NCBI GenBank assembly: GCA_030528385.1
Contig: JAUMYZ010000007.1
Span: 1-64,000, forward strand
DNA: 64,000 nucleotides
Direction of reading: 5' to 3'
Source of the DNA: Moraxella sp.
Lineage (GTDB): Bacteria; Pseudomonadota; Gammaproteobacteria; Pseudomonadales; Moraxellaceae
A program made the position numbers and the translations under genes. Positions 1 to 64,000 of this stretch are shown here, piece after piece. The notes under the pieces are model-generated. The model was not told the DNA's origin. It saw only the letters and a list, made by a program, of their open reading frames with translations, and did no database searches. Each line of letters opens with the position of its first letter. The stretch's first letter is position 1.

Positions 1-23
1 TCCAGTGGCTGAATGAGTTGGGT

Positions 24-51
24 ATTATACAGGAGATTTTTTGGTTGTAAA
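24..51 (-). promoter_or_regulatory. Sigma-70 promoter reading out of the left edge
   Basis: On the minus strand a TTTACA -35 element (46-51) and a perfect TATAAT -10 element (24-29) are separated by 16 bp. It would drive a minus-strand gene lying beyond the left end of the window. It lies downstream of the terminator of the adhesin operon, so it probably starts a new transcription unit. Confidence 0.55.
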
Positions 52-101
52 GGGGGTGGTAAGTTATTTTTTAAAATAGTTTATAATTTATTGATTTTAA
101 T

Positions 102-134
102 AAAAAAAACGATAAGATTGCTCTTATCGTTTTT
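102..134 (-). terminator. Rho-independent terminator of the adhesin/TpgA unit
   Basis: A perfect inverted repeat (ACGATAAG, loop of 6, CTTATCGT; core arms 111-116 and 123-128) is flanked by A and T runs on both sides. Read on the minus strand it is a stem followed by a U run, 15 bp after the stop codon of the OmpA-like lipoprotein gene. The flanking runs could also let it work in the other direction. Confidence 0.8.
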
Positions 135-149
135 GGGTTGATTGCCCAG

Positions 150-998
150 TTAGTTAAAATAACTAACCATAATCTCAACACGGCGGTTGGGTTGTAAGCA
201 ATCAATCAATGCACTGCGTGGCTGATTGTCTGCACACTGCTTGACAGGGTTGGACTCACCACCACCTGTGGCAATGATACTGCTGGCATTGACGCCTTTG
301 GAAATAAGATAACCACGCACAGTTTGAGCGCGCAATAGTGATAAATTCATGTTATACATGTCATCACCCAAACGGTCAGTATAACCTGTTACCACGATTT
401 GACCGACATTGTCGCCATAGGCTTGGATTTTTTGGGCGATGTCATCTAGGTCTTTGCGACCTTCTGATTTCATATGGTGCAGTTGCCATTTGTCAAAATC
501 AAATAACGCGTCAGCGCCCAACTCAAAACGCTGTTTTTGTGGGGCAACCACAGGCGCAATCAAAGTTGGCGGCGCACTTGTGGGCGCTTTGAGTTCATTG
601 GCACAATCTGCTGGCAACCAATAAAATTCTTGACCCTTATACTCTTTATCAAAAATGACTTTGTACTGGCAAATTTTTACCGAGTCGTCCGCTTGATAAA
701 ATTTCATAATATAATCCCATTCGCGTGCCTTATGGGCTTCGCTAAAATGGGGGCGACCAATCAGCTGATAGAGCTCATCTTTGGCAATGCCTGCACGGAT
801 TTTAGACAGATTTTCTTTGTTAGGAAATTGTCCGTCCTTTTGCCATGCTTTGTCCAGTTCTGGAAATACCACGTCTTCGGCAGCTTCAATGCGCCCATCA
901 CCAGTGATGTTATTGCTAAGATGTTTGGTGCCCAAGCAACCCGTCATCAATGCACTTGCCAATACCGCCAGTAAAGTAAGTTGATAGCTGTGTTTCAT
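150..998 (-). CDS. tpgA: TpgA-like BamE/OmpA lipoprotein, partner of the adhesin
   Basis: This 282-residue lipoprotein probably anchors the neighbouring trimeric adhesin to peptidoglycan. The N-terminus is a lipoprotein signal with lipobox LMTGC (Cys21). A SmpA/OmlA (BamE)-like segment follows at about residues 65-100 (GRPHFSEAHKAREWDY), and then a C-terminal OmpA-like peptidoglycan-binding domain (about 160-282: GYTDRLGDD, RAQTVRGYL, NRRVEI). The start at 998 was chosen over an in-frame start 33 bp upstream because it has an AGGA Shine-Dalgarno sequence and begins the signal peptide. The gene lies 56 bp downstream of the adhesin stop, on the same strand, and ends at a strong terminator. This domain order and position match TpgA, described next to AtaA in Acinetobacter sp. 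Tol 5. The partner role here is inferred from architecture and context. Confidence 0.85.
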   Translation of the reverse strand: MKHSYQLTLLAVLASALMTGCLGTKHLSNNITGDGRIEAAEDVVFPELDKAWQKDGQFPNKENLSKIRAGIAKDELYQLIGRPHFSEAHKAREWDYIMKFYQADDSVKICQYKVIFDKEYKGQEFYWLPADCANELKAPTSAPPTLIAPVVAPQKQRFELGADALFDFDKWQLHHMKSEGRKDLDDIAQKIQAYGDNVGQIVVTGYTDRLGDDMYNMNLSLLRAQTVRGYLISKGVNASSIIATGGGESNPVKQCADNQPRSALIDCLQPNRRVEIMVSYFN

Positions 999-1054
999 AA
1001 AATATCCTAATTGGTGTATGGTGAATGCCACCGAAGTGGCATTGTGTTGCTTAA

Positions 1055-4000
1055 TTAAAAGTGAAAGCCTGCACCGATGGATGCACCTGCGTTGCCTTTG
1101 GTGTCAGCAGAGCCGCTCATTTTTAGTACCCAGCGACCATTGTCAGACAATTTGGACAAGCCAACCGCCACAGCACCTTCGCCATTGTACGTTGCCAAGC
1201 CACCAGTCAGCATGGATTTGCCAGGAATGTAGGCTTGTGGCAAAGAAGCCATCGCCATCGCTGACGACACACCCGCATTGGCTTTGTCTTCCACATCACC
1301 AATGCGTTGATTGAGCTGGTTGCCCATATTGACCACATGATTTGACACATTGTTAATCACTTGGTGGGTGTCATACAGCTGACTGCCATTGATGGCATCT
1401 GTTGATGAAGGCGATACCACACCTGCTGCCACGTTTTGGATTTGGCGAGTTTGACCACCTTCACTGCCAACACTGACCACACCAACAGGAGCGGTATCAC
1501 CCACCACGCCCGCCACATTAGCATCGTTTGCACCAGCATAGGTATAATTGCCGCCTTGGGCTATGGTATGCACGCCTGTTGATGATGATTTATCACCCAA
1601 GAACACAGAATTATCAACAGTTTGGCTAACATCATTACCCAACACAAAAGTGCTGTTTGTGGCAACAGTATTATTATTGCCCACACTGTAACTGTTTGAA
1701 CCATTGATGATGCTTGGGTCGCCGATTGCACCTGAGTTCTCACCTCTGACAATATTGCCTGTACCGATAGCAATGGCATTTTTTGCCAACGCTTGTGAAC
1801 CTTTACCAAAGGCAAGAGCATTTTCACCTTCTGCATTGGCACGGAAGCCCACTGCTGTTGCATACGCACCAGAAGCGTTAGAATCCTCAGTATTATTATC
1901 TTTGGCACCTGCTGGCTTGTTGGTACCATCGTTGGTGTGGAAGTACTTAATACCACCTTCGTTCATGTTTTTGATGGCAGAGATGATGGTATTGTCAGTC
2001 GTACCTTCTTGTCCAGAAACGTCATAGGTTTTAAGTGCCAACTTGCCATTGGCAGTCAGCTCACCATCATCATCAACATAATTACCACCCAGCACGTTGT
2101 TGGTGATATTGGTAACGTTGCTCTGTACGGTCGCCAAATCACCAACCGTTGCGGCGTTGCTGCGCTCAGCGGCATTAGGGTCGGTTTTGATGTCATCAAG
2201 CGTTTTGCCATTTAGTCCACTGGCCAGACCTGTGATTTGTTTGTCTCCCATGTTAATGCCAGTATTATTGACAGTTACGCCACCAATCTCTGCAGAATTC
2301 ACCAAAATGGTGTCATTTAAAGCAACTTGCACGCCAGCAGCAGTTGCAGTTGTGGTGATGTTTTTGTCGCCTGTGATGGCAACGGCATCGCCAAGTTTTT
2401 TCACGCCAGTTGTGCCGCTGTCGCCTGTAAAGGTCAAACCCTTATTGTCCACAGCATTCTTGGCAGCAATGCCTTGGGCGATGTTGTTTTTGGTTGCTTG
2501 GTTAAGCGCCACTTCATAATTTGGTGCTTCTGTCGTGCCTTTGTTGATGACAGCAACGCCATCGCCTTGAGTAACTTTGGTTTTTATCTCGGCTTTGGCT
2601 TCAACGGCTTTTAGCTGGCTGACATTGACCGCGTCGGTATCGGCTACGCCTTTGGCTACACCGATGATTTTGTTGCCGCCATTGTTCAACCCATTGGCGG
2701 TTACACTCACAACGTTATTTGGATTGGTCGCTGTTGGCGATTTGATGGTCAAGCCAGTACCATTGACAACACTGTTACCCATCGCCACGCTGCCATTTTG
2801 TCCAAGATTAACCGCTTCTGCCAATTGAACGTTTAATTCGCCAGTGGTTGGATTTGCCACCACGCCAATATTGTTCTTGGTCAGATTGCCAGTTGCGCCG
2901 CCCTTGACCGTGATGTTTTCACCAAGTTTGCGCGCAACTTTTTTACCATTATCATCAATAAAGGTCAAGGGTTTTGCCACTTCGCTGTTCAGTGCCTGCA
3001 CCGCATCACCGACATTGTTATAGACATTGCCAGTAACTGTATAGTTTGGTTGCCAGATTGTGCCATCGGCATTGATGGTTGCGCCACCACCCAAAGCAGC
3101 CACTGTACCTTTTAGCTGGCTAACATTGACCGCGTCAGTGTCTTTAACGCCTGCTTTGATATTGCCCACAGTGGTTGGCAGTGTGGTTTGTGGGTCTACT
3201 GGGTTAAGGGCAGCGATGGTGATGTCCTTGCCCGTATAGGTGGTGCCATCTTTGGCTTTTTTGAAAGCAACTTCATTTTTGCCATTAACCACTTTGACTT
3301 CACGAATAAGCTGTTCGCCCGCTTCATTGATATAAGAAAATGGGGAATTGGCTTGAACCAAAGATTGGTTTTGTACAGTAACGTTGCCCAGTGCTTTGCT
3401 TAATTGGTCAACATTAACCGCGTCTGTGGCATTCTCACCATTGGCAACGCCTGTGATTTTTTGGTTGCCTGCATTGATACCAGTCTTGGCAATGCTTGGG
3501 CTGTTGGCAACCGTCGCACCAGCACTGTCCACAAATCTTAGTCCAGCATTGTCAATCTTGGTGCCACCTGTGGTTAGGCTGTCAAACTTGGCGTTTTTTG
3601 CCAGCTCAATGTTGATGTTGCCATCGGCGGTGGTGCGGGTGATGACGTTTTCGCCCGATGTCGCGGTAGCGTTATCAGTAATACCGCCTTTAATGCCTAC
3701 CGTTTCGCCCAAGCTGCGCTTGATGGCAGCATTGGCAGTTTTGCTTTGGTCATTGGCAGCAAAACTTAGCCCCTTATTGGCAACATCGGCAACGGCATTG
3801 TTCAAATCACCAGCATTGACAGCCTTATAAGCGTTTTCAGGCTTGGTGTAATCGCCTGCACTGGCGACGTTGTTCAGTGCTGTGCCACCAGCCATGGTAA
3901 ATTTATCATCATTACCTTTCAGGGCTGGCGTGGCTGGGGTGCCTGCCAAGGTAATACTGTCTTTGTTTGGCTGACCTGCTTGATCTTTGTCGTATTTGAC

Positions 4001-7000
4001 GGCAAAATCATCAACCACCTTTAATTGCTCTTCGCTGGCGGCACGCCCTGCTTTGGCAAAGTCAGCGGCAGACAAGTCTTTGTTGGTCAAACCTGTAATA
4101 CTGCCCTTTTCACCATCAATTTTCACAGGATTGTTGGCAGTGCCAGTCGCATTGGTAGGAGCACCCACAGTAACCACATCAGCCAAACCCACTTTGACAT
4201 CGCCATTGTCGTTGCTGACTTTGACGTTGTCATCGCCTTTGATGTTGAGTTCGTTGCTGTCTTTGGTCAGCTCTTTAACGTCTGCACCATTGGCTTTGAC
4301 TTTGATGGTTTGTAAGGCGCTGTTGGCTTTGGTCAGGCTGTCTTTACTGTCTTGGTTAAGCGCCACTTCATAATTTGGTGCTTCTGCCGTGCCTTTGTTG
4401 ATGACAGCAACGCCATCGCCTTGAGTAACTTTGGTTTTTATCTCGGCTTTGGCTTCAACGGCTTTTAGCTGGCTGACATTGACCGCGTCAGTGTCTTTAA
4501 CGCCTGCTTTGATATTGCCTACAGTGGTTGGCAGTGTGGTTTGTGGGGCTTTGGGATTTAAGGCAACAATACTGATGTCATCGCCTGTATACACCGAACC
4601 ATCTTTCGCCTTTTCAAAAGTAACAACCGATTTTCCATTTACAACCGCAACTTTGCGAATGAGCTGTTCGCCCGCTTCATTGACATAAGAAAATGGAGAA
4701 TTGGCTTGAACCAAAGATTGGTTTTGTACAGTAACGTTGCCCAGTGCTTTGCTTAATTGGTCAACATTAACCGCGTCTGTGGCATTCTCACCATTGGCAA
4801 CGCCTGTGATTTTTTGGTTGCCTGCATCCAACCCTTTGGCAGAGACTTTGCCTGCAAATACTGGTGCATCAGCAATTTGCACATCAATTTTACCGTCTTT
4901 GGCAAGCGTACGAATATTGGCATTGGACGACGTGATTGATGTGTCATTTAAGCCGCCTGATACCGTAACTTTGTCACCTAATTGACTGTTAAATTCGCCT
5001 GTATTGCCTGCAAAACTCAAGCCTTTGGCGATGTTGGCTGTATTGCTTGCAACTTCTTGTTTGACCTTAAATAATTGACCGCCATTTACAGCATCTTTAC
5101 TACCAGCAACAACTTCACCATCGGCAACATTGGTGATTTTGTTACCGCCATTGTTTAAGCCAGTCGCAGTTAGCTTCACGTCAGTTGTACCACCAGTGGC
5201 AGGGGCTTTGATGACAATGCCATCACTATTGACGGTGGTATTACCCGTTGCAACACTGTCTACAGCGATGTCTTTAGCAAGTTTGATGTCCAAAGCGCCA
5301 TCTTTGGCAACCACACCAATGTTGTTATCGCTTAACTTGCTTGTGTCTGCAACGCCGCCTTTAATGGTCGTTGTCTGACCCAGTTTACGGTCAAATGAAC
5401 CCGTATCAGCTGCAAAAGTTAATGGATTATTAACCGCTGTATTTAAAGCATTCAGTGCATCACCTACATTCTGTGCTTTAATAACAGCACCATCAGCTGG
5501 GTTGGTAATATTATAAGTTGGTGCATTGATTGTGCCATCAGCATTTATGCTTGCACCGCCACCCAAAGCGGTTGCCACCCCTTTTAGCTGGCTGACATTG
5601 ACCGCGTCGGTATCGGCTGTACCTTTGGCAACACCTGTGATTTTGTTGCCACCTGCATTGATACCAGTCTTGGCAATGCTTGGGCTGTTGGCAACCGTTG
5701 CACCCGCACCATCCACAAAGCTCAACCCAGCACTATCCAGTTTTGTGCCCGCTGCGACCACACTGTCAAACTTCACATCTTTTTTGGTGGTGATGGTGAT
5801 GTCATTTGCCTTACGAGTAACAACAATGTTATCACCATCCAAAAATTGAACGGTATCGCTGGCTTTCACTGCGGTGGCGGTATCGCCATTGGCTTGCAAT
5901 TTAAAGGTTTGGTTTTGCAATCCTGTGATGGCATTGGCATTGTTGGTTACATTTTGGTTGGTGGCAAACAGCTGGCTGCCATTCACCGCATCTTTTGAAG
6001 TAGCAGTGATTGCACCATCAGCAACATTGGCAACTTTCTTGTTATTGGCATTTAAACCAGTGCCAGAAATGTAGGTGTTGCCACCAACTTTAACGCCATC
6101 ATTACCAAGGATAACTTGGTTAGTTCCTTCACCTGCAGTAATAGTTTTAGAAGTCAATGAGTTTAAACCTGCAACATCTTGGTTTAAAGCCACTTTAACT
6201 TTGCCACCATCATTGCTAACGGTGATGTTATCACCTTGGGTGATGTCTAAGGTGTTGTTGTCTTTACCCAACGTTGTTACATCTGTACCATTGGCTTTTA
6301 CTTGAATGCTTTGCAATGCACTGTCTGCTTTGGCTAGGCTGTCTTTGGCGTCAGCGGTCAAATCAACAGCGATTTTATTGCCATCAACTTGTGTTATCAC
6401 TTTGCCATCATCAGCACCAACAATATCAAAGCGAGCTTTGTCTTTATCTACGGTAATGCCTTGGGCGGTGGCATTTTTATCTGTTCCAACGGTAAAGGCA
6501 GCCAATTTGCCATCGGTGGTTGTTTTTAAGTCTTTTAATTGACTGACATTGACCGCGTCGGTATCGGCTGTACCTTTGGCAACATTGGTGATTTTGTTGC
6601 CGCCATTATTTAGACCATTGGCTGTCAGTTTGACATCACTTGTACCACTGGTGGCGGGAGCTTTGATGGTAATACCTGCATTGTTGACTGTGGTGTCGCC
6701 TGACTTAACACCATCATTGTTTAACACCACTTGGTTGTCGCCTTCACCCACAGTAACACTGTCAAACTTGACGTCTTTTTTGGTGGCGATGGTAATTTTG
6801 CCATCAGCTTGGGTTAGTTTGATGTTGTTGTCTGCTTCAACAGTAACGCTATCGCCTGCCTTAATCAGCTCGTTGGTTGCATTGGCACCCAATTCGCCAT
6901 TGTTGGTTTTGGCGGTGGTCAAAGTAAAGCCTGCATTGTTGATGGCATTGGCGATATCGCCAGCGGTTGCCAGTTTGGATTTGTCAGTATCTGCCAAATC

Positions 7001-10000
7001 AACCACTTTATTGTTCGTTACAGTCAAAGGTGTGGTCGCTGTTTTGTCTTTTAACTGCTTGACAGTTACCGCGTCTTTGTCGTCCACGCCGTCAGCAAGA
7101 CCCGTGATACGACCTGCTGGACGGTTATTGGTTGGGTTGGCGGTGTCTGTTACTGCTGGGGCATTGATGACAATATCGCCAAATTTTGGGCTGTCTGCCA
7201 TGGTAATTTCTACTGCGCCATCTTTGACCGCAGTCTTGATGTTACCACCAGAGAATGTGCCATCAACAAAGGTGCGTGGGTCGCCAGCGTTCGCAGCAGC
7301 GTTACCACCAACAATCTTCCAAGTCTCGCCCAGTTTGCTGTTGCCTGTGCCATCATTGCCAGCAAAATTTAGCCCTTTGAGCTTTGGCACACCATTGTTG
7401 TCCAGTTTAACATCGCCATTTTGCTCGGTTTCATAAATGCCCGCATCGGCAAGCTGTTTGACATTGACCGCGTCAGTATTGGCAACGCCTGCCGCCACAT
7501 TTGCCAGCTTCACAGGCTGATTTGTCAAGCCAGTTGGCCCGTGCATAGAAGCAATGACGTTGGGTGGGTCTACCAAGTCGCCACCACCGTTTGGCTGGGT
7601 ACGGAAACTGCCATCGGCTTGTTTGTACAACTTATTGCCATTTTCATCGGTATAAACCACAGGGGTTAGGACATTGACCTTAAAGGTGGTTTTATCGCCG
7701 TCGGTTTCGCTGCTAACGCTTGTGCCATCACCATCGGCAAAGTTTACCGTGTCATAGGGCTTGACAAAGTCGGTGTCGTTGCCATTGGTTTGCACGTTCC
7801 AACCAGCATTTAACACATCACCCACAGTGGCGGCGTTGGTTTTTTTGCCGTCAAGGTCTGCTGGTTTGCTTTGTGCCTTGGTGGCGTTGCTTGGGTTGCC
7901 TTGTGTGGCACTGTTATAGGTGGTTGCTGGTAGGTTGCTTGCCACATTGCTGATGACATTACCACCGTTGTTTAAACCATCACTGGTCAAACTGACAGGT
8001 TGTTTGCCGCTCTTAGTAATGGTCAAGCCATCGTTATTGACCTTGCTATCACCTGCGGTCAAACTGCCATCAGCACCCAAATCAACATCTTTGGCAAGTT
8101 TGATGGTTAAACTTTTATCATTGACATTACCCACCACGCCAATGTTATTTTCAGACAATTTGGTTTGGTCGGCACCGCCCTTGACTTTGAGTTCTTCGTT
8201 AAGTTTACGCTCAACCTTTTCGCCAGCATTATCACCAACAAATTTAAGTGGGTTAGCAACTTCTTTATCTAATTTCTCTATCGCAGCACCAACGGTGTTA
8301 AAGGTGTTACCTGCCACCTTATAGCTGGGCTGAGTAATATTGCCACTACCATCAACAGCTGCACTACCACCTAGGGCTTTAACAACGTCTTTTAGCTGGC
8401 TAACATTGACAGCGTCTTCATCATCAGTACCTGCCGAAACATTACCAACTTTTACCGAAACAGAAGTTTGGCTCTTTTTCGGGTTAAGTGCAGTAATGGT
8501 AATATCATCATCTGATGTTGGTGTGTATTCAGTTCCATCACTAACCTTATAATACTTAACCGAATCATCTGAATCAATATCACGTTTTAACAAATCACCA
8601 TTTGAATTGATATAAGAAAATGGCGAATTAGACTCTACTTTGGTCAAACTTTGCACCTTGACATCATTTATGGCTTTTTCTAATTGTGCCACATTTACTG
8701 CATCGTTGGCACTGTCGCCTTGGGCGACATTGGTGATTTTTTGACCACTGGCATCAAAACCATGCCCCTTAACCACGCCAGTAAACACAGGTGCATCAGC
8801 AATCTGAATGTCAATCTTGCCATTATCGGCAACCGTACGGATATTGCTATTGGAAGCTGACTTGCCATCAGCCAGACCGCCAGAGATGGTAACCTTGTCG
8901 CCCAATTCACGCTTAAATTCACCTGTATTACCCGCAAAATTTAAACCTTTGGCAATGTTGGCGGTATTGGTATCAACTTTGGTGTTGGTGGTAAATAACT
9001 GACCGCCATTCACCGCGTTTGTACTGCCTTGGGCAATATTGCCATCAGCCACGCCAAGGATTTTATGACCGCCGTTATTTAGTCCCGTGCTGGTTAGGCT
9101 GACAGGATTATTACCACCTGTTGGCGTGATGGTGAGACCTGTGCCATTTAGCAGGGTTTGGTTGCCTGCATTGTCTTTGGTGGTAACTGTGCTAAATTCC
9201 ACATCGTCTTTGGTGGCAATGGTTACTTTGGCACCTGTCTGGGTTACTTTGATGTTTTTGTCGGCTTCAATGGTCAGCGTTTCGCCGTTTTGGACTTTGT
9301 CATCGTCATCTTTAGTTGTGCCAACCGTTTTGGCACCCAACTCGCCATTGGCAGTATTTGTGGTATTGACTATAAAGCCTGCTGCTTTTAACTGGGCGAC
9401 GTTTACCGCGTCGGTGTCTTGTGTGCCCGCAGCCACAGAAGTGATTTGGCGGGTTACGCCACCTGCAACATTACCCACAGATACGGCAGCTTTGGTAGAT
9501 TTCCATGTGTGATTATTTTTATCAGTTTGCGCATTCAATGGGTCAGCACCGATTTGGTTAATTCCAGTATCTGCGACACTGTCTGAACCTAGTGCCACAG
9601 AGTCGGTTTGCTTGGCAACTGCACTCACACCAACAGCCAACGATTTCCAGCCCTTAGCATCACTGTTTAAACCAATGGCGGTGGCTGATGATTTGGTGTT
9701 TGCCTTGGCACCATAACCAATGGCGATGGTACTGGCATAGTTGGCTTTGGCATTGGTACCAATGGCAATCGCATCAGTTGAGCGTTCTTGCACACCATTA
9801 GCACCAGCAGCAAGCGTATCCACATTGGCACCTGTGCCAATGGCGATGGCGTTATAAGGTTTGGCTTTATCATTGGTGGGAACTCCTTGATTGTTGGTTG
9901 TAACAACATCCAAACCTTTTGCAGACGCTCCTATGCCAATCGCCAACGCACCACTGGCATTGGTGTACGCACTATCACCAATAGCGATATTTGCTGTTTC

Positions 10001-12631
10001 TGCACCTTCTGCTTTGGCACCATAACCAACAGCCACGCCTTTTGCAGAATCAACAATGGCTTTTGAGCCAACGGCAACTGACTTATCGCCCTTAGCCTGA
10101 GCTTCTGAGCCGACAGCAATCGCCACGTGTTTTTCAGATTTTGCCAAAGAACCAATCGCAATGCCACCAGCGGCAGCACTGGCAACATTTGCCTGAGCAC
10201 CAACAGCAATGCCCTGTCCAGCATTAGCTTGAGAAGCGTCGCCCAACGCCACCGTGCCACGACCGATACCTTGGGCGTTACGACCGATAGAGATGGCGGC
10301 TTTACCTGTGGCTTTGGTGGTGTTTGAACCGATGGCAATCATGCCTTCACGGTCGCCAACACCATCACCTGCCAACAATTCTGTTTTAACACCGCGACCA
10401 ATGGCAATAGAATCTTCAACAGGTGCTTGTGCCAAACGTCCAATCGCCACCGCGTCATTACCAGAAGCATGTGCCCATTCGCCCATAGAGATGGTGTTGC
10501 GTGCAGTAGAAAACACTTCACCGTCAATCATTCTGGTGGCTTCGTTATTGGGTGTGTTTAATTTACTGGCACGTCCAGCATGGCGACCGATGGCAATATT
10601 GGAATTGCCCGAGCTATAACCACCTGCGTCTTTACCAATGGCCACATTGTCATGACCTAAGGCATTGACCCCTGCACGCGAAGAAATGGCGGTGTTGGTG
10701 TTGCCTGTAATAATGGCATTATCGGTCGCTCCTTGCCCAGCAGAAAACGCTTGCATGGCGGTTTTAACGGTAGCATTTGTTTTATCTACACCACCTGTTT
10801 TATTACCAATAGACACACCTTCGCCATAAGTGCTGTTATAGCCACCACTGCCTGCTTGATAACCGATATTAACACCATAATTATTATTGATGGTGCCCTT
10901 GCCTGCTTCATTGCCAATACTGGTTACATTGACCAAACCATTGGCACTGGTTTTGCCCGCTTTGGTGCGACCAGTGATGTCATTGGCAGTGTTTGTGCCT
11001 TTGTTTGCCAAGTCCACGCCTGCCGAGCCAGATTGGCGACCGATGGAGATGGTGTTTAAATCAGCCGCTTTGGCAGTATCGCCAATAGCAACAGCACTGT
11101 TGGCAGATGACACACTGTGTGCACCCACCGCAACACTGCGATGACTTTGAGCATCTGCGGACACACCAACGGCGGTGGCACCTTCGCCTTTTGCTTTGGT
11201 GTAGACACCCACCGCCGTTGAGCTATCGCCTGACGCTGCATTGGCATAGTTGCCTGCTTTATACTCTTCGGTGGTCATAGTGCCCTTACCAGCACCATCA
11301 CCGATTGCCACCGCAGATGTTCCCACAGCATGAGCGTCATTACCAGCAGCAAAAGAATTTTTCCCTTTGGCTTCAGATGCTTGACCAATGGCGGTTGCAT
11401 TCACTCCCGATGTGTTGCTTTCTGAACCAACAGCCACCGCACCATTGGCTGTTGCTTTGGCTTCTGTGCCCATGGCAATGGCATGATTAGACGTTGCGTT
11501 GGTACGCACACCAATGGCAACAGAATTGGCACCTGTGGTTTTATAGGCGGCTGGGATTTCTGGATTTTGGTCTGTGCCTGTACCAACCACCTTTGGCTGA
11601 TAATTGGCTTGCTGACCAATAGCAATGGCACCATTGGCACCAGCATTGGCAGTATTGCCCATGGCAACGGCGTTGTCGCCCAAGGCACGGCTACCATTAC
11701 CGACAGCGGCTGAAGTAGTGCCAAAGGCTTTGGCTTGCTGACCCACAGCAACACCAGCCGCTTTGGTTGCCAAAGCTCTGGTACCGATGGCAACACTGTT
11801 GGCAGTTTCAATATATTTGACGTCTTTTTCACCATTAGACAAGCCCGTGTTACCATCAATAATGGCAACTTTTCTGGTTTTGGCGTTGATTTGTGTCTCT
11901 GTGGAGCCAGCACTTTCTGCCGATTGAATGGCTTCTTCTGTGTTGGCATAGGTGCCGATGACGACGTTATGAGTGCCTTTTAGATTTGCAGCAGCACTGG
12001 TGCCCATGACAGTGTTGTTATTCACGCCCAGTCCGTTTTTCAAAGCACCATCACCAAGAGCAATGTTACGACCTTCTCCACTCGCGGGAGATGCCGCATT
12101 CCAGCCCGCCTGACGACCAACAGAAACGTCCCACTGCCCATTAGCCTGTGCATTTTGTCCTACTGCGATGGCTTGCTCGGCAGCGGCTTTGGCACGGTCG
12201 CCCACAGCAACAGCAGAAGTGCCCGCACTGCTGGCTGATATACCAACAGCGACGCTGCTTTCGCCTGTATTGGTCGCACCTTTGCCAAGCACAACAGATT
12301 TGGCGGGCTTGCCAGCAACAGTATCCACAGAAGTGGTGGTCTCATCACCACAAATGACGGTTTGGCTTTCATCATCATAAACGCAGTAGTTGCTATTGCC
12401 ACTTGAGCTGTTAGTGCTTGTTATTGGTGCTGCCATCACCTGCCCGCCCAACACCAACAAAGACGCTGACGCCAGTGCTGTATAAACAAAACGCATTCCC
12501 TTTAGGCTCTTGGGTGTGTCGCCTGCCACACTACTGCGACTGCTAGATTTGCCTTGCGCAGTGGCATATTCACTCACCGCCGTCCAAGTTTGTGTGGATT
12601 TGTTCCAAATAACACGATATATTTTATTCAT
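1055..12631 (-). CDS. ataA: Giant trimeric autotransporter adhesin (AtaA/YadA-like)
   Basis: A 3858-residue type Vc secreted adhesin. It starts with an extended signal peptide region (MNKIYRVIWNKSTQTWTAVS), and the hydrophobic signal ends near VMAA (about residue 68). Residues about 120-1035 are YadA-like head repeats (motifs such as SVAVG..A.A.G). A long stalk with some 16 neck motifs of the DAVNVSQLK type follows. A second short head lies near 3585-3690, and the C-terminal YadA membrane anchor ends in Phe. The start at 12631 was chosen for the extended signal motif and a GGAG Shine-Dalgarno sequence; longer in-frame starts upstream lack both. AtaA of Acinetobacter Tol 5 has a similar size and the same head-stalk-head-stalk-anchor plan. 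The expected role is adhesion to host tissue, abiotic surfaces or other cells. Long near-identical internal repeats suggest size variation by recombination. No long homopolymer was seen in the promoter region. Confidence 0.95.
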   Translation of the reverse strand: MNKIYRVIWNKSTQTWTAVSEYATAQGKSSSRSSVAGDTPKSLKGMRFVYTALASASLLVLGGQVMAAPITSTNSSSGNSNYCVYDDESQTVICGDETTTSVDTVAGKPAKSVVLGKGATNTGESSVAVGISASSAGTSAVAVGDRAKAAAEQAIAVGQNAQANGQWDVSVGRQAGWNAASPASGEGRNIALGDGALKNGLGVNNNTVMGTSAAANLKGTHNVVIGTYANTEEAIQSAESAGSTETQINAKTRKVAIIDGNTGLSNGEKDVKYIETANSVAIGTRALATKAAGVAVGQQAKAFGTTSAAVGNGSRALGDNAVAMGNTANAGANGAIAIGQQANYQPKVVGTGTDQNPEIPAAYKTTGANSVAIGVRTNATSNHAIAMGTEAKATANGAVAVGSESNTSGVNATAIGQASEAKGKNSFAAGNDAHAVGTSAVAIGDGAGKGTMTTEEYKAGNYANAASGDSSTAVGVYTKAKGEGATAVGVSADAQSHRSVAVGAHSVSSANSAVAIGDTAKAADLNTISIGRQSGSAGVDLANKGTNTANDITGRTKAGKTSANGLVNVTSIGNEAGKGTINNNYGVNIGYQAGSGGYNSTYGEGVSIGNKTGGVDKTNATVKTAMQAFSAGQGATDNAIITGNTNTAISSRAGVNALGHDNVAIGKDAGGYSSGNSNIAIGRHAGRASKLNTPNNEATRMIDGEVFSTARNTISMGEWAHASGNDAVAIGRLAQAPVEDSIAIGRGVKTELLAGDGVGDREGMIAIGSNTTKATGKAAISIGRNAQGIGRGTVALGDASQANAGQGIAVGAQANVASAAAGGIAIGSLAKSEKHVAIAVGSEAQAKGDKSVAVGSKAIVDSAKGVAVGYGAKAEGAETANIAIGDSAYTNASGALAIGIGASAKGLDVVTTNNQGVPTNDKAKPYNAIAIGTGANVDTLAAGANGVQERSTDAIAIGTNAKANYASTIAIGYGAKANTKSSATAIGLNSDAKGWKSLAVGVSAVAKQTDSVALGSDSVADTGINQIGADPLNAQTDKNNHTWKSTKAAVSVGNVAGGVTRQITSVAAGTQDTDAVNVAQLKAAGFIVNTTNTANGELGAKTVGTTKDDDDKVQNGETLTIEADKNIKVTQTGAKVTIATKDDVEFSTVTTKDNAGNQTLLNGTGLTITPTGGNNPVSLTSTGLNNGGHKILGVADGNIAQGSTNAVNGGQLFTTNTKVDTNTANIAKGLNFAGNTGEFKRELGDKVTISGGLADGKSASNSNIRTVADNGKIDIQIADAPVFTGVVKGHGFDASGQKITNVAQGDSANDAVNVAQLEKAINDVKVQSLTKVESNSPFSYINSNGDLLKRDIDSDDSVKYYKVSDGTEYTPTSDDDITITALNPKKSQTSVSVKVGNVSAGTDDEDAVNVSQLKDVVKALGGSAAVDGSGNITQPSYKVAGNTFNTVGAAIEKLDKEVANPLKFVGDNAGEKVERKLNEELKVKGGADQTKLSENNIGVVGNVNDKSLTIKLAKDVDLGADGSLTAGDSKVNNDGLTITKSGKQPVSLTSDGLNNGGNVISNVASNLPATTYNSATQGNPSNATKAQSKPADLDGKKTNAATVGDVLNAGWNVQTNGNDTDFVKPYDTVNFADGDGTSVSSETDGDKTTFKVNVLTPVVYTDENGNKLYKQADGSFRTQPNGGGDLVDPPNVIASMHGPTGLTNQPVKLANVAAGVANTDAVNVKQLADAGIYETEQNGDVKLDNNGVPKLKGLNFAGNDGTGNSKLGETWKIVGGNAAANAGDPRTFVDGTFSGGNIKTAVKDGAVEITMADSPKFGDIVINAPAVTDTANPTNNRPAGRITGLADGVDDKDAVTVKQLKDKTATTPLTVTNNKVVDLADTDKSKLATAGDIANAINNAGFTLTTAKTNNGELGANATNELIKAGDSVTVEADNNIKLTQADGKITIATKKDVKFDSVTVGEGDNQVVLNNDGVKSGDTTVNNAGITIKAPATSGTSDVKLTANGLNNGGNKITNVAKGTADTDAVNVSQLKDLKTTTDGKLAAFTVGTDKNATAQGITVDKDKARFDIVGADDGKVITQVDGNKIAVDLTADAKDSLAKADSALQSIQVKANGTDVTTLGKDNNTLDITQGDNITVSNDGGKVKVALNQDVAGLNSLTSKTITAGEGTNQVILGNDGVKVGGNTYISGTGLNANNKKVANVADGAITATSKDAVNGSQLFATNQNVTNNANAITGLQNQTFKLQANGDTATAVKASDTVQFLDGDNIVVTRKANDITITTKKDVKFDSVVAAGTKLDSAGLSFVDGAGATVANSPSIAKTGINAGGNKITGVAKGTADTDAVNVSQLKGVATALGGGASINADGTINAPTYNITNPADGAVIKAQNVGDALNALNTAVNNPLTFAADTGSFDRKLGQTTTIKGGVADTSKLSDNNIGVVAKDGALDIKLAKDIAVDSVATGNTTVNSDGIVIKAPATGGTTDVKLTATGLNNGGNKITNVADGEVVAGSKDAVNGGQLFKVKQEVASNTANIAKGLSFAGNTGEFNSQLGDKVTVSGGLNDTSITSSNANIRTLAKDGKIDVQIADAPVFAGKVSAKGLDAGNQKITGVANGENATDAVNVDQLSKALGNVTVQNQSLVQANSPFSYVNEAGEQLIRKVAVVNGKSVVTFEKAKDGSVYTGDDISIVALNPKAPQTTLPTTVGNIKAGVKDTDAVNVSQLKAVEAKAEIKTKVTQGDGVAVINKGTAEAPNYEVALNQDSKDSLTKANSALQTIKVKANGADVKELTKDSNELNIKGDDNVKVSNDNGDVKVGLADVVTVGAPTNATGTANNPVKIDGEKGSITGLTNKDLSAADFAKAGRAASEEQLKVVDDFAVKYDKDQAGQPNKDSITLAGTPATPALKGNDDKFTMAGGTALNNVASAGDYTKPENAYKAVNAGDLNNAVADVANKGLSFAANDQSKTANAAIKRSLGETVGIKGGITDNATATSGENVITRTTADGNINIELAKNAKFDSLTTGGTKIDNAGLRFVDSAGATVANSPSIAKTGINAGNQKITGVANGENATDAVNVDQLSKALGNVTVQNQSLVQANSPFSYINEAGEQLIREVKVVNGKNEVAFKKAKDGTTYTGKDITIAALNPVDPQTTLPTTVGNIKAGVKDTDAVNVSQLKGTVAALGGGATINADGTIWQPNYTVTGNVYNNVGDAVQALNSEVAKPLTFIDDNGKKVARKLGENITVKGGATGNLTKNNIGVVANPTTGELNVQLAEAVNLGQNGSVAMGNSVVNGTGLTIKSPTATNPNNVVSVTANGLNNGGNKIIGVAKGVADTDAVNVSQLKAVEAKAEIKTKVTQGDGVAVINKGTTEAPNYEVALNQATKNNIAQGIAAKNAVDNKGLTFTGDSGTTGVKKLGDAVAITGDKNITTTATAAGVQVALNDTILVNSAEIGGVTVNNTGINMGDKQITGLASGLNGKTLDDIKTDPNAAERSNAATVGDLATVQSNVTNITNNVLGGNYVDDDGELTANGKLALKTYDVSGQEGTTDNTIISAIKNMNEGGIKYFHTNDGTNKPAGAKDNNTEDSNASGAYATAVGFRANAEGENALAFGKGSQALAKNAIAIGTGNIVRGENSGAIGDPSIINGSNSYSVGNNNTVATNSTFVLGNDVSQTVDNSVFLGDKSSSTGVHTIAQGGNYTYAGANDANVAGVVGDTAPVGVVSVGSEGGQTRQIQNVAAGVVSPSSTDAINGSQLYDTHQVINNVSNHVVNMGNQLNQRIGDVEDKANAGVSSAMAMASLPQAYIPGKSMLTGGLATYNGEGAVAVGLSKLSDNGRWVLKMSGSADTKGNAGASIGAGFHF
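2497..2635. repeat. Direct repeat in adhesin gene, 139 bp, copy 1 of 2
   Basis: Positions 2497-2635 match 4351-4489 over 139 bp, with one mismatch that I can see (2533 versus 4387). Both copies encode a stalk segment that ends in a neck motif. They are in the same orientation, 1854 bp apart, and lie within one reading frame. Confidence 0.85.
3345..3474. repeat. Direct repeat in adhesin gene, 130 bp, copy 1 of 2
   Basis: Positions 3345-3474 appear identical to 4698-4827 over 130 bp. The repeat encodes the segment with VQNQSLVQANSPFSY and the following neck. The offset is 1353 bp, a multiple of three, so recombination between copies would keep the frame. Confidence 0.85.
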
Positions 12632-13006
12632 AAAAACTCCGGTGGATATTAACGCAACAATGAGTTGAATGTAGTTGCCATATTTCATTGGTTTGCATAA
12701 AAACTCACCACCATTGGTGCAATATTCTCGCCAAGCAAAAAAAGTATTGGCAATGCTTGACACCATTTATGTAATTAAATCATTGTATTAGTAATTTTAT
12801 GTAATTTGGCAATATTTATCTGATTTTATATACCGTTGGTGTTGATACTTTGAAATTTTTTAATTAAAAAATCAAAAAAAACAAACGTTAATTTTGGACA
12901 TTTTTTGACGATTGGAAGTTTTGGACGCGGTCATCAAAGATTTTTAATATTTGTATTTAAACAAAATTTGTTTTAGACTTAGCAAAATTTAGCCAATGAT
13001 TGTCTT
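12632..13006. other. Divergent intergenic region, adhesin and NUDIX genes
   Basis: This 375 bp AT-rich gap separates the divergent adhesin and NUDIX starts. It holds a GGAG Shine-Dalgarno sequence for the adhesin, A/T runs of 7 to 8 (for example near 12739-12745 and 12873-12880), and a small dyad CACCATTGGTG at 12709-12719. I could not assign a convincing -35/-10 pair for either gene. In-frame codons continue upstream of the adhesin start to 12766 but look untranslated. Confidence 0.5.
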
Positions 13007-13576
13007 ATGCCTTTTTGTTTACAATGCGGCAGTCCTGCCCACCGAGCCATACCCACAGGCGACAGCAAAGAACGCTTGGTTTGCACGTCGTGCGATTATA
13101 TTCACTACGAAAATCCCAAAATGATTTGTGGTGCGCTTGCTGTTTATGACGACAAGATTTTGCTTTGTCAGCGTGCCATTGAGCCGCGTTATGGACTGTG
13201 GACGCTGCCAGCGGGCTTTATGGAAATTGGCGAAACCATGCAAGAAGGGGCAATGCGCGAAACGACAGAAGAAGCCTGTGCCACCATCACCAACGCCAAG
13301 CTGTATTGTTTGTTTGACATTCCCGTGCTGGGACAAATCCACGCCATGTACCTTGCCAATCTGCAAGACGGTCAATACGGCGTGGGCACAGAGAGCTTGG
13401 CGTGTCAGCTGGTTGACCCCGCCCACATTCCTTGGAAGCACTTGGCATTTAAGACCATCAGCCAAACCTTGCAGCTTTATTTGCAAGACAAAGCCCACCT
13501 AAAAGCCCAAGGACTGGACAGCACAGATTTTACTTTGTATCCCTTACGTCAAATCTGTATCAGTGCGCACCGCTAA
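13007..13576 (+). CDS. NUDIX hydrolase with N-terminal zinc ribbon
   Basis: A 189-residue NUDIX-family pyrophosphohydrolase, probably cytoplasmic, acting on a nucleoside diphosphate-X substrate that cannot be named from sequence. The N-terminus has two CxxC pairs (FCLQCG and VCTSCD) followed by HYENPK, the small zinc-ribbon module of the NudC-like/Nudix_N_2 group. The NUDIX box is at about residues 70-92, with G(FMEIG)E, then REttEEA, which retains the catalytic Glu residues. No clear Shine-Dalgarno sequence precedes the ATG. The gene is convergent with, and overlaps by 4 bp, the acetyltransferase gene on the other strand. It is shorter than NADH pyrophosphatase NudC (about 257 residues), so it is not called NudC. 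Confidence 0.88.
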   Translation: MPFCLQCGSPAHRAIPTGDSKERLVCTSCDYIHYENPKMICGALAVYDDKILLCQRAIEPRYGLWTLPAGFMEIGETMQEGAMRETTEEACATITNAKLYCLFDIPVLGQIHAMYLANLQDGQYGVGTESLACQLVDPAHIPWKHLAFKTISQTLQLYLQDKAHLKAQGLDSTDFTLYPLRQICISAHR

Positions 13577-14055
13577 TTGACCGACAGCCACTTTTGCATA
13601 ATCAGCGCGTCCATTTTTCCTGATTTGGTGTGATAATAGTGTTTGCGCCTGTCAAGCTGCTCAAAACCAACAGAGTGATACAAAGCAAGAGCAGGCGCGT
13701 TATCAGCTCTGACTTCCAAGAGTATTTTTTGTGCTGGCGTGTCTTGACAAAGACGAACAAACGCCCCAATCAACGCCTTGGCAATGCCTTGCCCTTGGCA
13801 CTCAAAATCCACCGCAATGCGCAATATTTCTGCCATCTCAAAGACGATTTGATACACACAATAACCAAGCACCTTGTCCTTGTCATCTAGCGCCAACAGC
13901 AGCCCTGCGCCAAACTGCGCCAAAACCGCTTTGATGGCGGGCAGCTGCCAAGCGTCTTCAAAGTGCAACCTTTCTATGTTGGCAATTTGTGCCAATAAGG
14001 CTTGCTGATGGGGTTGTAGGTGTGCAGCTTGTTTGATTGTCCACGTCGGTAACAT
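13573..14055 (-). CDS. rimI: GNAT N-acetyltransferase, RimI-like
   Basis: A 160-residue GNAT-fold acetyltransferase resembling RimI, which acetylates the N-terminal Ala of ribosomal protein S18. The acetyl-CoA binding motif is visible as RIAVDFECQGQGIAKAL. The C-terminal part (LEVRADNAPALALYHSVGF) is the conserved RimI-type segment N..A..LY...GF. The start at 14055 was chosen because upstream in-frame residues look non-coding (they overlap the divergent rnr leader) and an AAGG element precedes this ATG. The gene is divergent from rnr, 67 bp apart. Acetylation of S18 is inferred from family resemblance; other GNAT substrates are possible. Confidence 0.78.
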   Translation of the reverse strand: MLPTWTIKQAAHLQPHQQALLAQIANIERLHFEDAWQLPAIKAVLAQFGAGLLLALDDKDKVLGYCVYQIVFEMAEILRIAVDFECQGQGIAKALIGAFVRLCQDTPAQKILLEVRADNAPALALYHSVGFEQLDRRKHYYHTKSGKMDALIMQKWLSVN

Positions 14056-14122
14056 AACACGCCTTATAAATTGATGAACAAATGTGATATGATACCCCAA
14101 CTTTGACATTAAGAGCAGCCAC

Positions 14123-16321
14123 ATGAAAAATAAAAACAATCCCCTTTGGAACGACCCCAACGCCCAAGACGAAGCCAACAAATACCAAAACCCCATTCCA
14201 TCACGCCTGCTGATTTTACAGACCATCGCTCAATTCACCAATAACGGCGAACCAGCCACCACCGAGAATTTGGGGCTGCACTTTGGCATACTTGGTGATG
14301 AAGAACGTTTTTTTGCGCTTAATAACCGCCTAAAAGCCATGTTGCGAGACAGCCAGCTAGAGCGCACCGACGGCATTCATTTTAGTGTTGCGCCCTTACC
14401 CACCACCGTTACAGGGGTGGTAACGTGCAACGCCAAGGGCTTTGGCTACCTGTTGTTGCCTGACGCGCCCGATTTGTTTTTGCACGAAAAACAGCTGCGC
14501 GTGGTTTTTGATGGCGACACCGTTGAAGCCGTTGCCACCGAGTTTAAAGGCAAAACCGAAGGCCGTATCCAGCAAGTCATCAAGCGCGCCAGCCTTGAGT
14601 TTGTTGGCACACTACAAAACGACGATGACGGTTATTTTGTGCAACTGTCGGGAGCCAACAGCCATCAACCCATCACCGTTACCAACGACAATGTCTTTAC
14701 ACTCGGAGCGAGCGTTGGCGACAGTGTCAAGGTGGCACTGATTGATTTGCCCACTTACCAAGAGTTTGCCACAGGCAAAATCACCGAGCTTTTGACCAAC
14801 CTAAATGACCGAGAATTGATTATCCAAACCATGTTGCACCATCACAATATCCCCCACGAATTTAGCCCTGCGGCACTGACCCAAGCCAACAGCTACCAAG
14901 AACCAAGTGCTGCCGACTGGGCAACACGCACCGATTTGCGCGATTTGCCTTTAATCACCATTGATGGCGAAGACGCGCGCGATTTTGACGATGCGGTCTT
15001 TGCTTGCAAACGCGCGGGCGGCAATTATCGGGTGGTGGTTGCCATCGCTGACGTCAGCCACTACGTAACACCCAGCTCCGCACTGGACATGGACGCTTAT
15101 GAGCGCGGCACGAGTATCTATTTTCCCAATCAAGTCATCCCCATGCTGCCTGAAGTGCTCTGCAATGGACTGTGCTCACTCAACCCCAAAAAAGACCGCC
15201 TGTGCATGGTTGCTGACATTAAAGTGTCGCGCACAGGCAAGGTTACTGGCTACGAGTTTTATCCTGCGGTCATGCACTCAAAAGCACGCCTAACTTACAA
15301 CCAAGTCAATGCCTATTTTAATGACCCCACCAACGAAACCTTGCCCGACGAGCTGACCAACAACGCCCAAGTGTGCAAATCGCTAGACACGTTGTATCAA
15401 GTTTATCAGCTATTGGACAAAAAGCGCACAGAGCGCGGGGCGATGACGTTTGAAACCAGCGAAACTTATGTCGTTTTTGATGACGATGGCGACATCAAAG
15501 ACATCAAAACGCGCACCCGCGGCGACGCCCACAAACTCATTGAAGAGTGCATGTTGCTTGCCAATACTTGCGCTGCCAACTTTGCGCTCAAGCACGAGCT
15601 GCCTGTGTTGTATCGCAACCATCACAAGCCCAATGACGAAAAAAGCGCGCGTCTGGCTGAATACCTAAAAACCTTTGGCTTGCCCTTTCCCAGCGAAGCG
15701 CCCACCCACGCCGATTATCAGCGGGTGATTGATGCCACCAAAGCGCGTCCCGACGTTGCCAATATCCATAGTCAACTGCTGCGCTCTATGATGCAAGCAC
15801 AATACAGTCCCGACAACATTGGGCATTTTGGATTGGCGTATGATGAGTACAGCCATTTTACCAGCCCCATTCGTCGTTATCCTGACCTAATGCTTCATCG
15901 CGCCATCAAAGCCCAAGTTACTGGCGTCAAACCCCAACAGCCCATTTACAAAAACCTAGACGACGCAGGCGAACAAACGTCCAACACCGAGCGACGCGCC
16001 GAAGAAGTCAGCCGCCATGTAGAAACGTGGCTCAAATGCCATTATATGCAGCGCCGAATTGGCGAAGAGTTTGCAGGGACGATTACCGCCGTTACCAATT
16101 TTGGTGTGTTTGTTACCCTAAACGCACTGTTCATTGATGGTTTGGTGCATATTTCGCATTTGGGTCAAGAGTTTTTTGAGTATGACGAAAAACAGCAAAA
16201 ACTCATCGGCGAGACTGGCAGCAGCTTTGCTTTGGGTGAACAAGTACTGATTAAAGTGGTGGGCGTGAACATGGATTTGCTGCAGATTGACTTTGTGCTA
16301 CTACAAAAGTTGCCAAACTGA
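14123..16321 (+). CDS. rnr: Ribonuclease R
   Basis: A 732-residue 3'-5' exoribonuclease of the RNase II/RNB family, which degrades structured RNA, rRNA fragments and mRNA decay intermediates. It has an N-terminal winged-helix segment (about 25-80), cold-shock OB domains, the RNB catalytic domain with its Asp cluster (GEDARDFDDAVF, about residue 280) and a C-terminal S1 domain (GTITAVTNFGVFV). It is shorter than E. coli RNase R (813) and ends just after S1, so the usual lysine-rich tail is missing. A likely extended -10 (TG-A-TATGAT, 14085-14093) lies about 30 bp upstream, and AAGAG precedes the ATG. RNase II is the main alternative, but the N-terminal helix-turn-helix favours RNase R. Confidence 0.92.
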   Translation: MKNKNNPLWNDPNAQDEANKYQNPIPSRLLILQTIAQFTNNGEPATTENLGLHFGILGDEERFFALNNRLKAMLRDSQLERTDGIHFSVAPLPTTVTGVVTCNAKGFGYLLLPDAPDLFLHEKQLRVVFDGDTVEAVATEFKGKTEGRIQQVIKRASLEFVGTLQNDDDGYFVQLSGANSHQPITVTNDNVFTLGASVGDSVKVALIDLPTYQEFATGKITELLTNLNDRELIIQTMLHHHNIPHEFSPAALTQANSYQEPSAADWATRTDLRDLPLITIDGEDARDFDDAVFACKRAGGNYRVVVAIADVSHYVTPSSALDMDAYERGTSIYFPNQVIPMLPEVLCNGLCSLNPKKDRLCMVADIKVSRTGKVTGYEFYPAVMHSKARLTYNQVNAYFNDPTNETLPDELTNNAQVCKSLDTLYQVYQLLDKKRTERGAMTFETSETYVVFDDDGDIKDIKTRTRGDAHKLIEECMLLANTCAANFALKHELPVLYRNHHKPNDEKSARLAEYLKTFGLPFPSEAPTHADYQRVIDATKARPDVANIHSQLLRSMMQAQYSPDNIGHFGLAYDEYSHFTSPIRRYPDLMLHRAIKAQVTGVKPQQPIYKNLDDAGEQTSNTERRAEEVSRHVETWLKCHYMQRRIGEEFAGTITAVTNFGVFVTLNALFIDGLVHISHLGQEFFEYDEKQQKLIGETGSSFALGEQVLIKVVGVNMDLLQIDFVLLQKLPN

Positions 16322-16337
16322 CCCGACCACAAAACAC

Positions 16338-16364
16338 AAAAACCACGCCCCAAACGTGGTTTTT
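16338..16364. terminator. Bidirectional terminator between rnr and metR
   Basis: A perfect 10 bp stem (AAAAACCACG at 16338-16347, CGTGGTTTTT at 16355-16364) has a 7-base loop. It ends in A and T runs on both sides and lies between the convergent rnr and metR stop codons. Confidence 0.9.
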
Positions 16365-16370
16365 CAAACA

Positions 16371-17258
16371 TCAAGGCTTGACAAGCCCTTCAAGCAAACC
16401 CAAAAAGCCTTTCATATAAGCAATCTCTTGGCTGCTGCTGCGCGTGGCGGCATACAACTGACAATAGATACCATCGCCCAGCCTGCGTGAGACCACCCAA
16501 CCTTTTTTTTCGTATTCGGCAGCCACCCAATCAGGCAGTGCCGCCACCCCCCGCTCAGACGCCACCAACTGAATAAGCATGGCAGTCAGCTCAGTGGTGC
16601 GCACCTTTTTGGGCACAACGCCTGCAGGTTCTAAAAATTTGGCGATGATGTCAAGGCGTTTTTGTTCCACAGGATAAGCAATCAAAGTTTGTTCTGCCAA
16701 ATCGCTTGGGGCAACGCTGTTTTGGCTGGCAAGCACGTGCGCAGGCGAGAGCACCAAACGGCTTTCATAAGTAAAAAGCGGCTGATAGCTGACACCATCA
16801 ATGGGCAAATTACTGGCAGTGATGAGCAAATCAATGTCGCCATCTATCAGCATTTGGTGGGGCTCTGGTTCAAAGCCTGTGGCAAAATCCAGCTCCACAT
16901 CGCTGTACTGCTTACGATAACTGTTCAAAATCGGCATTAACCAATCAAAACAGCTATGGCACTCACTTGCCAAACGCAGCCTGCCTGCCTGCCCAAAAGC
17001 AAGCCTTTTGATGTCAGACTTGGTGCGCGCCACTTGGGGCAAGATATTGTCCGCCAACTGCAACACCAATTTGCCTGCGGGCGTAAAAGAAACAGGGCGC
17101 GTGCGGCGATTGACAAGCGTGATGTCGTAGTGGTGTTCAAGCTCTTTTAGTTGATGAGAAATGGCAGACGCTGTTAAATTTAGCTCTTCGGCGGTGGCTG
17201 CCAACGAACCGTGCCGAGACAATGCAGAGAGCATTTGCAGATGACGAATTTCAAGCAT
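16371..17258 (-). CDS. metR: LysR-type regulator MetR
   Basis: A 295-residue LysR-family activator of methionine synthesis genes that senses homocysteine in enterobacteria. The N-terminal winged helix (MLEIRHLQMLSALSRHGSLA, then TASAISHQLKELE) and the effector domain (RLRLASECHSCFDWLMP, RLVLSPAHVLA, IAYPVEQKRLD) follow E. coli MetR closely. The start at 17258 was picked because MetR homologues begin at this residue; a longer in-frame ATG at 17285 has no better ribosome site. The likely target, metE, lies 1.9 kb away on the other strand and is not directly divergent as in E. coli. The metallo-beta-lactamase gene upstream is on the same strand with a 62 bp gap, so the two may be cotranscribed. 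Confidence 0.9.
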   Translation of the reverse strand: MLEIRHLQMLSALSRHGSLAATAEELNLTASAISHQLKELEHHYDITLVNRRTRPVSFTPAGKLVLQLADNILPQVARTKSDIKRLAFGQAGRLRLASECHSCFDWLMPILNSYRKQYSDVELDFATGFEPEPHQMLIDGDIDLLITASNLPIDGVSYQPLFTYESRLVLSPAHVLASQNSVAPSDLAEQTLIAYPVEQKRLDIIAKFLEPAGVVPKKVRTTELTAMLIQLVASERGVAALPDWVAAEYEKKGWVVSRRLGDGIYCQLYAATRSSSQEIAYMKGFLGLLEGLVKP

Positions 17259-17320
17259 ATTTTTAGTATCTATCAGGTGTATCACAAAAAACCAACGTGG
17301 CAGTATGCCATCAGGTTGTT

Positions 17321-18133
17321 TTATAGGTCAATCTTTGCCAGTTTTGCCAATTTTGTCAGGTCGTACGTTGCTTTGTCAATCAAATCCACACCGCATTCTA
17401 ACGCACTTATCCAATCCAAAAACCTATCAAACATCACTCGCCCATCAAAGCGCTTGCCATGCTGCGGCACCATCATCGTAACAGGCAATCTGCGCACACT
17501 GTCCGCCCATAGGCGCGTGGCTTTGTTACTGACCATATAACGGCGATGAAAACCAAACATGCTGTGTATGTGTTCATCAAAATCATCAACCACAATGCCC
17601 GAATTTCCACTGAGCGACGCGCCCATATCGCCCGAAAACAGTATCTGGCTCACAGGGTCATAAAACTGCACATTGCCCACCGAGTGCAAAAAATGTGCAG
17701 GAATGATGACGATGTGCGTCTGCCCCAATGGGCACAAAGCTCCTTTATCAGGCACACCAAGTAACCGTTCTGACAAGCCATGATGTAAGCGCCCTTTGGT
17801 AAAAGACGAATTATAATGCGGCAAAAAGCGCTCCCACAGTTTGGGGATAATCAGCTTGGTGTTTTTTAGATGAATAAGCCAACGCGGCATGGACGCCAAG
17901 ATGTCAGGGTCTTGATGTGAGCCGATGACGTATTTGATGTTGTCCATGCTGGTAAATTTGGTGATTTCTAGGGTGAGTGGCACAAAGGTCAAATCCCCAC
18001 CTGGGTCAATAATCGCTGCTTCATCGCCATCAACAATCATAAACTGGTTGGACGGCACACTCTCATCGTCTTCGGACATATTAAACGCGATACATTTGTG
18101 ATGACCATCGTCATACAACACATGATGTTCCAT
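17321..18133 (-). CDS. Metallo-beta-lactamase-fold protein, diiron ODP-like
   Basis: A 270-residue MBL-fold protein of the oxygen-binding diiron (ODP/flavodiiron-like) type. Visible motifs are SNQFMIVDGDEAAIIDPGG near the N-terminus, SHQDPDI in place of the usual HxHxDH, PAHFLHSVG, FSGDMGAS and PQHGKRF. In this family such residues bind two irons and reduce O2 or NO, or act as oxygen or redox sensors. No flavodoxin or rubredoxin domain is attached, so any electron partner is unknown. It precedes metR on the same strand. The specific role cannot be given from sequence. Confidence 0.8.
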   Translation of the reverse strand: MEHHVLYDDGHHKCIAFNMSEDDESVPSNQFMIVDGDEAAIIDPGGDLTFVPLTLEITKFTSMDNIKYVIGSHQDPDILASMPRWLIHLKNTKLIIPKLWERFLPHYNSSFTKGRLHHGLSERLLGVPDKGALCPLGQTHIVIIPAHFLHSVGNVQFYDPVSQILFSGDMGASLSGNSGIVVDDFDEHIHSMFGFHRRYMVSNKATRLWADSVRRLPVTMMVPQHGKRFDGRVMFDRFLDWISALECGVDLIDKATYDLTKLAKLAKIDL

Positions 18134-18358
18134 AAATCACCCAAAATAACTTGTGTCTTGTTTTGTTTTCATTATATGTTAATTTAACCTAAAAAATAAT
18201 CAATTCTGCCCAGTTTTGGACGAATTGACCAAAATTTACCACCAACAGTAGCAAACAAGCTTGGGCGATGTTTTCATTAAAAATTTTCACCATCTTATCA
18301 TAAAATCAAAATATTTTCATGGGGCTATTTTCTATGGTACTATTTTCACGACAGCTTC

Positions 18359-18712
18359 ATGATACCATGCAGGATAACTGATAATTCAACTGCCATCATC
18401 ACACCAGAACAAACTCATGCCACACCACCAAGACCCCATTTAGAACTGACAGGCCTTGCCAGTACCATCGCCGTCATCATCACTGTATTAGTCAACCGCG
18501 TTTACCACATATATGATTTAGACCAGAACGGTTGGCATTATTGGGCGGTTTTTCTATTGACAATAATGACCATCGCTTGCGGAACAAATGTCATCACCAA
18601 AAAACTGCTCAAACACCAATCATCAAAATGTTTAAATAAATGGAGCAAGCGTGTACCCATCTTAGAATTGACATTGTTCGTGCTGGCAATTATTATCATC
18701 ACCTTATCATGA
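18359..18712 (+). CDS. Small membrane protein, function unknown
   Basis: A 117-residue protein not recognised as a known family. It has about three hydrophobic segments (around residues 28-50, 60-78 and 98-117). A Shine-Dalgarno sequence is not obvious, so the start is uncertain. It is followed 27 bp later by a second small membrane protein on the same strand, and the two could be translated from one message. Confidence 0.5.
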   Translation: MIPCRITDNSTAIITPEQTHATPPRPHLELTGLASTIAVIITVLVNRVYHIYDLDQNGWHYWAVFLLTIMTIACGTNVITKKLLKHQSSKCLNKWSKRVPILELTLFVLAIIIITLS

Positions 18713-18739
18713 TGGCTACCAACTTAACTGACAAACAAC

Positions 18740-19030
18740 ATGACACAACAGTCCAACCGCTTGCGGCTTATTAGCCTGTCCATGTGCATATGTTGGGCGA
18801 TACTACTGGCAATGATGACACCAAGCATAGAGCGATGGCTTGACATGGACGATTTTTCATCATCGTGGTTGCGTTATTTGCTGATGTTTTTGCCTTTTAT
18901 ATATCTGCCACACAAACTGCCCATCTGGCTCAACCACACAAATCAGCGTACCATCGTTATCATCAACGCCGTCTGCATCATGGGGCTACTGTGCCTGCTT
19001 ATCATCGGCTTTGCCAAAATTATCAAATAA
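18740..19030 (+). CDS. Small membrane protein, function unknown
   Basis: A 96-residue protein with predicted membrane segments near residues 8-26, 42-60 and 70-92. It is not recognised. It may form a pair with the preceding membrane protein gene (27 bp gap). It lies 116 bp upstream of metE, on the same strand. No strong ribosome site was seen. Confidence 0.5.
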   Translation: MTQQSNRLRLISLSMCICWAILLAMMTPSIERWLDMDDFSSSWLRYLLMFLPFIYLPHKLPIWLNHTNQRTIVIINAVCIMGLLCLLIIGFAKIIK

Positions 19031-19146
19031 AATTCATCTAAACTTGAAAAACTTGATTTTTATTCATTATAAAATGCTGGCATAATACACCTACTTAAAA
19101 TTTTTCATCTTGTCATTATTTTAGTGAATTTTATTAAAGGTGTATC

Positions 19147-21402
19147 ATGAGCATTCAAACCCACATTCTTGGCTATCCCCGTATCGGCGACAAACGCCAA
19201 AGCAAGTTTGCCCTAGAAAAATACTGGAAAGGCAAACAAGACAAAACTGCCACGCTTGAAGCGTTGGACGCTGTTTTTGCCCAAAACATCACTGACCAAA
19301 TCAGTGCAGGGCTAGACATCATCACCACAGGCGATTTTGCCCATTATGATTTGGTGCTGACCCAAGCTGTCGCCTTTGGCATTGTACCGCCACGTTTTGA
19401 TGGCAGTGAACACCTTGACAGCTTTGACCGTCAGTTTTATTTTGCTCGTGGTCGCGACCACACAGGTGTACTTGCCGACACTGCCGCTTGGCAAATGACC
19501 AAATGGTTTGACACCAATTATCACTACCTTGTACCAGAGCTAGAAGCCGACCAAGATTTTAGTAACACCGATTTTACCCAGATTTTTAAACAAGTGACGG
19601 ACACCAAAGCCATCATCGCCAAACACGGCGTGGATAAAGAGCTAAAAGTTGTCTTGATTGGACCTTTGAGCTTTTTGTATTTGTCATCATCGCAGGCAAA
19701 TGACAAGCTAGACCATCTGGACAAACTGCTGCCCACTTATGCTGACTTGCTGGCTAAATTGGGTGAGCAAGGCGTAGCATGGGTACAGCTTGATGAGCCA
19801 ATTTTAAGCCTAGATTTGGACAGTAAATGGCAACAAGCCTTTGAGCGTGCCTATAACGGCTTGCAACGCACCCCACCCAAGCTCATTGTCGCCAGCTATT
19901 TTGACACGCTGGGCAACAACACCAACATCGCTTGCAACCTACCTGTGGCGGGCATTCATATTGATATTACCCGTAGCAATTCGCCCAAGCAGTACGCCAC
20001 CCAAGTCATTGACCATCTGCCCACGCACAAGATTTTATCCATCGGCGTGGTGGACGGTCGCTCGGTGTGGACAACCGACCAAGTGGCAGCTGCCGACATT
20101 TTGCAAGGGGCGTATGAGCGTCTGGGTGAGCGTCTGTGGGTGGGTACAGGTTCATCTTTGTTGCATTTGCCTGTGGATTTGTCGCATGAAAATGTGCCAA
20201 GTGAGCTTGGCGGCAAACTTGCCTTTGCCAAACAAAAACTGTCCGAAGTGGTGATTTGTGGCAAATTGGCAACGGGCGAAAAGACGGCCGACAGCAACGC
20301 CACCGCCCTACATCTAACCCCGCTTGCCAACCAAGCTCAAGCCCGCAGTGGTGAATTTGCCGAGCGTTATGCCAAACAAAACGCCAAGCTCAACTTGCCC
20401 TTATTCCCGACCACCACCATTGGTTCATTCCCCCAAACGAGCGACATTCGCAAGGCTCGTGCCGACTGGAAAAAAGGCGTGCTTGGCGATGGCGATTATG
20501 AACTTGCCATGAAAGCTGAAATCCAAAGGGCGGTTGATGAGCAAGAAAAACTCGGGCTAGATGTGCTGGTACACGGCGAAGCCGAACGCACCGACATGGT
20601 GGAGTATTTTGCTCAGTATATGGACGGCTTTTGGCTGTCGGAAAATGGCTGGGTACAAAGCTATGGGACTCGCTGTGTGCGTCCGCCGATTGTCGTGGGT
20701 AACATCACTCGCCCGACCGCCATGACCGTTTCTTGGATAAATTACGCCCAAAGCCTGACCGACAAGCCGATGAAAGGCATGCTGACAGGTCCTGTAACGA
20801 TACTCAACTGGTCATTTGCCCCCAGCGATACCGCTACGCGTGATGTGTTACGCTTGCAAATCGCCGACGCCATCAACCAAGAAGTCGCCGATTTACAAAA
20901 AGCAGGTATTGGCATTATTCAGATTGATGAGCCAGCGTTTCGTGAAGGCTTGCCACTCAAACAATCCGCCCAAGCTCATTATTGGCAACAAGCGGTCGCC
21001 GCCTTTAAGCATTCGTGTTCGGTCGCTGACCAAAGCACGCAAATCCACACCCATATGTGCTATTCTAGCTTTCATGACTGCTTGCCACACATTAGTGCCA
21101 TGGACGCTGACGTGATTACCATTGAGACGGCTCGCTCTGGTTTGCAACTGCTTGACGCATTTCGTGGCAACGGCTACACCAACGCCATCGGGCCAGGCGT
21201 CTATGACATTCACTCGCCACGCACGCCATCGGCAGAAAATATGCAAGTGGTGATTGATGAAGCCATCAAATATGTGCCTGCCGAACGCCTGTGGGTCAAT
21301 CCTGACTGCGGTCTAAAAACTCGCAACTGGGACGAAACGGTGTCCGCCCTTGCCAATATGGTAGAGATGACCAAACAAGTGCGTGAAGTGTACGCCAAAT
21401 AA
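19147..21402 (+). CDS. metE: Cobalamin-independent methionine synthase MetE
   Basis: A 751-residue 5-methyltetrahydropteroyltriglutamate-homocysteine methyltransferase, the last step of methionine synthesis without B12. The length matches the family (about 750). The zinc site is intact: HTHMCYSSF and, near the C-terminus, NPDCGLKTR. The N-terminal half begins THILGYPRIG, as expected, and the C-terminal barrel starts around FPTTTIGSFPQT. Shine-Dalgarno AAAGGTG precedes the ATG. The upstream 116 bp contains no perfect TGAA-N5-TTCA MetR box that I could see, only degenerate half sites. A hairpin and a tiny acidic ORF follow before the terminator. Confidence 0.97.
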   Translation: MSIQTHILGYPRIGDKRQSKFALEKYWKGKQDKTATLEALDAVFAQNITDQISAGLDIITTGDFAHYDLVLTQAVAFGIVPPRFDGSEHLDSFDRQFYFARGRDHTGVLADTAAWQMTKWFDTNYHYLVPELEADQDFSNTDFTQIFKQVTDTKAIIAKHGVDKELKVVLIGPLSFLYLSSSQANDKLDHLDKLLPTYADLLAKLGEQGVAWVQLDEPILSLDLDSKWQQAFERAYNGLQRTPPKLIVASYFDTLGNNTNIACNLPVAGIHIDITRSNSPKQYATQVIDHLPTHKILSIGVVDGRSVWTTDQVAAADILQGAYERLGERLWVGTGSSLLHLPVDLSHENVPSELGGKLAFAKQKLSEVVICGKLATGEKTADSNATALHLTPLANQAQARSGEFAERYAKQNAKLNLPLFPTTTIGSFPQTSDIRKARADWKKGVLGDGDYELAMKAEIQRAVDEQEKLGLDVLVHGEAERTDMVEYFAQYMDGFWLSENGWVQSYGTRCVRPPIVVGNITRPTAMTVSWINYAQSLTDKPMKGMLTGPVTILNWSFAPSDTATRDVLRLQIADAINQEVADLQKAGIGIIQIDEPAFREGLPLKQSAQAHYWQQAVAAFKHSCSVADQSTQIHTHMCYSSFHDCLPHISAMDADVITIETARSGLQLLDAFRGNGYTNAIGPGVYDIHSPRTPSAENMQVVIDEAIKYVPAERLWVNPDCGLKTRNWDETVSALANMVEMTKQVREVYAK

Positions 21403-21410
21403 TGCCAATA

Positions 21411-21435
21411 GGGTAAATGCCGAGCGTATTTACCC
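21411..21435 (+). other. Intercistronic hairpin after metE
   Basis: A perfect 8 bp stem (GGGTAAAT at 21411-21418, ATTTACCC at 21428-21435) has a 9-base loop and begins 8 bp after the metE stop. No T run follows, so it is probably not a terminator. It could protect the metE 3' end or separate metE from the mini-ORF. Confidence 0.55.
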
Positions 21436-21469
21436 AATGTTTAAAAGGTTAAAACAAAAAGGAAAAACC

Positions 21470-21523
21470 ATGTGTGAAGCCTGCAACGTCCATGATGACG
21501 ATGAGATTGATTATGATGAATAA
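21470..21523 (+). CDS. 17-residue acidic CxxC mini-protein or leader peptide
   Basis: The ORF encodes MCEACNVHDDDEIDYDE. It has a strong Shine-Dalgarno sequence (AAGGAAA, about 6 bp before ATG) and ends 26 bp before a rho-independent terminator. Ten of the 17 residues are acidic; the N-terminus has a CxxC pair and a His. It lies 67 bp after metE and 138 bp before the phosphatase gene of the lipid module. It could be a real small protein, perhaps metal-binding, cotranscribed with the zinc enzyme MetE. It could also be a leader peptide whose acidic run slows or destabilises the ribosome. I do not recognise it. Confidence 0.5.
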   Translation: MCEACNVHDDDEIDYDE

Positions 21524-21549
21524 GCCTTCTCATCTTTAAACCAATCCGA

Positions 21550-21583
21550 ACAAAACCGCTCAATTTGGGCGGTTTTGTTTTTT
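21550..21583 (+). terminator. Rho-independent terminator after metE and the mini-ORF
   Basis: A 10 bp stem (ACAAAACCGC at 21550-21559, GCGGTTTTGT at 21569-21578) is followed by a T run. It ends the metE transcript or, if the mini-ORF is a leader, could act as an attenuator in front of the PAP2 phosphatase gene at 21662. Confidence 0.88.
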
Positions 21584-21661
21584 GATTACAATTAAAAACA
21601 GCAAGGAGAAAACAACGTGCTACTATAAGAAAATCCAAGCTCAACTTGCCAAATTCATTCA

Positions 21662-23109
21662 ATGAGTAAAGCCCATTTTTATCACAGCCATCAATCTTGG
21701 CAAAGCCTATTATATGCTGGCGGTATTTTTGCACTTATTTATAATCTGACCAATGCCTATGCCCAGATTATAGATGGTACCTATGGGGTACCCCATATTG
21801 CCAACACCTTTGATAAGCACACTCCCTTTATCGCTCCGATGATAGTGCCTTATGCTCTGTCAATGCCATTATTTGTGATAAGTTTTTTTATTATTGATAG
21901 AAGACAATTATCTTGTCTTACTCATCGGCTACTTTTACTGACTATAATCTCTGGGCTTATTTTTTATTATTTTCCTTTAAAGTTTTCATTGGTCATGACT
22001 GATTTTTATTATTGGGGGGGGTGGATTGGTCTTGGGCGTATCAGATGTTATTTGCCATAGATAAACCTTATAATCAACTGCCGTCATTGCACGTTGGTTT
22101 TGCAATGCTGATTGCTCTTTCTTTATATAGCACACTAAAATCTTGGTGTGGTTTATATGCTTGGCTACTTGTTATGATTTGTTTTTTGATTGCTATCTCT
22201 ACCATTTTTACTTATCAGCACCACAGCTATGATTTATTAGCTGGTTTAATTTTTGCATTGTTGGTTTATTGTATTGAGCATTATTTATCATCAGCTTATA
22301 CGGCGATATTAAAGGCAAATATTATTAAATACATCAGTCTTGCTGTTGTATGGCTGATTGTTATAAAAACACTGCCTGTGATTATATCACAATCGCCCAT
22401 CACAGGCATTGCCAGTTTAATCATTGACTTTATTGCTTATCACGGTTTGATATGTTTTTTATTGGTGGCGTTTTGTTATCATCGTTATAAAAAACAGTTG
22501 CCTGATAAATTATTAAGCCAATTATTTCATAAACAGCAAGGCAGATTTACGCCACTTGGTCAATTTATCTTTATGTATTTTTATGCGATGTATTATCTGC
22601 TTTGGCAACTTGCCAAATACAGTCAATTTTTACAAACAACCCATAAGCCTATTAAAATAGACAAGCATACTGATATTTTAGCCATTGGCAGATTGCCAAA
22701 ATACCATTATGATGATGAGTTTTTTAATCAATATGAAGCAATTATTTGGCTAGATATCAGCACAGAATTGTCGTGTCATATGACAGGCAGTAAACTGGCT
22801 GATAAAAGCCATTATATCTATCTGCCCATGCTGGATTTAAGCGCTTATCAAGATTGCCATTTAACGCAACTCATACAACAATGCCAATTTATTCAAAAAA
22901 AATTATCACCAAAAAGAACACTGATTGTCTGCCAATGTGCGATGGGGCATTCTCGCAGTGTGGTGATGATGGCATATCTGCTGGCATATATGGGCAAATA
23001 CTCAGCCAATAATATATATTCGCTGATTGATGGTCATTATCCCAAACATCGTGCCAAAAAATACATCAAGCACAAACATTTAACCACAATAAGGAATGCC
23101 AATGCCTGA
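21662..23109 (+). CDS. ynbD: PAP2/dual-specificity phosphatase (YnbD-like), frame broken at G8
   Basis: The reading frame from 21662 runs in frame to 22060, while the rest of the protein lies in another frame from 22012 to 23109. The switch point is a run of eight G (22014-22021). With nine or six G the two parts join into about 480 residues. The N-terminal part has several membrane helices. The PAP2_3-type active site follows (YNQLPSLHVGFA, then HHSYDLLAG). The C-terminus carries a dual-specificity phosphatase domain with the general acid Asp (LPMLDLSA) and the CX5R loop (CAMGHSRS). This fusion matches the E. coli YnbD plan. It should remove phosphate from a lipid or lipid head group in the inner membrane. 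In this sequence it is OFF, unless the run was miscalled. Base composition is AT-rich compared with the right arm of the module. Confidence 0.85.
22014..22021 (+). repeat. Poly-G tract (G8), likely phase-variation switch
   Basis: Eight consecutive G sit exactly where the phosphatase reading frame changes. In the present state the upstream frame reads Trp-Gly-Gly-Trp-Ile and stops at 22060. One extra G, or two fewer, gives Trp-Gly-(Gly)-Val-Asp-Trp-Ser and continues to 23109. It is the longest G or C run I noticed in the window. Slipped-strand mispairing at such tracts is known for Moraxella surface genes. Confidence 0.85.
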
Positions 23110-23872
23110 TGACATTATTTTTATGGCAAGTCTGTTTATCACAGTGGTGTTATTAAGACTGCTGCTTGTTTTTGCCAAGTCTTCTGCTTTGGTGGTAATT
23201 AAGCCCATTGTGTCGTCTTGGATATTTTTATTGGCGGTATTGTTTGGCAGTTATTTGCTTGGGTTTTGGGCGATGGTGGTGTTGTCTGTTGTCATGCTGA
23301 TAAAAGGCATTCATGAAGTTAGCGAGCTTTGGCACAGCGATACCAACAATCCACAAAAAATCACTCAGCTGTTTTTGGTTGATTTGATTTTATTGGCGTG
23401 GCTGATTATTTATTGTATTGGCTTTGTGCATTTATATTATCAACTTAATCAACACGGACAAACATCTGTTTTATTATGGTTGATATTTTGTGTGCAAATT
23501 GGTGATGTTTGCCAATATATTATGGGAAAATCTTTGGGGCAACGTTTTTTTAAAATCAAACTTGCCCCCAATATCAGCCCCAATAAAACCATTGAAGGGG
23601 TGTTATTTGGCATATCACTGATGGCGATTTTTGGCGTTGTGCTCGGCAGTTATTTAACACTATTTAATTATGGTCAAAGTTTTTTATTGGCGGTGCTGTT
23701 GGGTATGTTGGGTGTGGCGGGCGATTTGTTGCAGTCTTTGGTTAAAAGACGCCACCGCATTAAAGACATGGGCACTTGGCTAAAAGGGCATGGCGGCTTA
23801 TTAGACCGCATTGACAGTTTGTTATTTGCCCTGCCTATATTTTGGGGAATTTATCGTTTATTTTTAGGATAA
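23102..23872 (+). CDS. ynbB: CDP-diacylglycerol synthase-like (CdsA family, YnbB-like)
   Basis: A 256-residue integral membrane protein of the phosphatidate cytidylyltransferase family. It would make a CDP-lipid from CTP and phosphatidic acid. The C-terminal family signature is intact: SLVKRRHRIKDMG, then KGHGGLLDRID. About seven hydrophobic segments are seen. The ATG at 23102 was chosen because AAGGA lies 6 bp upstream; an in-frame ATG at 23096 is too close to it. The start lies inside the end of the phosphatase gene, so translation is coupled. The stop overlaps by 9 bp the convergent SDR gene. It is probably a paralogue of a housekeeping cdsA elsewhere. E. coli YnbB has been linked to MPIase glycolipid synthesis. 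Confidence 0.88.
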   Translation: MPDDIIFMASLFITVVLLRLLLVFAKSSALVVIKPIVSSWIFLLAVLFGSYLLGFWAMVVLSVVMLIKGIHEVSELWHSDTNNPQKITQLFLVDLILLAWLIIYCIGFVHLYYQLNQHGQTSVLLWLIFCVQIGDVCQYIMGKSLGQRFFKIKLAPNISPNKTIEGVLFGISLMAIFGVVLGSYLTLFNYGQSFLLAVLLGMLGVAGDLLQSLVKRRHRIKDMGTWLKGHGGLLDRIDSLLFALPIFWGIYRLFLG

Positions 23873-24652
23873 TTTTTTATCTTGCTGGCGGTATTGTAAT
23901 TTCATCATTTGGCTTAATAATGGCTTTGGCAAACTGCCCAAAGCCTTAACCACATATTTCATCGGTTTTGGGAAAATATGCACTTTAATATTATGACCAA
24001 TGGCATGATTGATTTCACGCACCGCTTGTTTTTCTGAAGACAAAAAGGGCTTATTCTGGGCACTGCCAGCATTTAATTCACGCAACTTTTGCGTATCTAT
24101 ATAGCCACAAGCAATACAATTTACGCCAATGCCAAAGGGCTCTAATGCCAGCTGATACGCCTGACAAATCTCTATCATCGCACGTTTACATCTGGCATAT
24201 AGGCTCATTTGCTCAAAATTTAATAAGCCCGCCACAGAAGCAATGGCAATAAGACGGGTGTTTTGATGGTATTTTTTTAATTGCTCACTTGCCCATTCAA
24301 CACATTGACAAAAGGCTTGTAAATTCACCGCCAATATTTGCTCGCTTTGGGCTTTGGATAATTTTAATTTGCGTTCATTATAATAGATACCTGCACTATA
24401 AATAAAATGCGTCATCGGCATATTTGCCAATTCATCAAATAAGCGTTGTCTTTGGCGGGCATTGGTAATATCGCATTGCTTAATGGTGAGATTATCATTG
24501 TTTTGATAATGCTGACACAGGGCATGTATTTTATCGGCATTGCTACCAACGATGGTTACTTGCCATGATTTGTCCAAATAATCCTTGGCAAGTGCCAGCC
24601 CAATACCGCTAGTACCGCCGATAATGACACAATGTTTATGATGAGTTGTCAT
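23864..24652 (-). CDS. Short-chain dehydrogenase/reductase
   Basis: A 262-residue classical SDR using NAD(P)H. The nucleotide-binding motif is GGTSGIGLALA (TGxxxGIG type), followed by an NNDNLTIKQCDITN segment, YSAG in place of NNAG, and the catalytic Ser (IASVAG) with Tyr-x-x-x-Lys as YARCK. The substrate is unknown. Its place as last gene of the right arm of the lipid module suggests reduction of a lipid intermediate or head group. The start overlaps the patatin stop by 17 bp. The base composition is AT-rich like the left arm and unlike the three genes upstream of it. Confidence 0.85.
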   Translation of the reverse strand: MTTHHKHCVIIGGTSGIGLALAKDYLDKSWQVTIVGSNADKIHALCQHYQNNDNLTIKQCDITNARQRQRLFDELANMPMTHFIYSAGIYYNERKLKLSKAQSEQILAVNLQAFCQCVEWASEQLKKYHQNTRLIAIASVAGLLNFEQMSLYARCKRAMIEICQAYQLALEPFGIGVNCIACGYIDTQKLRELNAGSAQNKPFLSSEKQAVREINHAIGHNIKVHIFPKPMKYVVKALGSLPKPLLSQMMKLQYRQQDKKLS

Positions 24653-25742
24653 GGTTTAATAAATACGCCTTGGTTGTTTGATAGCCATAGTGATATTGCT
24701 CGTGGGCGATGTGTTGAAACTTAGCAAAGGTTGGATACACGCCATCAATACAGCCATATCGCCAGTTGTAGCGTTTGCCAATCAGGGCAGGCACATGTCG
24801 GCGACTGTCCGCCAGTGGCAACCAGTGCACCGTCGCAGCGTGCGTTTTTTGTTTGACCTTGCTAAGCCTAACATTGGGGTCAAAACCAAAGCATGAGCCA
24901 ATGGCGGGCACAGCCAGCAACCTGTCATAGGGCAATTTATCGTCAATAAACACTTCATCGGCAAGTAGGCTTGCCAGCTCCACAGGGGTCAAATCCAGCA
25001 CCCCACCAAACAGCGTCTGAGTGTGATGACCGATGGGCGACAAATAATACATATCGCTGATGGACGCCCGCACCGCTGCCGCCAAGGGCAAGTCCTGCAC
25101 CGCCAGCGTGGGAGCAATTCGCTGGGGCTGATAATCGTGCAGGGCACAAGGTGTGCCGTCTAGCCATGCCCGCACGCCAGTACCAACCGCAACAGACGGA
25201 CGCAGCAACAACTGCCAGCGATAGCCTGTATCCACCGCTTGCAGGCGACTTAAAACAATCAAACTGGCGATGGACTGCCCCGATGGGCTGGGCAAATCGG
25301 CTAACTCTTGAGCCAATTTATCGCTTTGCCACAGTGGATGGCTGTTTTCATCTTTGATGGCAAATAGGGCTTGGCTGTATAGACCATCAAGCGTTTTTTG
25401 GCTTAGGGCTTGTTTTGATTTTGAGATTAAACCCACAAAACGCCGTACGGCGGGCAACACAAACTTCCCTTGATGGGCGGGCACAACGCCATAAAAGCGA
25501 CAAAACATCTGATAAGCGGTGGGGCTTTGTACCAATGCCAGTGCCGTCTTGGGCTCGGGGGCAAGCTCCAAAAAGGCGACCGCCAATGCCCCACCACAGC
25601 TTGCCAAGATAATGTCAGGGCGTTTATCATGCTCGCACAAAGCCTGATACACGCCCAAATAATAACCAAAACGCAAACCGCCACCTGCAAAAATCAGTGC
25701 ACGCCGATAAGGTTTGGCAGGTGCTTTATCCTGTTTGGTCAT
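24636..25742 (-). CDS. Patatin-like phospholipase
   Basis: A 368-residue patatin-family hydrolase, expected to be a lipid acyl hydrolase. Visible are the oxyanion GGG motif (ALIFAGGGLRFGYYLGVY), the nucleophile elbow as ASCGGA (Ser, but with Ala and Cys instead of the classical GxSxG spacing residues), and an Asp in LFGGVLDLTPVE taken as the dyad partner (usual form DGG). The atypical elbow makes activity less certain. No signal peptide was seen, so it probably acts on the cytoplasmic face. The start ATG overlaps the upstream stop as ATGA, which implies coupled translation. Confidence 0.82.
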   Translation of the reverse strand: MTKQDKAPAKPYRRALIFAGGGLRFGYYLGVYQALCEHDKRPDIILASCGGALAVAFLELAPEPKTALALVQSPTAYQMFCRFYGVVPAHQGKFVLPAVRRFVGLISKSKQALSQKTLDGLYSQALFAIKDENSHPLWQSDKLAQELADLPSPSGQSIASLIVLSRLQAVDTGYRWQLLLRPSVAVGTGVRAWLDGTPCALHDYQPQRIAPTLAVQDLPLAAAVRASISDMYYLSPIGHHTQTLFGGVLDLTPVELASLLADEVFIDDKLPYDRLLAVPAIGSCFGFDPNVRLSKVKQKTHAATVHWLPLADSRRHVPALIGKRYNWRYGCIDGVYPTFAKFQHIAHEQYHYGYQTTKAYLLNHDNSS

Positions 25743-27490
25743 ACTTTTTTGGCAAGCGACACACTAAAAATGCCAAACTTATCAATCTTCATGGCAATCT
25801 TTTTAAAGCCCGCCTGCTCGGCAAGCTGGTCCATCTCCGCCTGACTGCGACAACGCATAACCCAGTCTTTGCCCTGATGGTTGGAGAGTGTTTTGCCGAT
25901 AAATTCTTGCTCAGGGTGCCACGGCTGATTGGTATAAAGTAAATAACCACCATCATCAAGCGAGCGGTGAATGCCCGCCAGTGCCGTTTTTACCAAAGCA
26001 TTGTCAGAAAACAGCTCAAACAGCCCTGACGCTATCGCCAAATCCGCCATTTGTTCATCATAAGTAGCCAGCTCAAAGGCGTCCCTTTGCTCAGCACAGG
26101 CACGCTCTGACAAACCCAAAGTTTGAATTTTTTGACTCAACACTTGCACATTGTGCGTGTCATAATCACGCAAACACATCTGTAACTTGGGGTGCATCTG
26201 TGCCAGCTCAAAGGCATAAAAGCCATTACCACTGGCGATGTCCAAGAGACGTGGCGTGTCGCTTGCTATGGACGACAAGGCGGTGTTAGCAAGTTCAAGT
26301 AAGTGCGTTTTGCGAATGCGAATGCCCTGCCAGCCGATGTTATTGAGATAAAAATTGTCCACCCATTTGCCCAAGCCGTATTTGCCACTGGGGCGGTTTT
26401 GATAGACTTTATCCAGCGAACTGCCCGAATCAAAGCCGTGTTTGACCCCCGTTGCCACGCCATCGCTTAGCCAGCCTAGCTTGTCAATCGCCAAACGCGT
26501 CAGGGCAAACTGCGGATTAAACCCCTTTGCCATCAAGGCTTCCACCCGCTCTTGGCTATGGCGTTTGGCGTGTTCGCCACTGACATCGGCGTCGGTTAAA
26601 TCTACGGGTGTCAAGGGCTTGGCAAACACTTCATCGGCAAAGGCGATACAATCTTGATAGACGTCAGCCTTGTTGATTTCGTGGAAAATGGCATGAAAAC
26701 TGTCCGCATAATACCGCCACCGCTTCATAGGTGAACGCAGACGTTCATAAAAGCTGCGAATTGCCCCTTTGTCCACGACAAAATCCTTGCCAGCACACAA
26801 GACCATGGTGGGCACGGTAATCGCCCCTGCGTCGTCAAGCAGCCGCTCACCCGTCAAGAGCGAATCAATCAGCAAATCGCGTGAAATACTCGTGGAGATG
26901 AGCTCATCATCGCCATAGGCTTGTTGGGCGTGTTTGTCGTGGGTGAGCACCTTTGCCTTGACATAGCTGGACACGCGATTCACCATACCTGCTTTTTTGG
27001 CAAGTTGTAAAGCAGGCAAGGCAAAAGGCACATACAGACGTATGGCAAGGACGGGTGTACCCAGTATCATGCCACGCACTTTGGGGGCGTAGTCGTGCAC
27101 CCAAGCGATTGCCATCAATGCCCCCAGACTGCTGGCACAAAGCATGATTTGGCTGTCATCAACCGTCATCAGTTGGCGAATCTGTGCCACAAACTTATCC
27201 AAATCCGCCACCAAACAAGAAAAACTCTCGGCGTGGTCGCGTTCACCTTCGGACAGCCCGTTGCCACGTGCGTCCCATGCAAAGACCTGATAGCCCGCCT
27301 GCACAAAGGCGACCGCCATATCGGTGAGCCGTGCCGAATGTTCATGCCCACGGTGCAAGAGCACCATCACTTTTTTATCATTGGGAACAAGTGTATCAAT
27401 GGGCTGACCCAGCCAATAACGATAAAAAATAAAAGTGCCATCACTGGCATAAAAGCCACTTTCTTTGGAGATGATTTCATCGTGTGTCAT
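25739..27490 (-). CDS. ynbC: Alpha/beta-hydrolase and SAM methyltransferase fusion (YnbC-like)
   Basis: A 583-residue two-domain protein. Residues about 1-300 are an alpha/beta hydrolase of the monoglyceride-lipase type (LLHRGHEHSAR, FAWDARGNGLSEGERDH, nucleophile Ser in CASSLGA, and DSFHAIFHE near the catalytic His). Residues about 350-583 are a class I SAM methyltransferase (motif I LLDIASGNGFYAFEL, then LRDYD). The same fusion is found in E. coli YnbC. It may cleave an acyl or head group and methylate the product. The start overlaps the previous stop as ATGA. The gene is visibly GC-richer than the left arm. Substrates are not known. Confidence 0.88.
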   Translation of the reverse strand: MTHDEIISKESGFYASDGTFIFYRYWLGQPIDTLVPNDKKVMVLLHRGHEHSARLTDMAVAFVQAGYQVFAWDARGNGLSEGERDHAESFSCLVADLDKFVAQIRQLMTVDDSQIMLCASSLGALMAIAWVHDYAPKVRGMILGTPVLAIRLYVPFALPALQLAKKAGMVNRVSSYVKAKVLTHDKHAQQAYGDDELISTSISRDLLIDSLLTGERLLDDAGAITVPTMVLCAGKDFVVDKGAIRSFYERLRSPMKRWRYYADSFHAIFHEINKADVYQDCIAFADEVFAKPLTPVDLTDADVSGEHAKRHSQERVEALMAKGFNPQFALTRLAIDKLGWLSDGVATGVKHGFDSGSSLDKVYQNRPSGKYGLGKWVDNFYLNNIGWQGIRIRKTHLLELANTALSSIASDTPRLLDIASGNGFYAFELAQMHPKLQMCLRDYDTHNVQVLSQKIQTLGLSERACAEQRDAFELATYDEQMADLAIASGLFELFSDNALVKTALAGIHRSLDDGGYLLYTNQPWHPEQEFIGKTLSNHQGKDWVMRCRSQAEMDQLAEQAGFKKIAMKIDKFGIFSVSLAKKV

Positions 27491-28149
27491 CTTTGACTCC
27501 TGTGATTGTGTTCCTGTGATTGTGTCATTGTGATGGTATCTTTGCGATTACGTCCCAAGACAAGCGTGCGGTTATAGATGGTTTTCAGCAGTAGCAATTG
27601 GGCTATGATAAGTAGCTGATGGCTTCTTGACTGACTAAGTGCAAGCCCTGTGCCCAAATACACGCCCAGCACCCCCAGTGCCAAAGCACGGTCGCTTTTG
27701 CCCAAAGGCCCATGATTGGCTCGCTCGCCTGTGCTGATACTTGTCCAGATTGCCACCAGCTCACTGATGGTGCTAAGTGCCATGACACGATATAGGGCGT
27801 GGCGGTTGCTATGATTTAGGTGGGGTGATAAACTTGACAATATCAAAGCGTCAGAGAGCAAATCGCCCGCTTCGTTGAGCACCGCCCCAAGGTGGCTTGC
27901 TTGCCCGTGCTCTTTTGCCATCATGCCATCAATGGCGTTCATCGCCATGCGGATAAACAGCCCCGCTGGCAGTGCATACCACCACATTGGGCTGTGCTGG
28001 GTACGCTTGGCGACCATATAGGCAACACCGCCACTTAGCACCACCGCCGACACCGTAATATGATTGGCACGCACACCACGGGCAACCAGCGTCTGACTGA
28101 TGGGGCGTAATAGGTTTTGAAATTGGCGTTTAAATTGATAGATGGACAT
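27487..28149 (-). CDS. ynbA: CDP-alcohol phosphatidyltransferase (YnbA-like)
   Basis: A 220-residue membrane protein of the CDP-alcohol phosphatidyltransferase family, which transfers a phosphatidyl group from a CDP-lipid to an alcohol. The family motif DG-x2-AR-x8-G-x3-D-x3-D appears as DGMMAK, GAVLNEAGDLLSDA: Lys replaces Arg and Asn replaces the first Asp, while the later two Asp are kept. The N-terminus (MSIYQFKRQFQNLLRP) resembles YnbA as I recall it. For that reason the ATG at 28149 was preferred to an in-frame start at 28203. It is the first gene of the four-gene right arm. The alcohol acceptor is unknown; glycerol-P or inositol-P would need the phosphatase of the left arm. Confidence 0.85.
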   Translation of the reverse strand: MSIYQFKRQFQNLLRPISQTLVARGVRANHITVSAVVLSGGVAYMVAKRTQHSPMWWYALPAGLFIRMAMNAIDGMMAKEHGQASHLGAVLNEAGDLLSDALILSSLSPHLNHSNRHALYRVMALSTISELVAIWTSISTGERANHGPLGKSDRALALGVLGVYLGTGLALSQSRSHQLLIIAQLLLLKTIYNRTLVLGRNRKDTITMTQSQEHNHRSQR

Positions 28150-28245
28150 CACAAAGCACTCAAGACTTTTGTCTATTATCAAAGAATTTTGCCAAGCATT
28201 CAAACACTATCGCTTACCATCGGACAAATGGCAAACATATGTTTT

Positions 28246-29922
28246 TCAGCGCGCCATCTGACACTTGCTAAAACAGCTCATCACGACCACCGCCAGCACA
28301 TACAGCGCTTGGACAGACAGTCCTTGCACTGTTGGATACATCCCCAACAGCGTCAAGGCAGACATATCCAAACTGGTCATAGGCAATATGCCCGTCAGTT
28401 GCAATGTATGTACCGACACGCCCAAAATCTCAAAGCCCAGCACATAAATCAGCACGGTCAGCACCTTAAACAAGACAAGACAGCAATGGGTAAGCGCAGC
28501 GAAGTTTTGACAAGTATCACCGCCACGATGGCAAGTAACGGCAAGGCAATCACAATCCCCAACACAAAATCATGCATGGCAATCTTGGGCAAAATCCCCA
28601 CATAAAACAAAATCGTCTGCGCACCTTCACGAAACACCGCCAAAACTTAACCCAAACAGCCCCACAAAACTGCCCGTGGACAGCGCCAACGCGGTGTGCT
28701 TCTTGATATAAGCATTCCACGCTTTAGCACTACCATGCAACCACGCGCCCACGCCGAAGATCATCAACACCGCGCACACCCACCACGCCTTCAAGCATTT
28801 CACGGTTTGTCCCAGAGCTCATCGCAGGAAACAACTGTTGTAGTGCCAGCGCGCCCACCGCACTTGCCAAAAGTCCTGTCGCCACGCCCGCATAAATGTA
28901 GCGTTTGCCCCGCTCTTGTCCTGCCGCTTTCATGGCAGTCAGTAGCGTCATCACGATCAGCAGCGCATCTAGCACACCGTAGTCATCAGGCGAGATGGTT
29001 TGCAGTCTGTCAATCAAAACTTGCAAGGCTTGTTGCTGCTTGCTGTCTTGACCTTTTGCCATCATCACAGGCACTTGGCTTTCAATATCGGCGTACAAGC
29101 TAGGATTGGTGGCCGCCACATCGCTCTCAATACTTGGTCAAATTTGGATAAATTCTCCAAGTTTGGCTTGTCCACCTGCCATCAACCCCAAACACCAACA
29201 ACCCTGAGCGCAGCAGCGCCACACCATATGCCAGATTGACCGATTTGGTGGCTTCTTGGAGCTTGTCGCCACGATTGTAAGCGCTACCATCGTTTTTAGT
29301 TCATCAAACTGTACACGCATTTGTGTGTGGTTTGGTGGGTCGCTCTCTATCGCCACACATAACAGCGCCATTGCCATTTCTATCTTGCCATAATATACCG
29401 TGTCGGTATTGCGCACCACACGTTTATTGGCAACCCAAGTGTGTTAAATGTCTCATGGTTTTGTTTAGCGCACTTAAACGCTCTGGCGAGCCATCAAAAC
29501 CATCAATCGCCTGTTCCAAATTTGTCAGCACTGGAGTAATTTTTTTGCCAAAACTTACGCGTTTGGCATGATAATTGACAGGGTTTTGCTGCTTTTCAAG
29601 GGCATAAAGTTGCACCGACAGCTCTGACAAATGCTCAATACTTGGCACATCCACAGCCAATCCAAAGGCATTTTGTACTTTGGTGCGTGCGATACTCTGA
29701 CAAAGACAGTGCTTGAACTTGCCAAGTCTGTATCAATACCGCCTTTGCTTGCTTGTCATCGCCTTGTTTGCCAAAACCCATCGCATCAGACACCCCCACA
29801 AAAATGGGGTTAAAATTAACTTTGGCGACCAAGACCGCTTCACTGGGCGCGCTGGTTAGTGTGGCGCTAACAACAGGCACAACAACCAACCAATCAACAC
29901 AAAAGCCACCAGCGGTGTACAA
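28246..29922 (-). pseudogene. efeU: Broken FTR1/EfeU-type iron permease gene
   Basis: Fragments in different frames line up as one FTR1-family permease with a long N-terminal periplasmic domain. N-terminal pieces are at 29635-29922, 29424-29660 and 29138-29419; membrane pieces at 28730-29119, 28458-28643 and 28246-28473. A recognisable stretch is FREGAQTILFYVG, the second REGxE iron motif with Glu replaced by Gln. The first motif appears as YGVLDALLIV, without the Arg-Glu pair. One frame break is near 28473-28480 and another near 29690. With both iron motifs altered and several frame breaks, the gene is most likely dead. It lies directly downstream of efeB on the same strand, as expected for an Efe operon. 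Confidence 0.8.
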
Positions 29923-29930
29923 TCATCGGC

Positions 29931-31133
29931 TTAGCTCTCAAACAGTTGTTGTCCCAGATAACCGCCTTGTGGCACACCACCAAAACACGCAAACAGCCCA
30001 CTGCCAATGTGGGTGGTGTACTCGGTCATCTTATCAGTATTGCCAAAGGCGTTTTGAATGACAATAAATTGCTCAGGCGACTGTTGAAACGAGATAAACA
30101 ACAAGCCTGAATTAAACTGCCCTGTCTTTGGGTCAATACCACTGCTATAAGAAAAAGAGCGGCGCAGCAGTTGTAGCCCTGTACGACGCGCCAATCCCAT
30201 GTGCGACACATCGGGCACCACCAATTCACCGTCTTTGGTGCGCTCATTTAGGTCGGGCGCGTCAAACTCACCTTGTTTGCCAATAGAAGCGCCCGTATCA
30301 CGATGGCGGCCAAAAGTGTCTTCTTGACCCTTTAGGCTGGTTCTGTCCCATGTCTCAAGGTGCATTTGTATCAGACGCACCACCAAATAAGTGCCGCCCG
30401 CCAGCCAACCATCATTGAGCCAAATTTGTTGGTCGGCTTGTACTTCAGTATTGGCAGTGCCGTCCTTAAAGGCAAACAGATTGCGTGGCGTGTCCTTTGG
30501 CGTATCAAAGGAATTAAAACCTACCTGCGACCATTTCATGGTGATTTTATCGCGCGCTTGACGCACCAACTGGCGCACCGCATGAAACGCCACTTGCGGG
30601 TCTTCACTGCAGGCTTGGATACAAATATCGCCACCAGAAAGTTCGGGGCGGATTTGGTCTCTGGGGAACAAGGGCAGCTCTTTAAACGCTTTGGGGGCTT
30701 TGTCCGCCAGACCCAGTTTTGTTAAAAAGCTCGGCGACACCCCAAAGGTCAAAGTCAGCCCATACGCCGACAAACTGTCTGCTTCACCTGTATCAATGGG
30801 CGGAACATGCGGGTTGTCGCCATAGGCGTTGATGTTGTCGCCTTGGGTGAGTTTAGCACTGTAGTCTGTCCAGTCTTTAAACATTTGTATCACGTCATCT
30901 TTGTTGTTTGTGTGCAAATCCACCACCAAAAAATACGCGTGGCGCTGCACAGGGGTAACAATCCCTGCTTGGTGCTTACCATAAAACTCATAACGCAAAT
31001 CCGCCATACAATGCTTGTCTGCTTGGGTGGCTTTGGGGACATCTGGCTGTGCTTTACTGCACGCACCCAACGCCAACGGCAAGCCCAAAGAAGCCGCCCC
31101 CATCTTGCCCAAAAACTGACGACGAGAACTCAT
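29931..31133 (-). CDS. efeB: EfeB-type DyP peroxidase, Tat-exported lipoprotein
   Basis: A 400-residue dye-decolorizing peroxidase of the EfeB/YcdB type, a periplasmic haem enzyme of the ferrous/haem-iron uptake system. The N-terminus has a Tat motif (SSRRQFLGK) and then a lipobox (ALGAC), so it is probably a lipoprotein. The DyP motif appears as FAFKDGTAN. The proximal haem His is likely in DVSHMGLARRTG, and a conserved LLFISFQ follows. The ATG at 31133 has GGGAG 7 bp upstream; a GTG three bases earlier is the alternative. It lies between an ABC permease gene and the broken efeU. With no working permease in the locus it may act alone, for example in peroxide defence. Confidence 0.9.
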   Translation of the reverse strand: MSSRRQFLGKMGAASLGLPLALGACSKAQPDVPKATQADKHCMADLRYEFYGKHQAGIVTPVQRHAYFLVVDLHTNNKDDVIQMFKDWTDYSAKLTQGDNINAYGDNPHVPPIDTGEADSLSAYGLTLTFGVSPSFLTKLGLADKAPKAFKELPLFPRDQIRPELSGGDICIQACSEDPQVAFHAVRQLVRQARDKITMKWSQVGFNSFDTPKDTPRNLFAFKDGTANTEVQADQQIWLNDGWLAGGTYLVVRLIQMHLETWDRTSLKGQEDTFGRHRDTGASIGKQGEFDAPDLNERTKDGELVVPDVSHMGLARRTGLQLLRRSFSYSSGIDPKTGQFNSGLLFISFQQSPEQFIVIQNAFGNTDKMTEYTTHIGSGLFACFGGVPQGGYLGQQLFES

Positions 31134-31175
31134 CACTCACTCCCAATTAGTTGCACCAAAACCAACATCAAATAA

Positions 31176-32468
31176 TCAAATACCAACAAACAACAGCAAA
31201 ATCCTAAGCAAAATCATCACCACCAACACCACGGTGATGGCATTGACCCGCACCAAGCGTCTGGCGATTTGATAAACAATGCCAACAACCAACAACACAG
31301 CGGTGGTCAGAAGCGCCAAACCCACAAAATCGCTGTCGACATCAAAATCAATCACTTGCGTTGCCAGCAATGACCACAGCCACACCATTGGCAGACATAA
31401 AACCCACACAGGCAGCACATCAAGCGCTTTGACAAATTGGTGTGTTTTTAGATAACCAAGCACTTGCCTGAAGCGATGGGCGCGATTGTCCTGACAAATC
31501 ACCGAAACAAAACAAGCAATCGCAGGCACACTGATTAAATACAGCAGCAGATTAAATCGTTTTGCTTGCTCAAGACTGTAAGCAAACTCTTTGCCGCTGG
31601 CGCTGTCATAAAAACTGCCCAAAAAATAGTGCCCATCAACAAACACATTGTCCACCGCAAAAAACAGCCAAGGCAGTACCAATACCGCCAGCAACACAAA
31701 GCGATTAAAGGGCTTTAAATACAGCTGGTACGCCATGTTTTTGCTTGCCAGCATGAGCAAAAATCCCGCCAAAATCAGCCCTTGGGTCATCTGATAAGCT
31801 GGCTGTCTTTCTTGGTGATAAAATAGCCTTGGCGAATTGTTGCCCATCACATCAAACCAAGCAAATCCCAATATCAACAAGCCAATCACCAACAGCACGC
31901 TTTGTAAGATGCTGCCTTGATATTCATGACGACCACGCTCAAATTGTAGCTGATTTATCAGCAGTGCACAGCCAAACATCACCGCCATCAGCAACAAAAG
32001 CAAGACAAACGCCACAGGGTTTAGACCAATGACATAATTCATGCAGCTGTTATCATGATGACCATGACACAACACAGACGCAGCCAAAATAATGACCATG
32101 CCAATCAGCATGTTTATCCACGCCATCATCGGCGCAACAAACAGACGCGTCCAAACCATTTGCCACGGACTTAGCGTGGACATACGCAGCTGCACATAAA
32201 AATTACTGCTCACATCTTGGCGAAAACTGCGTATCATCAGCACCGCCAAAGCAATGTTGGAAAACAACCAACCCCAAGAACCCAATATCACCAACTGGTC
32301 AAAATTAAACGGCTCGTTTTGGCGCACGCGTGTCAGTATTTCATTAAATATCACCGTCAAAAACGTACCATAAATCACCACAATGGCAACAAGCAGTCCG
32401 ACACTAAAATTTAGCCACATCAATCGTTGGTATTCGGCATTGATGCGCACTTTTGGTGTTTTTAGCAT
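31176..32468 (-). CDS. ABC transporter permease within the Efe locus
   Basis: A 430-residue polytopic membrane protein with roughly ten or more hydrophobic segments and no recognisable enzyme motif. It is encoded 26 bp downstream of an ABC ATPase gene and is most likely its membrane partner. The layout resembles ABC-2-type exporter permeases more than binding-protein-dependent importers, since no substrate-binding protein is next to it. The transported substrate is unknown; position between efeO and efeB suggests an iron-related or envelope role. Confidence 0.72.
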   Translation of the reverse strand: MLKTPKVRINAEYQRLMWLNFSVGLLVAIVVIYGTFLTVIFNEILTRVRQNEPFNFDQLVILGSWGWLFSNIALAVLMIRSFRQDVSSNFYVQLRMSTLSPWQMVWTRLFVAPMMAWINMLIGMVIILAASVLCHGHHDNSCMNYVIGLNPVAFVLLLLLMAVMFGCALLINQLQFERGRHEYQGSILQSVLLVIGLLILGFAWFDVMGNNSPRLFYHQERQPAYQMTQGLILAGFLLMLASKNMAYQLYLKPFNRFVLLAVLVLPWLFFAVDNVFVDGHYFLGSFYDSASGKEFAYSLEQAKRFNLLLYLISVPAIACFVSVICQDNRAHRFRQVLGYLKTHQFVKALDVLPVWVLCLPMVWLWSLLATQVIDFDVDSDFVGLALLTTAVLLVVGIVYQIARRLVRVNAITVVLVVMILLRILLLFVGI

Positions 32469-32494
32469 ATTATTCCTTGATTTTATTTTAATTA

Positions 32495-33394
32495 TTAGAC
32501 ATTAAATAACACATCTTTGGCAGAATGACCTGCCACACTGGCTGCACATACAGGCAAATTTTGTGCAATCAACGCTTGGAGCACTTTGGCTTGGGTGCTC
32601 TTCTTATTGTCTGCAAGTTTGATACTGACGCGATGATGCGTGTCATCTGTTACCAAGCTCTGCACGCCATCAATGCACGCAATCTGCCAAGCAAAGTCGT
32701 CCTGCCACGTTACAAACTCCACCACCCAAGTCGTCTCTTGTTCATCAAGTTTGACATGTTGTTTGATACGCCCATCTTCCAAAAGCAATACATGTGTGCA
32801 GTATTCATCAAGCTCGGACAAAATATGACTGGACACCAGCAGCGTCATGCCCGCTTCTTTGAGCGTCAAAAACAACTGCGACAGCTCATGGCGTGCCTTT
32901 GGGTCAAGACCGCTGGCTGGCTCATCTAAAATCAGCAGCTTGGGACGGTGGATAATCACCTGCCCTATGCCCACACGCTGTCTTTGCCCACGCGACAACT
33001 CACCAACTTTGGTCAACAGCTTGTCTGTCAAATTAAGCAGCTTTGCGCTTTGCTCAACCGCTTGGGCGACGCTGTCTTTGGGTAAGCCCTTAGCATGAGC
33101 CGAATAGGTCAAATGCTCCAGCACTGTCAAACCATCAGAGAGCCCAAAAAAGTCTGGCAAATAACCAATTTTGGCAAAACTGTCTTGCAAGTTATGTAAA
33201 ATTGGCTGACCGTCTAACAACACCTGCCCCACATTTGGCTGACACAGTCCTGCAATACAGCGCATTAATGTGGATTTGCCCGCGCCATTTTGACCAATCA
33301 GTCCTGTGATGGTGTTCTTGTGCAGCGTGATGTCAAGGTCATAAAGCACCTGTTTGTTTTCATAAAAAAACGACAATTCCTTGATGGTAAGCAT
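32495..33394 (-). CDS. ABC transporter ATP-binding protein
   Basis: A 299-residue ABC ATPase. Walker A is GQNGAGKST, the signature LSRGQRQRVGIG, Walker B LLILDEPASGLD, and the switch His is in LLVSSHILSELDEYC. The C-terminal 80 residues are an extra domain typical of exporter-type (CcmA/NatA-like) ATPases. The ATG at 33394 was chosen because the ABC fold begins at MLTIKEL; the in-frame codons before it start with TTG or GTG. The gene is 79 bp downstream of efeO and 26 bp upstream of the permease, all on the minus strand. Confidence 0.9.
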   Translation of the reverse strand: MLTIKELSFFYENKQVLYDLDITLHKNTITGLIGQNGAGKSTLMRCIAGLCQPNVGQVLLDGQPILHNLQDSFAKIGYLPDFFGLSDGLTVLEHLTYSAHAKGLPKDSVAQAVEQSAKLLNLTDKLLTKVGELSRGQRQRVGIGQVIIHRPKLLILDEPASGLDPKARHELSQLFLTLKEAGMTLLVSSHILSELDEYCTHVLLLEDGRIKQHVKLDEQETTWVVEFVTWQDDFAWQIACIDGVQSLVTDDTHHRVSIKLADNKKSTQAKVLQALIAQNLPVCAASVAGHSAKDVLFNV

Positions 33395-33473
33395 ACAACT
33401 AAAATTATCCACCCCCAATTACGCACCGCACCAATAACCAATCGGCACCGAAGCGGTGCAAGTGCCAACTATT

Positions 33474-34355
33474 TTATTTTAATAATACGCCCATTTGTGC
33501 CAAAGGCTCGCCAAGTTTATTCACTGCCTCGGCAAGGGCTTTGGTATCATCGGCAGACAACTCATTATAAAACTTAAATTCATCGCCTTTTTTGTGTGAA
33601 TCCAACAAGTCATGCACCGCCTTAAAACGCTCTTCTAGTGTCTTGACCAGAGCTGGGTCTTTGGCTTGTAGTTTGGGCGTCAAAATCTCAAAGATTTTTT
33701 GTGCCCCTTCAATATTGGCTTTAAAGTCATACAAATCAGTTTTGGAGAAAATTTCTTCTTCGCCAGTGATTTTGGTGGTCGATACCTCATTTAACAAATC
33801 CACCGAACCGCTAATCATCAGCTCGCCTGTAACTTCGGCGGTAGGAATTTTGGCGCGCAGCTCTTTGATGTCAGCAATCAGCTGGTCAGCCAATTCTTTG
33901 GTGCCTTCGGTGGTGTTTTGTGTCCATAAGATTTTTTCAATGGCATGAAAACCCGTCCACTTCTCGCCCTGCTCAAGGTCAGCTTCGCGGTTATCAATGC
34001 GTGGGTCAAGGTCGCCAAAAATCTCTGCCACTGGCTCACTGCGTTCAAAATACATACGCGCTTTGGGGTACAGGGCTTTGGCTTCGTCCAATTTGCCCGC
34101 CGCCAACAGTGCCACAAATTTTTCACTTTCGGTGAGCAACTGGTCAATTTGTCCTTCCACCCATGTTTTGTATTCGGCAGTTTCGGCGCTCAAATCCACA
34201 GCAACCGCTTGGGCTTCTGACGCTGCTTGTACTGCCGATGCCGCCGCTTCCACAACAGACGCCACTTCTTGTTTGGTTTGTTCTTCGGCAGGTTTTTGGC
34301 AAGCCACCAGCGCAGCCATCGCCACCACCAACGCCAACGGTTTAAACACAGACAT
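33474..34355 (-). CDS. efeO: EfeO/EfeM-type iron-binding lipoprotein (imelysin family)
   Basis: A 293-residue periplasmic lipoprotein of the peptidase M75/imelysin-like family. In EfeUOB systems EfeO binds and hands on iron. The signal ends in lipobox ALVAC. An Ala/Glu-rich linker (about 22-55) leads into the M75 domain with the HxxE motif in GFHAIEKILW. The cupredoxin domain of E. coli EfeO is absent, so this is the EfeM-like short form. An AAGGAG site 8 bp before the ATG at 34355 fixes the start. It is the first gene of the minus-strand unit efeO, ABC ATPase, ABC permease, efeB, efeU (broken). Confidence 0.88.
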   Translation of the reverse strand: MSVFKPLALVVAMAALVACQKPAEEQTKQEVASVVEAAASAVQAASEAQAVAVDLSAETAEYKTWVEGQIDQLLTESEKFVALLAAGKLDEAKALYPKARMYFERSEPVAEIFGDLDPRIDNREADLEQGEKWTGFHAIEKILWTQNTTEGTKELADQLIADIKELRAKIPTAEVTGELMISGSVDLLNEVSTTKITGEEEIFSKTDLYDFKANIEGAQKIFEILTPKLQAKDPALVKTLEERFKAVHDLLDSHKKGDEFKFYNELSADDTKALAEAVNKLGEPLAQMGVLLK

Positions 34356-34395
34356 AACGACACTCCTTATATAAACAATAACCATTTACATTTGT

Positions 34396-34401
34396 ATTAT
34401 A
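34396..34401 (-). promoter_or_regulatory. Candidate -10 element for the efeO unit
   Basis: A perfect TATAAT on the minus strand lies 41 bp before the efeO start. The -35 region is weak (TGTTAA at 16 bp spacing), which would fit regulated transcription. Surrounding AT-rich hexamers do not form a convincing Fur box. Confidence 0.4.
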
Positions 34402-34435
34402 CTACATTTATATTGCATTAACATATATTACCTGA

Positions 34436-34463
34436 ACAAAAAACACACTCAATTTGAGTGTGT
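34436..34463 (-). terminator. Terminator of the minCDE operon
   Basis: An 8 bp stem (arms 34443-34450 and 34456-34463) is followed on the minus strand by six U. The minE stop codon lies inside the hairpin, so translation and termination overlap. Confidence 0.88.
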
Positions 34464-34760
34464 CTGTTCGGCTATATCAATCTCCTTACGGTCAGGCAAA
34501 TTGATGTTCATCTCTAATACTTCTAAGCTGTCTTCACTGCGCTGTTTGATATTGACATCATCAATCTGCACGCCACTGACAAAGCGATTGACCACCGCCA
34601 ATATTTCTCGTTTCATCTCGTCAAGGCGCTCGGGCGTCAAACGAACGCTCAAATGCCGATTGCTGGCAACAATCACCTTGAGACGGTCTTTGGCAACAGA
34701 AGCGCTGGTTGGCCCTTCTTCTGAATTGCCAAACATAGACCAAAATCCCCTTTTTTTCAT
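34449..34760 (-). CDS. minE: Cell division topological specificity factor MinE
   Basis: A 103-residue MinE, which drives MinCD off the membrane at midcell so that the Z ring forms there. The N-terminal membrane and anti-MinCD region ([11 protein letters not shown]) is followed by the conserved block [17 protein letters not shown], and then the dimer domain ending in [11 protein letters not shown]. It is slightly longer than E. coli MinE (88). The ATG at 34760 lies one base after the minD stop codon, so translation is coupled. A TTG-started longer frame was rejected. Confidence 0.95.
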
Positions 34761-34761
34761 C

Positions 34762-35577
34762 TTAGCCCCCAAATAATCTGGTTAGGAAGCCTTTCTTTTT
34801 GACATCTATATGACGCACAGGGCGCTCTTCGCCCAAAAAGCGAGCCACCACATCGTCATAGCATTGACCCGCCGCCGAATCCTTATAGTGAATGACGGGG
34901 CGTCCACGGTTTGATGCTTCTAGAACGGTTTTGCTCTCGGGTATGACACCCAGCAGTGGCACTCTTAAGATGTCGTTGGCAATGTCATCAATCCCCATCA
35001 TCTCGCCTTGCTCTGCACGCTGAACATTAAAGCGGGTGATGATTAAATGTTCATTAACACTTTGACCTTGCTCTGCCTTTTTGGTGCGTGATTGCAAAAT
35101 ACCAATAATACGGTCAGAGTCGCGCACACTAGACACTTCAGGGTTGGTGATAATCAGCGCGTCATCGGCATGATACATCGCCAGCAGTGCCCCACGCTCA
35201 ATGCCTGCAGGGCTGTCGCACACCACATAATCAAAACCCAGCTCATCAACCAACTCTTTAATGACTTGGGCGACCCCTTCATCGGTGAGTGCGTCTTTGT
35301 CGCGGGTTTGCGACGTAGGCAAAATAAATAAATTGTCCACCTGTTTGTCTTTGACCAAGGCTTGAGACAATTTGGCAGCGCCGCCAATCACGTCCACAAA
35401 ATCATAAACAATGCGGTTTTCGCAGCCCATAATCAAATCCAAATTGCGCAAACCCACATCAAAATCTATCACCACAGTTTTGTAACCGCGCATTGCCAAA
35501 CCCGCGCCAAAAGAAGCGCTTGTGGTGGTTTTGCCCACCCCGCCCTTTCCTGAAGTTACCACAATAATTCTTGCCAC
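34762..35577 (-). CDS. minD: Septum site-determining ATPase MinD
   Basis: A 271-residue deviant-Walker ATPase that recruits MinC to the membrane and oscillates with MinE. It begins [20 protein letters not shown], with the deviant Walker A motif. The C-terminal amphipathic membrane-targeting helix is [16 protein letters not shown] start at 35577 was selected because it gives the expected N-terminus and has GAGGTG upstream; no ATG fits. The length matches E. coli MinD (270). Confidence 0.96.
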
Positions 35578-35666
35578 AAGGCACCTCACCAATATTATTA
35601 CTTTATTTTTGTTGTTCGTTCGGTATCATAGCACAGATGTGCCAAAGAAAATTTTGACTTATTGTT

Positions 35667-36377
35667 TCAGCTTGTTAATAAAGAGAACACCAACCCTTTT
35701 TCTTCGTCATAACTTACTTGCACTGCTTTGTCTATCATCTCAGCAGGAATGGCATCGCTTAGGCAATAAGTGCCCGCCACCGACACCAAAGATGGGTTAA
35801 ATTTTTGACAAAAAATGCGCGCTTCTTTGTCGCCTGTTGCGCCCGCCACCAAACGCCCCAGACCGCGACCATAAACGTGCAAATTGCTGTCTGTAATCGC
35901 TTCTGCGCCTGCATTGACGCCGCCCATAATAATCAAATCACCGCCAAGATGTTGTAGGCTCTGACCTGAGCGCACCAATTGTCCATGAATGACACTGGTG
36001 ATGGACTGCCCACCAACTGTGCTGACCATCGCGGTATCAATGTCGCTTTGCTCTGTGGTTTGCAAGGTTTCTTCTGTGCTGTTGAGACGTTTAATGCGCT
36101 TGCCATCAGCAGGAAACGTTGCCAGTCTAAGCGCTTCGGCTTCTTTGGTCAACGCCCCTTCTACCACACCAATGGGTTGTAACCTAAACGACCAAAGCAG
36201 CTCAATAAGCTGTGCCAAGTCCAGTTTGACACTGCTGTCAATCACTATGGGTATGGACTCATTATGACAACCGCCAAGCAACTGTTGCAACTCACGCTCA
36301 ACATCTTGTAAATTGTCGGTATTGATTTTTAGGCGGCTAAATGTCAGCATTCTACCAAATAAGGAAATGGCTTTCAT
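35667..36377 (-). CDS. minC: Septum site-determining protein MinC
   Basis: A 236-residue FtsZ assembly inhibitor. The C-terminal beta-helix domain is clear: VRSGQSLQHLGGDLIIMGGV, HVYGRGLGRLVAGATGD, IFCQKFNPSLVSVAGTYC. The N-terminal domain is less conserved. It is the first gene of the minus-strand minCDE operon. The Shine-Dalgarno sequence is weak. The gap to minD is 89 bp with no terminator. Confidence 0.93.
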   Translation of the reverse strand: MKAISLFGRMLTFSRLKINTDNLQDVERELQQLLGGCHNESIPIVIDSSVKLDLAQLIELLWSFRLQPIGVVEGALTKEAEALRLATFPADGKRIKRLNSTEETLQTTEQSDIDTAMVSTVGGQSITSVIHGQLVRSGQSLQHLGGDLIIMGGVNAGAEAITDSNLHVYGRGLGRLVAGATGDKEARIFCQKFNPSLVSVAGTYCLSDAIPAEMIDKAVQVSYDEEKGLVFSLLTS

Positions 36378-36437
36378 AATATTACCACAATTATGATTAA
36401 AAGAAATACAACGGACATTAATTCATCAAATCGCCAA

Positions 36438-37544
36438 TCACAAATGTAACTGCTCTTTGTGCTTCCATTGCTGAATTTTGACTTGTTTTTCAAAGGCATT
36501 TAATGCGTCATCTACAATTTCTCCTACCAATTTTTGCAACTCTGGACGATTGGTGTCAATGTTTGCCACCCCCTTAGCAATATGCACCATCAATGCATCC
36601 AGCGTTGCTTGGTCAAACAAATGCCGATTGATGGCGTCAGTTACATTTTGTCCGATGTGCCTGCCAATATGGGTGATTTGGTTTTCAATCATGCCGCCTG
36701 CTATGGGAATGAGTTTTAAATACCTGCTCAGCTCTGGGGTGTCTGCCAATGCTTTTTCTACCGCCAACCCCACATCAATTGAAAGCTGCTTGCCCGTTTG
36801 CTTAAGAAATGCCATTTGGAGTTTTGGCGTCAGTTCAGTGCTCAACAAATCCATCATTACCTTTTCAAAGGCGTCGCGGTTTTTGTCAATGGCAGACTGA
36901 ATAAGCGCGCCATGCGTCTTGGATTGTGCCATTTGTTCACGAAAATTATCAATGGCGGTCAAAATCACGCGGTCAGACAATTCTTCTAAAATCACATGAT
37001 AATAAAACTGCGCAGAGTTTAGCCATTTTTCGGGAATGACCTTAATGCCCATGCCGTGCAAGCGCTTGATAATCAGCCCAGCGCGCAACAGTCGCAAAGC
37101 ACGCAGCGCAGGAAAGCAGCCGAGCACTTCATACCAATGCACAAACGGAAAAAAGAACCAACGAAAATAAGTCTTTTTTATCACCGCCCTTATCCAGCGC
37201 ATGGTCAATTCAGCCACCCAAAACACGGTAAACACACCGCCAATGGCTGACACACCCAGATGATAATTACTTTGATAAGTGCCCAACCACAAGCCAAAGC
37301 CCAGCCACTGCGCCACCTTGGTCGCCAAAGCGCTCATCAACACTTTATCGCCCAAAATAAGCGTTAGGTCAATCAATAACAGCAGCACCATCACGATGTC
37401 ATAGGTGATTTTGACTTTGCTGGGCGCGCTTTGCGCTTTGTCTTGATGAAACAAAGGAATGACATCTTCGGGGATATCTGCCTGCTTTGGCGCTTGCAAA
37501 TCCGACAGTGGCGGCGTTTGTTTTGGTCGTGTCATGTCCGTCAT
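36438..37544 (-). CDS. Membrane protein with voltage-sensor-like segment
   Basis: A 368-residue protein. The first 45 residues are polar; then come about three to four membrane segments. One is followed by RALRLLRAGLIIKRL, an Arg every third or fourth residue as in the S4 helix of voltage-gated ion channels. No K+ selectivity filter (TVGYG) was seen. The C-terminal 200 residues are soluble and helical. It is translationally coupled (ATGA overlap) to the acyltransferase gene upstream. It could be a voltage-sensor-only or channel-related protein; the function is not known. Confidence 0.65.
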   Translation of the reverse strand: MTDMTRPKQTPPLSDLQAPKQADIPEDVIPLFHQDKAQSAPSKVKITYDIVMVLLLLIDLTLILGDKVLMSALATKVAQWLGFGLWLGTYQSNYHLGVSAIGGVFTVFWVAELTMRWIRAVIKKTYFRWFFFPFVHWYEVLGCFPALRALRLLRAGLIIKRLHGMGIKVIPEKWLNSAQFYYHVILEELSDRVILTAIDNFREQMAQSKTHGALIQSAIDKNRDAFEKVMMDLLSTELTPKLQMAFLKQTGKQLSIDVGLAVEKALADTPELSRYLKLIPIAGGMIENQITHIGRHIGQNVTDAINRHLFDQATLDALMVHIAKGVANIDTNRPELQKLVGEIVDDALNAFEKQVKIQQWKHKEQLHL

Positions 37545-38497
37545 CTATAATCGTTAAATCCTGCCAGCATTGTGTCAATGCGTTTGTCTTTGGCTGTCCA
37601 TACGTCATCAAGCCAAGCAAATAACCGCGCTTTGGTTGCGCTGTCGGTGTCATATTTGCCCGCTTTGAGTGCCGCAAACAACTCGTCGTCCATCGCCAAA
37701 TGACGAATGTCCACACCCAGACGGGTAATCTTGCCCTGCCACAAATCTTGATAAGTTGGCACGCCATCAGGGTAAACGATGGTCATGTCCAAAATCCCAT
37801 CTATCTTGTCGCCCAAACTGCTAATCGCCAAAGCAAAACCGCCCGCCTTTGGTTTTAACAAATGCCGATAAGGCGAACGTTGCTGCGCATGCTTGGTAGG
37901 CGTCATGCGTGTGCCTTCTAAATAATTGAGCAACACAAATGGCTTGTTGGTCAGCAGCGCACAAGCCCTTTTGGCTTCTGCCAAATCTCTGGTCGCCAGC
38001 GCTGGATTTTTGGCAATTTCATCTTTGCTGTGGCGCTTCATCATCGGAAAATCCAATAAATAAAAGGTCTGCCCCACAATGGGAATATACAACAGCTCAT
38101 GCTTGGCAAAAAATCGGGTGATGGGCAATTTGCCTTCGCTGACATACTGAATGATACTGGTGTCCACCCACGATTGATGGTTACAAATGAGCAAATATTT
38201 GCCATCAACCTTCAAATCATTTGGCATATTGATGTGCCACGTTTTATTTGGCAACACCTTGTCTATCAGCAAGTTGTTGGTTTTTATCCAATGGTTGGCA
38301 ATGCCAATCACAGTTTTGTCCGCCCGCTGTGAGCTGGCAAACAATTTGGCAGCGCCCGCCACATACAATGGCACACTCACTGCCATACTATTAGCAACTA
38401 TCGTGCCAGTAGTGGTTAAAAAAGAGAATTTTTGGGCAAATTTGGGAGATTTTTCATGCAATTTTTGAAAAAAAGGTAATGTTTGGCGCGTCTTCAT
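37541..38497 (-). CDS. PlsC-family acyltransferase (YihG-like)
   Basis: A 318-residue membrane-bound glycerolipid acyltransferase of the LPLAT family. Motif I NHQSWVD (HX4D) gives the catalytic His-Asp. Motif III-like LNYLEGTRMTP binds the glycerol-phosphate head, and an N-terminal hydrophobic segment anchors it. E. coli YihG, a second lysophosphatidic acid acyltransferase, has this layout, whereas PlsC is shorter. The ATG at 38497 has a GAGAG ribosome site; in-frame codons upstream are ignored. The stop overlaps the next gene's start as ATGA. Confidence 0.85.
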   Translation of the reverse strand: MKTRQTLPFFQKLHEKSPKFAQKFSFLTTTGTIVANSMAVSVPLYVAGAAKLFASSQRADKTVIGIANHWIKTNNLLIDKVLPNKTWHINMPNDLKVDGKYLLICNHQSWVDTSIIQYVSEGKLPITRFFAKHELLYIPIVGQTFYLLDFPMMKRHSKDEIAKNPALATRDLAEAKRACALLTNKPFVLLNYLEGTRMTPTKHAQQRSPYRHLLKPKAGGFALAISSLGDKIDGILDMTIVYPDGVPTYQDLWQGKITRLGVDIRHLAMDDELFAALKAGKYDTDSATKARLFAWLDDVWTAKDKRIDTMLAGFNDYR

Positions 38498-38820
38498 CAA
38501 TTCTCTCACCCCTAACAAACAATCAAAGCAAAAAGTTTTGTTGCCATCGCAGACTTGGCTCACCATCAGCAAAACTTTGTGATATTTTAGCAAACTTTGA
38601 CTAAAAATTTGTCTAAAATCTTATAAACTTTATCACCCAAATGGCGACCAACCCCGCCAAACAAGCCATATAAACGCCTGTCAAAATTTGTCGCAACGCA
38701 GCACATCAAGCAAAATGGCTACACATTATATACATAGTTATAACAAAGTTATCAGTTTATTTGGGGCATAATACCGTTAAGTATACTGAGCATTTTGCTC
38801 ACCATTTATAAGGAATTTTT
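38498..38820. other. Intergenic region between acyltransferase and OmpA-like gene
   Basis: This 323 bp region lies between divergent genes. On the minus strand an extended -10 (TGCTAAAAT, 38584-38592) could serve the acyltransferase. On the plus side CATAAT (38767-38772) and TATACT (38782-38787) are candidate -10 elements for the lipoprotein gene, without a good -35. A small dyad ATAAC-AAA-GTTAT lies near 38740-38752. No further gene was seen. Confidence 0.45.
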
Positions 38821-39480
38821 ATGAAAAAACTACTCATCACCACCGTTGCTGCCACCAGTATGATTATCACAGGTTGCGCCAGCACAGGCACAACTGGCAA
38901 TGCTGACACCGCCAAAAAAGCAGGTTTGGGTGCGTTGGCAGGGGCAGTGCTGGGCGCAGGCATCTCAAAAGCCACAGGCGGTGAGCATACTGAGCGTGAT
39001 GCCGCCATTGGTGCGGTGCTGGGCGCGGGCATTGGCGCTTATATGAGCAAACAAGCCAAACAAATTGAACAACAAATGGCGGGCACAGGCGTTGAAGTTA
39101 AGCAAGACCCCAACACGGGCAACATCAATCTTATCATGCCAGGCAACATCACTTTTGCTTATGACGACGCAACTTTGAACCCATCGTTCACCCCAAGCCT
39201 AAATCAGCTTGCCCAAACCATGAACCAATACAACCAAACCACCATCAACGTGGCAGGTCATACCGACAGCACAGGCTCAGACAATTACAACTACAACCTG
39301 TCTCGTCAGCGCGCGGCGTCTGTGGCAAATTATCTCATCTCTCGTGGCGTTGCCCCACACCGTATCAACACCATCGGCTATGGCGAGTCCAGACCCATCG
39401 CATCCAACGACAGCGAATATGGTCGTGCCCAAAACCGCCGCGTAGAAATCACCATCAACAGCCCACAATCGCTAAACTGA
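38821..39480 (+). CDS. OmpA-family lipoprotein with glycine zipper (YiaD-like)
   Basis: A 219-residue outer-membrane lipoprotein. The signal ends at lipobox IITGC (Cys19). A glycine-zipper segment (AGLGALAGAVLGAGIS, then GAVLGAGIGAYMS) covers about residues 38-80. The C-terminal OmpA-like domain binds peptidoglycan: AGHTDSTGSDNYNYNLS, RAASVANYL, and NRRVEI. E. coli YiaD has the same plan and length. AAGGA lies 8 bp before the ATG, and a terminator follows the stop by 40 bp, so it is probably a monocistronic gene. Confidence 0.9.
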   Translation: MKKLLITTVAATSMIITGCASTGTTGNADTAKKAGLGALAGAVLGAGISKATGGEHTERDAAIGAVLGAGIGAYMSKQAKQIEQQMAGTGVEVKQDPNTGNINLIMPGNITFAYDDATLNPSFTPSLNQLAQTMNQYNQTTINVAGHTDSTGSDNYNYNLSRQRAASVANYLISRGVAPHRINTIGYGESRPIASNDSEYGRAQNRRVEITINSPQSLN

Positions 39481-39519
39481 CGTTGCTTGTTTGATTGATT
39501 GTTTTCTTATGTTCAACCG

Positions 39520-39549
39520 ACCCCTATGGCGTTTGCTTTAGGGGTTTTT
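39520..39549 (+). terminator. Terminator after the OmpA-like lipoprotein gene
   Basis: A stem of CCCCTA (39521-39526) with TAGGGG (39539-39544) is followed by five T, 40 bp after the stop codon. It also separates this gene from the convergent oxyR. Confidence 0.8.
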
Positions 39550-39572
39550 GCTTGTGATTGGCAATACCAAGT

Positions 39573-40469
39573 CTAAGACGCTTCTTTTTCTAATACCTGA
39601 TGAAAAATTTCACTCAAAATCTCTACATCATTAACGCGGGCATAATTTAGTCGCGTAATAAACGCCAAACGCCTGTGCGGACCTGGCTCTTTGATTGGCA
39701 CAGCCACTACATTGTCGCTGGTGATTTGCTCAAGCGCCATTTTTGGCACCAGCGTTGTGCCCATGCCCGCCAGCGCCATTTGAATGATGGTGTTCAGACT
39801 GGCGTCGCTAAAACCCGATTTAATGTCTTCTTTATTTAAGGCACACACCGACAAAGCATGGTCGGTCAAACAATGCCCTTCGCCCAATAACAACAAATTG
39901 GTTTTGGACAATTCATCGCTGTTGATGTGTTTTAGCTCAACATGACTGTCCGTTTTGGGGAAAATGGCAAAAAAATCTTCTGCCCAAAACTCAAAAGTGT
40001 GCAGCCCTTCAACGGCATAAGGCAAAGCAATAATCGCTGTGTCCATATGCCCATAACGCACTTGGTCAATCAGTCTTTCGGTTTGTTTTTCTATGACCGA
40101 CAGCTCAAAATGCGGATAGGCTTGCTTTAGGGCGGGCAACACCTTTGGCAGCAAATATGGAGCAACCGTTGGGATAATGCCAATGCTCATCGGGTACGCC
40201 AGTGGCGTTTGATGACTGTGAGCTCTGGTTATCAAATCATTGATTTCACTAAAAATTCTTTGTGCTCTTTCCAACAACTCTTCTCCGATAGGCGTAATCA
40301 ACACCTGTTTGTTGTTGCGTTCAAAAATCTGTGTGTCCAGCTGTTTTTCCAGCTCAGCAATGCCCAAACTTAGAGCAGATTGAGAGATATTACACTCTTC
40401 AGCAGCGCGCTTAAAGTGTTTGTGTTTGGCGACCGCCAAGGCAAATTCCAGTTGACGCAATGTAATCAT
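39573..40469 (-). CDS. oxyR: Peroxide-sensing LysR regulator OxyR
   Basis: A 298-residue LysR regulator that senses H2O2 by a disulfide and activates peroxide defence genes. The N-terminal helix-turn-helix (LRQLEFALAVAKHKHFKRAA, then SQSALSLGIAELE) matches OxyR. The redox pair is present in EGHCLTDHALSVC, with the same Cys spacing as Cys199 and Cys208 of E. coli. AGGA precedes the ATG. It is divergent from ahpC, with 166 bp between, and probably controls it. The alternative reading as a general LysR protein is unlikely because of the Cys pair. Confidence 0.95.
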   Translation of the reverse strand: MITLRQLEFALAVAKHKHFKRAAEECNISQSALSLGIAELEKQLDTQIFERNNKQVLITPIGEELLERAQRIFSEINDLITRAHSHQTPLAYPMSIGIIPTVAPYLLPKVLPALKQAYPHFELSVIEKQTERLIDQVRYGHMDTAIIALPYAVEGLHTFEFWAEDFFAIFPKTDSHVELKHINSDELSKTNLLLLGEGHCLTDHALSVCALNKEDIKSGFSDASLNTIIQMALAGMGTTLVPKMALEQITSDNVVAVPIKEPGPHRRLAFITRLNYARVNDVEILSEIFHQVLEKEAS

Positions 40470-40572
40470 AATTTATCCTACATAAAGTCTTTGCGCTTAT
40501 TTTACCATCTAAGTTTTATAAAACAAAACAATACATTTAAAAGTTTTAACTGTATAAAAAAGCCAATTTTGT

Positions 40573-40578
40573 TATGAT
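40573..40578 (+). promoter_or_regulatory. Candidate ahpC -10 element
   Basis: TATGAT lies 57 bp upstream of the ahpC start and has no good -35 at the right spacing. Weak -35 regions are usual for promoters that need OxyR. No clear OxyR box was identified in the oxyR-ahpC gap. Confidence 0.3.
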
Positions 40579-40635
40579 GGATAAGGGTAAGCATGCCCAA
40601 ATCATTCACTTCTTTTGCTTAAGCAAGGCACTACT

Positions 40636-41202
40636 ATGACAGCAATCATCAATCAGCACATTCCAGAGTTTAGCACCCAAGCCTATGTTAATGGCGAATT
40701 TACAACCATCTCTACCGATGACGTCAAAGGTAAGTGGGCGATTTTTTTGTTTTATCCACATGACTTTACTTTTGTTTGTCCCACCGAACTAGAAGACATG
40801 GCAGCGCACTACGACGAACTAAAAGCGCTGGGCGTAGAAGTGTATGCGGTCTCCACCGACACGCATTTTGTTCACAAAGCGTGGCACGACGCTTCTCCTG
40901 CCATTGGCAAGGTACAATATCCCATGTTGGGCGATGGCACCGGTGAGATTACCCGTGGCTTTAACATCATGATTGAAGGTCAGCACGCCGCACTGCGTGG
41001 CACTTTTTTGGTAGACCCAGATGGCTTGATTAAAGTTGCTGAGATTCACGATTTGGGCATTGGTCGCAGCGCCAAAGACATGGTGCGCAAAGTCAAGGCC
41101 GCCCAATATGTGCGCGACAATGACGGCGAAGTGTGTCCAGCCGCATGGGAAGCAGGTCAAGAAACCCTAAAACCCAGCCTAGATTTGGTTGGCAAAATCT
41201 AA
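40636..41202 (+). CDS. ahpC: Alkyl hydroperoxide reductase AhpC
   Basis: A 188-residue typical 2-Cys peroxiredoxin reducing H2O2 and organic peroxides in the cytoplasm. The peroxidatic Cys is in FTFVCPTELEDM and the resolving Cys in GEVCPAAWEAG near the C-terminus. The ATG at 40636 was chosen; in-frame codons upstream begin with TTG. It needs AhpF for reduction, encoded 1.1 kb downstream. It is divergent from oxyR and is followed directly by a strong terminator, so it is probably transcribed alone. Confidence 0.96.
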   Translation: MTAIINQHIPEFSTQAYVNGEFTTISTDDVKGKWAIFLFYPHDFTFVCPTELEDMAAHYDELKALGVEVYAVSTDTHFVHKAWHDASPAIGKVQYPMLGDGTGEITRGFNIMIEGQHAALRGTFLVDPDGLIKVAEIHDLGIGRSAKDMVRKVKAAQYVRDNDGEVCPAAWEAGQETLKPSLDLVGKI

Positions 41203-41217
41203 AGCCACCACTTGTAC

Positions 41218-41246
41218 AAAAGCCACCTATAAAAGGTGGCTTTTTT
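41218..41246 (+). terminator. Terminator of ahpC
   Basis: AAAAGCCACCT (41218-41228) pairs with AGGTGGCTTTT (41234-41244), followed by further T. It lies 16 bp after the ahpC stop. Confidence 0.93.
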
Positions 41247-41345
41247 GTCTATCATTTAAGCAGTTCAGTGAATGTTTGTATTGTTTTGCCCAAAAGATGT
41301 TGCTATAATAAAACCATCATCACATCATGGTTTCAAGGAACAGAC

Positions 41346-41825
41346 ATGACATTGCCCAAAACACTGCTTGGTGTCGGCTTGGTTTGTTTGTTTTTAATGG
41401 GCTGTTCAGATTATTTGGACAACAAACTCCAAGAAGAAGTTCGCCAGACTTTCAAAGCGCCTGACAACTTTAAACTGAGCGAACAAGAAGTCGCCAACTT
41501 AAAAGACATGGGCATCACCATCAATATCCACAATGAGTATCCAGTGTTGTCGGTGCAAGCCAAATTTCACACCATCAACAAAGCACAAGTGCCCAGCGGT
41601 TTTTTGCACACTTTCGGTCAAGAGCTGTCAACACTCGCTTGTTCTTTGCTTGATGACCTAAGCCAGATGGACGAGCGACAGCGCAAAGCCATCGCCACCG
41701 TCATCACAGAAGACAAAGTCAGCACAAAGTTTGTTTTACAGGACAAAACAGGGCAGGTGATGATTGATGAACAAATACCGCTCACCCAGTGCCCCCAGTT
41801 TACACAGTTTCAATCCGCCAAATAA
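41346..41825 (+). CDS. Lipoprotein of unknown function
   Basis: A 159-residue lipoprotein. The signal peptide (MTLPKTLLGVGLVCLF) ends in lipobox LMGC, followed by a mature domain without a recognised family. Two further Cys (in STLACSLL and LTQCPQF) could form a disulfide. AAGGA lies 7 bp before the ATG. It sits between ahpC and ydcH/ahpF with its own terminator, so it is probably independent. Confidence 0.8.
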   Translation: MTLPKTLLGVGLVCLFLMGCSDYLDNKLQEEVRQTFKAPDNFKLSEQEVANLKDMGITINIHNEYPVLSVQAKFHTINKAQVPSGFLHTFGQELSTLACSLLDDLSQMDERQRKAIATVITEDKVSTKFVLQDKTGQVMIDEQIPLTQCPQFTQFQSAK

Positions 41826-41843
41826 CAAGCCACCAAATAATAA

Positions 41844-41868
41844 ACGCAAGGTCAATCAAACCTTGCGT
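41844..41868. terminator. Hairpin between convergent lipoprotein and ydcH genes
   Basis: A perfect 9 bp stem (ACGCAAGGT at 41844-41852, ACCTTGCGT at 41860-41868) has a 7-base loop. The T run is weak on either side, but the position between convergent stops favours a terminator. Confidence 0.65.
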
Positions 41869-41893
41869 CCTTATTGATGATGACCATCATGCC

Positions 41894-42121
41894 TTATGCT
41901 TTAACTTTGGTCAGCAGATATTGATACAATTCGTCTTTTAGCGCCAGCTTCTTACGCTTTAACGCTTCAATCTCTTCGGCACGACTGACAGAAGCAACGG
42001 GGTCTTTTTCCAAGTTGTCAATCTTTGTGTCTAGCTCATTATGCTCATCAAACAGCTTGCTAAAATGCAAATCGCCTTCGGTTTTTAACTTGGTAATCAA
42101 ATCACGGTATTCTGGAAACAC
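41894..42121 (-). CDS. YdcH/DUF465 family small coiled-coil protein
   Basis: A 75-residue charged helical protein of the DUF465 (YdcH) type. The repeated hydrophobic heptads (FDEHNELDTKIDNLEKD, then EIEALKRKKLALKDELY) give a coiled coil. The role of the family is not established. The start is a GTG (42119-42121), chosen for AGGAGAG just upstream; no ATG is available. It is divergent from ahpF. Confidence 0.85.
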   Translation of the reverse strand: MFPEYRDLITKLKTEGDLHFSKLFDEHNELDTKIDNLEKDPVASVSRAEEIEALKRKKLALKDELYQYLLTKVKA

Positions 42122-42329
42122 AAAACTCTCCTAACTTATCGGAAAACTTCACTGGTGGGAAATAATCAATCTCATCACTCTTTGTCGCCTATATTAGCAA
42201 GATTATGACATTTTATCAAGCCAACAATCCGTTTAGCTTTTATAATGGCAGCATTTTAAATTCTTAACTTTTAAAATTTCAAACAACTGTATAAAATAAG
42301 TCAATTGTTTATATAAACTGAGCCTATTT

Positions 42330-43889
42330 ATGTTAGACCAAAATCTCTTAGATGCTGTCAAGTCCTATAGCACCAACATGACTTGCCCCATCCAAATCGT
42401 CATCGGACAAGGCGAGCACCCCAAACGTGCTGAACTGATTGATTTTCTTGAACAAGTTGCCAGCACCAGCGACAAAATCGGTTTTGACAAAAGCGTCATC
42501 AACCCCCAATTGTCCGCCATGAGCTTTAAACTTTGTTACGACAACCACAAAGACGCTGGCATTGTGTTTAGTGGCATACCAGGGGGGCATGAATTTACTT
42601 CACTGATTTTGGCAATTTTACAAACAGGCGGGCACCCGCTCAAACTGGACGAAGGCATTCAAGCGCTGGTCAAACGCATTCAAAAACCACTGCAATTTCA
42701 AACTTTTGTGTCGCTGTCTTGTCATAACTGCCCCGAAGTGGTGCAAGCGCTCAACCAATTTGCCCTGCTCAATGACAACATCAGCAACGAAATGATTGAT
42801 GGCGGCGTTTTTGGCGACTTGGTTGCCCAACACAACATTCAGGGCGTGCCTGCAGTATTTTTAAATGGCAAGCCCTTTTTAAATGGCAAAGTAGACACTG
42901 CACGCATCATTGACAAACTGCAAAATGAATACAGCGATTTGTTTAGCCAAATTGCTCCTGAGCAACTACAAACCCAAGACGTAACCGTCATCGGCGGTGG
43001 TCCTGCTGGCGCGGCGGCGGCGATTTATACAGCGCGCAAGGGGCTGCGTGTGGCGCTGGTTGCCGACCGCATTGGTGGACAGGTCAAAGACACCCAAGAC
43101 ATTGAAAACCTTATCTCTGTGCCACTCACCAACGGCAGCGCCTTGGCAACCAATCTTGCCACCCACATCAAAGAATATAACATTGACGTCAAAGAGCACG
43201 TCAGCGTCTTGAACATCACAGAAGTTGAAGGTGGCTATCAAGTAACGCTCAATACTGGTGCCAACTGGACATCGCGCACCTTGATTATTGCCACAGGAGC
43301 CAAATGGCGCAAACTGGGCGTCAAAGGTGAAGAAGAAAACATCGGCAATGGCGTGGCATACTGTCCGCACTGCGACGGTCCTTTCTTCAAGGGCAAGGCT
43401 GTGGCCGTTGTTGGTGGCGGCAACTCTGGCATAGAAGCCGCTTTGGACTTATCAGGCATTGTTAAGCACGTCAGTGTGCTAGAATTTAGCGACACATTGC
43501 GCGCCGACCAAGTGCTGATAGAAAAAGCCACCACCAAAGACAACATCACCATCATCACGTCTGCTGCCACCCAAGAAATCGTTGCCAAAGACGGTAAAGT
43601 TACCCAACTTATCTACCAAGACCGCACAACGGGCAACAGCAACGCGCTGGATTTATCGGCAGTCTTTGTGCAGATTGGGCTTGTGCCAAACTCTGAAATC
43701 GTCAAGGAGCTGGTCAAAACCAACGCTCATGGAGAGATTGAGATTGATACCAAATGTCGCACCAACAAAGCAGGTATTTTTGCTTGTGGCGATGTAACCA
43801 CCGTGCCATTTAAACAAATCAACATCGCCATGGGCGAAGGCTCAAAAGCAGGTTTGGCAGCTTTTGAATACCTGATGATGCATTCATGA
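42330..43889 (+). CDS. ahpF: Alkyl hydroperoxide reductase subunit F
   Basis: A 519-residue NADH-dependent flavoprotein that reduces AhpC. The N-terminal thioredoxin-fold pair has the redox motif SCHNC (about residue 130). The thioredoxin-reductase-like part has [15 protein letters not shown] for [11 protein letters not shown] with the second redox pair, and [12 protein letters not shown] for NADH. Length and motifs match E. coli AhpF (521). Unlike E. coli it is separated from ahpC by a lipoprotein gene and ydcH, so it needs its own promoter, perhaps also under OxyR. Confidence 0.96.
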
Positions 43890-43900
43890 TTGTTTGTGCT

Positions 43901-43937
43901 GCCAATGTCGCCACAGACGGTTTTGGGCGATGTTGGC
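43901..43937 (+). terminator. Possible terminator after ahpF
   Basis: Arms at 43901-43912 and 43926-43937 pair with two mismatches in the middle (GCCAA/TCGCC with GGCGA/TTGGC), followed by a T-rich stretch. It lies between the convergent ahpF and cytochrome genes. Confidence 0.45.
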
Positions 43938-43949
43938 TTTGATAAGTTT

Positions 43950-44483
43950 TTATTTCATGCGGGCGATTAGATTGTCTTTGAGCACAAACTGGTGGTACAA
44001 AGCCGCTGCCACGTGCGCCACCACCAAACACACCAACGCATAAAACACCAACCCTGTGTGCCAGTCATTAAAAAAACGCGCCATATCACGATTGGGTGCA
44101 ACCAACGCAGGAATGTTTATCAACCCAAAAACACTCACGCTGCGACCACCATACATGGACATCAGCACCCCACTGATTGGCATGGCAAGCATGGCAACGT
44201 ACAAACCCCAATGCACCAGATGTGCAATGAGCGTTTGCCATTTTGGCATTGGCACAACTGGTGGCACCGAGCCAACCAAACGATTGACAATCCGCAACAA
44301 TGTCCATATCAAAAAGCTGACCCCAACCGATTTGTGCAAATCAACCCACCCATCGCCCTGTTCAATCAGTACCCAAGCAACAATAATGAGCAGCGCACCC
44401 ACCCAATGAAAAATGCGCGTTACCACACTGTATTTAACAAGATGATTGCTGGCTGTTTGACCCAAAGGTTGTTTGGTTGTCAT
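43950..44483 (-). CDS. Cytochrome b561 (CybB-like)
   Basis: A 177-residue inner-membrane cytochrome b of the bacterial b561 (CybB) family, which takes electrons from ubiquinol and can pass them to superoxide or other acceptors. Four membrane helices carry the haem His residues: [28 protein letters not shown] and [10 protein letters not shown]. The ATG at 44483 was selected; residues before it come from an intergenic stretch. The location next to the peroxide genes may be coincidental. Confidence 0.88.
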
Positions 44484-44547
44484 GGCTGTCTCTGATTTAA
44501 TAGGAAGGTCAGTCAAAATTGTACCAAATCGCACCAGCACAAGCAAA

Positions 44548-45042
44548 CTAAGCCAACAAAGTCTCCACAATGGCGTACAGATTAGGAATGATGTACAGTT
44601 CGTCGCCAATGCTTACCGCTTGATAAACAAAATGCTCTTTGCCGCTTTTGTCCAGCAGTGCCTTGGGGGTGCTGTTTTTGATGTTGGTGAGCACTTCTTG
44701 GCTCAGACTGACGTCCTTGACTTCTGAAATTCGCACGTGCATTGTTTGGATTTCACCTTGAATGTACAGTGCTGAGCGCTGCTCATCGTTACTGCCTTCT
44801 AAAATCACCACAGTGTCTGCAACCGCCCCTTCTGGCACCAAAGGATAAACAGGTATGCTTTGGCTGCCATCTTGGTGCTGCCACAAATAATGCTCTGTGC
44901 GCTCAGCGACCGCCACCGTGTCCAAAATCAGCGCCGATGGCAAAATCCAATCTGGCTGACCGACGGCAGGAATGATACTGACTTTGAGCACCCCTTTGGT
45001 TGCGCTCAATAGGCTAATCGCCCTAAAATGATGTTTTTGCAT
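44548..45042 (-). CDS. chpC: CheW-like protein ChpC
   Basis: A 164-residue CheW-domain protein at the 3' end of the Pil-Chp chemosensory operon. The beta-rich fold is poorly conserved; features are PDWILPSALILDTVAV near the N-terminus and LYIIPNLYAIVETLLA at the C-terminus. ChpC of Pseudomonas occupies a similar place as an accessory coupling protein. The name rests mainly on context, 13 bp after chpA. It may couple an alternative receptor to the kinase. Confidence 0.75.
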   Translation of the reverse strand: MQKHHFRAISLLSATKGVLKVSIIPAVGQPDWILPSALILDTVAVAERTEHYLWQHQDGSQSIPVYPLVPEGAVADTVVILEGSNDEQRSALYIQGEIQTMHVRISEVKDVSLSQEVLTNIKNSTPKALLDKSGKEHFVYQAVSIGDELYIIPNLYAIVETLLA

Positions 45043-45055
45043 ATCTGGTTGTCTT

Positions 45056-48000
45056 TTATGTGGATACGTTGAGCTTTAACAAAGCACGAATATGGCTTAG
45101 TAACTGTATTTCTTGAAACGGCTTGCCCAAATATTCATCAACCCCAATCTCAAAAGCGCGTTTGCGATGTTTTTCGCCAGTACGAGACGTAATCATGATG
45201 ATTGGAACATCCTTTAGGCGTTGGCTATGGCGCACTTGGGTTGCCACTTCAAAACCATCCATGCGCGGCATTTCAATGTCTAGCAACATCAAATCTGGCA
45301 CGGTGTCTTGCAAAATCTCAATGGCGTGTACCCCATCTTTGGCAACCACCACATCAAAACCTTGACGCTCCAAGAATCTTGAAGTTACTTTACGCACCGT
45401 TACTGAGTCATCAATCACCATAATCAAATGGCGCTGCACTTGGTCTGATGGCTCTTCTTTGGCATGCAGTTGTTGGGGCGTGCGCATCAAAGCTGGCAAA
45501 TCCAAAATCAACATCACCGAACCATCACCCATAATGGTCGCTGCTGAAATGCCCGACAAACGCGACAGCTGATTGCCCAAAGGTTTTGCCACCACTTCCA
45601 TGCGCGAGCCGACAATTTCATCCACCTGCAAGGCAAAGTATCCGACCTGACTTTTGGCAATGATGACAGGCACGCTGCTGTCCAAACCGTCTTCGCTAAA
45701 TTGACAATTAGACAAGATTTCATTGAGATAACGCAAACGATATTCTTGACCTTCTAGGTCAATATTGACTTCGCCCGATTGATAATGCGCCAGCATTTTG
45801 GTGGCATCAACTTGAATCACCCGCTCAATTTGTACCAAAGGAACGGCATACTGATGGTCTGCCACGCGCACCACCAACACATCAGACAACGCCACCACCA
45901 AAGGCACACGCATGATAAAGCACGACCCTTGACCCATTGTTGACTCTACAGACACCGAACCGCCCAGCTGACGAATCTCGGTGCGCACCACGTCCATGCC
46001 AACCCCGCGTCCTGAAATTTGGGTAACCTTGCCTGCGGTGGACAAGCCTGCATTAAAGATGTATTGTATGACGTCATTGTCGCTGAGCTGTTCTTCGGGA
46101 CGAATCAGCCCTTGGGCAAGGATTTTTTGGCGCACGCCATTGACATCAATGCCCGCACCATCATCGGACAGCAGCAACACCAGTTCGTTGCCTTCACGTC
46201 GCACTTGCAGCTTGATTTGCCCTGTGGTGGACTTACCAAGCTCACTGCGCCGCTCAGGAAATTCAATACCATGGTCAATGGCGTTGCGCAGCATGTGCTC
46301 AAGGGGCGCTGTGATGTGCTCCAAAATGGTTCTATCCACTTCGCCATCGGCATTGATGACCGTCAGCTCCACGATTTTGCCAAGTTCATTGGCGGTTTGG
46401 CGCACAATGCGATGCAGACGCGGCGTCAAGCGCGAAAACGGCACCATACGCGAACCCATCAGCTTGTCTTGCAACTCGGTTTGAATGCGCGACAATTGTA
46501 GGAGCAAACTTTCGCTGTTTCTGGTTTTGTCAAGCAACGTGGTTTTGATGTCCAGCAAGTCCGACGCCGATTCTGAGAGCGATTTGGAAAGCTGATTGAG
46601 CGATGAATATCTGTCCATTTCCAGTGGGTCAAAACCAGCGTCCAGCTTATCCATCTCATCAATTTGCGACAAAATTTGTGCTTCTAACTCAATGTCCATG
46701 CGCCGCAACTGGTCGGCCAAGCGTTGCACAGTAACGCCCATCTCTTCAATGCTCGCCGTCAAGCCCACAATGCTCATGTCAATACGCGCGCGGTTGATTG
46801 CCGTCTCACCAGAAAGGTTAATCATGTCTTCCATCACAGGCACGGCAATGCGAATCATCTCGGCGCTGGTGTGTTGCTTGGTTTTTTGGGCAAACATGCC
46901 TTGCATGGGCGGCATTTGGCTGATGTCGTGAGTTTGCGCCACTGGATTGTCAGCCGACTGATATTGCGCAATCACTTGTGCTTCACTGCTCAACGACACC
47001 AGCGGCACAGCCACCACGCTGTCAGGATTTTGGATAAATTGATGCAAGGCATCTATCAGCAAAGTCGGTCGCGGTGGGTTATAGTGGCTTTTTAGCAAAT
47101 TAAGCGCCGCCACAATCCAATCGTGGCAAGCAAACAACAAATTGACCACCGATTGGTTGGCAAAGTAGCGATGGTTGCCCAAATCTTCATAAATGGTTTC
47201 CATCTCGTGGGCAAGGTCAGCAATGCCATTGACAGGCACCATGCGCGCGCCACCTTTGATGGTATGCAATTTGCGCTGCAAGGACTGCAAAACTTCTTTG
47301 TCGGCAGTATTATGACGAAATGTGGCAAAGTCTTCGCTGCTGCTTTCTGCCAGCTCTTTGGCTTCTTCTAAAAAAATGTTCAAAATGTCTTTGTCAGGCA
47401 GCATGCCATGCCAAGAATCTTTGATAAACTGCTGAACGTCAATGGGCGAACTGACGTCGGTTGACGCTTCTTCTGTGAGCAAATCGGGTTCATCTTCGGC
47501 GGTGTCAATCTCAACTTCTATGACAGGGGTGCGAATGGTTGCGCCCTTATCAAGGGTGCCTGCCGCCAAATATCGGTGCAAATCTTCAACCGCATGACAC
47601 ACAAAAAACGACTGTTTGCGATTTTTGATAAAATCAACTTGCAAAGCAAGCACGTCATATGCCTGTTGCAAAATGGACAGCCACTCATCATTGATGGCAA
47701 TTTGTTCATCTTTTAGGCTCTCAAAGACCATTTCAGCAGCTTGCGCCATCTGATGAATGCTCATCACGCCTGCCAAACTTGAACCGCCAGCCAAGCTGTA
47801 CAAATCGCGTTGCAAGGTTGTGGACAGCTCGGCATTATCCAGCTCATGACGCCACGCTTTAAAATTGTTGGCGCTTCTGCCGATGATGTCTTGGGCTTCG
47901 GTCAAGAAAATGTCCAACAGCTCATCATCGGTTGTGATGTCTTCAAACGCCAGTTCTTCAACAAGCACTGTTTTGCGTTTTTTTGTGGTTGCTGCAGCGT

Positions 48001-51000
48001 CTGTTGTCTTGGCTGTTGTTTGAGCGTTTAAATTGCTCAAACATTCGCCACACCAAGCGCTCAGTTGCTCCAGTGCCACTTCGTCAACCTTGAGCGACAT
48101 GCTGCCAGCCAACGAATCAAACAATCCCACCAACTCACGATGTACCGCCATCAAAGTTTGTGCCAAGCACTCATCAAAACAATCAGGGTGGCAAGCAAGC
48201 AATTGATACGCCTGCGCCAATGCATCAAGCACCATTTGAAATTTGGGAAATTCATGGATACGCGTCAACAGCAACCCTATCTCTTGGCTTTGTTTGTTGG
48301 CGTACTCTGCCACAGCCGCTGGCGGTTTTTGGGTCAATTCGCCCAACTCAAGCTCAGCGTCTAGCAGCCCATCAATCCCTTCAATCAGCACCGCAATGTC
48401 TGACATGTCATCTTGACTGCTTTTGAGCAAAGATTCCAACGCGTGCTTATCTTCACTAAAGTCTGGGTTTTCTTTGATGGTCTCATCAGTACCAGCGTCT
48501 TCGTAAGCCAACAAATGCGCTTCTATCAGCTCCACAGCATGACCCAAAGCCTGCAAATGCGGGCGTTTCATGGGCGCGTCGTGTTGCTGCAAATTTTGTA
48601 ACCCGTGCTCAATGATGGCGCCCACTTCAGCCACCAACGCCAAAGGCGGTAAGCCAGAAGCGCCCCTTAATGTATGAAAAGCGCGCACAATTCTGTCATT
48701 GACAGGCACGCTGTCTTTGCTTTGGTTGCTGTGCAAAAATGCCTTGACTTCGGTCAGCAGCTCTTTGCCTTCTTCAACAAATATCTGACAAAGCAATATC
48801 TCTTCTTCGTCATCTGGCGTTGTTGGTGTGGCGTTTAAGATAATGTCTTTGGCTTCTTGGATAAAGCCCAGAGTTTGCACGCTTTGACAAGGCGCTTCTG
48901 CAGGCGCGTTGTTGGTTTCTTGTGGCTCGCTTTGCTTATCAAGCGACCAATCCATGCCATGATTTTGGACAAAATGACTAAAAATGCGATAATCAAACTC
49001 GTCGCCATGACCTTGACTGTAGGCATGGGCACAAGCAATCCACAAAATCACATGCTCAGGATAGGCACACAGTCCATCGCGAAACACCGTCAGTAAGTGC
49101 CCAAAGTCTGCCAACACATCAGAAAGCAGCAGCACCATGCCATCATTGAGTGCCAACGATTCGTCAAGCACACGGTTGAGCAAATTTTCAATCGCCCAAG
49201 ACAGCTCGCCAAGCTCTGCTGCCCCCACCATGCGCCCTGAGCCCTTTAGGGCATGAAAACCACAACGTATGTCCAACAAAAGCTGGTGTTGGCTGCGGTC
49301 TTTTTGCCACGCGCCAAATTTGGGAATGATTTGCGCCAACACTTCTTGGGCGTCTTCCACAAAAATCGCCCTAATGTCAGCGTCAGCGTCAGGAAACAAG
49401 GACGGCACAGGCTGGCTTGCCGCTTCCATAAATGGTGTCAACACTTCTGGCAACAACATTTCGTCATGCGCCAAATCGGCAGTAACGTCGCTTGGTTGTG
49501 TGCTGTTTTTGGGCGATTGTTCGCCAGATTCGCTTGAGCTTGGGGGCGCATCACCAATCAAACCATCGCCAATGGGTCTGCCTGCCAAAAGATTGTCAGC
49601 TTGTAAAATAAACCCCACATTGTCAACGCTTGGCGGCTGTTTTTGGGCGAAGTCTTGCACCATGATAGGAATGACATCAACCACCTTTGCCACCAAAGCA
49701 GCAATGTCTTCACTGACCTTAATCGTCGTATCAAGCACACGGTTGAGCAAATTTTCAATCGCCCAAGCCGTCTCCCCCAAACAAAACGCCCCCACCATGC
49801 GCCCTGAGCCTTTGAGTGTATGAAAATGACGGCGAATTTGTGTCAGCATTTCGTTGTCGGTGATGTTGGACTGCCAACTGGGCAAGACTTCACGCAGCTG
49901 CTCCAACACTTCGTCAACTTCTTCAATAAAAATCTCACGAAACTCTTCATCAAAGCCAAAATCATCGTCCTTTAGCGTCGCTTTGAGCGCCAAATACGCC
50001 GCGCCATGGGTTTGGACTGCGGCTTGGGGCTGCTGGCTTGGGGCTGCTGTGTTATTGTCATTCACTTGGTTGGTCTCTTCAATAAACTCTTTGTAAACCG
50101 ACAGTGGCTTTGCTGCTTTGACAAATTTTGCTGCCGATTTGACGGCGTAGTACTGGGCATTTGCCGATGGTTTAAGCAGGCGTTCAATGGGGGTCAAATC
50201 TTCCACAACGCTATCCCCCATCATCGCATAAGCCGCCATTGCCTTGATGTCGTTATGATTGTCCTGATGGCTCAAAGTGATGTTAGGTATGGACAAAATG
50301 TCTGTCAAAAAAATGTCTTTGCTTTTGTATTCATCGTTGATAAATGGCGCCAAAGACTGTGCATGACCTGCAGGTTTGATGACAGAACCTACAGGCAAAG
50401 GAGATTTTTTGGGCAATATAATGTCGCTGACGAGCGCTTCTTCTATGTGTTCATCGTCATAATCGCCGTTTTGCTTGCTCAAGTCTGAGCCAATGACTTC
50501 GCCCATAACTGGCTCATGACAACCATCATCGTCATAAAGCGTGGTGTGCTGATGGGCAGTAAGCAGTTTGGCATAAATGTCAAAAATCTCATCAACTTCG
50601 TCCACCAAAGCAACCACCAAGCTCAGCGCTGCTTTGATGTGCTGTTTGGCTTGCTGTAGCGCCAAACGGTCAAAACGCTGCTTTGTCAATTCGTCCAAAA
50701 ACAGCTCAAAAAACAACAAACCATCGGCCAGTTGATGAGCCAGTTGCCAACTGACCCGCTTGGGGGCTTTGTCGCACAGCGCATCAAACACAAGCGCCAA
50801 CTGCTCACACACTTCCGACACCTGTGGCAAGCTGTCATCAAATGCCTGTTGGGGCTGCCAAAAATCATCAGCCTTGGGCAAATCATCAACGTCTTTGCTG
50901 CGCAAATAATCGCTAAATTGCTGCTTGGCTGTTTGGAGTGCTTGGTAGGTTTTGCCCAATGTGCTTGCGTTTTCGTCAACAGACACATCATCGTGCAGCA

Positions 51001-52072
51001 GCTCAGACAGCGCTTGGATTTCTTGATAAAGACCAGTCAAGTTGGGCGCTTCGTCTTTGTCAAGCTGCCACATGGCGTCATCAAGCCAGCTGGCGTACTT
51101 TTCCCAGCCACGAAGCAACAAATGCTTTTTGAGCGCTTGCAGTCTGTGCGCCGCCTGCTGTTTGTCGGTCAAATCAATGGTTTGCAATTCAACCGCCATA
51201 TAAACAAAAAAATCCTGCTCAATCAGGTGGTTGTCTTCTAAGCTCTCCAAAAACTCTTGGGTGGTGTTATTGGGGCACTTTAGCGTTGCCAGCATCACAT
51301 ACACGTCAGCCAGCAAATTTTCCAGCCAAAAGATGGTGGATGCGTCTGGGTCATCTTGGGACAACAAAAATGCTTGGTGCAATTTGTCAAACAAACCAGC
51401 GCTGACCAACTTTTGCTGTTGATTTGGCGCATTATCCAGCCAAAGCGCAACCAACGCCCACAACTTGTGCAACAGCTGATGAACACTGGTGGCGCACAAA
51501 GTGGCCACTGCTTGCTTTAGCGCACTCATTTCATCTGCACTGGCAAAAGGGTCTGATTGTGGACTTTGATTTTGTAATTTTGCCAGCCATTCTTGCCACA
51601 AATGCGCAATGTTTGGGGCGTTTATTTGATTGCTTTGATGACAGGTGGTTGGTGGTATTTTTTCGCTAAACGCACAAAAGTCGGCTGGCAAGCTCGCCCC
51701 CAACAAATAAGACAAATAAGCGGTTTTTAGACCAAGCAGCGCATTGTGCAAAAAGCCTGTGCGCACATAGTGGTTCAATTCATAACACAACAAATAACTG
51801 GCACTCATCAGCTCATAATTATCACTGGGGGTTTGGTAGCTGGGGTGCTGCGCCATTGTGTGTATCAAACGCGCCAAAGCAGCGGCATCTGGCAAATTTG
51901 CCATCGTTAGTGCGCCAACAATATGCCGATATACTTTGGCAATGTCTTGACACAAAACACGCTCACTGTGCACACGGTCAAACTGCTCATTGAGTGGGTC
52001 AATCAACCACTCAAGCGCGACCAATTCATTGGATTGATGGTGATAATTTTTAAATTTGGTGGTATCTACCAT
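45056..52072 (-). CDS. chpA: ChpA (PilL-like) hybrid CheA kinase of type IV pilus control
   Basis: A 2338-residue hybrid histidine kinase that controls type IV pilus twitching motility and, in Pseudomonas, surface sensing. The N-terminal 700 residues are FimL-like without a clear phospho-His. Hpt-type modules follow: FHTLKGSGRMVG (about 757), FHALKGSGRMVG (about 944), FHTLRGASG (about 1137), LYSLAGGSS (about 1430, Tyr in the His position) and LHTIKGGARM (about 1604). A CheA-like dimer and ATPase core comes next (MLRNAIDHGIE, about 1927), then a CheW domain (about 2070). The receiver at the C-terminus has the phospho-Asp in LLLDIEMPRMDG. P. aeruginosa ChpA (about 2470) has the same order. It is the fifth gene of the pil-chp operon; PilG and PilH are the expected phosphate acceptors. 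Confidence 0.93.
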   Translation of the reverse strand: MVDTTKFKNYHHQSNELVALEWLIDPLNEQFDRVHSERVLCQDIAKVYRHIVGALTMANLPDAAALARLIHTMAQHPSYQTPSDNYELMSASYLLCYELNHYVRTGFLHNALLGLKTAYLSYLLGASLPADFCAFSEKIPPTTCHQSNQINAPNIAHLWQEWLAKLQNQSPQSDPFASADEMSALKQAVATLCATSVHQLLHKLWALVALWLDNAPNQQQKLVSAGLFDKLHQAFLLSQDDPDASTIFWLENLLADVYVMLATLKCPNNTTQEFLESLEDNHLIEQDFFVYMAVELQTIDLTDKQQAAHRLQALKKHLLLRGWEKYASWLDDAMWQLDKDEAPNLTGLYQEIQALSELLHDDVSVDENASTLGKTYQALQTAKQQFSDYLRSKDVDDLPKADDFWQPQQAFDDSLPQVSEVCEQLALVFDALCDKAPKRVSWQLAHQLADGLLFFELFLDELTKQRFDRLALQQAKQHIKAALSLVVALVDEVDEIFDIYAKLLTAHQHTTLYDDDGCHEPVMGEVIGSDLSKQNGDYDDEHIEEALVSDIILPKKSPLPVGSVIKPAGHAQSLAPFINDEYKSKDIFLTDILSIPNITLSHQDNHNDIKAMAAYAMMGDSVVEDLTPIERLLKPSANAQYYAVKSAAKFVKAAKPLSVYKEFIEETNQVNDNNTAAPSQQPQAAVQTHGAAYLALKATLKDDDFGFDEEFREIFIEEVDEVLEQLREVLPSWQSNITDNEMLTQIRRHFHTLKGSGRMVGAFCLGETAWAIENLLNRVLDTTIKVSEDIAALVAKVVDVIPIMVQDFAQKQPPSVDNVGFILQADNLLAGRPIGDGLIGDAPPSSSESGEQSPKNSTQPSDVTADLAHDEMLLPEVLTPFMEAASQPVPSLFPDADADIRAIFVEDAQEVLAQIIPKFGAWQKDRSQHQLLLDIRCGFHALKGSGRMVGAAELGELSWAIENLLNRVLDESLALNDGMVLLLSDVLADFGHLLTVFRDGLCAYPEHVILWIACAHAYSQGHGDEFDYRIFSHFVQNHGMDWSLDKQSEPQETNNAPAEAPCQSVQTLGFIQEAKDIILNATPTTPDDEEEILLCQIFVEEGKELLTEVKAFLHSNQSKDSVPVNDRIVRAFHTLRGASGLPPLALVAEVGAIIEHGLQNLQQHDAPMKRPHLQALGHAVELIEAHLLAYEDAGTDETIKENPDFSEDKHALESLLKSSQDDMSDIAVLIEGIDGLLDAELELGELTQKPPAAVAEYANKQSQEIGLLLTRIHEFPKFQMVLDALAQAYQLLACHPDCFDECLAQTLMAVHRELVGLFDSLAGSMSLKVDEVALEQLSAWCGECLSNLNAQTTAKTTDAAATTKKRKTVLVEELAFEDITTDDELLDIFLTEAQDIIGRSANNFKAWRHELDNAELSTTLQRDLYSLAGGSSLAGVMSIHQMAQAAEMVFESLKDEQIAINDEWLSILQQAYDVLALQVDFIKNRKQSFFVCHAVEDLHRYLAAGTLDKGATIRTPVIEVEIDTAEDEPDLLTEEASTDVSSPIDVQQFIKDSWHGMLPDKDILNIFLEEAKELAESSSEDFATFRHNTADKEVLQSLQRKLHTIKGGARMVPVNGIADLAHEMETIYEDLGNHRYFANQSVVNLLFACHDWIVAALNLLKSHYNPPRPTLLIDALHQFIQNPDSVVAVPLVSLSSEAQVIAQYQSADNPVAQTHDISQMPPMQGMFAQKTKQHTSAEMIRIAVPVMEDMINLSGETAINRARIDMSIVGLTASIEEMGVTVQRLADQLRRMDIELEAQILSQIDEMDKLDAGFDPLEMDRYSSLNQLSKSLSESASDLLDIKTTLLDKTRNSESLLLQLSRIQTELQDKLMGSRMVPFSRLTPRLHRIVRQTANELGKIVELTVINADGEVDRTILEHITAPLEHMLRNAIDHGIEFPERRSELGKSTTGQIKLQVRREGNELVLLLSDDGAGIDVNGVRQKILAQGLIRPEEQLSDNDVIQYIFNAGLSTAGKVTQISGRGVGMDVVRTEIRQLGGSVSVESTMGQGSCFIMRVPLVVALSDVLVVRVADHQYAVPLVQIERVIQVDATKMLAHYQSGEVNIDLEGQEYRLRYLNEILSNCQFSEDGLDSSVPVIIAKSQVGYFALQVDEIVGSRMEVVAKPLGNQLSRLSGISAATIMGDGSVMLILDLPALMRTPQQLHAKEEPSDQVQRHLIMVIDDSVTVRKVTSRFLERQGFDVVVAKDGVHAIEILQDTVPDLMLLDIEMPRMDGFEVATQVRHSQRLKDVPIIMITSRTGEKHRKRAFEIGVDEYLGKPFQEIQLLSHIRALLKLNVST

Positions 52073-52157
52073 GAGCCATCGCCTTTATCAAGCCACATCA
52101 TTGAGCCGATTGACAAACCAACCCGCCACCAACACAACCACAGCCCACACATCAAAA

Positions 52158-54248
52158 CTATGAGATGCTTTTGCTTGCCAATACGTCATCATCTGACAGC
52201 TTAAATCCTGAAACCGATTTTTGCAGGGCGGCTGCCATTTCGTTAAGATGACCCACAGAACGCGCGGTCTCCATCGTGCCTGATGATGTTTGTGATGTGA
52301 TGTCTTGAATGATGTCCATGGTGCTTGAGATGTGCCCTGCCGATGTGGCTTGCTGACGTGCTGCATCAGAGATGTTTTGAATCAGCTCTGCCAACGTGTG
52401 CGAAACGGTTTGTACTTCGTCCAAGGCTTCGCCTGCGTCTTTGACCAGTTTTGCTCCTTTGACCACTTCAGACGTGGTAGACTCCATAGAAGAAACCGCT
52501 TCGTTGGTGTCTGCCTGAATGGTCTTGACCAGCATTTCAATTTGACGCGTTGCCCCTGCCGAGCGCTCTGCCAAACGCTGAACTTCGTCTGCCACCACCG
52601 CAAAACCACGCCCTGCTTCGCCCGCCATAGACGCCTGAATGGCGGCATTTAATGCCAAAATGTTGGTCTGGTCAGCAATGTCATTAATCAAACCCACAAT
52701 ATCACCAATCTCTTGCGAAGATTCGCCCAAGCGCTTGATGCGTTTGGCGGTTTCTTGGATTTGGTTACGAATGATGTTCATACCTTCAATGGAGCGATGT
52801 ACCGCTTCGGCACCATTGTGCGCGATGGCAACTGAGCGCTGAGCAACGCTTGCCGATTCGGTGGCATTGGTAGACACTTGGTCAATAGACACCGCCATTT
52901 GGCTGATGGCTGCCGACACGCCTGCAATCTCTTGGGCTTGGTGCTCTGACGCTTCGGCAAGCTCCACTGCGGTCATCTGGGTTTGCTGTGAAGACAAAGC
53001 CACTTTGTCGGCGGTGGCGTTAATTGCCAACACCAACTGACGCAGCTGGTCAATGGCATAATTGACCGAGTCAGCAATCGCCCCTGTAAAATCTTCGGTA
53101 ACGGTGGCACTCACCGTCAAATCCCCTTCTGCCAAATCGCCCAACTCATCAAGCAATCTTAAAATCGCCATCTGTGAACGTTCTTTGTCCGACTCCATGC
53201 GGCGCACACGGTCGGACTCAATGCGCGCCCTTTCGGCTTCCACTTCCATTTCTTGGCGCTGGCGCAAGGTTTCTTTTTCAATCACTGAGCGCTCAAGACG
53301 GCTGCGACTTCTAAACAAACGAGCCAGCGCATAAATCACCAGCAACATTGACAGCAGTGCACTCACCGCAGGAATGACAATGCTGGTCTGGGTGATAATG
53401 CCGCGATTTAAGCCTGCAAGCTGTTTTTGAGTGGTGGTCGCCAAATCGCTGAGCACTTGGGCATTTTGACGCGACTGAATGGCAGGGTCGCTTAGGTCGT
53501 TCAGCTGCAACGCAACAGGAGCAATCATCTGCTGAAAAACGCTGTCAATGCTTTGTAGCGTTGGCGCTGCTTGACCAAACGTACTTTGGTGGCTGGCAAG
53601 CACTTTGCTAAAGTCATCAACATACTTTTTAAAATCGTCAGCATTGGCGTCTGTTGAAGTGGTCAGTGCGCTTATCTCTTCGCTAATGCGCTCAAGCAAA
53701 ACCACTTGGGATTGTATTTCGCGCAACGTCGCTGCTGGCATTTTTACTGCCATGGCTTGGTCAGTAACTTGAATATATTGCTCCTGCAGCTGCGTGGTGG
53801 CGTCTTTGACTTGTTTTTGTAAATCTTGCAGCGCATTGATGTCGTTTTGGTGTTCAATCACATAATCAACGCTGGGTTTTTTTTCTTGCCACGCTTGGTT
53901 GATGTGCTCAAAGGTGCTGCGATTGCCCAGTAACGCATTGTTTTGTAGGCTCAGCAGCGCCGCTTCATAGATTTGCACGTCTGTTGAAAGACGGGCGTGC
54001 GCATTTTTACTGACTTCAAAATCCCTTGAAAAGGTCGTGTCATTGACGTCTTTGACGATATTAACGGCGCTGACTTCAAGCTGATTGATGTCGCTTAGAT
54101 AATCGGTGATTTTAAGCAGCGAATACACCAACCAAACAAGACTGACTACCGACAACAATCCAAAGACAATCAAGGCAAGCCACCATTTTTTTTCGTTTGC
54201 TGCAACGGGTGTTATAATCTCTGATGTCTTGTTGGCAGTATCGCTCAT
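52158..54248 (-). CDS. pilJ: Methyl-accepting chemoreceptor PilJ
   Basis: A 696-residue transmembrane receptor of the Pil-Chp system. Two membrane helices bracket a periplasmic helical domain (near residues 22-45 and 290-312). A HAMP/coiled-coil stretch leads to the signalling tip with ALNAAIQASMAGEAGRGFA. In Pseudomonas PilJ interacts with pilin and signals to ChpA. AAGGA lies about 9 bp before the ATG at 54248; an in-frame ATG 21 bp upstream is the alternative. Length is close to P. aeruginosa PilJ (682). Confidence 0.94.
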   Translation of the reverse strand: MSDTANKTSEIITPVAANEKKWWLALIVFGLLSVVSLVWLVYSLLKITDYLSDINQLEVSAVNIVKDVNDTTFSRDFEVSKNAHARLSTDVQIYEAALLSLQNNALLGNRSTFEHINQAWQEKKPSVDYVIEHQNDINALQDLQKQVKDATTQLQEQYIQVTDQAMAVKMPAATLREIQSQVVLLERISEEISALTTSTDANADDFKKYVDDFSKVLASHQSTFGQAAPTLQSIDSVFQQMIAPVALQLNDLSDPAIQSRQNAQVLSDLATTTQKQLAGLNRGIITQTSIVIPAVSALLSMLLVIYALARLFRSRSRLERSVIEKETLRQRQEMEVEAERARIESDRVRRMESDKERSQMAILRLLDELGDLAEGDLTVSATVTEDFTGAIADSVNYAIDQLRQLVLAINATADKVALSSQQTQMTAVELAEASEHQAQEIAGVSAAISQMAVSIDQVSTNATESASVAQRSVAIAHNGAEAVHRSIEGMNIIRNQIQETAKRIKRLGESSQEIGDIVGLINDIADQTNILALNAAIQASMAGEAGRGFAVVADEVQRLAERSAGATRQIEMLVKTIQADTNEAVSSMESTTSEVVKGAKLVKDAGEALDEVQTVSHTLAELIQNISDAARQQATSAGHISSTMDIIQDITSQTSSGTMETARSVGHLNEMAAALQKSVSGFKLSDDDVLASKSIS

Positions 54249-54379
54249 TGCGCTTTTTCCTTTATACATAAAAACGTTGTTTAATTATTGATGAAGCAAA
54301 TTTAGTCAAGCCGAAGCCGCAGGAAAGTTTTATCCTGATTGATTTTTATCTTTATGAGCCGTCAATACAGACAAATTAA

Positions 54380-54910
54380 CTAATTGATTGTGGCGTCCAA
54401 ATAGTCAGGATTGCCAAACAACAATGACAATAACATAACAAACCAATCTTGTGTGTCTTTGACAAAAACGCCGTGATTATAAGGCGCAAAAGGCGAATCT
54501 TGGGCAATGCGGCGCGCTTGATATTCCGCTTGAGAAAACTGCATCATGCCCAACACTTGGTCAACCACGACACCAGAAAATATGCCATCTTGGTCAATGA
54601 CCATCACTTTTGAGTCCTTTAGGCGATTTTGGCTTTGCAATCCCAAAAAACGCGCCAAATCCACCAGTGGCAATAAGCGACCACGCACATTTGCCACGCC
54701 CAGCAACCAAGTCTTGGTCAAAGGAACGGTGGTAAAATCAGGCATCGCCAAAATCTCTGAGACTTCGCCCATGGGCGCCACCAATCGCTGTTCTGCCACT
54801 TCAAAACCAATCCCTGTCCATTGATGGTGGATACTGTTATGGCGTTCTGCTTTGCGTGTTTTGCCAAGGTCAGCCAAACGCAACAATTCAACAAAGCCCG
54901 AAGAAGCCAT
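54380..54910 (-). CDS. pilI: CheW-type coupling protein PilI
   Basis: A 176-residue CheW-domain protein linking PilJ to the kinase ChpA. Typical CheW features are GVANVRGRLLPLVDLARFLG and the following segment FSGVVVDQVLGM. It starts 3 bp after pilH, in the order pilG, pilH, pilI, pilJ, chpA, chpC. The gap to pilJ is 131 bp, with no terminator evident. Confidence 0.93.
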   Translation of the reverse strand: MASSGFVELLRLADLGKTRKAERHNSIHHQWTGIGFEVAEQRLVAPMGEVSEILAMPDFTTVPLTKTWLLGVANVRGRLLPLVDLARFLGLQSQNRLKDSKVMVIDQDGIFSGVVVDQVLGMMQFSQAEYQARRIAQDSPFAPYNHGVFVKDTQDWFVMLLSLLFGNPDYLDATIN

Positions 54911-54913
54911 GCC

Positions 54914-55276
54914 CTACCCCAATACAGCGCGAATGGCTTGTATGAGCTCATCTTCACTGACAGGCTTGACCAAATACTCTTTTGCCCCCTGTCTTTTGCC
55001 CCATACACGGTCTGTTTCTTGGTCTTTTGTACTGATGATAATCACAGGAATGTGCGCCGTTTTTTCATCGCGTGTGATTTTGCGCGTTGCCTGAAAACCG
55101 TTCATCTCTGGCATCACAATGTCCATCAAAATCACATCAGGCAAACACTCAAGCGCTTTGGCGCAGCCTGCTTCACCATCAAAGGCTTCAATGACTTCAA
55201 AGTCGTACTTACTTAACATGTCTTTAAACCTTGTCATCTCTAAAGGCGAGTCATCAACCACCAACACCTTTGTCAT
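54914..55276 (-). CDS. pilH: Response regulator PilH
   Basis: A 120-residue single-domain receiver. The acidic pocket is VDDSPLEMT, the phospho-Asp is in VILMDIVMPEMNGFQATR, and the Thr/Lys switch is in IISTKDQETDR and EYLVKPVSEDEL. In Pseudomonas PilH opposes PilG in control of pilus retraction and extension. AGGAG precedes the ATG. The spacing to pilG is 39 bp. Confidence 0.93.
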   Translation of the reverse strand: MTKVLVVDDSPLEMTRFKDMLSKYDFEVIEAFDGEAGCAKALECLPDVILMDIVMPEMNGFQATRKITRDEKTAHIPVIIISTKDQETDRVWGKRQGAKEYLVKPVSEDELIQAIRAVLG

Positions 55277-55315
55277 GATTTTCTCCTATTTTTTGGCAAC
55301 AACAAAGTTGATATA

Positions 55316-55690
55316 CTAACGATAGCGATTGATTGTGGCGAACAAATCTTCTTTGCTAAAAGGCTTGGTCAAATATTCGTCCGAACCAACAATGCGCCCA
55401 CGCGCCTTATCAAACAACCCATCTTTTGACGACAGCATAATCACAGGTTTGGTGGCATATTCAGGGTGGTTTTTAATCATAGAACAAGTTTGGTAGCCAT
55501 CAAGACGCGGCATCATGATGTCCACAAAAATGATGTCTGGATTGTGTTCAACAATTTTTGACAACGCATCAAAACCATCAACCGCCGTAATCACTTCGCA
55601 ACCTTCTCTTTGCAACAGCGCTTCGGCGGTGCGTCTAATTGTTTTTGAATCGTCAATAATCATGACTTTTAGACCAGCAAATTCACTCAC
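55316..55690 (-). CDS. pilG: Response regulator PilG
   Basis: A 124-residue single-domain receiver that promotes pilus extension. The pocket is IDDSKTIRRTAEALL, the phospho-Asp is in IIFVDIMMPRLDGYQTC, and the rest follows PilG of Pseudomonas almost residue for residue (SSKDGLFDKARGRIVGSDEY). A GTG start at 55690 was chosen because AAGGA lies 7 bp upstream and homologues begin here; the 50 residues upstream in frame look untranslated. It is the first gene of the minus-strand pil-chp operon. Confidence 0.94.
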   Translation of the reverse strand: MSEFAGLKVMIIDDSKTIRRTAEALLQREGCEVITAVDGFDALSKIVEHNPDIIFVDIMMPRLDGYQTCSMIKNHPEYATKPVIMLSSKDGLFDKARGRIVGSDEYLTKPFSKEDLFATINRYR

Positions 55691-55959
55691 AGACAGTTCC
55701 TTATATAAATTGGTTAATACAAATGCAGTTTTTGGTCTATCACACCCAAAAAGACAATCACCAAGACCGCCAATTTGAGCGATACAGCCCACCAATACTT
55801 TTAGCACAACCGCATTGATTTTGCCAGTACTTTTTGACAAACCAAACGCCTGACCAAAACGCCATCTTTATGTCAAATAACGTGCTCAGCCCAGACAACT
55901 TGCTCATCTGCCTTACAAAATATGCTAAGATATTGATACACAATCACCGCAACTTGGTT

Positions 55960-57066
55960 ATGTTTATTTTTGTTTATTTGCCATCGGTTTGGCGCGCTGT
56001 GTTGGTGCTGACTGGCTGGATTTTTTTAAGCGCCTGCCAGCCTGACACACCGCCAACAAATGCCACCAAAGCGCACATCAGCAGCGATAGGGTCGTGCTT
56101 GACAAACATGACGTCATCAACATCAAGCCTGAGCGTTATCAACCAAGTTTTCGCCTTGAAGGCGTGCTTAGCCCCATTGCTCATGCCACTTTGTCGCTGC
56201 CAAGCACATCAACCCTACAAACTTTGCACATCGCTCAAGGCAGCACTGTCAAAAAAGGACAAACCATTGCCACTTTTTCTCAAACGCTGCCTGCGCCAGC
56301 GCCAATCACTGCCGATGACGACACACAAAACAAAACTTTAAACCATCTGGCAACCGACCAAATACACCAAATACCCAATTTGCAACCACCAAGCAGTCCA
56401 TCTTCGGTTGCCACGACCGATGTCATTGTCAATGACATTGCAATTATCGCGCCAATTTTTGGGAGAGTTGAAAATATTTTTGTAAAAAATGAAAAAATCG
56501 CCCACCCACAAGGCACAGCGATTGCCGACATTATTGATGACAGACAGCTTAGGTTTGTCAGTCCATTACCCAGCCGCTTTGCCGAGCATATCCGCATTGG
56601 CGATGCGGTCAATTTTAGCACCACAGACGGTCGGCTTTTTAATGGTCAGATTGCAAAAATCACTCCCGACACACACAAAACACACACACTCAATGTCCAC
56701 GTGCATATCCGCACCACAGAAGTCAAAAAAGCCAAACTGACCATTGATGAGCGGGTGAGTGGTCATATAGAATATGGGCAAATGAGTGTGGGCACGCTTG
56801 TGCCAGCAAGCGCCATTTTTGACCATGCACTGCGCCCCTTGTCGCTCAAACATCTCAAACAACCACCACACAAGCCCGCCACGCCCATTCATGCGTTTTT
56901 ATGGGTCATCGGACAAGATGAAAGATTGAGCTTGTTGTCTATTGAAGTGGTTGAATATTTTCCAAACAAAGACCAATATTTGATTTCTGGCGTCAGTTTG
57001 GATGGTTTGATTGTGGCAACACAGCTGCCCAAACACGCCCAAGCCAAACAAGTCAGACTAAGATAA
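55960..57066 (+). CDS. HlyD/RND adaptor-like lipoprotein without an adjacent pump
   Basis: A 368-residue lipoprotein. The signal peptide (VLVLTGWIFL) ends in lipobox LSAC, and the mature part has the biotinyl-lipoyl-like half motifs of membrane-fusion adaptors (LHIAQGSTVKKGQTIATF and APIFGRVENIFVKNEKIA), then beta-barrel-like segments. No RND or ABC pump or outer membrane channel is next to it, so its partner is unknown. A Shine-Dalgarno sequence is weak; the ATG at 55960 fits the signal peptide best, and one at 55870 is the alternative. It is divergent from pilG, 269 bp apart. Confidence 0.75.
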   Translation: MFIFVYLPSVWRAVLVLTGWIFLSACQPDTPPTNATKAHISSDRVVLDKHDVINIKPERYQPSFRLEGVLSPIAHATLSLPSTSTLQTLHIAQGSTVKKGQTIATFSQTLPAPAPITADDDTQNKTLNHLATDQIHQIPNLQPPSSPSSVATTDVIVNDIAIIAPIFGRVENIFVKNEKIAHPQGTAIADIIDDRQLRFVSPLPSRFAEHIRIGDAVNFSTTDGRLFNGQIAKITPDTHKTHTLNVHVHIRTTEVKKAKLTIDERVSGHIEYGQMSVGTLVPASAIFDHALRPLSLKHLKQPPHKPATPIHAFLWVIGQDERLSLLSIEVVEYFPNKDQYLISGVSLDGLIVATQLPKHAQAKQVRLR

Positions 57067-57078
57067 ACAGCAAGCAAA

Positions 57079-57852
57079 CTAGCTGTCTTTGTCTTGAGTG
57101 TCCAAGTCTTGCAGCCATTTGGCTTGTTCTTTGTTGGGGACAAATTTTTCCCACAAGTCGGCTCTTTTTTGGCGGGTGGCTTTGACTTGCTCCAAAAAGC
57201 GCCATTTGGCAATATTTTGATGATGTCCTGACAAAAGCACTTGCGGCACACTTTGCCCACAAAACTGATAAGGCTTGGTATAATGGGGATAATCCAGCAG
57301 TCCCGACACAAAACTGTCCGCCCAAGCAGAATTGTCATCGTTCATCACCGCTGGCAATCGGCGAATGACGCTGTCCATCAGCACCATGGCAGGCAGCTCG
57401 CCACCTGTGAGCACATAATCACCAATAGAAATTTCCATGTCCACATAATGGCGAATAATTCGCTCATCAATGCCTTCATAGCGCCCACACAACAAAATCA
57501 TGCCGTCCAGTTTGGCACAATCCACCACTTGAGCTTCACACAAAGTGCGTCCTTGTGGCGACAAATACACCACAGGGCATTTGGGATTGTCAATGTGCTG
57601 CTGCTCAAAATAGGTTTGTGCTTGCTTTTTGGCGCACAAAATGGCTTTTTGTAATGGCTCTGGCATCATCACCATGCCAGACCCACCCCCAAAGGGGCGT
57701 TCGTCAATGCGCCGATAATTGTCCGTGGTGAAATCGCGTGGGTTAATCAGTTGCACCACGACTTGTTGGCGTTTGATGGCACGCCCAGTAATCCCATACT
57801 CGCACACCGATGCAAACATCTGCGGCATGATACTGATGACTGCAAAAAACAT
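57079..57852 (-). CDS. trmD: tRNA (guanine37-N1)-methyltransferase TrmD
   Basis: A 257-residue SPOUT methyltransferase that makes m1G37 in tRNA to prevent frameshifting. The knotted SAM site is evident: [23 protein letters not shown], and [20 protein letters not shown]. It lies 3 bp after the rimM stop. In many gammaproteobacteria rplS follows trmD, but here the next gene is convergent and no rplS is present. Confidence 0.96.
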
Positions 57853-57855
57853 CGC

Positions 57856-58398
57856 TTAATAATCGCGCTGCCATGCCACCAGCATGGTTTGTTGCAGCAA
57901 ATCTATGTGCAAAACCACATCTTTGTGCCAAGGAATCAGCCTTGCTTCGTCATCAATACTGTCTTTGGTAGGCTCTACAGAAACAATCTCATGAGCGCCC
58001 GTCTCAAACAACTCCTTGATGACACCCAAAGTTTCGTTTTGTTCGTTAATGACCGTCAAGCCAAGCAAATCCGACCAATAATACTCATCTTCACCCAAAG
58101 CAGGCAGATTGCTCTTTTCTACCCAGACGGTTGCGCCATTCATGGTTTCGGCAACATTGCGGTCGCCAATTTCCTTAAAACTTGCCACCAAACCCTGCCC
58201 CTGCTGGCGCCACTGCGTTGGTGTCAAAGGTTTAAGACCCGCTGCGGTCTTGAGCCACCACGGCGACATCGCAAAAATATCGGCATGATTGTCGGTATGG
58301 CTAAACACCCACAACCAACCCTTAATGCCATAAGGTTTTTTGAGCGTGGCAATATGAATCAAATGCTCCATCTTAGGAATTTGTTTGTTGGCACTCAT
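57856..58398 (-). CDS. rimM: 16S rRNA processing protein RimM
   Basis: A 180-residue ribosome maturation factor for the 30S head, acting with S19. The N-terminal domain starts HIATLKKPYGIKGWLWV. The C-terminal PRC-barrel-like domain has the YYWSDLLGLTV and RLIPWHKDVV segments. It lies between rpsP and trmD in the classic order. A terminator-like hairpin with U6 lies between rpsP and rimM. Confidence 0.95.
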   Translation of the reverse strand: MSANKQIPKMEHLIHIATLKKPYGIKGWLWVFSHTDNHADIFAMSPWWLKTAAGLKPLTPTQWRQQGQGLVASFKEIGDRNVAETMNGATVWVEKSNLPALGEDEYYWSDLLGLTVINEQNETLGVIKELFETGAHEIVSVEPTKDSIDDEARLIPWHKDVVLHIDLLQQTMLVAWQRDY

Positions 58399-58420
58399 AC
58401 AATACCCAACGAAAAATCAC

Positions 58421-58463
58421 AAAAAAGCCGATTTGTGTGCCCACAAACAGACCACAAACCGAC
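58421..58463 (-). terminator. Attenuator-like hairpin between rpsP and rimM
   Basis: On the minus strand CGGTTTGTG (58453-58461) pairs with CACAAATCG (58429-58437), with one G-U pair. A run of six U follows at 58421-58426. It begins 17 bp after the rpsP stop and ends 23 bp before the rimM start. Partial termination here would give more S16 than RimM and TrmD. Confidence 0.7.
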
Positions 58464-58477
58464 TCAAAAAATGCCAA

Positions 58478-58723
58478 TTAGGCTTGCTTTTTTGCTTTAA
58501 CCAGCTCAGCAACACGCTCTGAAGGCTGCGCGCCTTTTTCTAGCCAAGCATGATAAGCGTCTAGGTCAATGCGAAAATACTCTTCTTGACCGCGCGCCAA
58601 TGGGTTAAAAAAACCAATTCTTTCAATGTGGCGACCATCGCGAGCAGCGCGCTTATCGGCAACAACAACTTGATAAAACGGACGCTTTTTGGCACCACCA
58701 CGGGCTAAACGAATAACAACCAT
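58478..58723 (-). CDS. rpsP: 30S ribosomal protein S16
   Basis: An 81-residue S16, assembled early into the 30S body. The N-terminus [20 protein letters not shown] and [12 protein letters not shown] are diagnostic. The ATG at 58723 has an AGAGAG ribosome site. Its promoter has an extended -10 at 58829-58837. Length equals that of E. coli S16 (82). Confidence 0.97.
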
Positions 58724-58828
58724 AAAAACTCTCTTTTGATAAATAATAAAATCAGCGCAAGAATGTCTAAAACTGGTCGCCAAAAATGAGGATGAGCCGT
58801 CAGCAAAACCAGAATTATCAAACTGTTT

Positions 58829-58856
58829 ATTATAGCATATTTTTTGGCAAATCAAA
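58829..58856 (-). promoter_or_regulatory. Promoter of the rpsP-rimM-trmD operon
   Basis: On the minus strand an extended -10 (TGCTATAAT, 58829-58837) has a -35-like TTTGAT (58851-58856) at 16 bp spacing, about 105 bp before the rpsP start. The perfect TATAAT with TGn fits a strong growth-linked promoter. Confidence 0.62.
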
Positions 58857-58970
58857 GCATATTTGCTCATTTGTGCTTCTTTTTGGGCAAAACAACAACC
58901 CGCTTCATCAAAACAGCAAAGTTCACCAAGCTGTGATAAAATTTATACTCTGTCTTTAGTAAACTCTGCC

Positions 58971-60341
58971 ATGAAAAAACTTAGCAAACGTTGGTCATTG
59001 ACTCTGCGCCAACACTTTAATTCCAACACTTGGCACACCGTGATGATGATAACATTTATCGTGTTCGTCAGTGTTGCTTTGTCCATTTGGTTATTTTGGC
59101 GCAGTTTGTATTTGCCCGAGCTAAAAAACCACGCCAGCTATCTTGCCAAAGAATTGCAACTTATTGATAACATTAAACAAAATTCACCAATCTCTAACGA
59201 ACAGTTGGTTTGGTTTTATCAAAACCGCCACATTGTGCTCATTGACAACCCCAAAGCGTTTCCAGAAGTCAGCGACAAATTGGTGGTGGATTTTTTGACC
59301 GACATTTTTGCCCAGCAAATCAAAAACGAGCTTGGGCGCGACGTCAAAGTGTATTTTAAGTTCAAACCCACCCCCAAACTTTGGCTACAAGACAGCAAAT
59401 ACCCGCAAATTTGGCTGCAAGAACCCGTCAATCACTACTCTCAATACAGCGCAGGCGTCTTGGTGGGCTTTGTGTTTGGTTTGCCCATTTTGACCATTTT
59501 GACCATTTTGATATTGGTACACAGACTAAACCGCCCCCTAAAAAAACTAGAACGCGCCGCCACCGACTACATCAATCTGGGTCATGCCACTACTTTACCC
59601 ACACACACAGGTTCAAACGAAATCCGCAAAGTCAACACCGCCTTTAATCGGCTCTTTACCACCCTAAGCCAATCACAAAAAGAGCGCAACATCATGCTTG
59701 CAGGCATCTCGCACGACTTGCGCACCCCTTTGACGCGCATGCGCCTGACTGCTGAGATGTTGCCCGATGAGTTCTTTCGCGAAGGCTTGGTGTATGACAT
59801 TGAAGACATGGACGCCATTTTGGAACAGTTCATCTCTTTTATGAAAGATGGTTCAGACGAAGCAATCAGACCCACCAATTTAGAAACGATTTTTCATGAA
59901 ATCATGGTGCAGTTTAGCGACACCCAATTTATCCTAAATAACAGTGTCAACAGCGAAGTTGCCGTGCGCCCACTTTCTATCAAACGCTTGATTGTCAACT
60001 TGGTCAATAACGCCGTTCGTTATGGTCGCGAACCCATTCACCTACACGCCAGTATCTTGCCCGCCAAAGACGAATCCTTGCAGACGCCGTCTTTTGCCAC
60101 GTTGCTCTTGTGCGTTCGCGATGAAGGCGCTGGGGTGGCTGACAGTGAACTTGAGCGCATCATGCAGCCTTTTGAGCGCGGCGAAACGGCGCGCACCACC
60201 CAAGGCAGTGGTCTGGGGCTGGCAATCGTTGGGCGAATTGTGCAATTACATCACGGACAAATGAGTGTCAAAAATCATCAAGATGGTGGACTGCAAGTGT
60301 GTGTCAGCATTCCCTTGCTGTCGCAAATCGTCAAACCCTAA
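58971..60341 (+). CDS. envZ: EnvZ-like sensor histidine kinase
   Basis: A 456-residue inner-membrane histidine kinase. Two membrane helices (about 25-45 and 165-185) surround a periplasmic domain, followed by HAMP, HisKA (ISHDLRTPLTRMRLTAEM, close to the EnvZ H-box) and HATPase (NLVNNAVRYG, DEGAGV, GSGLGLAIVGR). In enterobacteria EnvZ phosphorylates OmpR for osmoregulation. No response regulator gene is adjacent, so the partner must lie elsewhere. It is divergent from rpsP. The Shine-Dalgarno sequence is weak. Confidence 0.82.
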   Translation: MKKLSKRWSLTLRQHFNSNTWHTVMMITFIVFVSVALSIWLFWRSLYLPELKNHASYLAKELQLIDNIKQNSPISNEQLVWFYQNRHIVLIDNPKAFPEVSDKLVVDFLTDIFAQQIKNELGRDVKVYFKFKPTPKLWLQDSKYPQIWLQEPVNHYSQYSAGVLVGFVFGLPILTILTILILVHRLNRPLKKLERAATDYINLGHATTLPTHTGSNEIRKVNTAFNRLFTTLSQSQKERNIMLAGISHDLRTPLTRMRLTAEMLPDEFFREGLVYDIEDMDAILEQFISFMKDGSDEAIRPTNLETIFHEIMVQFSDTQFILNNSVNSEVAVRPLSIKRLIVNLVNNAVRYGREPIHLHASILPAKDESLQTPSFATLLLCVRDEGAGVADSELERIMQPFERGETARTTQGSGLGLAIVGRIVQLHHGQMSVKNHQDGGLQVCVSIPLLSQIVKP

Positions 60342-60515
60342 TCATTTTTTGCCGATTTCAAGGGGGAGCTTGTCGGTGGTGTTCTCAAAACTGACAGGGG
60401 CTTGCAAATTTGCGCGCATGCTCTGAATGTCTGCCGATTCTTTTTTTGGTGTCAAAAGCAAATAACCAAGCAATAAGGCATTGGCAAGCACCAAAAAACT
60501 AAACAAATAAGACAT
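60342..60515 (-). CDS. 57-residue single-span membrane protein
   Basis: A short protein with one hydrophobic helix (SYLFSFLVLANALLLGYLLL) and a polar C-terminal tail. It is not recognised. The ATG at 60515 was chosen for AAGGA 7 bp upstream; a longer start at 60536 lacks one. Its stop directly abuts the stop of the convergent EnvZ-like gene. It is upstream of nothing on its own strand but may have a regulatory role in the envelope. Confidence 0.6.
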   Translation of the reverse strand: MSYLFSFLVLANALLLGYLLLTPKKESADIQSMRANLQAPVSFENTTDKLPLEIGKK

Positions 60516-60605
60516 ATGACTTCCTTTTGTGGACATTGAGCAAAGATTGGGTTTGGTTAACTTATTATCCTAACATATTTTAGCCACAAAAAACAATCGT
60601 CTGTA

Positions 60606-62303
60606 TCATGACATCATTTGGTCGCCAATCAATTTTTCTTCGCTTTTGGCTTGGACAAATTTATCAGCCGCCACCACAACGCCCGTTTGTTTGACTGGCC
60701 ATTGCATGGTAAATCTTGCGCCACGCAAACTGGGGCTTTCATCAACACTCATATTGCCCCCGAACCAAAACGCAATGCGACTTACAATGGACAAACCCAA
60801 CCCATAACCGCCCGATGCGCGTGTGCGACTGTCATCAAGACGAGCAAAAGGAATAAACACTTTTTCGCGGTCAGCTTCAGGAATGCCTTGCCCATCATCT
60901 TCAACGCTCACAAAAGCCAAATGCTTGTCAACCCTTGCGCTGATGATGATGGTGCTGTTGGCATAACGCAGCGCATTGCCTGCCAAGTTTTGTACCACGC
61001 GATGCAAGTAACGTCGGTCTGCCATCGCCACCACTTTGGGTGCTGGTGGATTGATTTGCACTTTGATTGGTTTGCCCAATGCGTTGGTTTCTCGCTCAAT
61101 TTGTTCCAACAATTCTTTTAGACAAACCATCTGCCAATTCATCTGCGGCGAGCCTTCTTCTAGCTTAGCATAAGTCAAAATCTCATCAATGAGCTCATTG
61201 AGCGATTCTATATCTTCATCAATCATCGCCTTTTGTGATTGGCGCGCGTCAAAATCGTCTTCATCAGCCAACATGTCCACCGCAAAACGAATGCGCGCCA
61301 CTGGCGTACGCAATTCATGAGAAACGGCGCGGGTCAGCTCACGTTGGGACTCTATCAGGCGTCTGATGTGTTTGGTCATGGCATTAAACGTTGATGACAG
61401 ACGCGCAATATCATCACTGCCCACCACTTGCACGCTGGTGTCCAACTCGCCTTTTGCCACCTTGTCCACCCCCACTTGCAGCAGCTGCAAACGGCGCTCC
61501 AACGGGAAAATCAACCCATAAACACCGACACTGATGAGCAGCAAACAAATACAAATCACGCTTGCCACAAGGTTTAAAGGAAAATAATTAAACAGCGCCA
61601 CAGGCCCCACCACAATTGCCAGACCTTTGATTTTTGATTCAATTAAAATAGAAAAACTTGGGTCTTGGCTGCTGACACCGTCTTGAAACAACACCACAGG
61701 TTCGCCTTGGCGAAGTTTTTCAATTTGTTCTAAGTCCAAATCCATGTTCGCCATTGATTCAATGTACACAGGATAACCAAAGCGCTTGCTCAAAAAATCC
61801 AAACGCCCTTCTTTGGCATCCAAAGTAGAATAAGTGGACAGATCGTCCAACAAAAAAGCCATCATCGCCTTGAGCTGGCGCTCACTGACCTTAGAAGCGT
61901 TTATCCACAAGACATTGTCTTCGTTACCAATGCGATAATACACAAAGGCTTCGTTGGTTTTGACGTTGTAGCGCACGACCGCCTTTTCTTCTGCCAGACG
62001 TTTGAGCTCTCGCGCCTTAAAATCCACATCGTCAATAGCAGATATATTAAAGGTCAAACCAAACAAATCGCTGGTCTCGTCCAACCACGCCAGACGCATT
62101 TGCGCTTGTTGCTGATGTGCGATGTTTTGACTGACCAAATAAAACACGCCCGTGGCAACCGACTCTCGGTAAGATTGAATGCGCTCTTGATTGATTGTCT
62201 CTATCAACAAATAAGCAAAAAAAGCCACCGCCAAACACACCAGCAACAGCCCTGCATAAATGCGAAAAAAAATACTGCGGTCAGGCAAAGAAAACACACC
62301 CAT
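60606..62303 (-). CDS. bfmS: Sensor histidine kinase BfmS (RstB-like)
   Basis: A 565-residue inner-membrane kinase paired with BfmR. Two helices bracket a large periplasmic domain (about 15-37 and 250-272), then HAMP, HisKA with RAVSHELRTPVARIRFA, and HATPase with NLAGNALRYA, VEDDGQGIP and GGYGLGLSIVSR. In Acinetobacter BfmRS controls envelope, biofilm and antibiotic tolerance genes. It follows bfmR on the same strand with an 81 bp gap that contains a small hairpin. The ATG at 62303 was preferred to a TTG ten codons upstream. Confidence 0.9.
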   Translation of the reverse strand: MGVFSLPDRSIFFRIYAGLLLVCLAVAFFAYLLIETINQERIQSYRESVATGVFYLVSQNIAHQQQAQMRLAWLDETSDLFGLTFNISAIDDVDFKARELKRLAEEKAVVRYNVKTNEAFVYYRIGNEDNVLWINASKVSERQLKAMMAFLLDDLSTYSTLDAKEGRLDFLSKRFGYPVYIESMANMDLDLEQIEKLRQGEPVVLFQDGVSSQDPSFSILIESKIKGLAIVVGPVALFNYFPLNLVASVICICLLLISVGVYGLIFPLERRLQLLQVGVDKVAKGELDTSVQVVGSDDIARLSSTFNAMTKHIRRLIESQRELTRAVSHELRTPVARIRFAVDMLADEDDFDARQSQKAMIDEDIESLNELIDEILTYAKLEEGSPQMNWQMVCLKELLEQIERETNALGKPIKVQINPPAPKVVAMADRRYLHRVVQNLAGNALRYANSTIIISARVDKHLAFVSVEDDGQGIPEADREKVFIPFARLDDSRTRASGGYGLGLSIVSRIAFWFGGNMSVDESPSLRGARFTMQWPVKQTGVVVAADKFVQAKSEEKLIGDQMMS

Positions 62304-62384
62304 AGTTTTATTTTTAATCAATAACACAAACAAAAGCCAGCACAGAGCTGACTTTTATCCATTGATGGTTTAAACACAAAGAAG

Positions 62385-63101
62385 TTAACCTTCTTTGACA
62401 AACAAATAACCCTTGCTGCGCACTGTTTTGATGCGTTTTGGGTTTTCGGGGTCATCACCAATTTTGGGACGAATGCGCGAAATACGCACATCAATAGAAC
62501 GGTCTTGACCGTCATACTCAATGCCACGCAAACGCTCAAAAATATCTTCTCTTGACAAGATACGCCCAGCATTAGATGCCAAGAGCCAAAGCAGGTCATA
62601 CTCAGCACTGGTAAAATCCACCAATCGTTCACCAAGCGTAACTGAGCGACCGCCATTGTCAATCACCAAATCACCAAATTCCAAGCGCTGTGGCGCATCT
62701 TGGGTGGGCGTGGTTTCAGAACGGCGAAGCAAAGCACGAATGCGCGCCAACAGTACACGCGGCTGAGCGGGTTTGGCAACATAATCGTCTGCCCCCATCT
62801 CCAAACCCAACACTTGGTCCATGTCTTCGGTACGCGCAGTGAGCATCAAAATCGGCTGTGTATAATGGGGACGCACTTCACGACAAACCGTCAAACCATC
62901 GCTGCCTGGCAACATCACATCAAGCACAACCAAATCTGGCTGCTCACTGACGATACGGCGAATCGCTCGCGTGCCATCAGTCTCAATCGCCACATCTAAG
63001 CCATTGCGTCTTAGATAATCTTGTGTCAGCATTGCCAAACGTTCGTCATCTTCAACAATCAAGATGCGCGGAATATCTTCTTTATCTGGTGTTGTTGTCA
63101 T
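62385..63101 (-). CDS. bfmR: Response regulator BfmR (OmpR family)
   Basis: A 238-residue OmpR-family regulator. The receiver has VEDDERLAMLTQDYL, the phospho-Asp in LVVLDVMLPGSDGLTVC, and a winged-helix DNA-binding domain (SREDIFERLRGIEYDGQDRS). It follows the Acinetobacter BfmR sequence very closely as I recall it. AAGGA precedes the ATG. The upstream region has a TTGGAT/TATTGT pair with 17 bp spacing on the minus strand as a weak promoter candidate. Confidence 0.94.
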   Translation of the reverse strand: MTTTPDKEDIPRILIVEDDERLAMLTQDYLRRNGLDVAIETDGTRAIRRIVSEQPDLVVLDVMLPGSDGLTVCREVRPHYTQPILMLTARTEDMDQVLGLEMGADDYVAKPAQPRVLLARIRALLRRSETTPTQDAPQRLEFGDLVIDNGGRSVTLGERLVDFTSAEYDLLWLLASNAGRILSREDIFERLRGIEYDGQDRSIDVRISRIRPKIGDDPENPKRIKTVRSKGYLFVKEG

Positions 63102-63416
63102 GTTGTGTCCTTGATTAAAACCCTATACAATATCACCGTTTCAAAACCTATCCAAATCTACTTTGAGTGTAAATTTAGCGTTTTTTACCCATTTTGTCGC
63201 GTCTGCGTTCGTTTGAACGCGGTCTTTATCAACTCCATAGGCACTGCAGCGAAGCTCACCGCCGTTTTTAATGGTTTTAAAGTCTAAAAAGACAATCGCG
63301 AAACACCCACTAATAAAATCGTATCTGCATGACAATTAGGGTCATTTCTTTTGTCAAACCCGCCCATTTTTAATCAATGGGCTTACGTTTTAGTAGCAGT
63401 GGCGAACCCTGAACCA
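63102..63416. other. Intergenic region between bfmR and atpC
   Basis: This 315 bp region lies between the ATP synthase operon and bfmR, both on the minus strand. It holds a perfect hairpin GCGTTC-GTTT-GAACGC (63205-63220), a terminator-like dyad at 63362-63382 and the weak bfmR promoter candidate. No further coding sequence was supported. Confidence 0.5.
63362..63382 (-). terminator. Possible terminator of the ATP synthase operon
   Basis: A perfect 7 bp stem (GCCCATT, 7-base loop, AATGGGC) lies 35 bp downstream of the atpC stop. The U run on the minus strand is poor, so it may act with other sequence. Confidence 0.42.
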
Positions 63417-63839
63417 TCACTGAATACGATTTTGATGTTTTTTGATTGCTTGTAACTGCGCCAAAGATTCGGCCAACGAAGCAAGCACAGCACTGGTATC
63501 CATTGAAGTCTTTTGTTCGGCAAGCTGACGCTCTGCATCGCGACGAGCTTCTAGAATTTTTGCTTCATCTAAAGTGGCGGCGTGCTCGGCAGCGTCTGCC
63601 AACACACTGACCATATGTGGCTGAACTTCCAGCACACCACCTTTGATATAAATGACTTCATTGGTGCCATCAGGCTTTGTTAAATTCATTGCTCCAGGCT
63701 TTAGCAAGGTAATCAATGGCACATGGCCTGCCAAAATGCCCAGCTCACCTTCACAACCCATTGCAACCAGCATGGTAATATCGCCAGAATACAATTCTTC
63801 TTGAGCACTTACCACGCGGCAATTAAATGTTGTTGCCAT
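63417..63839 (-). CDS. atpC: ATP synthase F1 epsilon subunit
   Basis: A 140-residue epsilon subunit, the regulatory part of the central stalk. The beta-sandwich has GDITMLVAMGCEGELGILAG and HVPLITLLKPG. The C-terminal helices start around AATLDEAKILEARRD. The ATG at 63839 has GGGAG 7 bp upstream. It follows atpD by 92 bp, with a hairpin between, and is the last gene of the operon. Confidence 0.95.
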   Translation of the reverse strand: MATTFNCRVVSAQEELYSGDITMLVAMGCEGELGILAGHVPLITLLKPGAMNLTKPDGTNEVIYIKGGVLEVQPHMVSVLADAAEHAATLDEAKILEARRDAERQLAEQKTSMDTSAVLASLAESLAQLQAIKKHQNRIQ

Positions 63840-63901
63840 CAACATACTCCCAAAAGGAACAACTTAATCAGATACCAAAATGATTGATAAAACCAACTCA
63901 A

Positions 63902-63923
63902 GGATTGGGCACAAACCCAATCC
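63902..63923 (-). other. Intercistronic hairpin between atpD and atpC
   Basis: A perfect 8 bp stem (GGATTGGG at 63902-63909, CCCAATCC at 63916-63923) has a 6-base loop, 8 bp after the atpD stop. No U run follows on the minus strand, so it is more likely to set mRNA stability or translation of atpC than to stop transcription. Confidence 0.6.
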
Positions 63924-63931
63924 AAGTTTTG

Positions 63932-64000
63932 TTATGCTGCTTTTGCTGCAAGTTTTTCAGCTTTGGCAACCGCTTCATCAATGCCGCCCACCATATAGAA
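63932..64000 (-). CDS. atpD: ATP synthase F1 beta subunit, C-terminal end only
   Basis: The last 22 codons of atpD are present, ending FYMVGGIDEAVAKAEKLAAK plus AA and a stop. FYMVGxIxEAV is the conserved C-terminus of the beta subunit. The rest lies beyond the right edge of the window. Confidence 0.9.
   Translation of the reverse strand, partial: FYMVGGIDEAVAKAEKLAAKAA

Follow-up and report, generated by a model that had tools for sequence, protein, structure and literature searches.

Contingency tracts are known for Moraxella adhesins, as the sequence-only reading of this DNA had pointed out. In M. catarrhalis, poly-G tracts of length 6-11 vary in mid/hag and uspA1, the mid/hag tract lying inside the ORF, with lengths of 6-10 (PMC7302503), and the survey of that species set the minimum for mononucleotide tracts at more than 7 units and omitted those seen only at 7-8 (PMC7302503). 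In H. pylori, a homopolymeric ON/OFF tract in pldA, found in all clinical isolates sequenced, yields a full or truncated protein (PMC3490997), a precedent in view of which phase-variable membrane composition would not be new. A close described relative of the gene studied here is E. coli ynbD, whose product could not replace undecaprenyl-pyrophosphate or PGP phosphatases and has no assigned function or substrate (PMC7413402). Our literature search on ynbA-D returned nothing on function.

The locus reported here resembles each of these systems in part. Like E. coli YnbD, its ynbD-like product has a two-domain plan—PAP2 followed by a CX5R phosphatase—and each gene of ynbABCD has a homologue here. 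Unlike in E. coli, ynbD and ynbB are convergent with ynbC/ynbA, a patatin gene and a short-chain dehydrogenase (SDR) gene have been added, and ynbD is frameshifted. As in mid/hag, a poly-G run lies inside an ORF. However, mid/hag and uspA1 encode adhesins and their tracts vary in length within and among strains, whereas the present tract is known at a single length from a single genome and lies in a lipid phosphatase gene. As in pldA, the homopolymer lies within a gene for a membrane-lipid enzyme, but pldA encodes an outer-membrane phospholipase A with a tract in all sequenced clinical isolates, while the present tract occurs in one lineage.

Results

In the window—the whole 64,000-nucleotide stretch of Moraxella sp. 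DNA that was analysed—direct reading places a run of eight G (G8) at exactly 22014-22021 on the plus strand, where the reading frame changes. The tract, longer than any other G run in the window, arises from adjacent Trp-Gly-Val codons. ORF1 (21662..22060, plus strand, 132 aa) is the N-terminal part of a ynbD-like gene and comprises about 117 residues ahead of the tract, with the first transmembrane helices, then out-of-frame residues up to the stop; by itself it matched no Pfam domain. ORF2 (22012..23109, plus strand, 365 aa), which starts at the tract in the -1 frame relative to ORF1, is the remainder of the gene. Pfam assigns it PAP2_3/PAP2 and dual-specificity phosphatase (DSPc) domains, with PSLH and TYQHH...D as the PAP2 motifs and CX5R in the phosphatase domain. 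The DSPc score of 29.4 bits is below the Pfam cut-off of 33.5, and the fold matches tyrosine phosphatases. The window also holds two very long ORFs, both on the minus strand, at 1055-12766 (3903 aa) and 45056-52072 (2338 aa).

The claim that eight G separate two frames of one two-domain phosphatase, with helices before the tract and both active sites after it, was borne out by an intact orthologue. At the corresponding locus, Moraxella sp. VT-16-12, a strain mentioned in a dog-oral-microbiome paper, carries this gene as an unbroken 480-aa frame with six G (G6) at the tract site. ORF1 matches residues 1-123 of the VT-16-12 protein (75% aa identity) and ORF2 the rest of the protein after the tract (79% aa identity), and this agreement on either side confirms that the two ORFs are frames of one gene and that the break maps to the G tract. 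In DNA alignment, the flanks common to both species read ATT-[G]n-TGGATTGG, where n = 6 in VT-16-12 and n = 8 here, a difference between species with one genome for each. A change of tract length does therefore restore the frame, as had been proposed, since the two ORFs are joined in the orthologue with G6. When the structure of the VT-16-12 protein was predicted (mean pLDDT 83), the tract site fell at about residues 118-120, in a loop between helix 80-103 and helix 123-132, and preceded the PAP2 motifs PSLH (140-143) and TYQH...D (183-190). This genome and VT-16-12 have three residues more at the site than Psychrobacter and M. lacunata, suggesting that the loop tolerates length change. When sought in the homologues of M. 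lacunata, M. caprae and Psychrobacter, the G tract was absent, and the loop there is three residues shorter.

Family membership, which the sequence-only reading had suggested checking by alignment to YnbD homologues, is well supported. Against E. coli YnbD, the broken gene gave an hhalign probability of 100 (E 4.7e-61, 400 columns), with full-length YnbD aligned to the family profile, and ORF1 is 30% identical to the YnbD N terminus. The family plan of PAP2_3 with PSxH and H...D motifs, followed by the CX5R phosphatase domain, is present in full, and the CX5R motif (C428..R434 in the VT-16-12 orthologue) is invariant in 16 homologues. Direct comparison with E. coli K-12 found homologues of all four ynbABCD genes around the broken gene. 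A ynbB-like CdsA/CTP_transf_1 gene (23096..23872, plus strand; 44% over 117 aa to YnbB) shares its first 14 nt with the end of ORF2. It is followed on the minus strand by the short-chain dehydrogenase (23864..24652), a patatin-like lipase (24636..25742), a ynbC-like alpha/beta hydrolase plus methyltransferase (25739..27490; 40% over 583 aa to YnbC) and a ynbA-like CDP-alcohol phosphatidyltransferase (27487..28203; 41% to YnbA). The broken gene is a ynbD homologue in a ynbABCD-type cluster.

The cluster is patchily distributed in the genus. The ynbD-like gene is present in 4/22 Moraxella genomes (this one, VT-16-12, M. lacunata and M. caprae), and the ynbA-like gene occurs in the same four, which suggests that the module is gained and lost as a whole. 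Two of the four Moraxella copies of the ynbD-like gene carry a break, each at its own position. In M. caprae DSM 19149, the loss of a single T (T5 to T4), some 0.4 kb beyond the tract position, splits the orthologue, whereas the M. lacunata gene, 95% identical to the split copy, is intact. The M. caprae break could itself be an assembly error. Protein scans of the genome and viral contigs with the window protein, together with a plasmid DNA search, found no second copy from the same species. ORF2 is the sole PAP2-family match in the genome, which also encodes BacA and PgpA. With these two retained for essential lipid-phosphate steps, loss of the ynbD-like gene should be tolerable.

Comparison with VT-16-12 shows purifying selection on both halves of the gene, similar to that on its neighbours. 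dN/dS is 0.256 before the run and 0.212 after it, and 0.183 for cdsA, 0.172 for the patatin gene, 0.15 for the SDR gene, 0.114 for the hydrolase-methyltransferase gene and 0.09 for metE, with dS of about 0.54-0.70 across the compared genes. From metE to the ynbC-like gene, the G8 site is the only frame break relative to VT-16-12, and the ynbD-like gene has no second stop or frameshift in this comparison. The further mutations expected of a permanently broken gene, which the sequence-only reading had named as a refuting outcome, were thus not found. The gene was maintained for most of the time since the two species separated, and selection on both halves together with the lack of a second break implies that the frame was interrupted recently or reversibly, or that the interruption is an error. 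A long-standing pseudogene is rejected on the same grounds.

To place the tract in its genomic context, runs of G or C were counted in the whole assembly (2.05 Mb, a 20-contig draft) and compared with a first-order chance model using dinucleotide frequencies from the window. There are 33 G7, 9 G8, 2 G9, 1 G11 and 1 G12 runs. Runs of at least 7 number 46 against 83.5 expected, those of at least 8 number 13 against 18.3 (1 against 0.57 in the window), those of at least 9 number 4 against 4.0, and those of at least 11 number 2 against 0.19. Only the G11 and G12 runs exceed chance, and G8 is at chance frequency. G8 is in frame within pnp, gmd, an MFS gene and ligA—names read off the translated sequence—so that G8 alone is no marker of a contingency gene. 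Among in-gene runs, 3/7 of those of at least 8 G/C break an ORF (in the ynbD-like gene, a WG-repeat gene and an unclassified contig-4 gene, all non-housekeeping), against about 1/26 of G7 runs (Fisher p = 0.02, post hoc). The higher break rate at longer runs is suggestive, but slippage and sequencing error both rise with length.

Several other tracts were seen in the course of this count. A run of C12 on the coding strand (C5:50012-50023; L127:3513-3524) adjoins the ATG of a gene for a Capsule_synth (KpsS/KpsC-like) protein, which is flanked by two capsule-export genes; the length of the run far exceeds chance, and it is a much stronger candidate for phase variation than the G8 tract. A G11 run (C20:175971-175981; L136:3472-3482), also above chance length, is intergenic; a DUF4407 gene of 632 aa begins about 60 bases downstream of it. 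A G9 run on contig 4 (C4:28263-28271; L125:2958-4704) splits a gene that has no Pfam or PADLOC match into 105-aa and 504-aa frames; homologues of this gene, about 34% identical, occur in three further Moraxella genomes. Another G8 run (C15:1567-1574; L133:977-2244) splits the gene of a WG-repeat protein, a type numerous in the genus and with 19 matches in this genome. A G7 run (C20:169039; L172:1877-2387) sits where two overlapping frames meet, both belonging to a small glycine-rich (bacteriocin-like) protein that looks secreted.

Discussion

The best reading of this locus, which we hold tentatively and at slightly under an even chance, is that slippage has recently shifted the frame of an accessory ynbD homologue. 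The gene product would be a polytopic PAP2 lipid phosphatase fused to a cytosolic dual-specificity-type phosphatase and encoded in a ynbABCD-like phospholipid-module cluster. An indel at the short G run, probably real and arisen by slippage, would have produced the frameshift. As assembled, translation of the first part would stop at 22060, after the N-terminal helices, and the PAP2 catalytic motifs and phosphatase domain would then be absent from the membrane protein. A remnant might still be made if translation restarted, by coupling, at the in-frame ATG at 22045. Such an indel would be no selected switch but a case of ordinary loss or polymorphism, as open to reversion as other indels in short homopolymers. 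Three things make loss plausible: the gene is confined to a minority of Moraxella genomes, the M. caprae copy is broken elsewhere, and BacA and PgpA are retained. Moreover, two differently placed breaks fit a dispensable gene, and a dedicated switch at the G run does not explain the one in M. caprae. Two observations count against ordinary loss: runs of at least 8 break ORFs more often than G7 runs do, with all three broken genes non-housekeeping as in a phase-variable repertoire, and the absence of a second mutation fits reversible switching equally well.

In the proposal of a phosphatase switched on and off by the tract, the broken two-domain gene is upheld, and the switching itself is conjectural. 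A contingency locus, in which slipped-strand mispairing at the G run toggles the ynbD-like phosphatase and the assembly caught the OFF phase, is a serious but on balance unlikely account. That the break coincides exactly with the window's longest G run, that two lengths, one in frame and one out of frame, occur in sister species and that both halves are conserved and otherwise undamaged are what such a locus would show. The poly-G variation in M. catarrhalis mid/hag and uspA1 (PMC7302503) and the other long G/C tracts that break or abut accessory genes here (the WG-repeat gene, C4:28263 and C12 at the kpsS-like start) add to this. However, the run is of chance length and equal to runs kept in frame in housekeeping genes, it is not conserved in the more distant homologues, the product is no surface antigen and the comparison of lengths rests on one genome per species. 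While eight units satisfy the M. catarrhalis survey at its minimum length, the same survey drops tracts seen only at 7-8 (PMC7302503). Somewhat more doubtful still is the fuller proposition that the run switches the only PAP2-family enzyme of the genome and with it an optional phospholipid module, through polarity on the overlapping ynbB-like gene, so that cells would differ randomly in an unusual envelope lipid.

A sequencing or assembly error in the homopolymer, the true gene being in frame, had been named as the main alternative, and we consider it improbable, if less so than recoding. A homopolymer is the classic error site, the genome is a draft in 20 contigs, and dN/dS like that of a working gene without extra mutations is what an error would leave. 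However, the frames stay open at 4 G8 and 25 G7 tracts in long or housekeeping genes of the assembly and at 25 other A/T runs of at least 7 inside ORFs of the window, including T7 and A8 in the ynbD-like gene itself. Homopolymer accuracy thus looks good in general, which disfavours a general homopolymer error, and the gene carries the sole frame break in the stretch aligned to VT-16-12. Finally, programmed -1 ribosomal frameshifting or transcriptional slippage on the run, giving some full-length protein from the G8 gene, is very improbable: the -1 frame of ORF2 is the direction expected from slippage on GGG-GGG, but VT-16-12 has an uninterrupted gene and other homologues lack the run, which argues against a conserved signal.

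The significance of the locus depends on whether the tract varies. If it does not, the broken ynbD-like gene would be one of many recent accessory-gene losses and a caution that a G8 run in a broken ORF does not alone make a switch. If it truly varies, membrane-lipid metabolism would join adhesins and DNA methylases among the phase-variable traits of Moraxella, and the switching might hint at the purpose of the orphan ynbABCD module.
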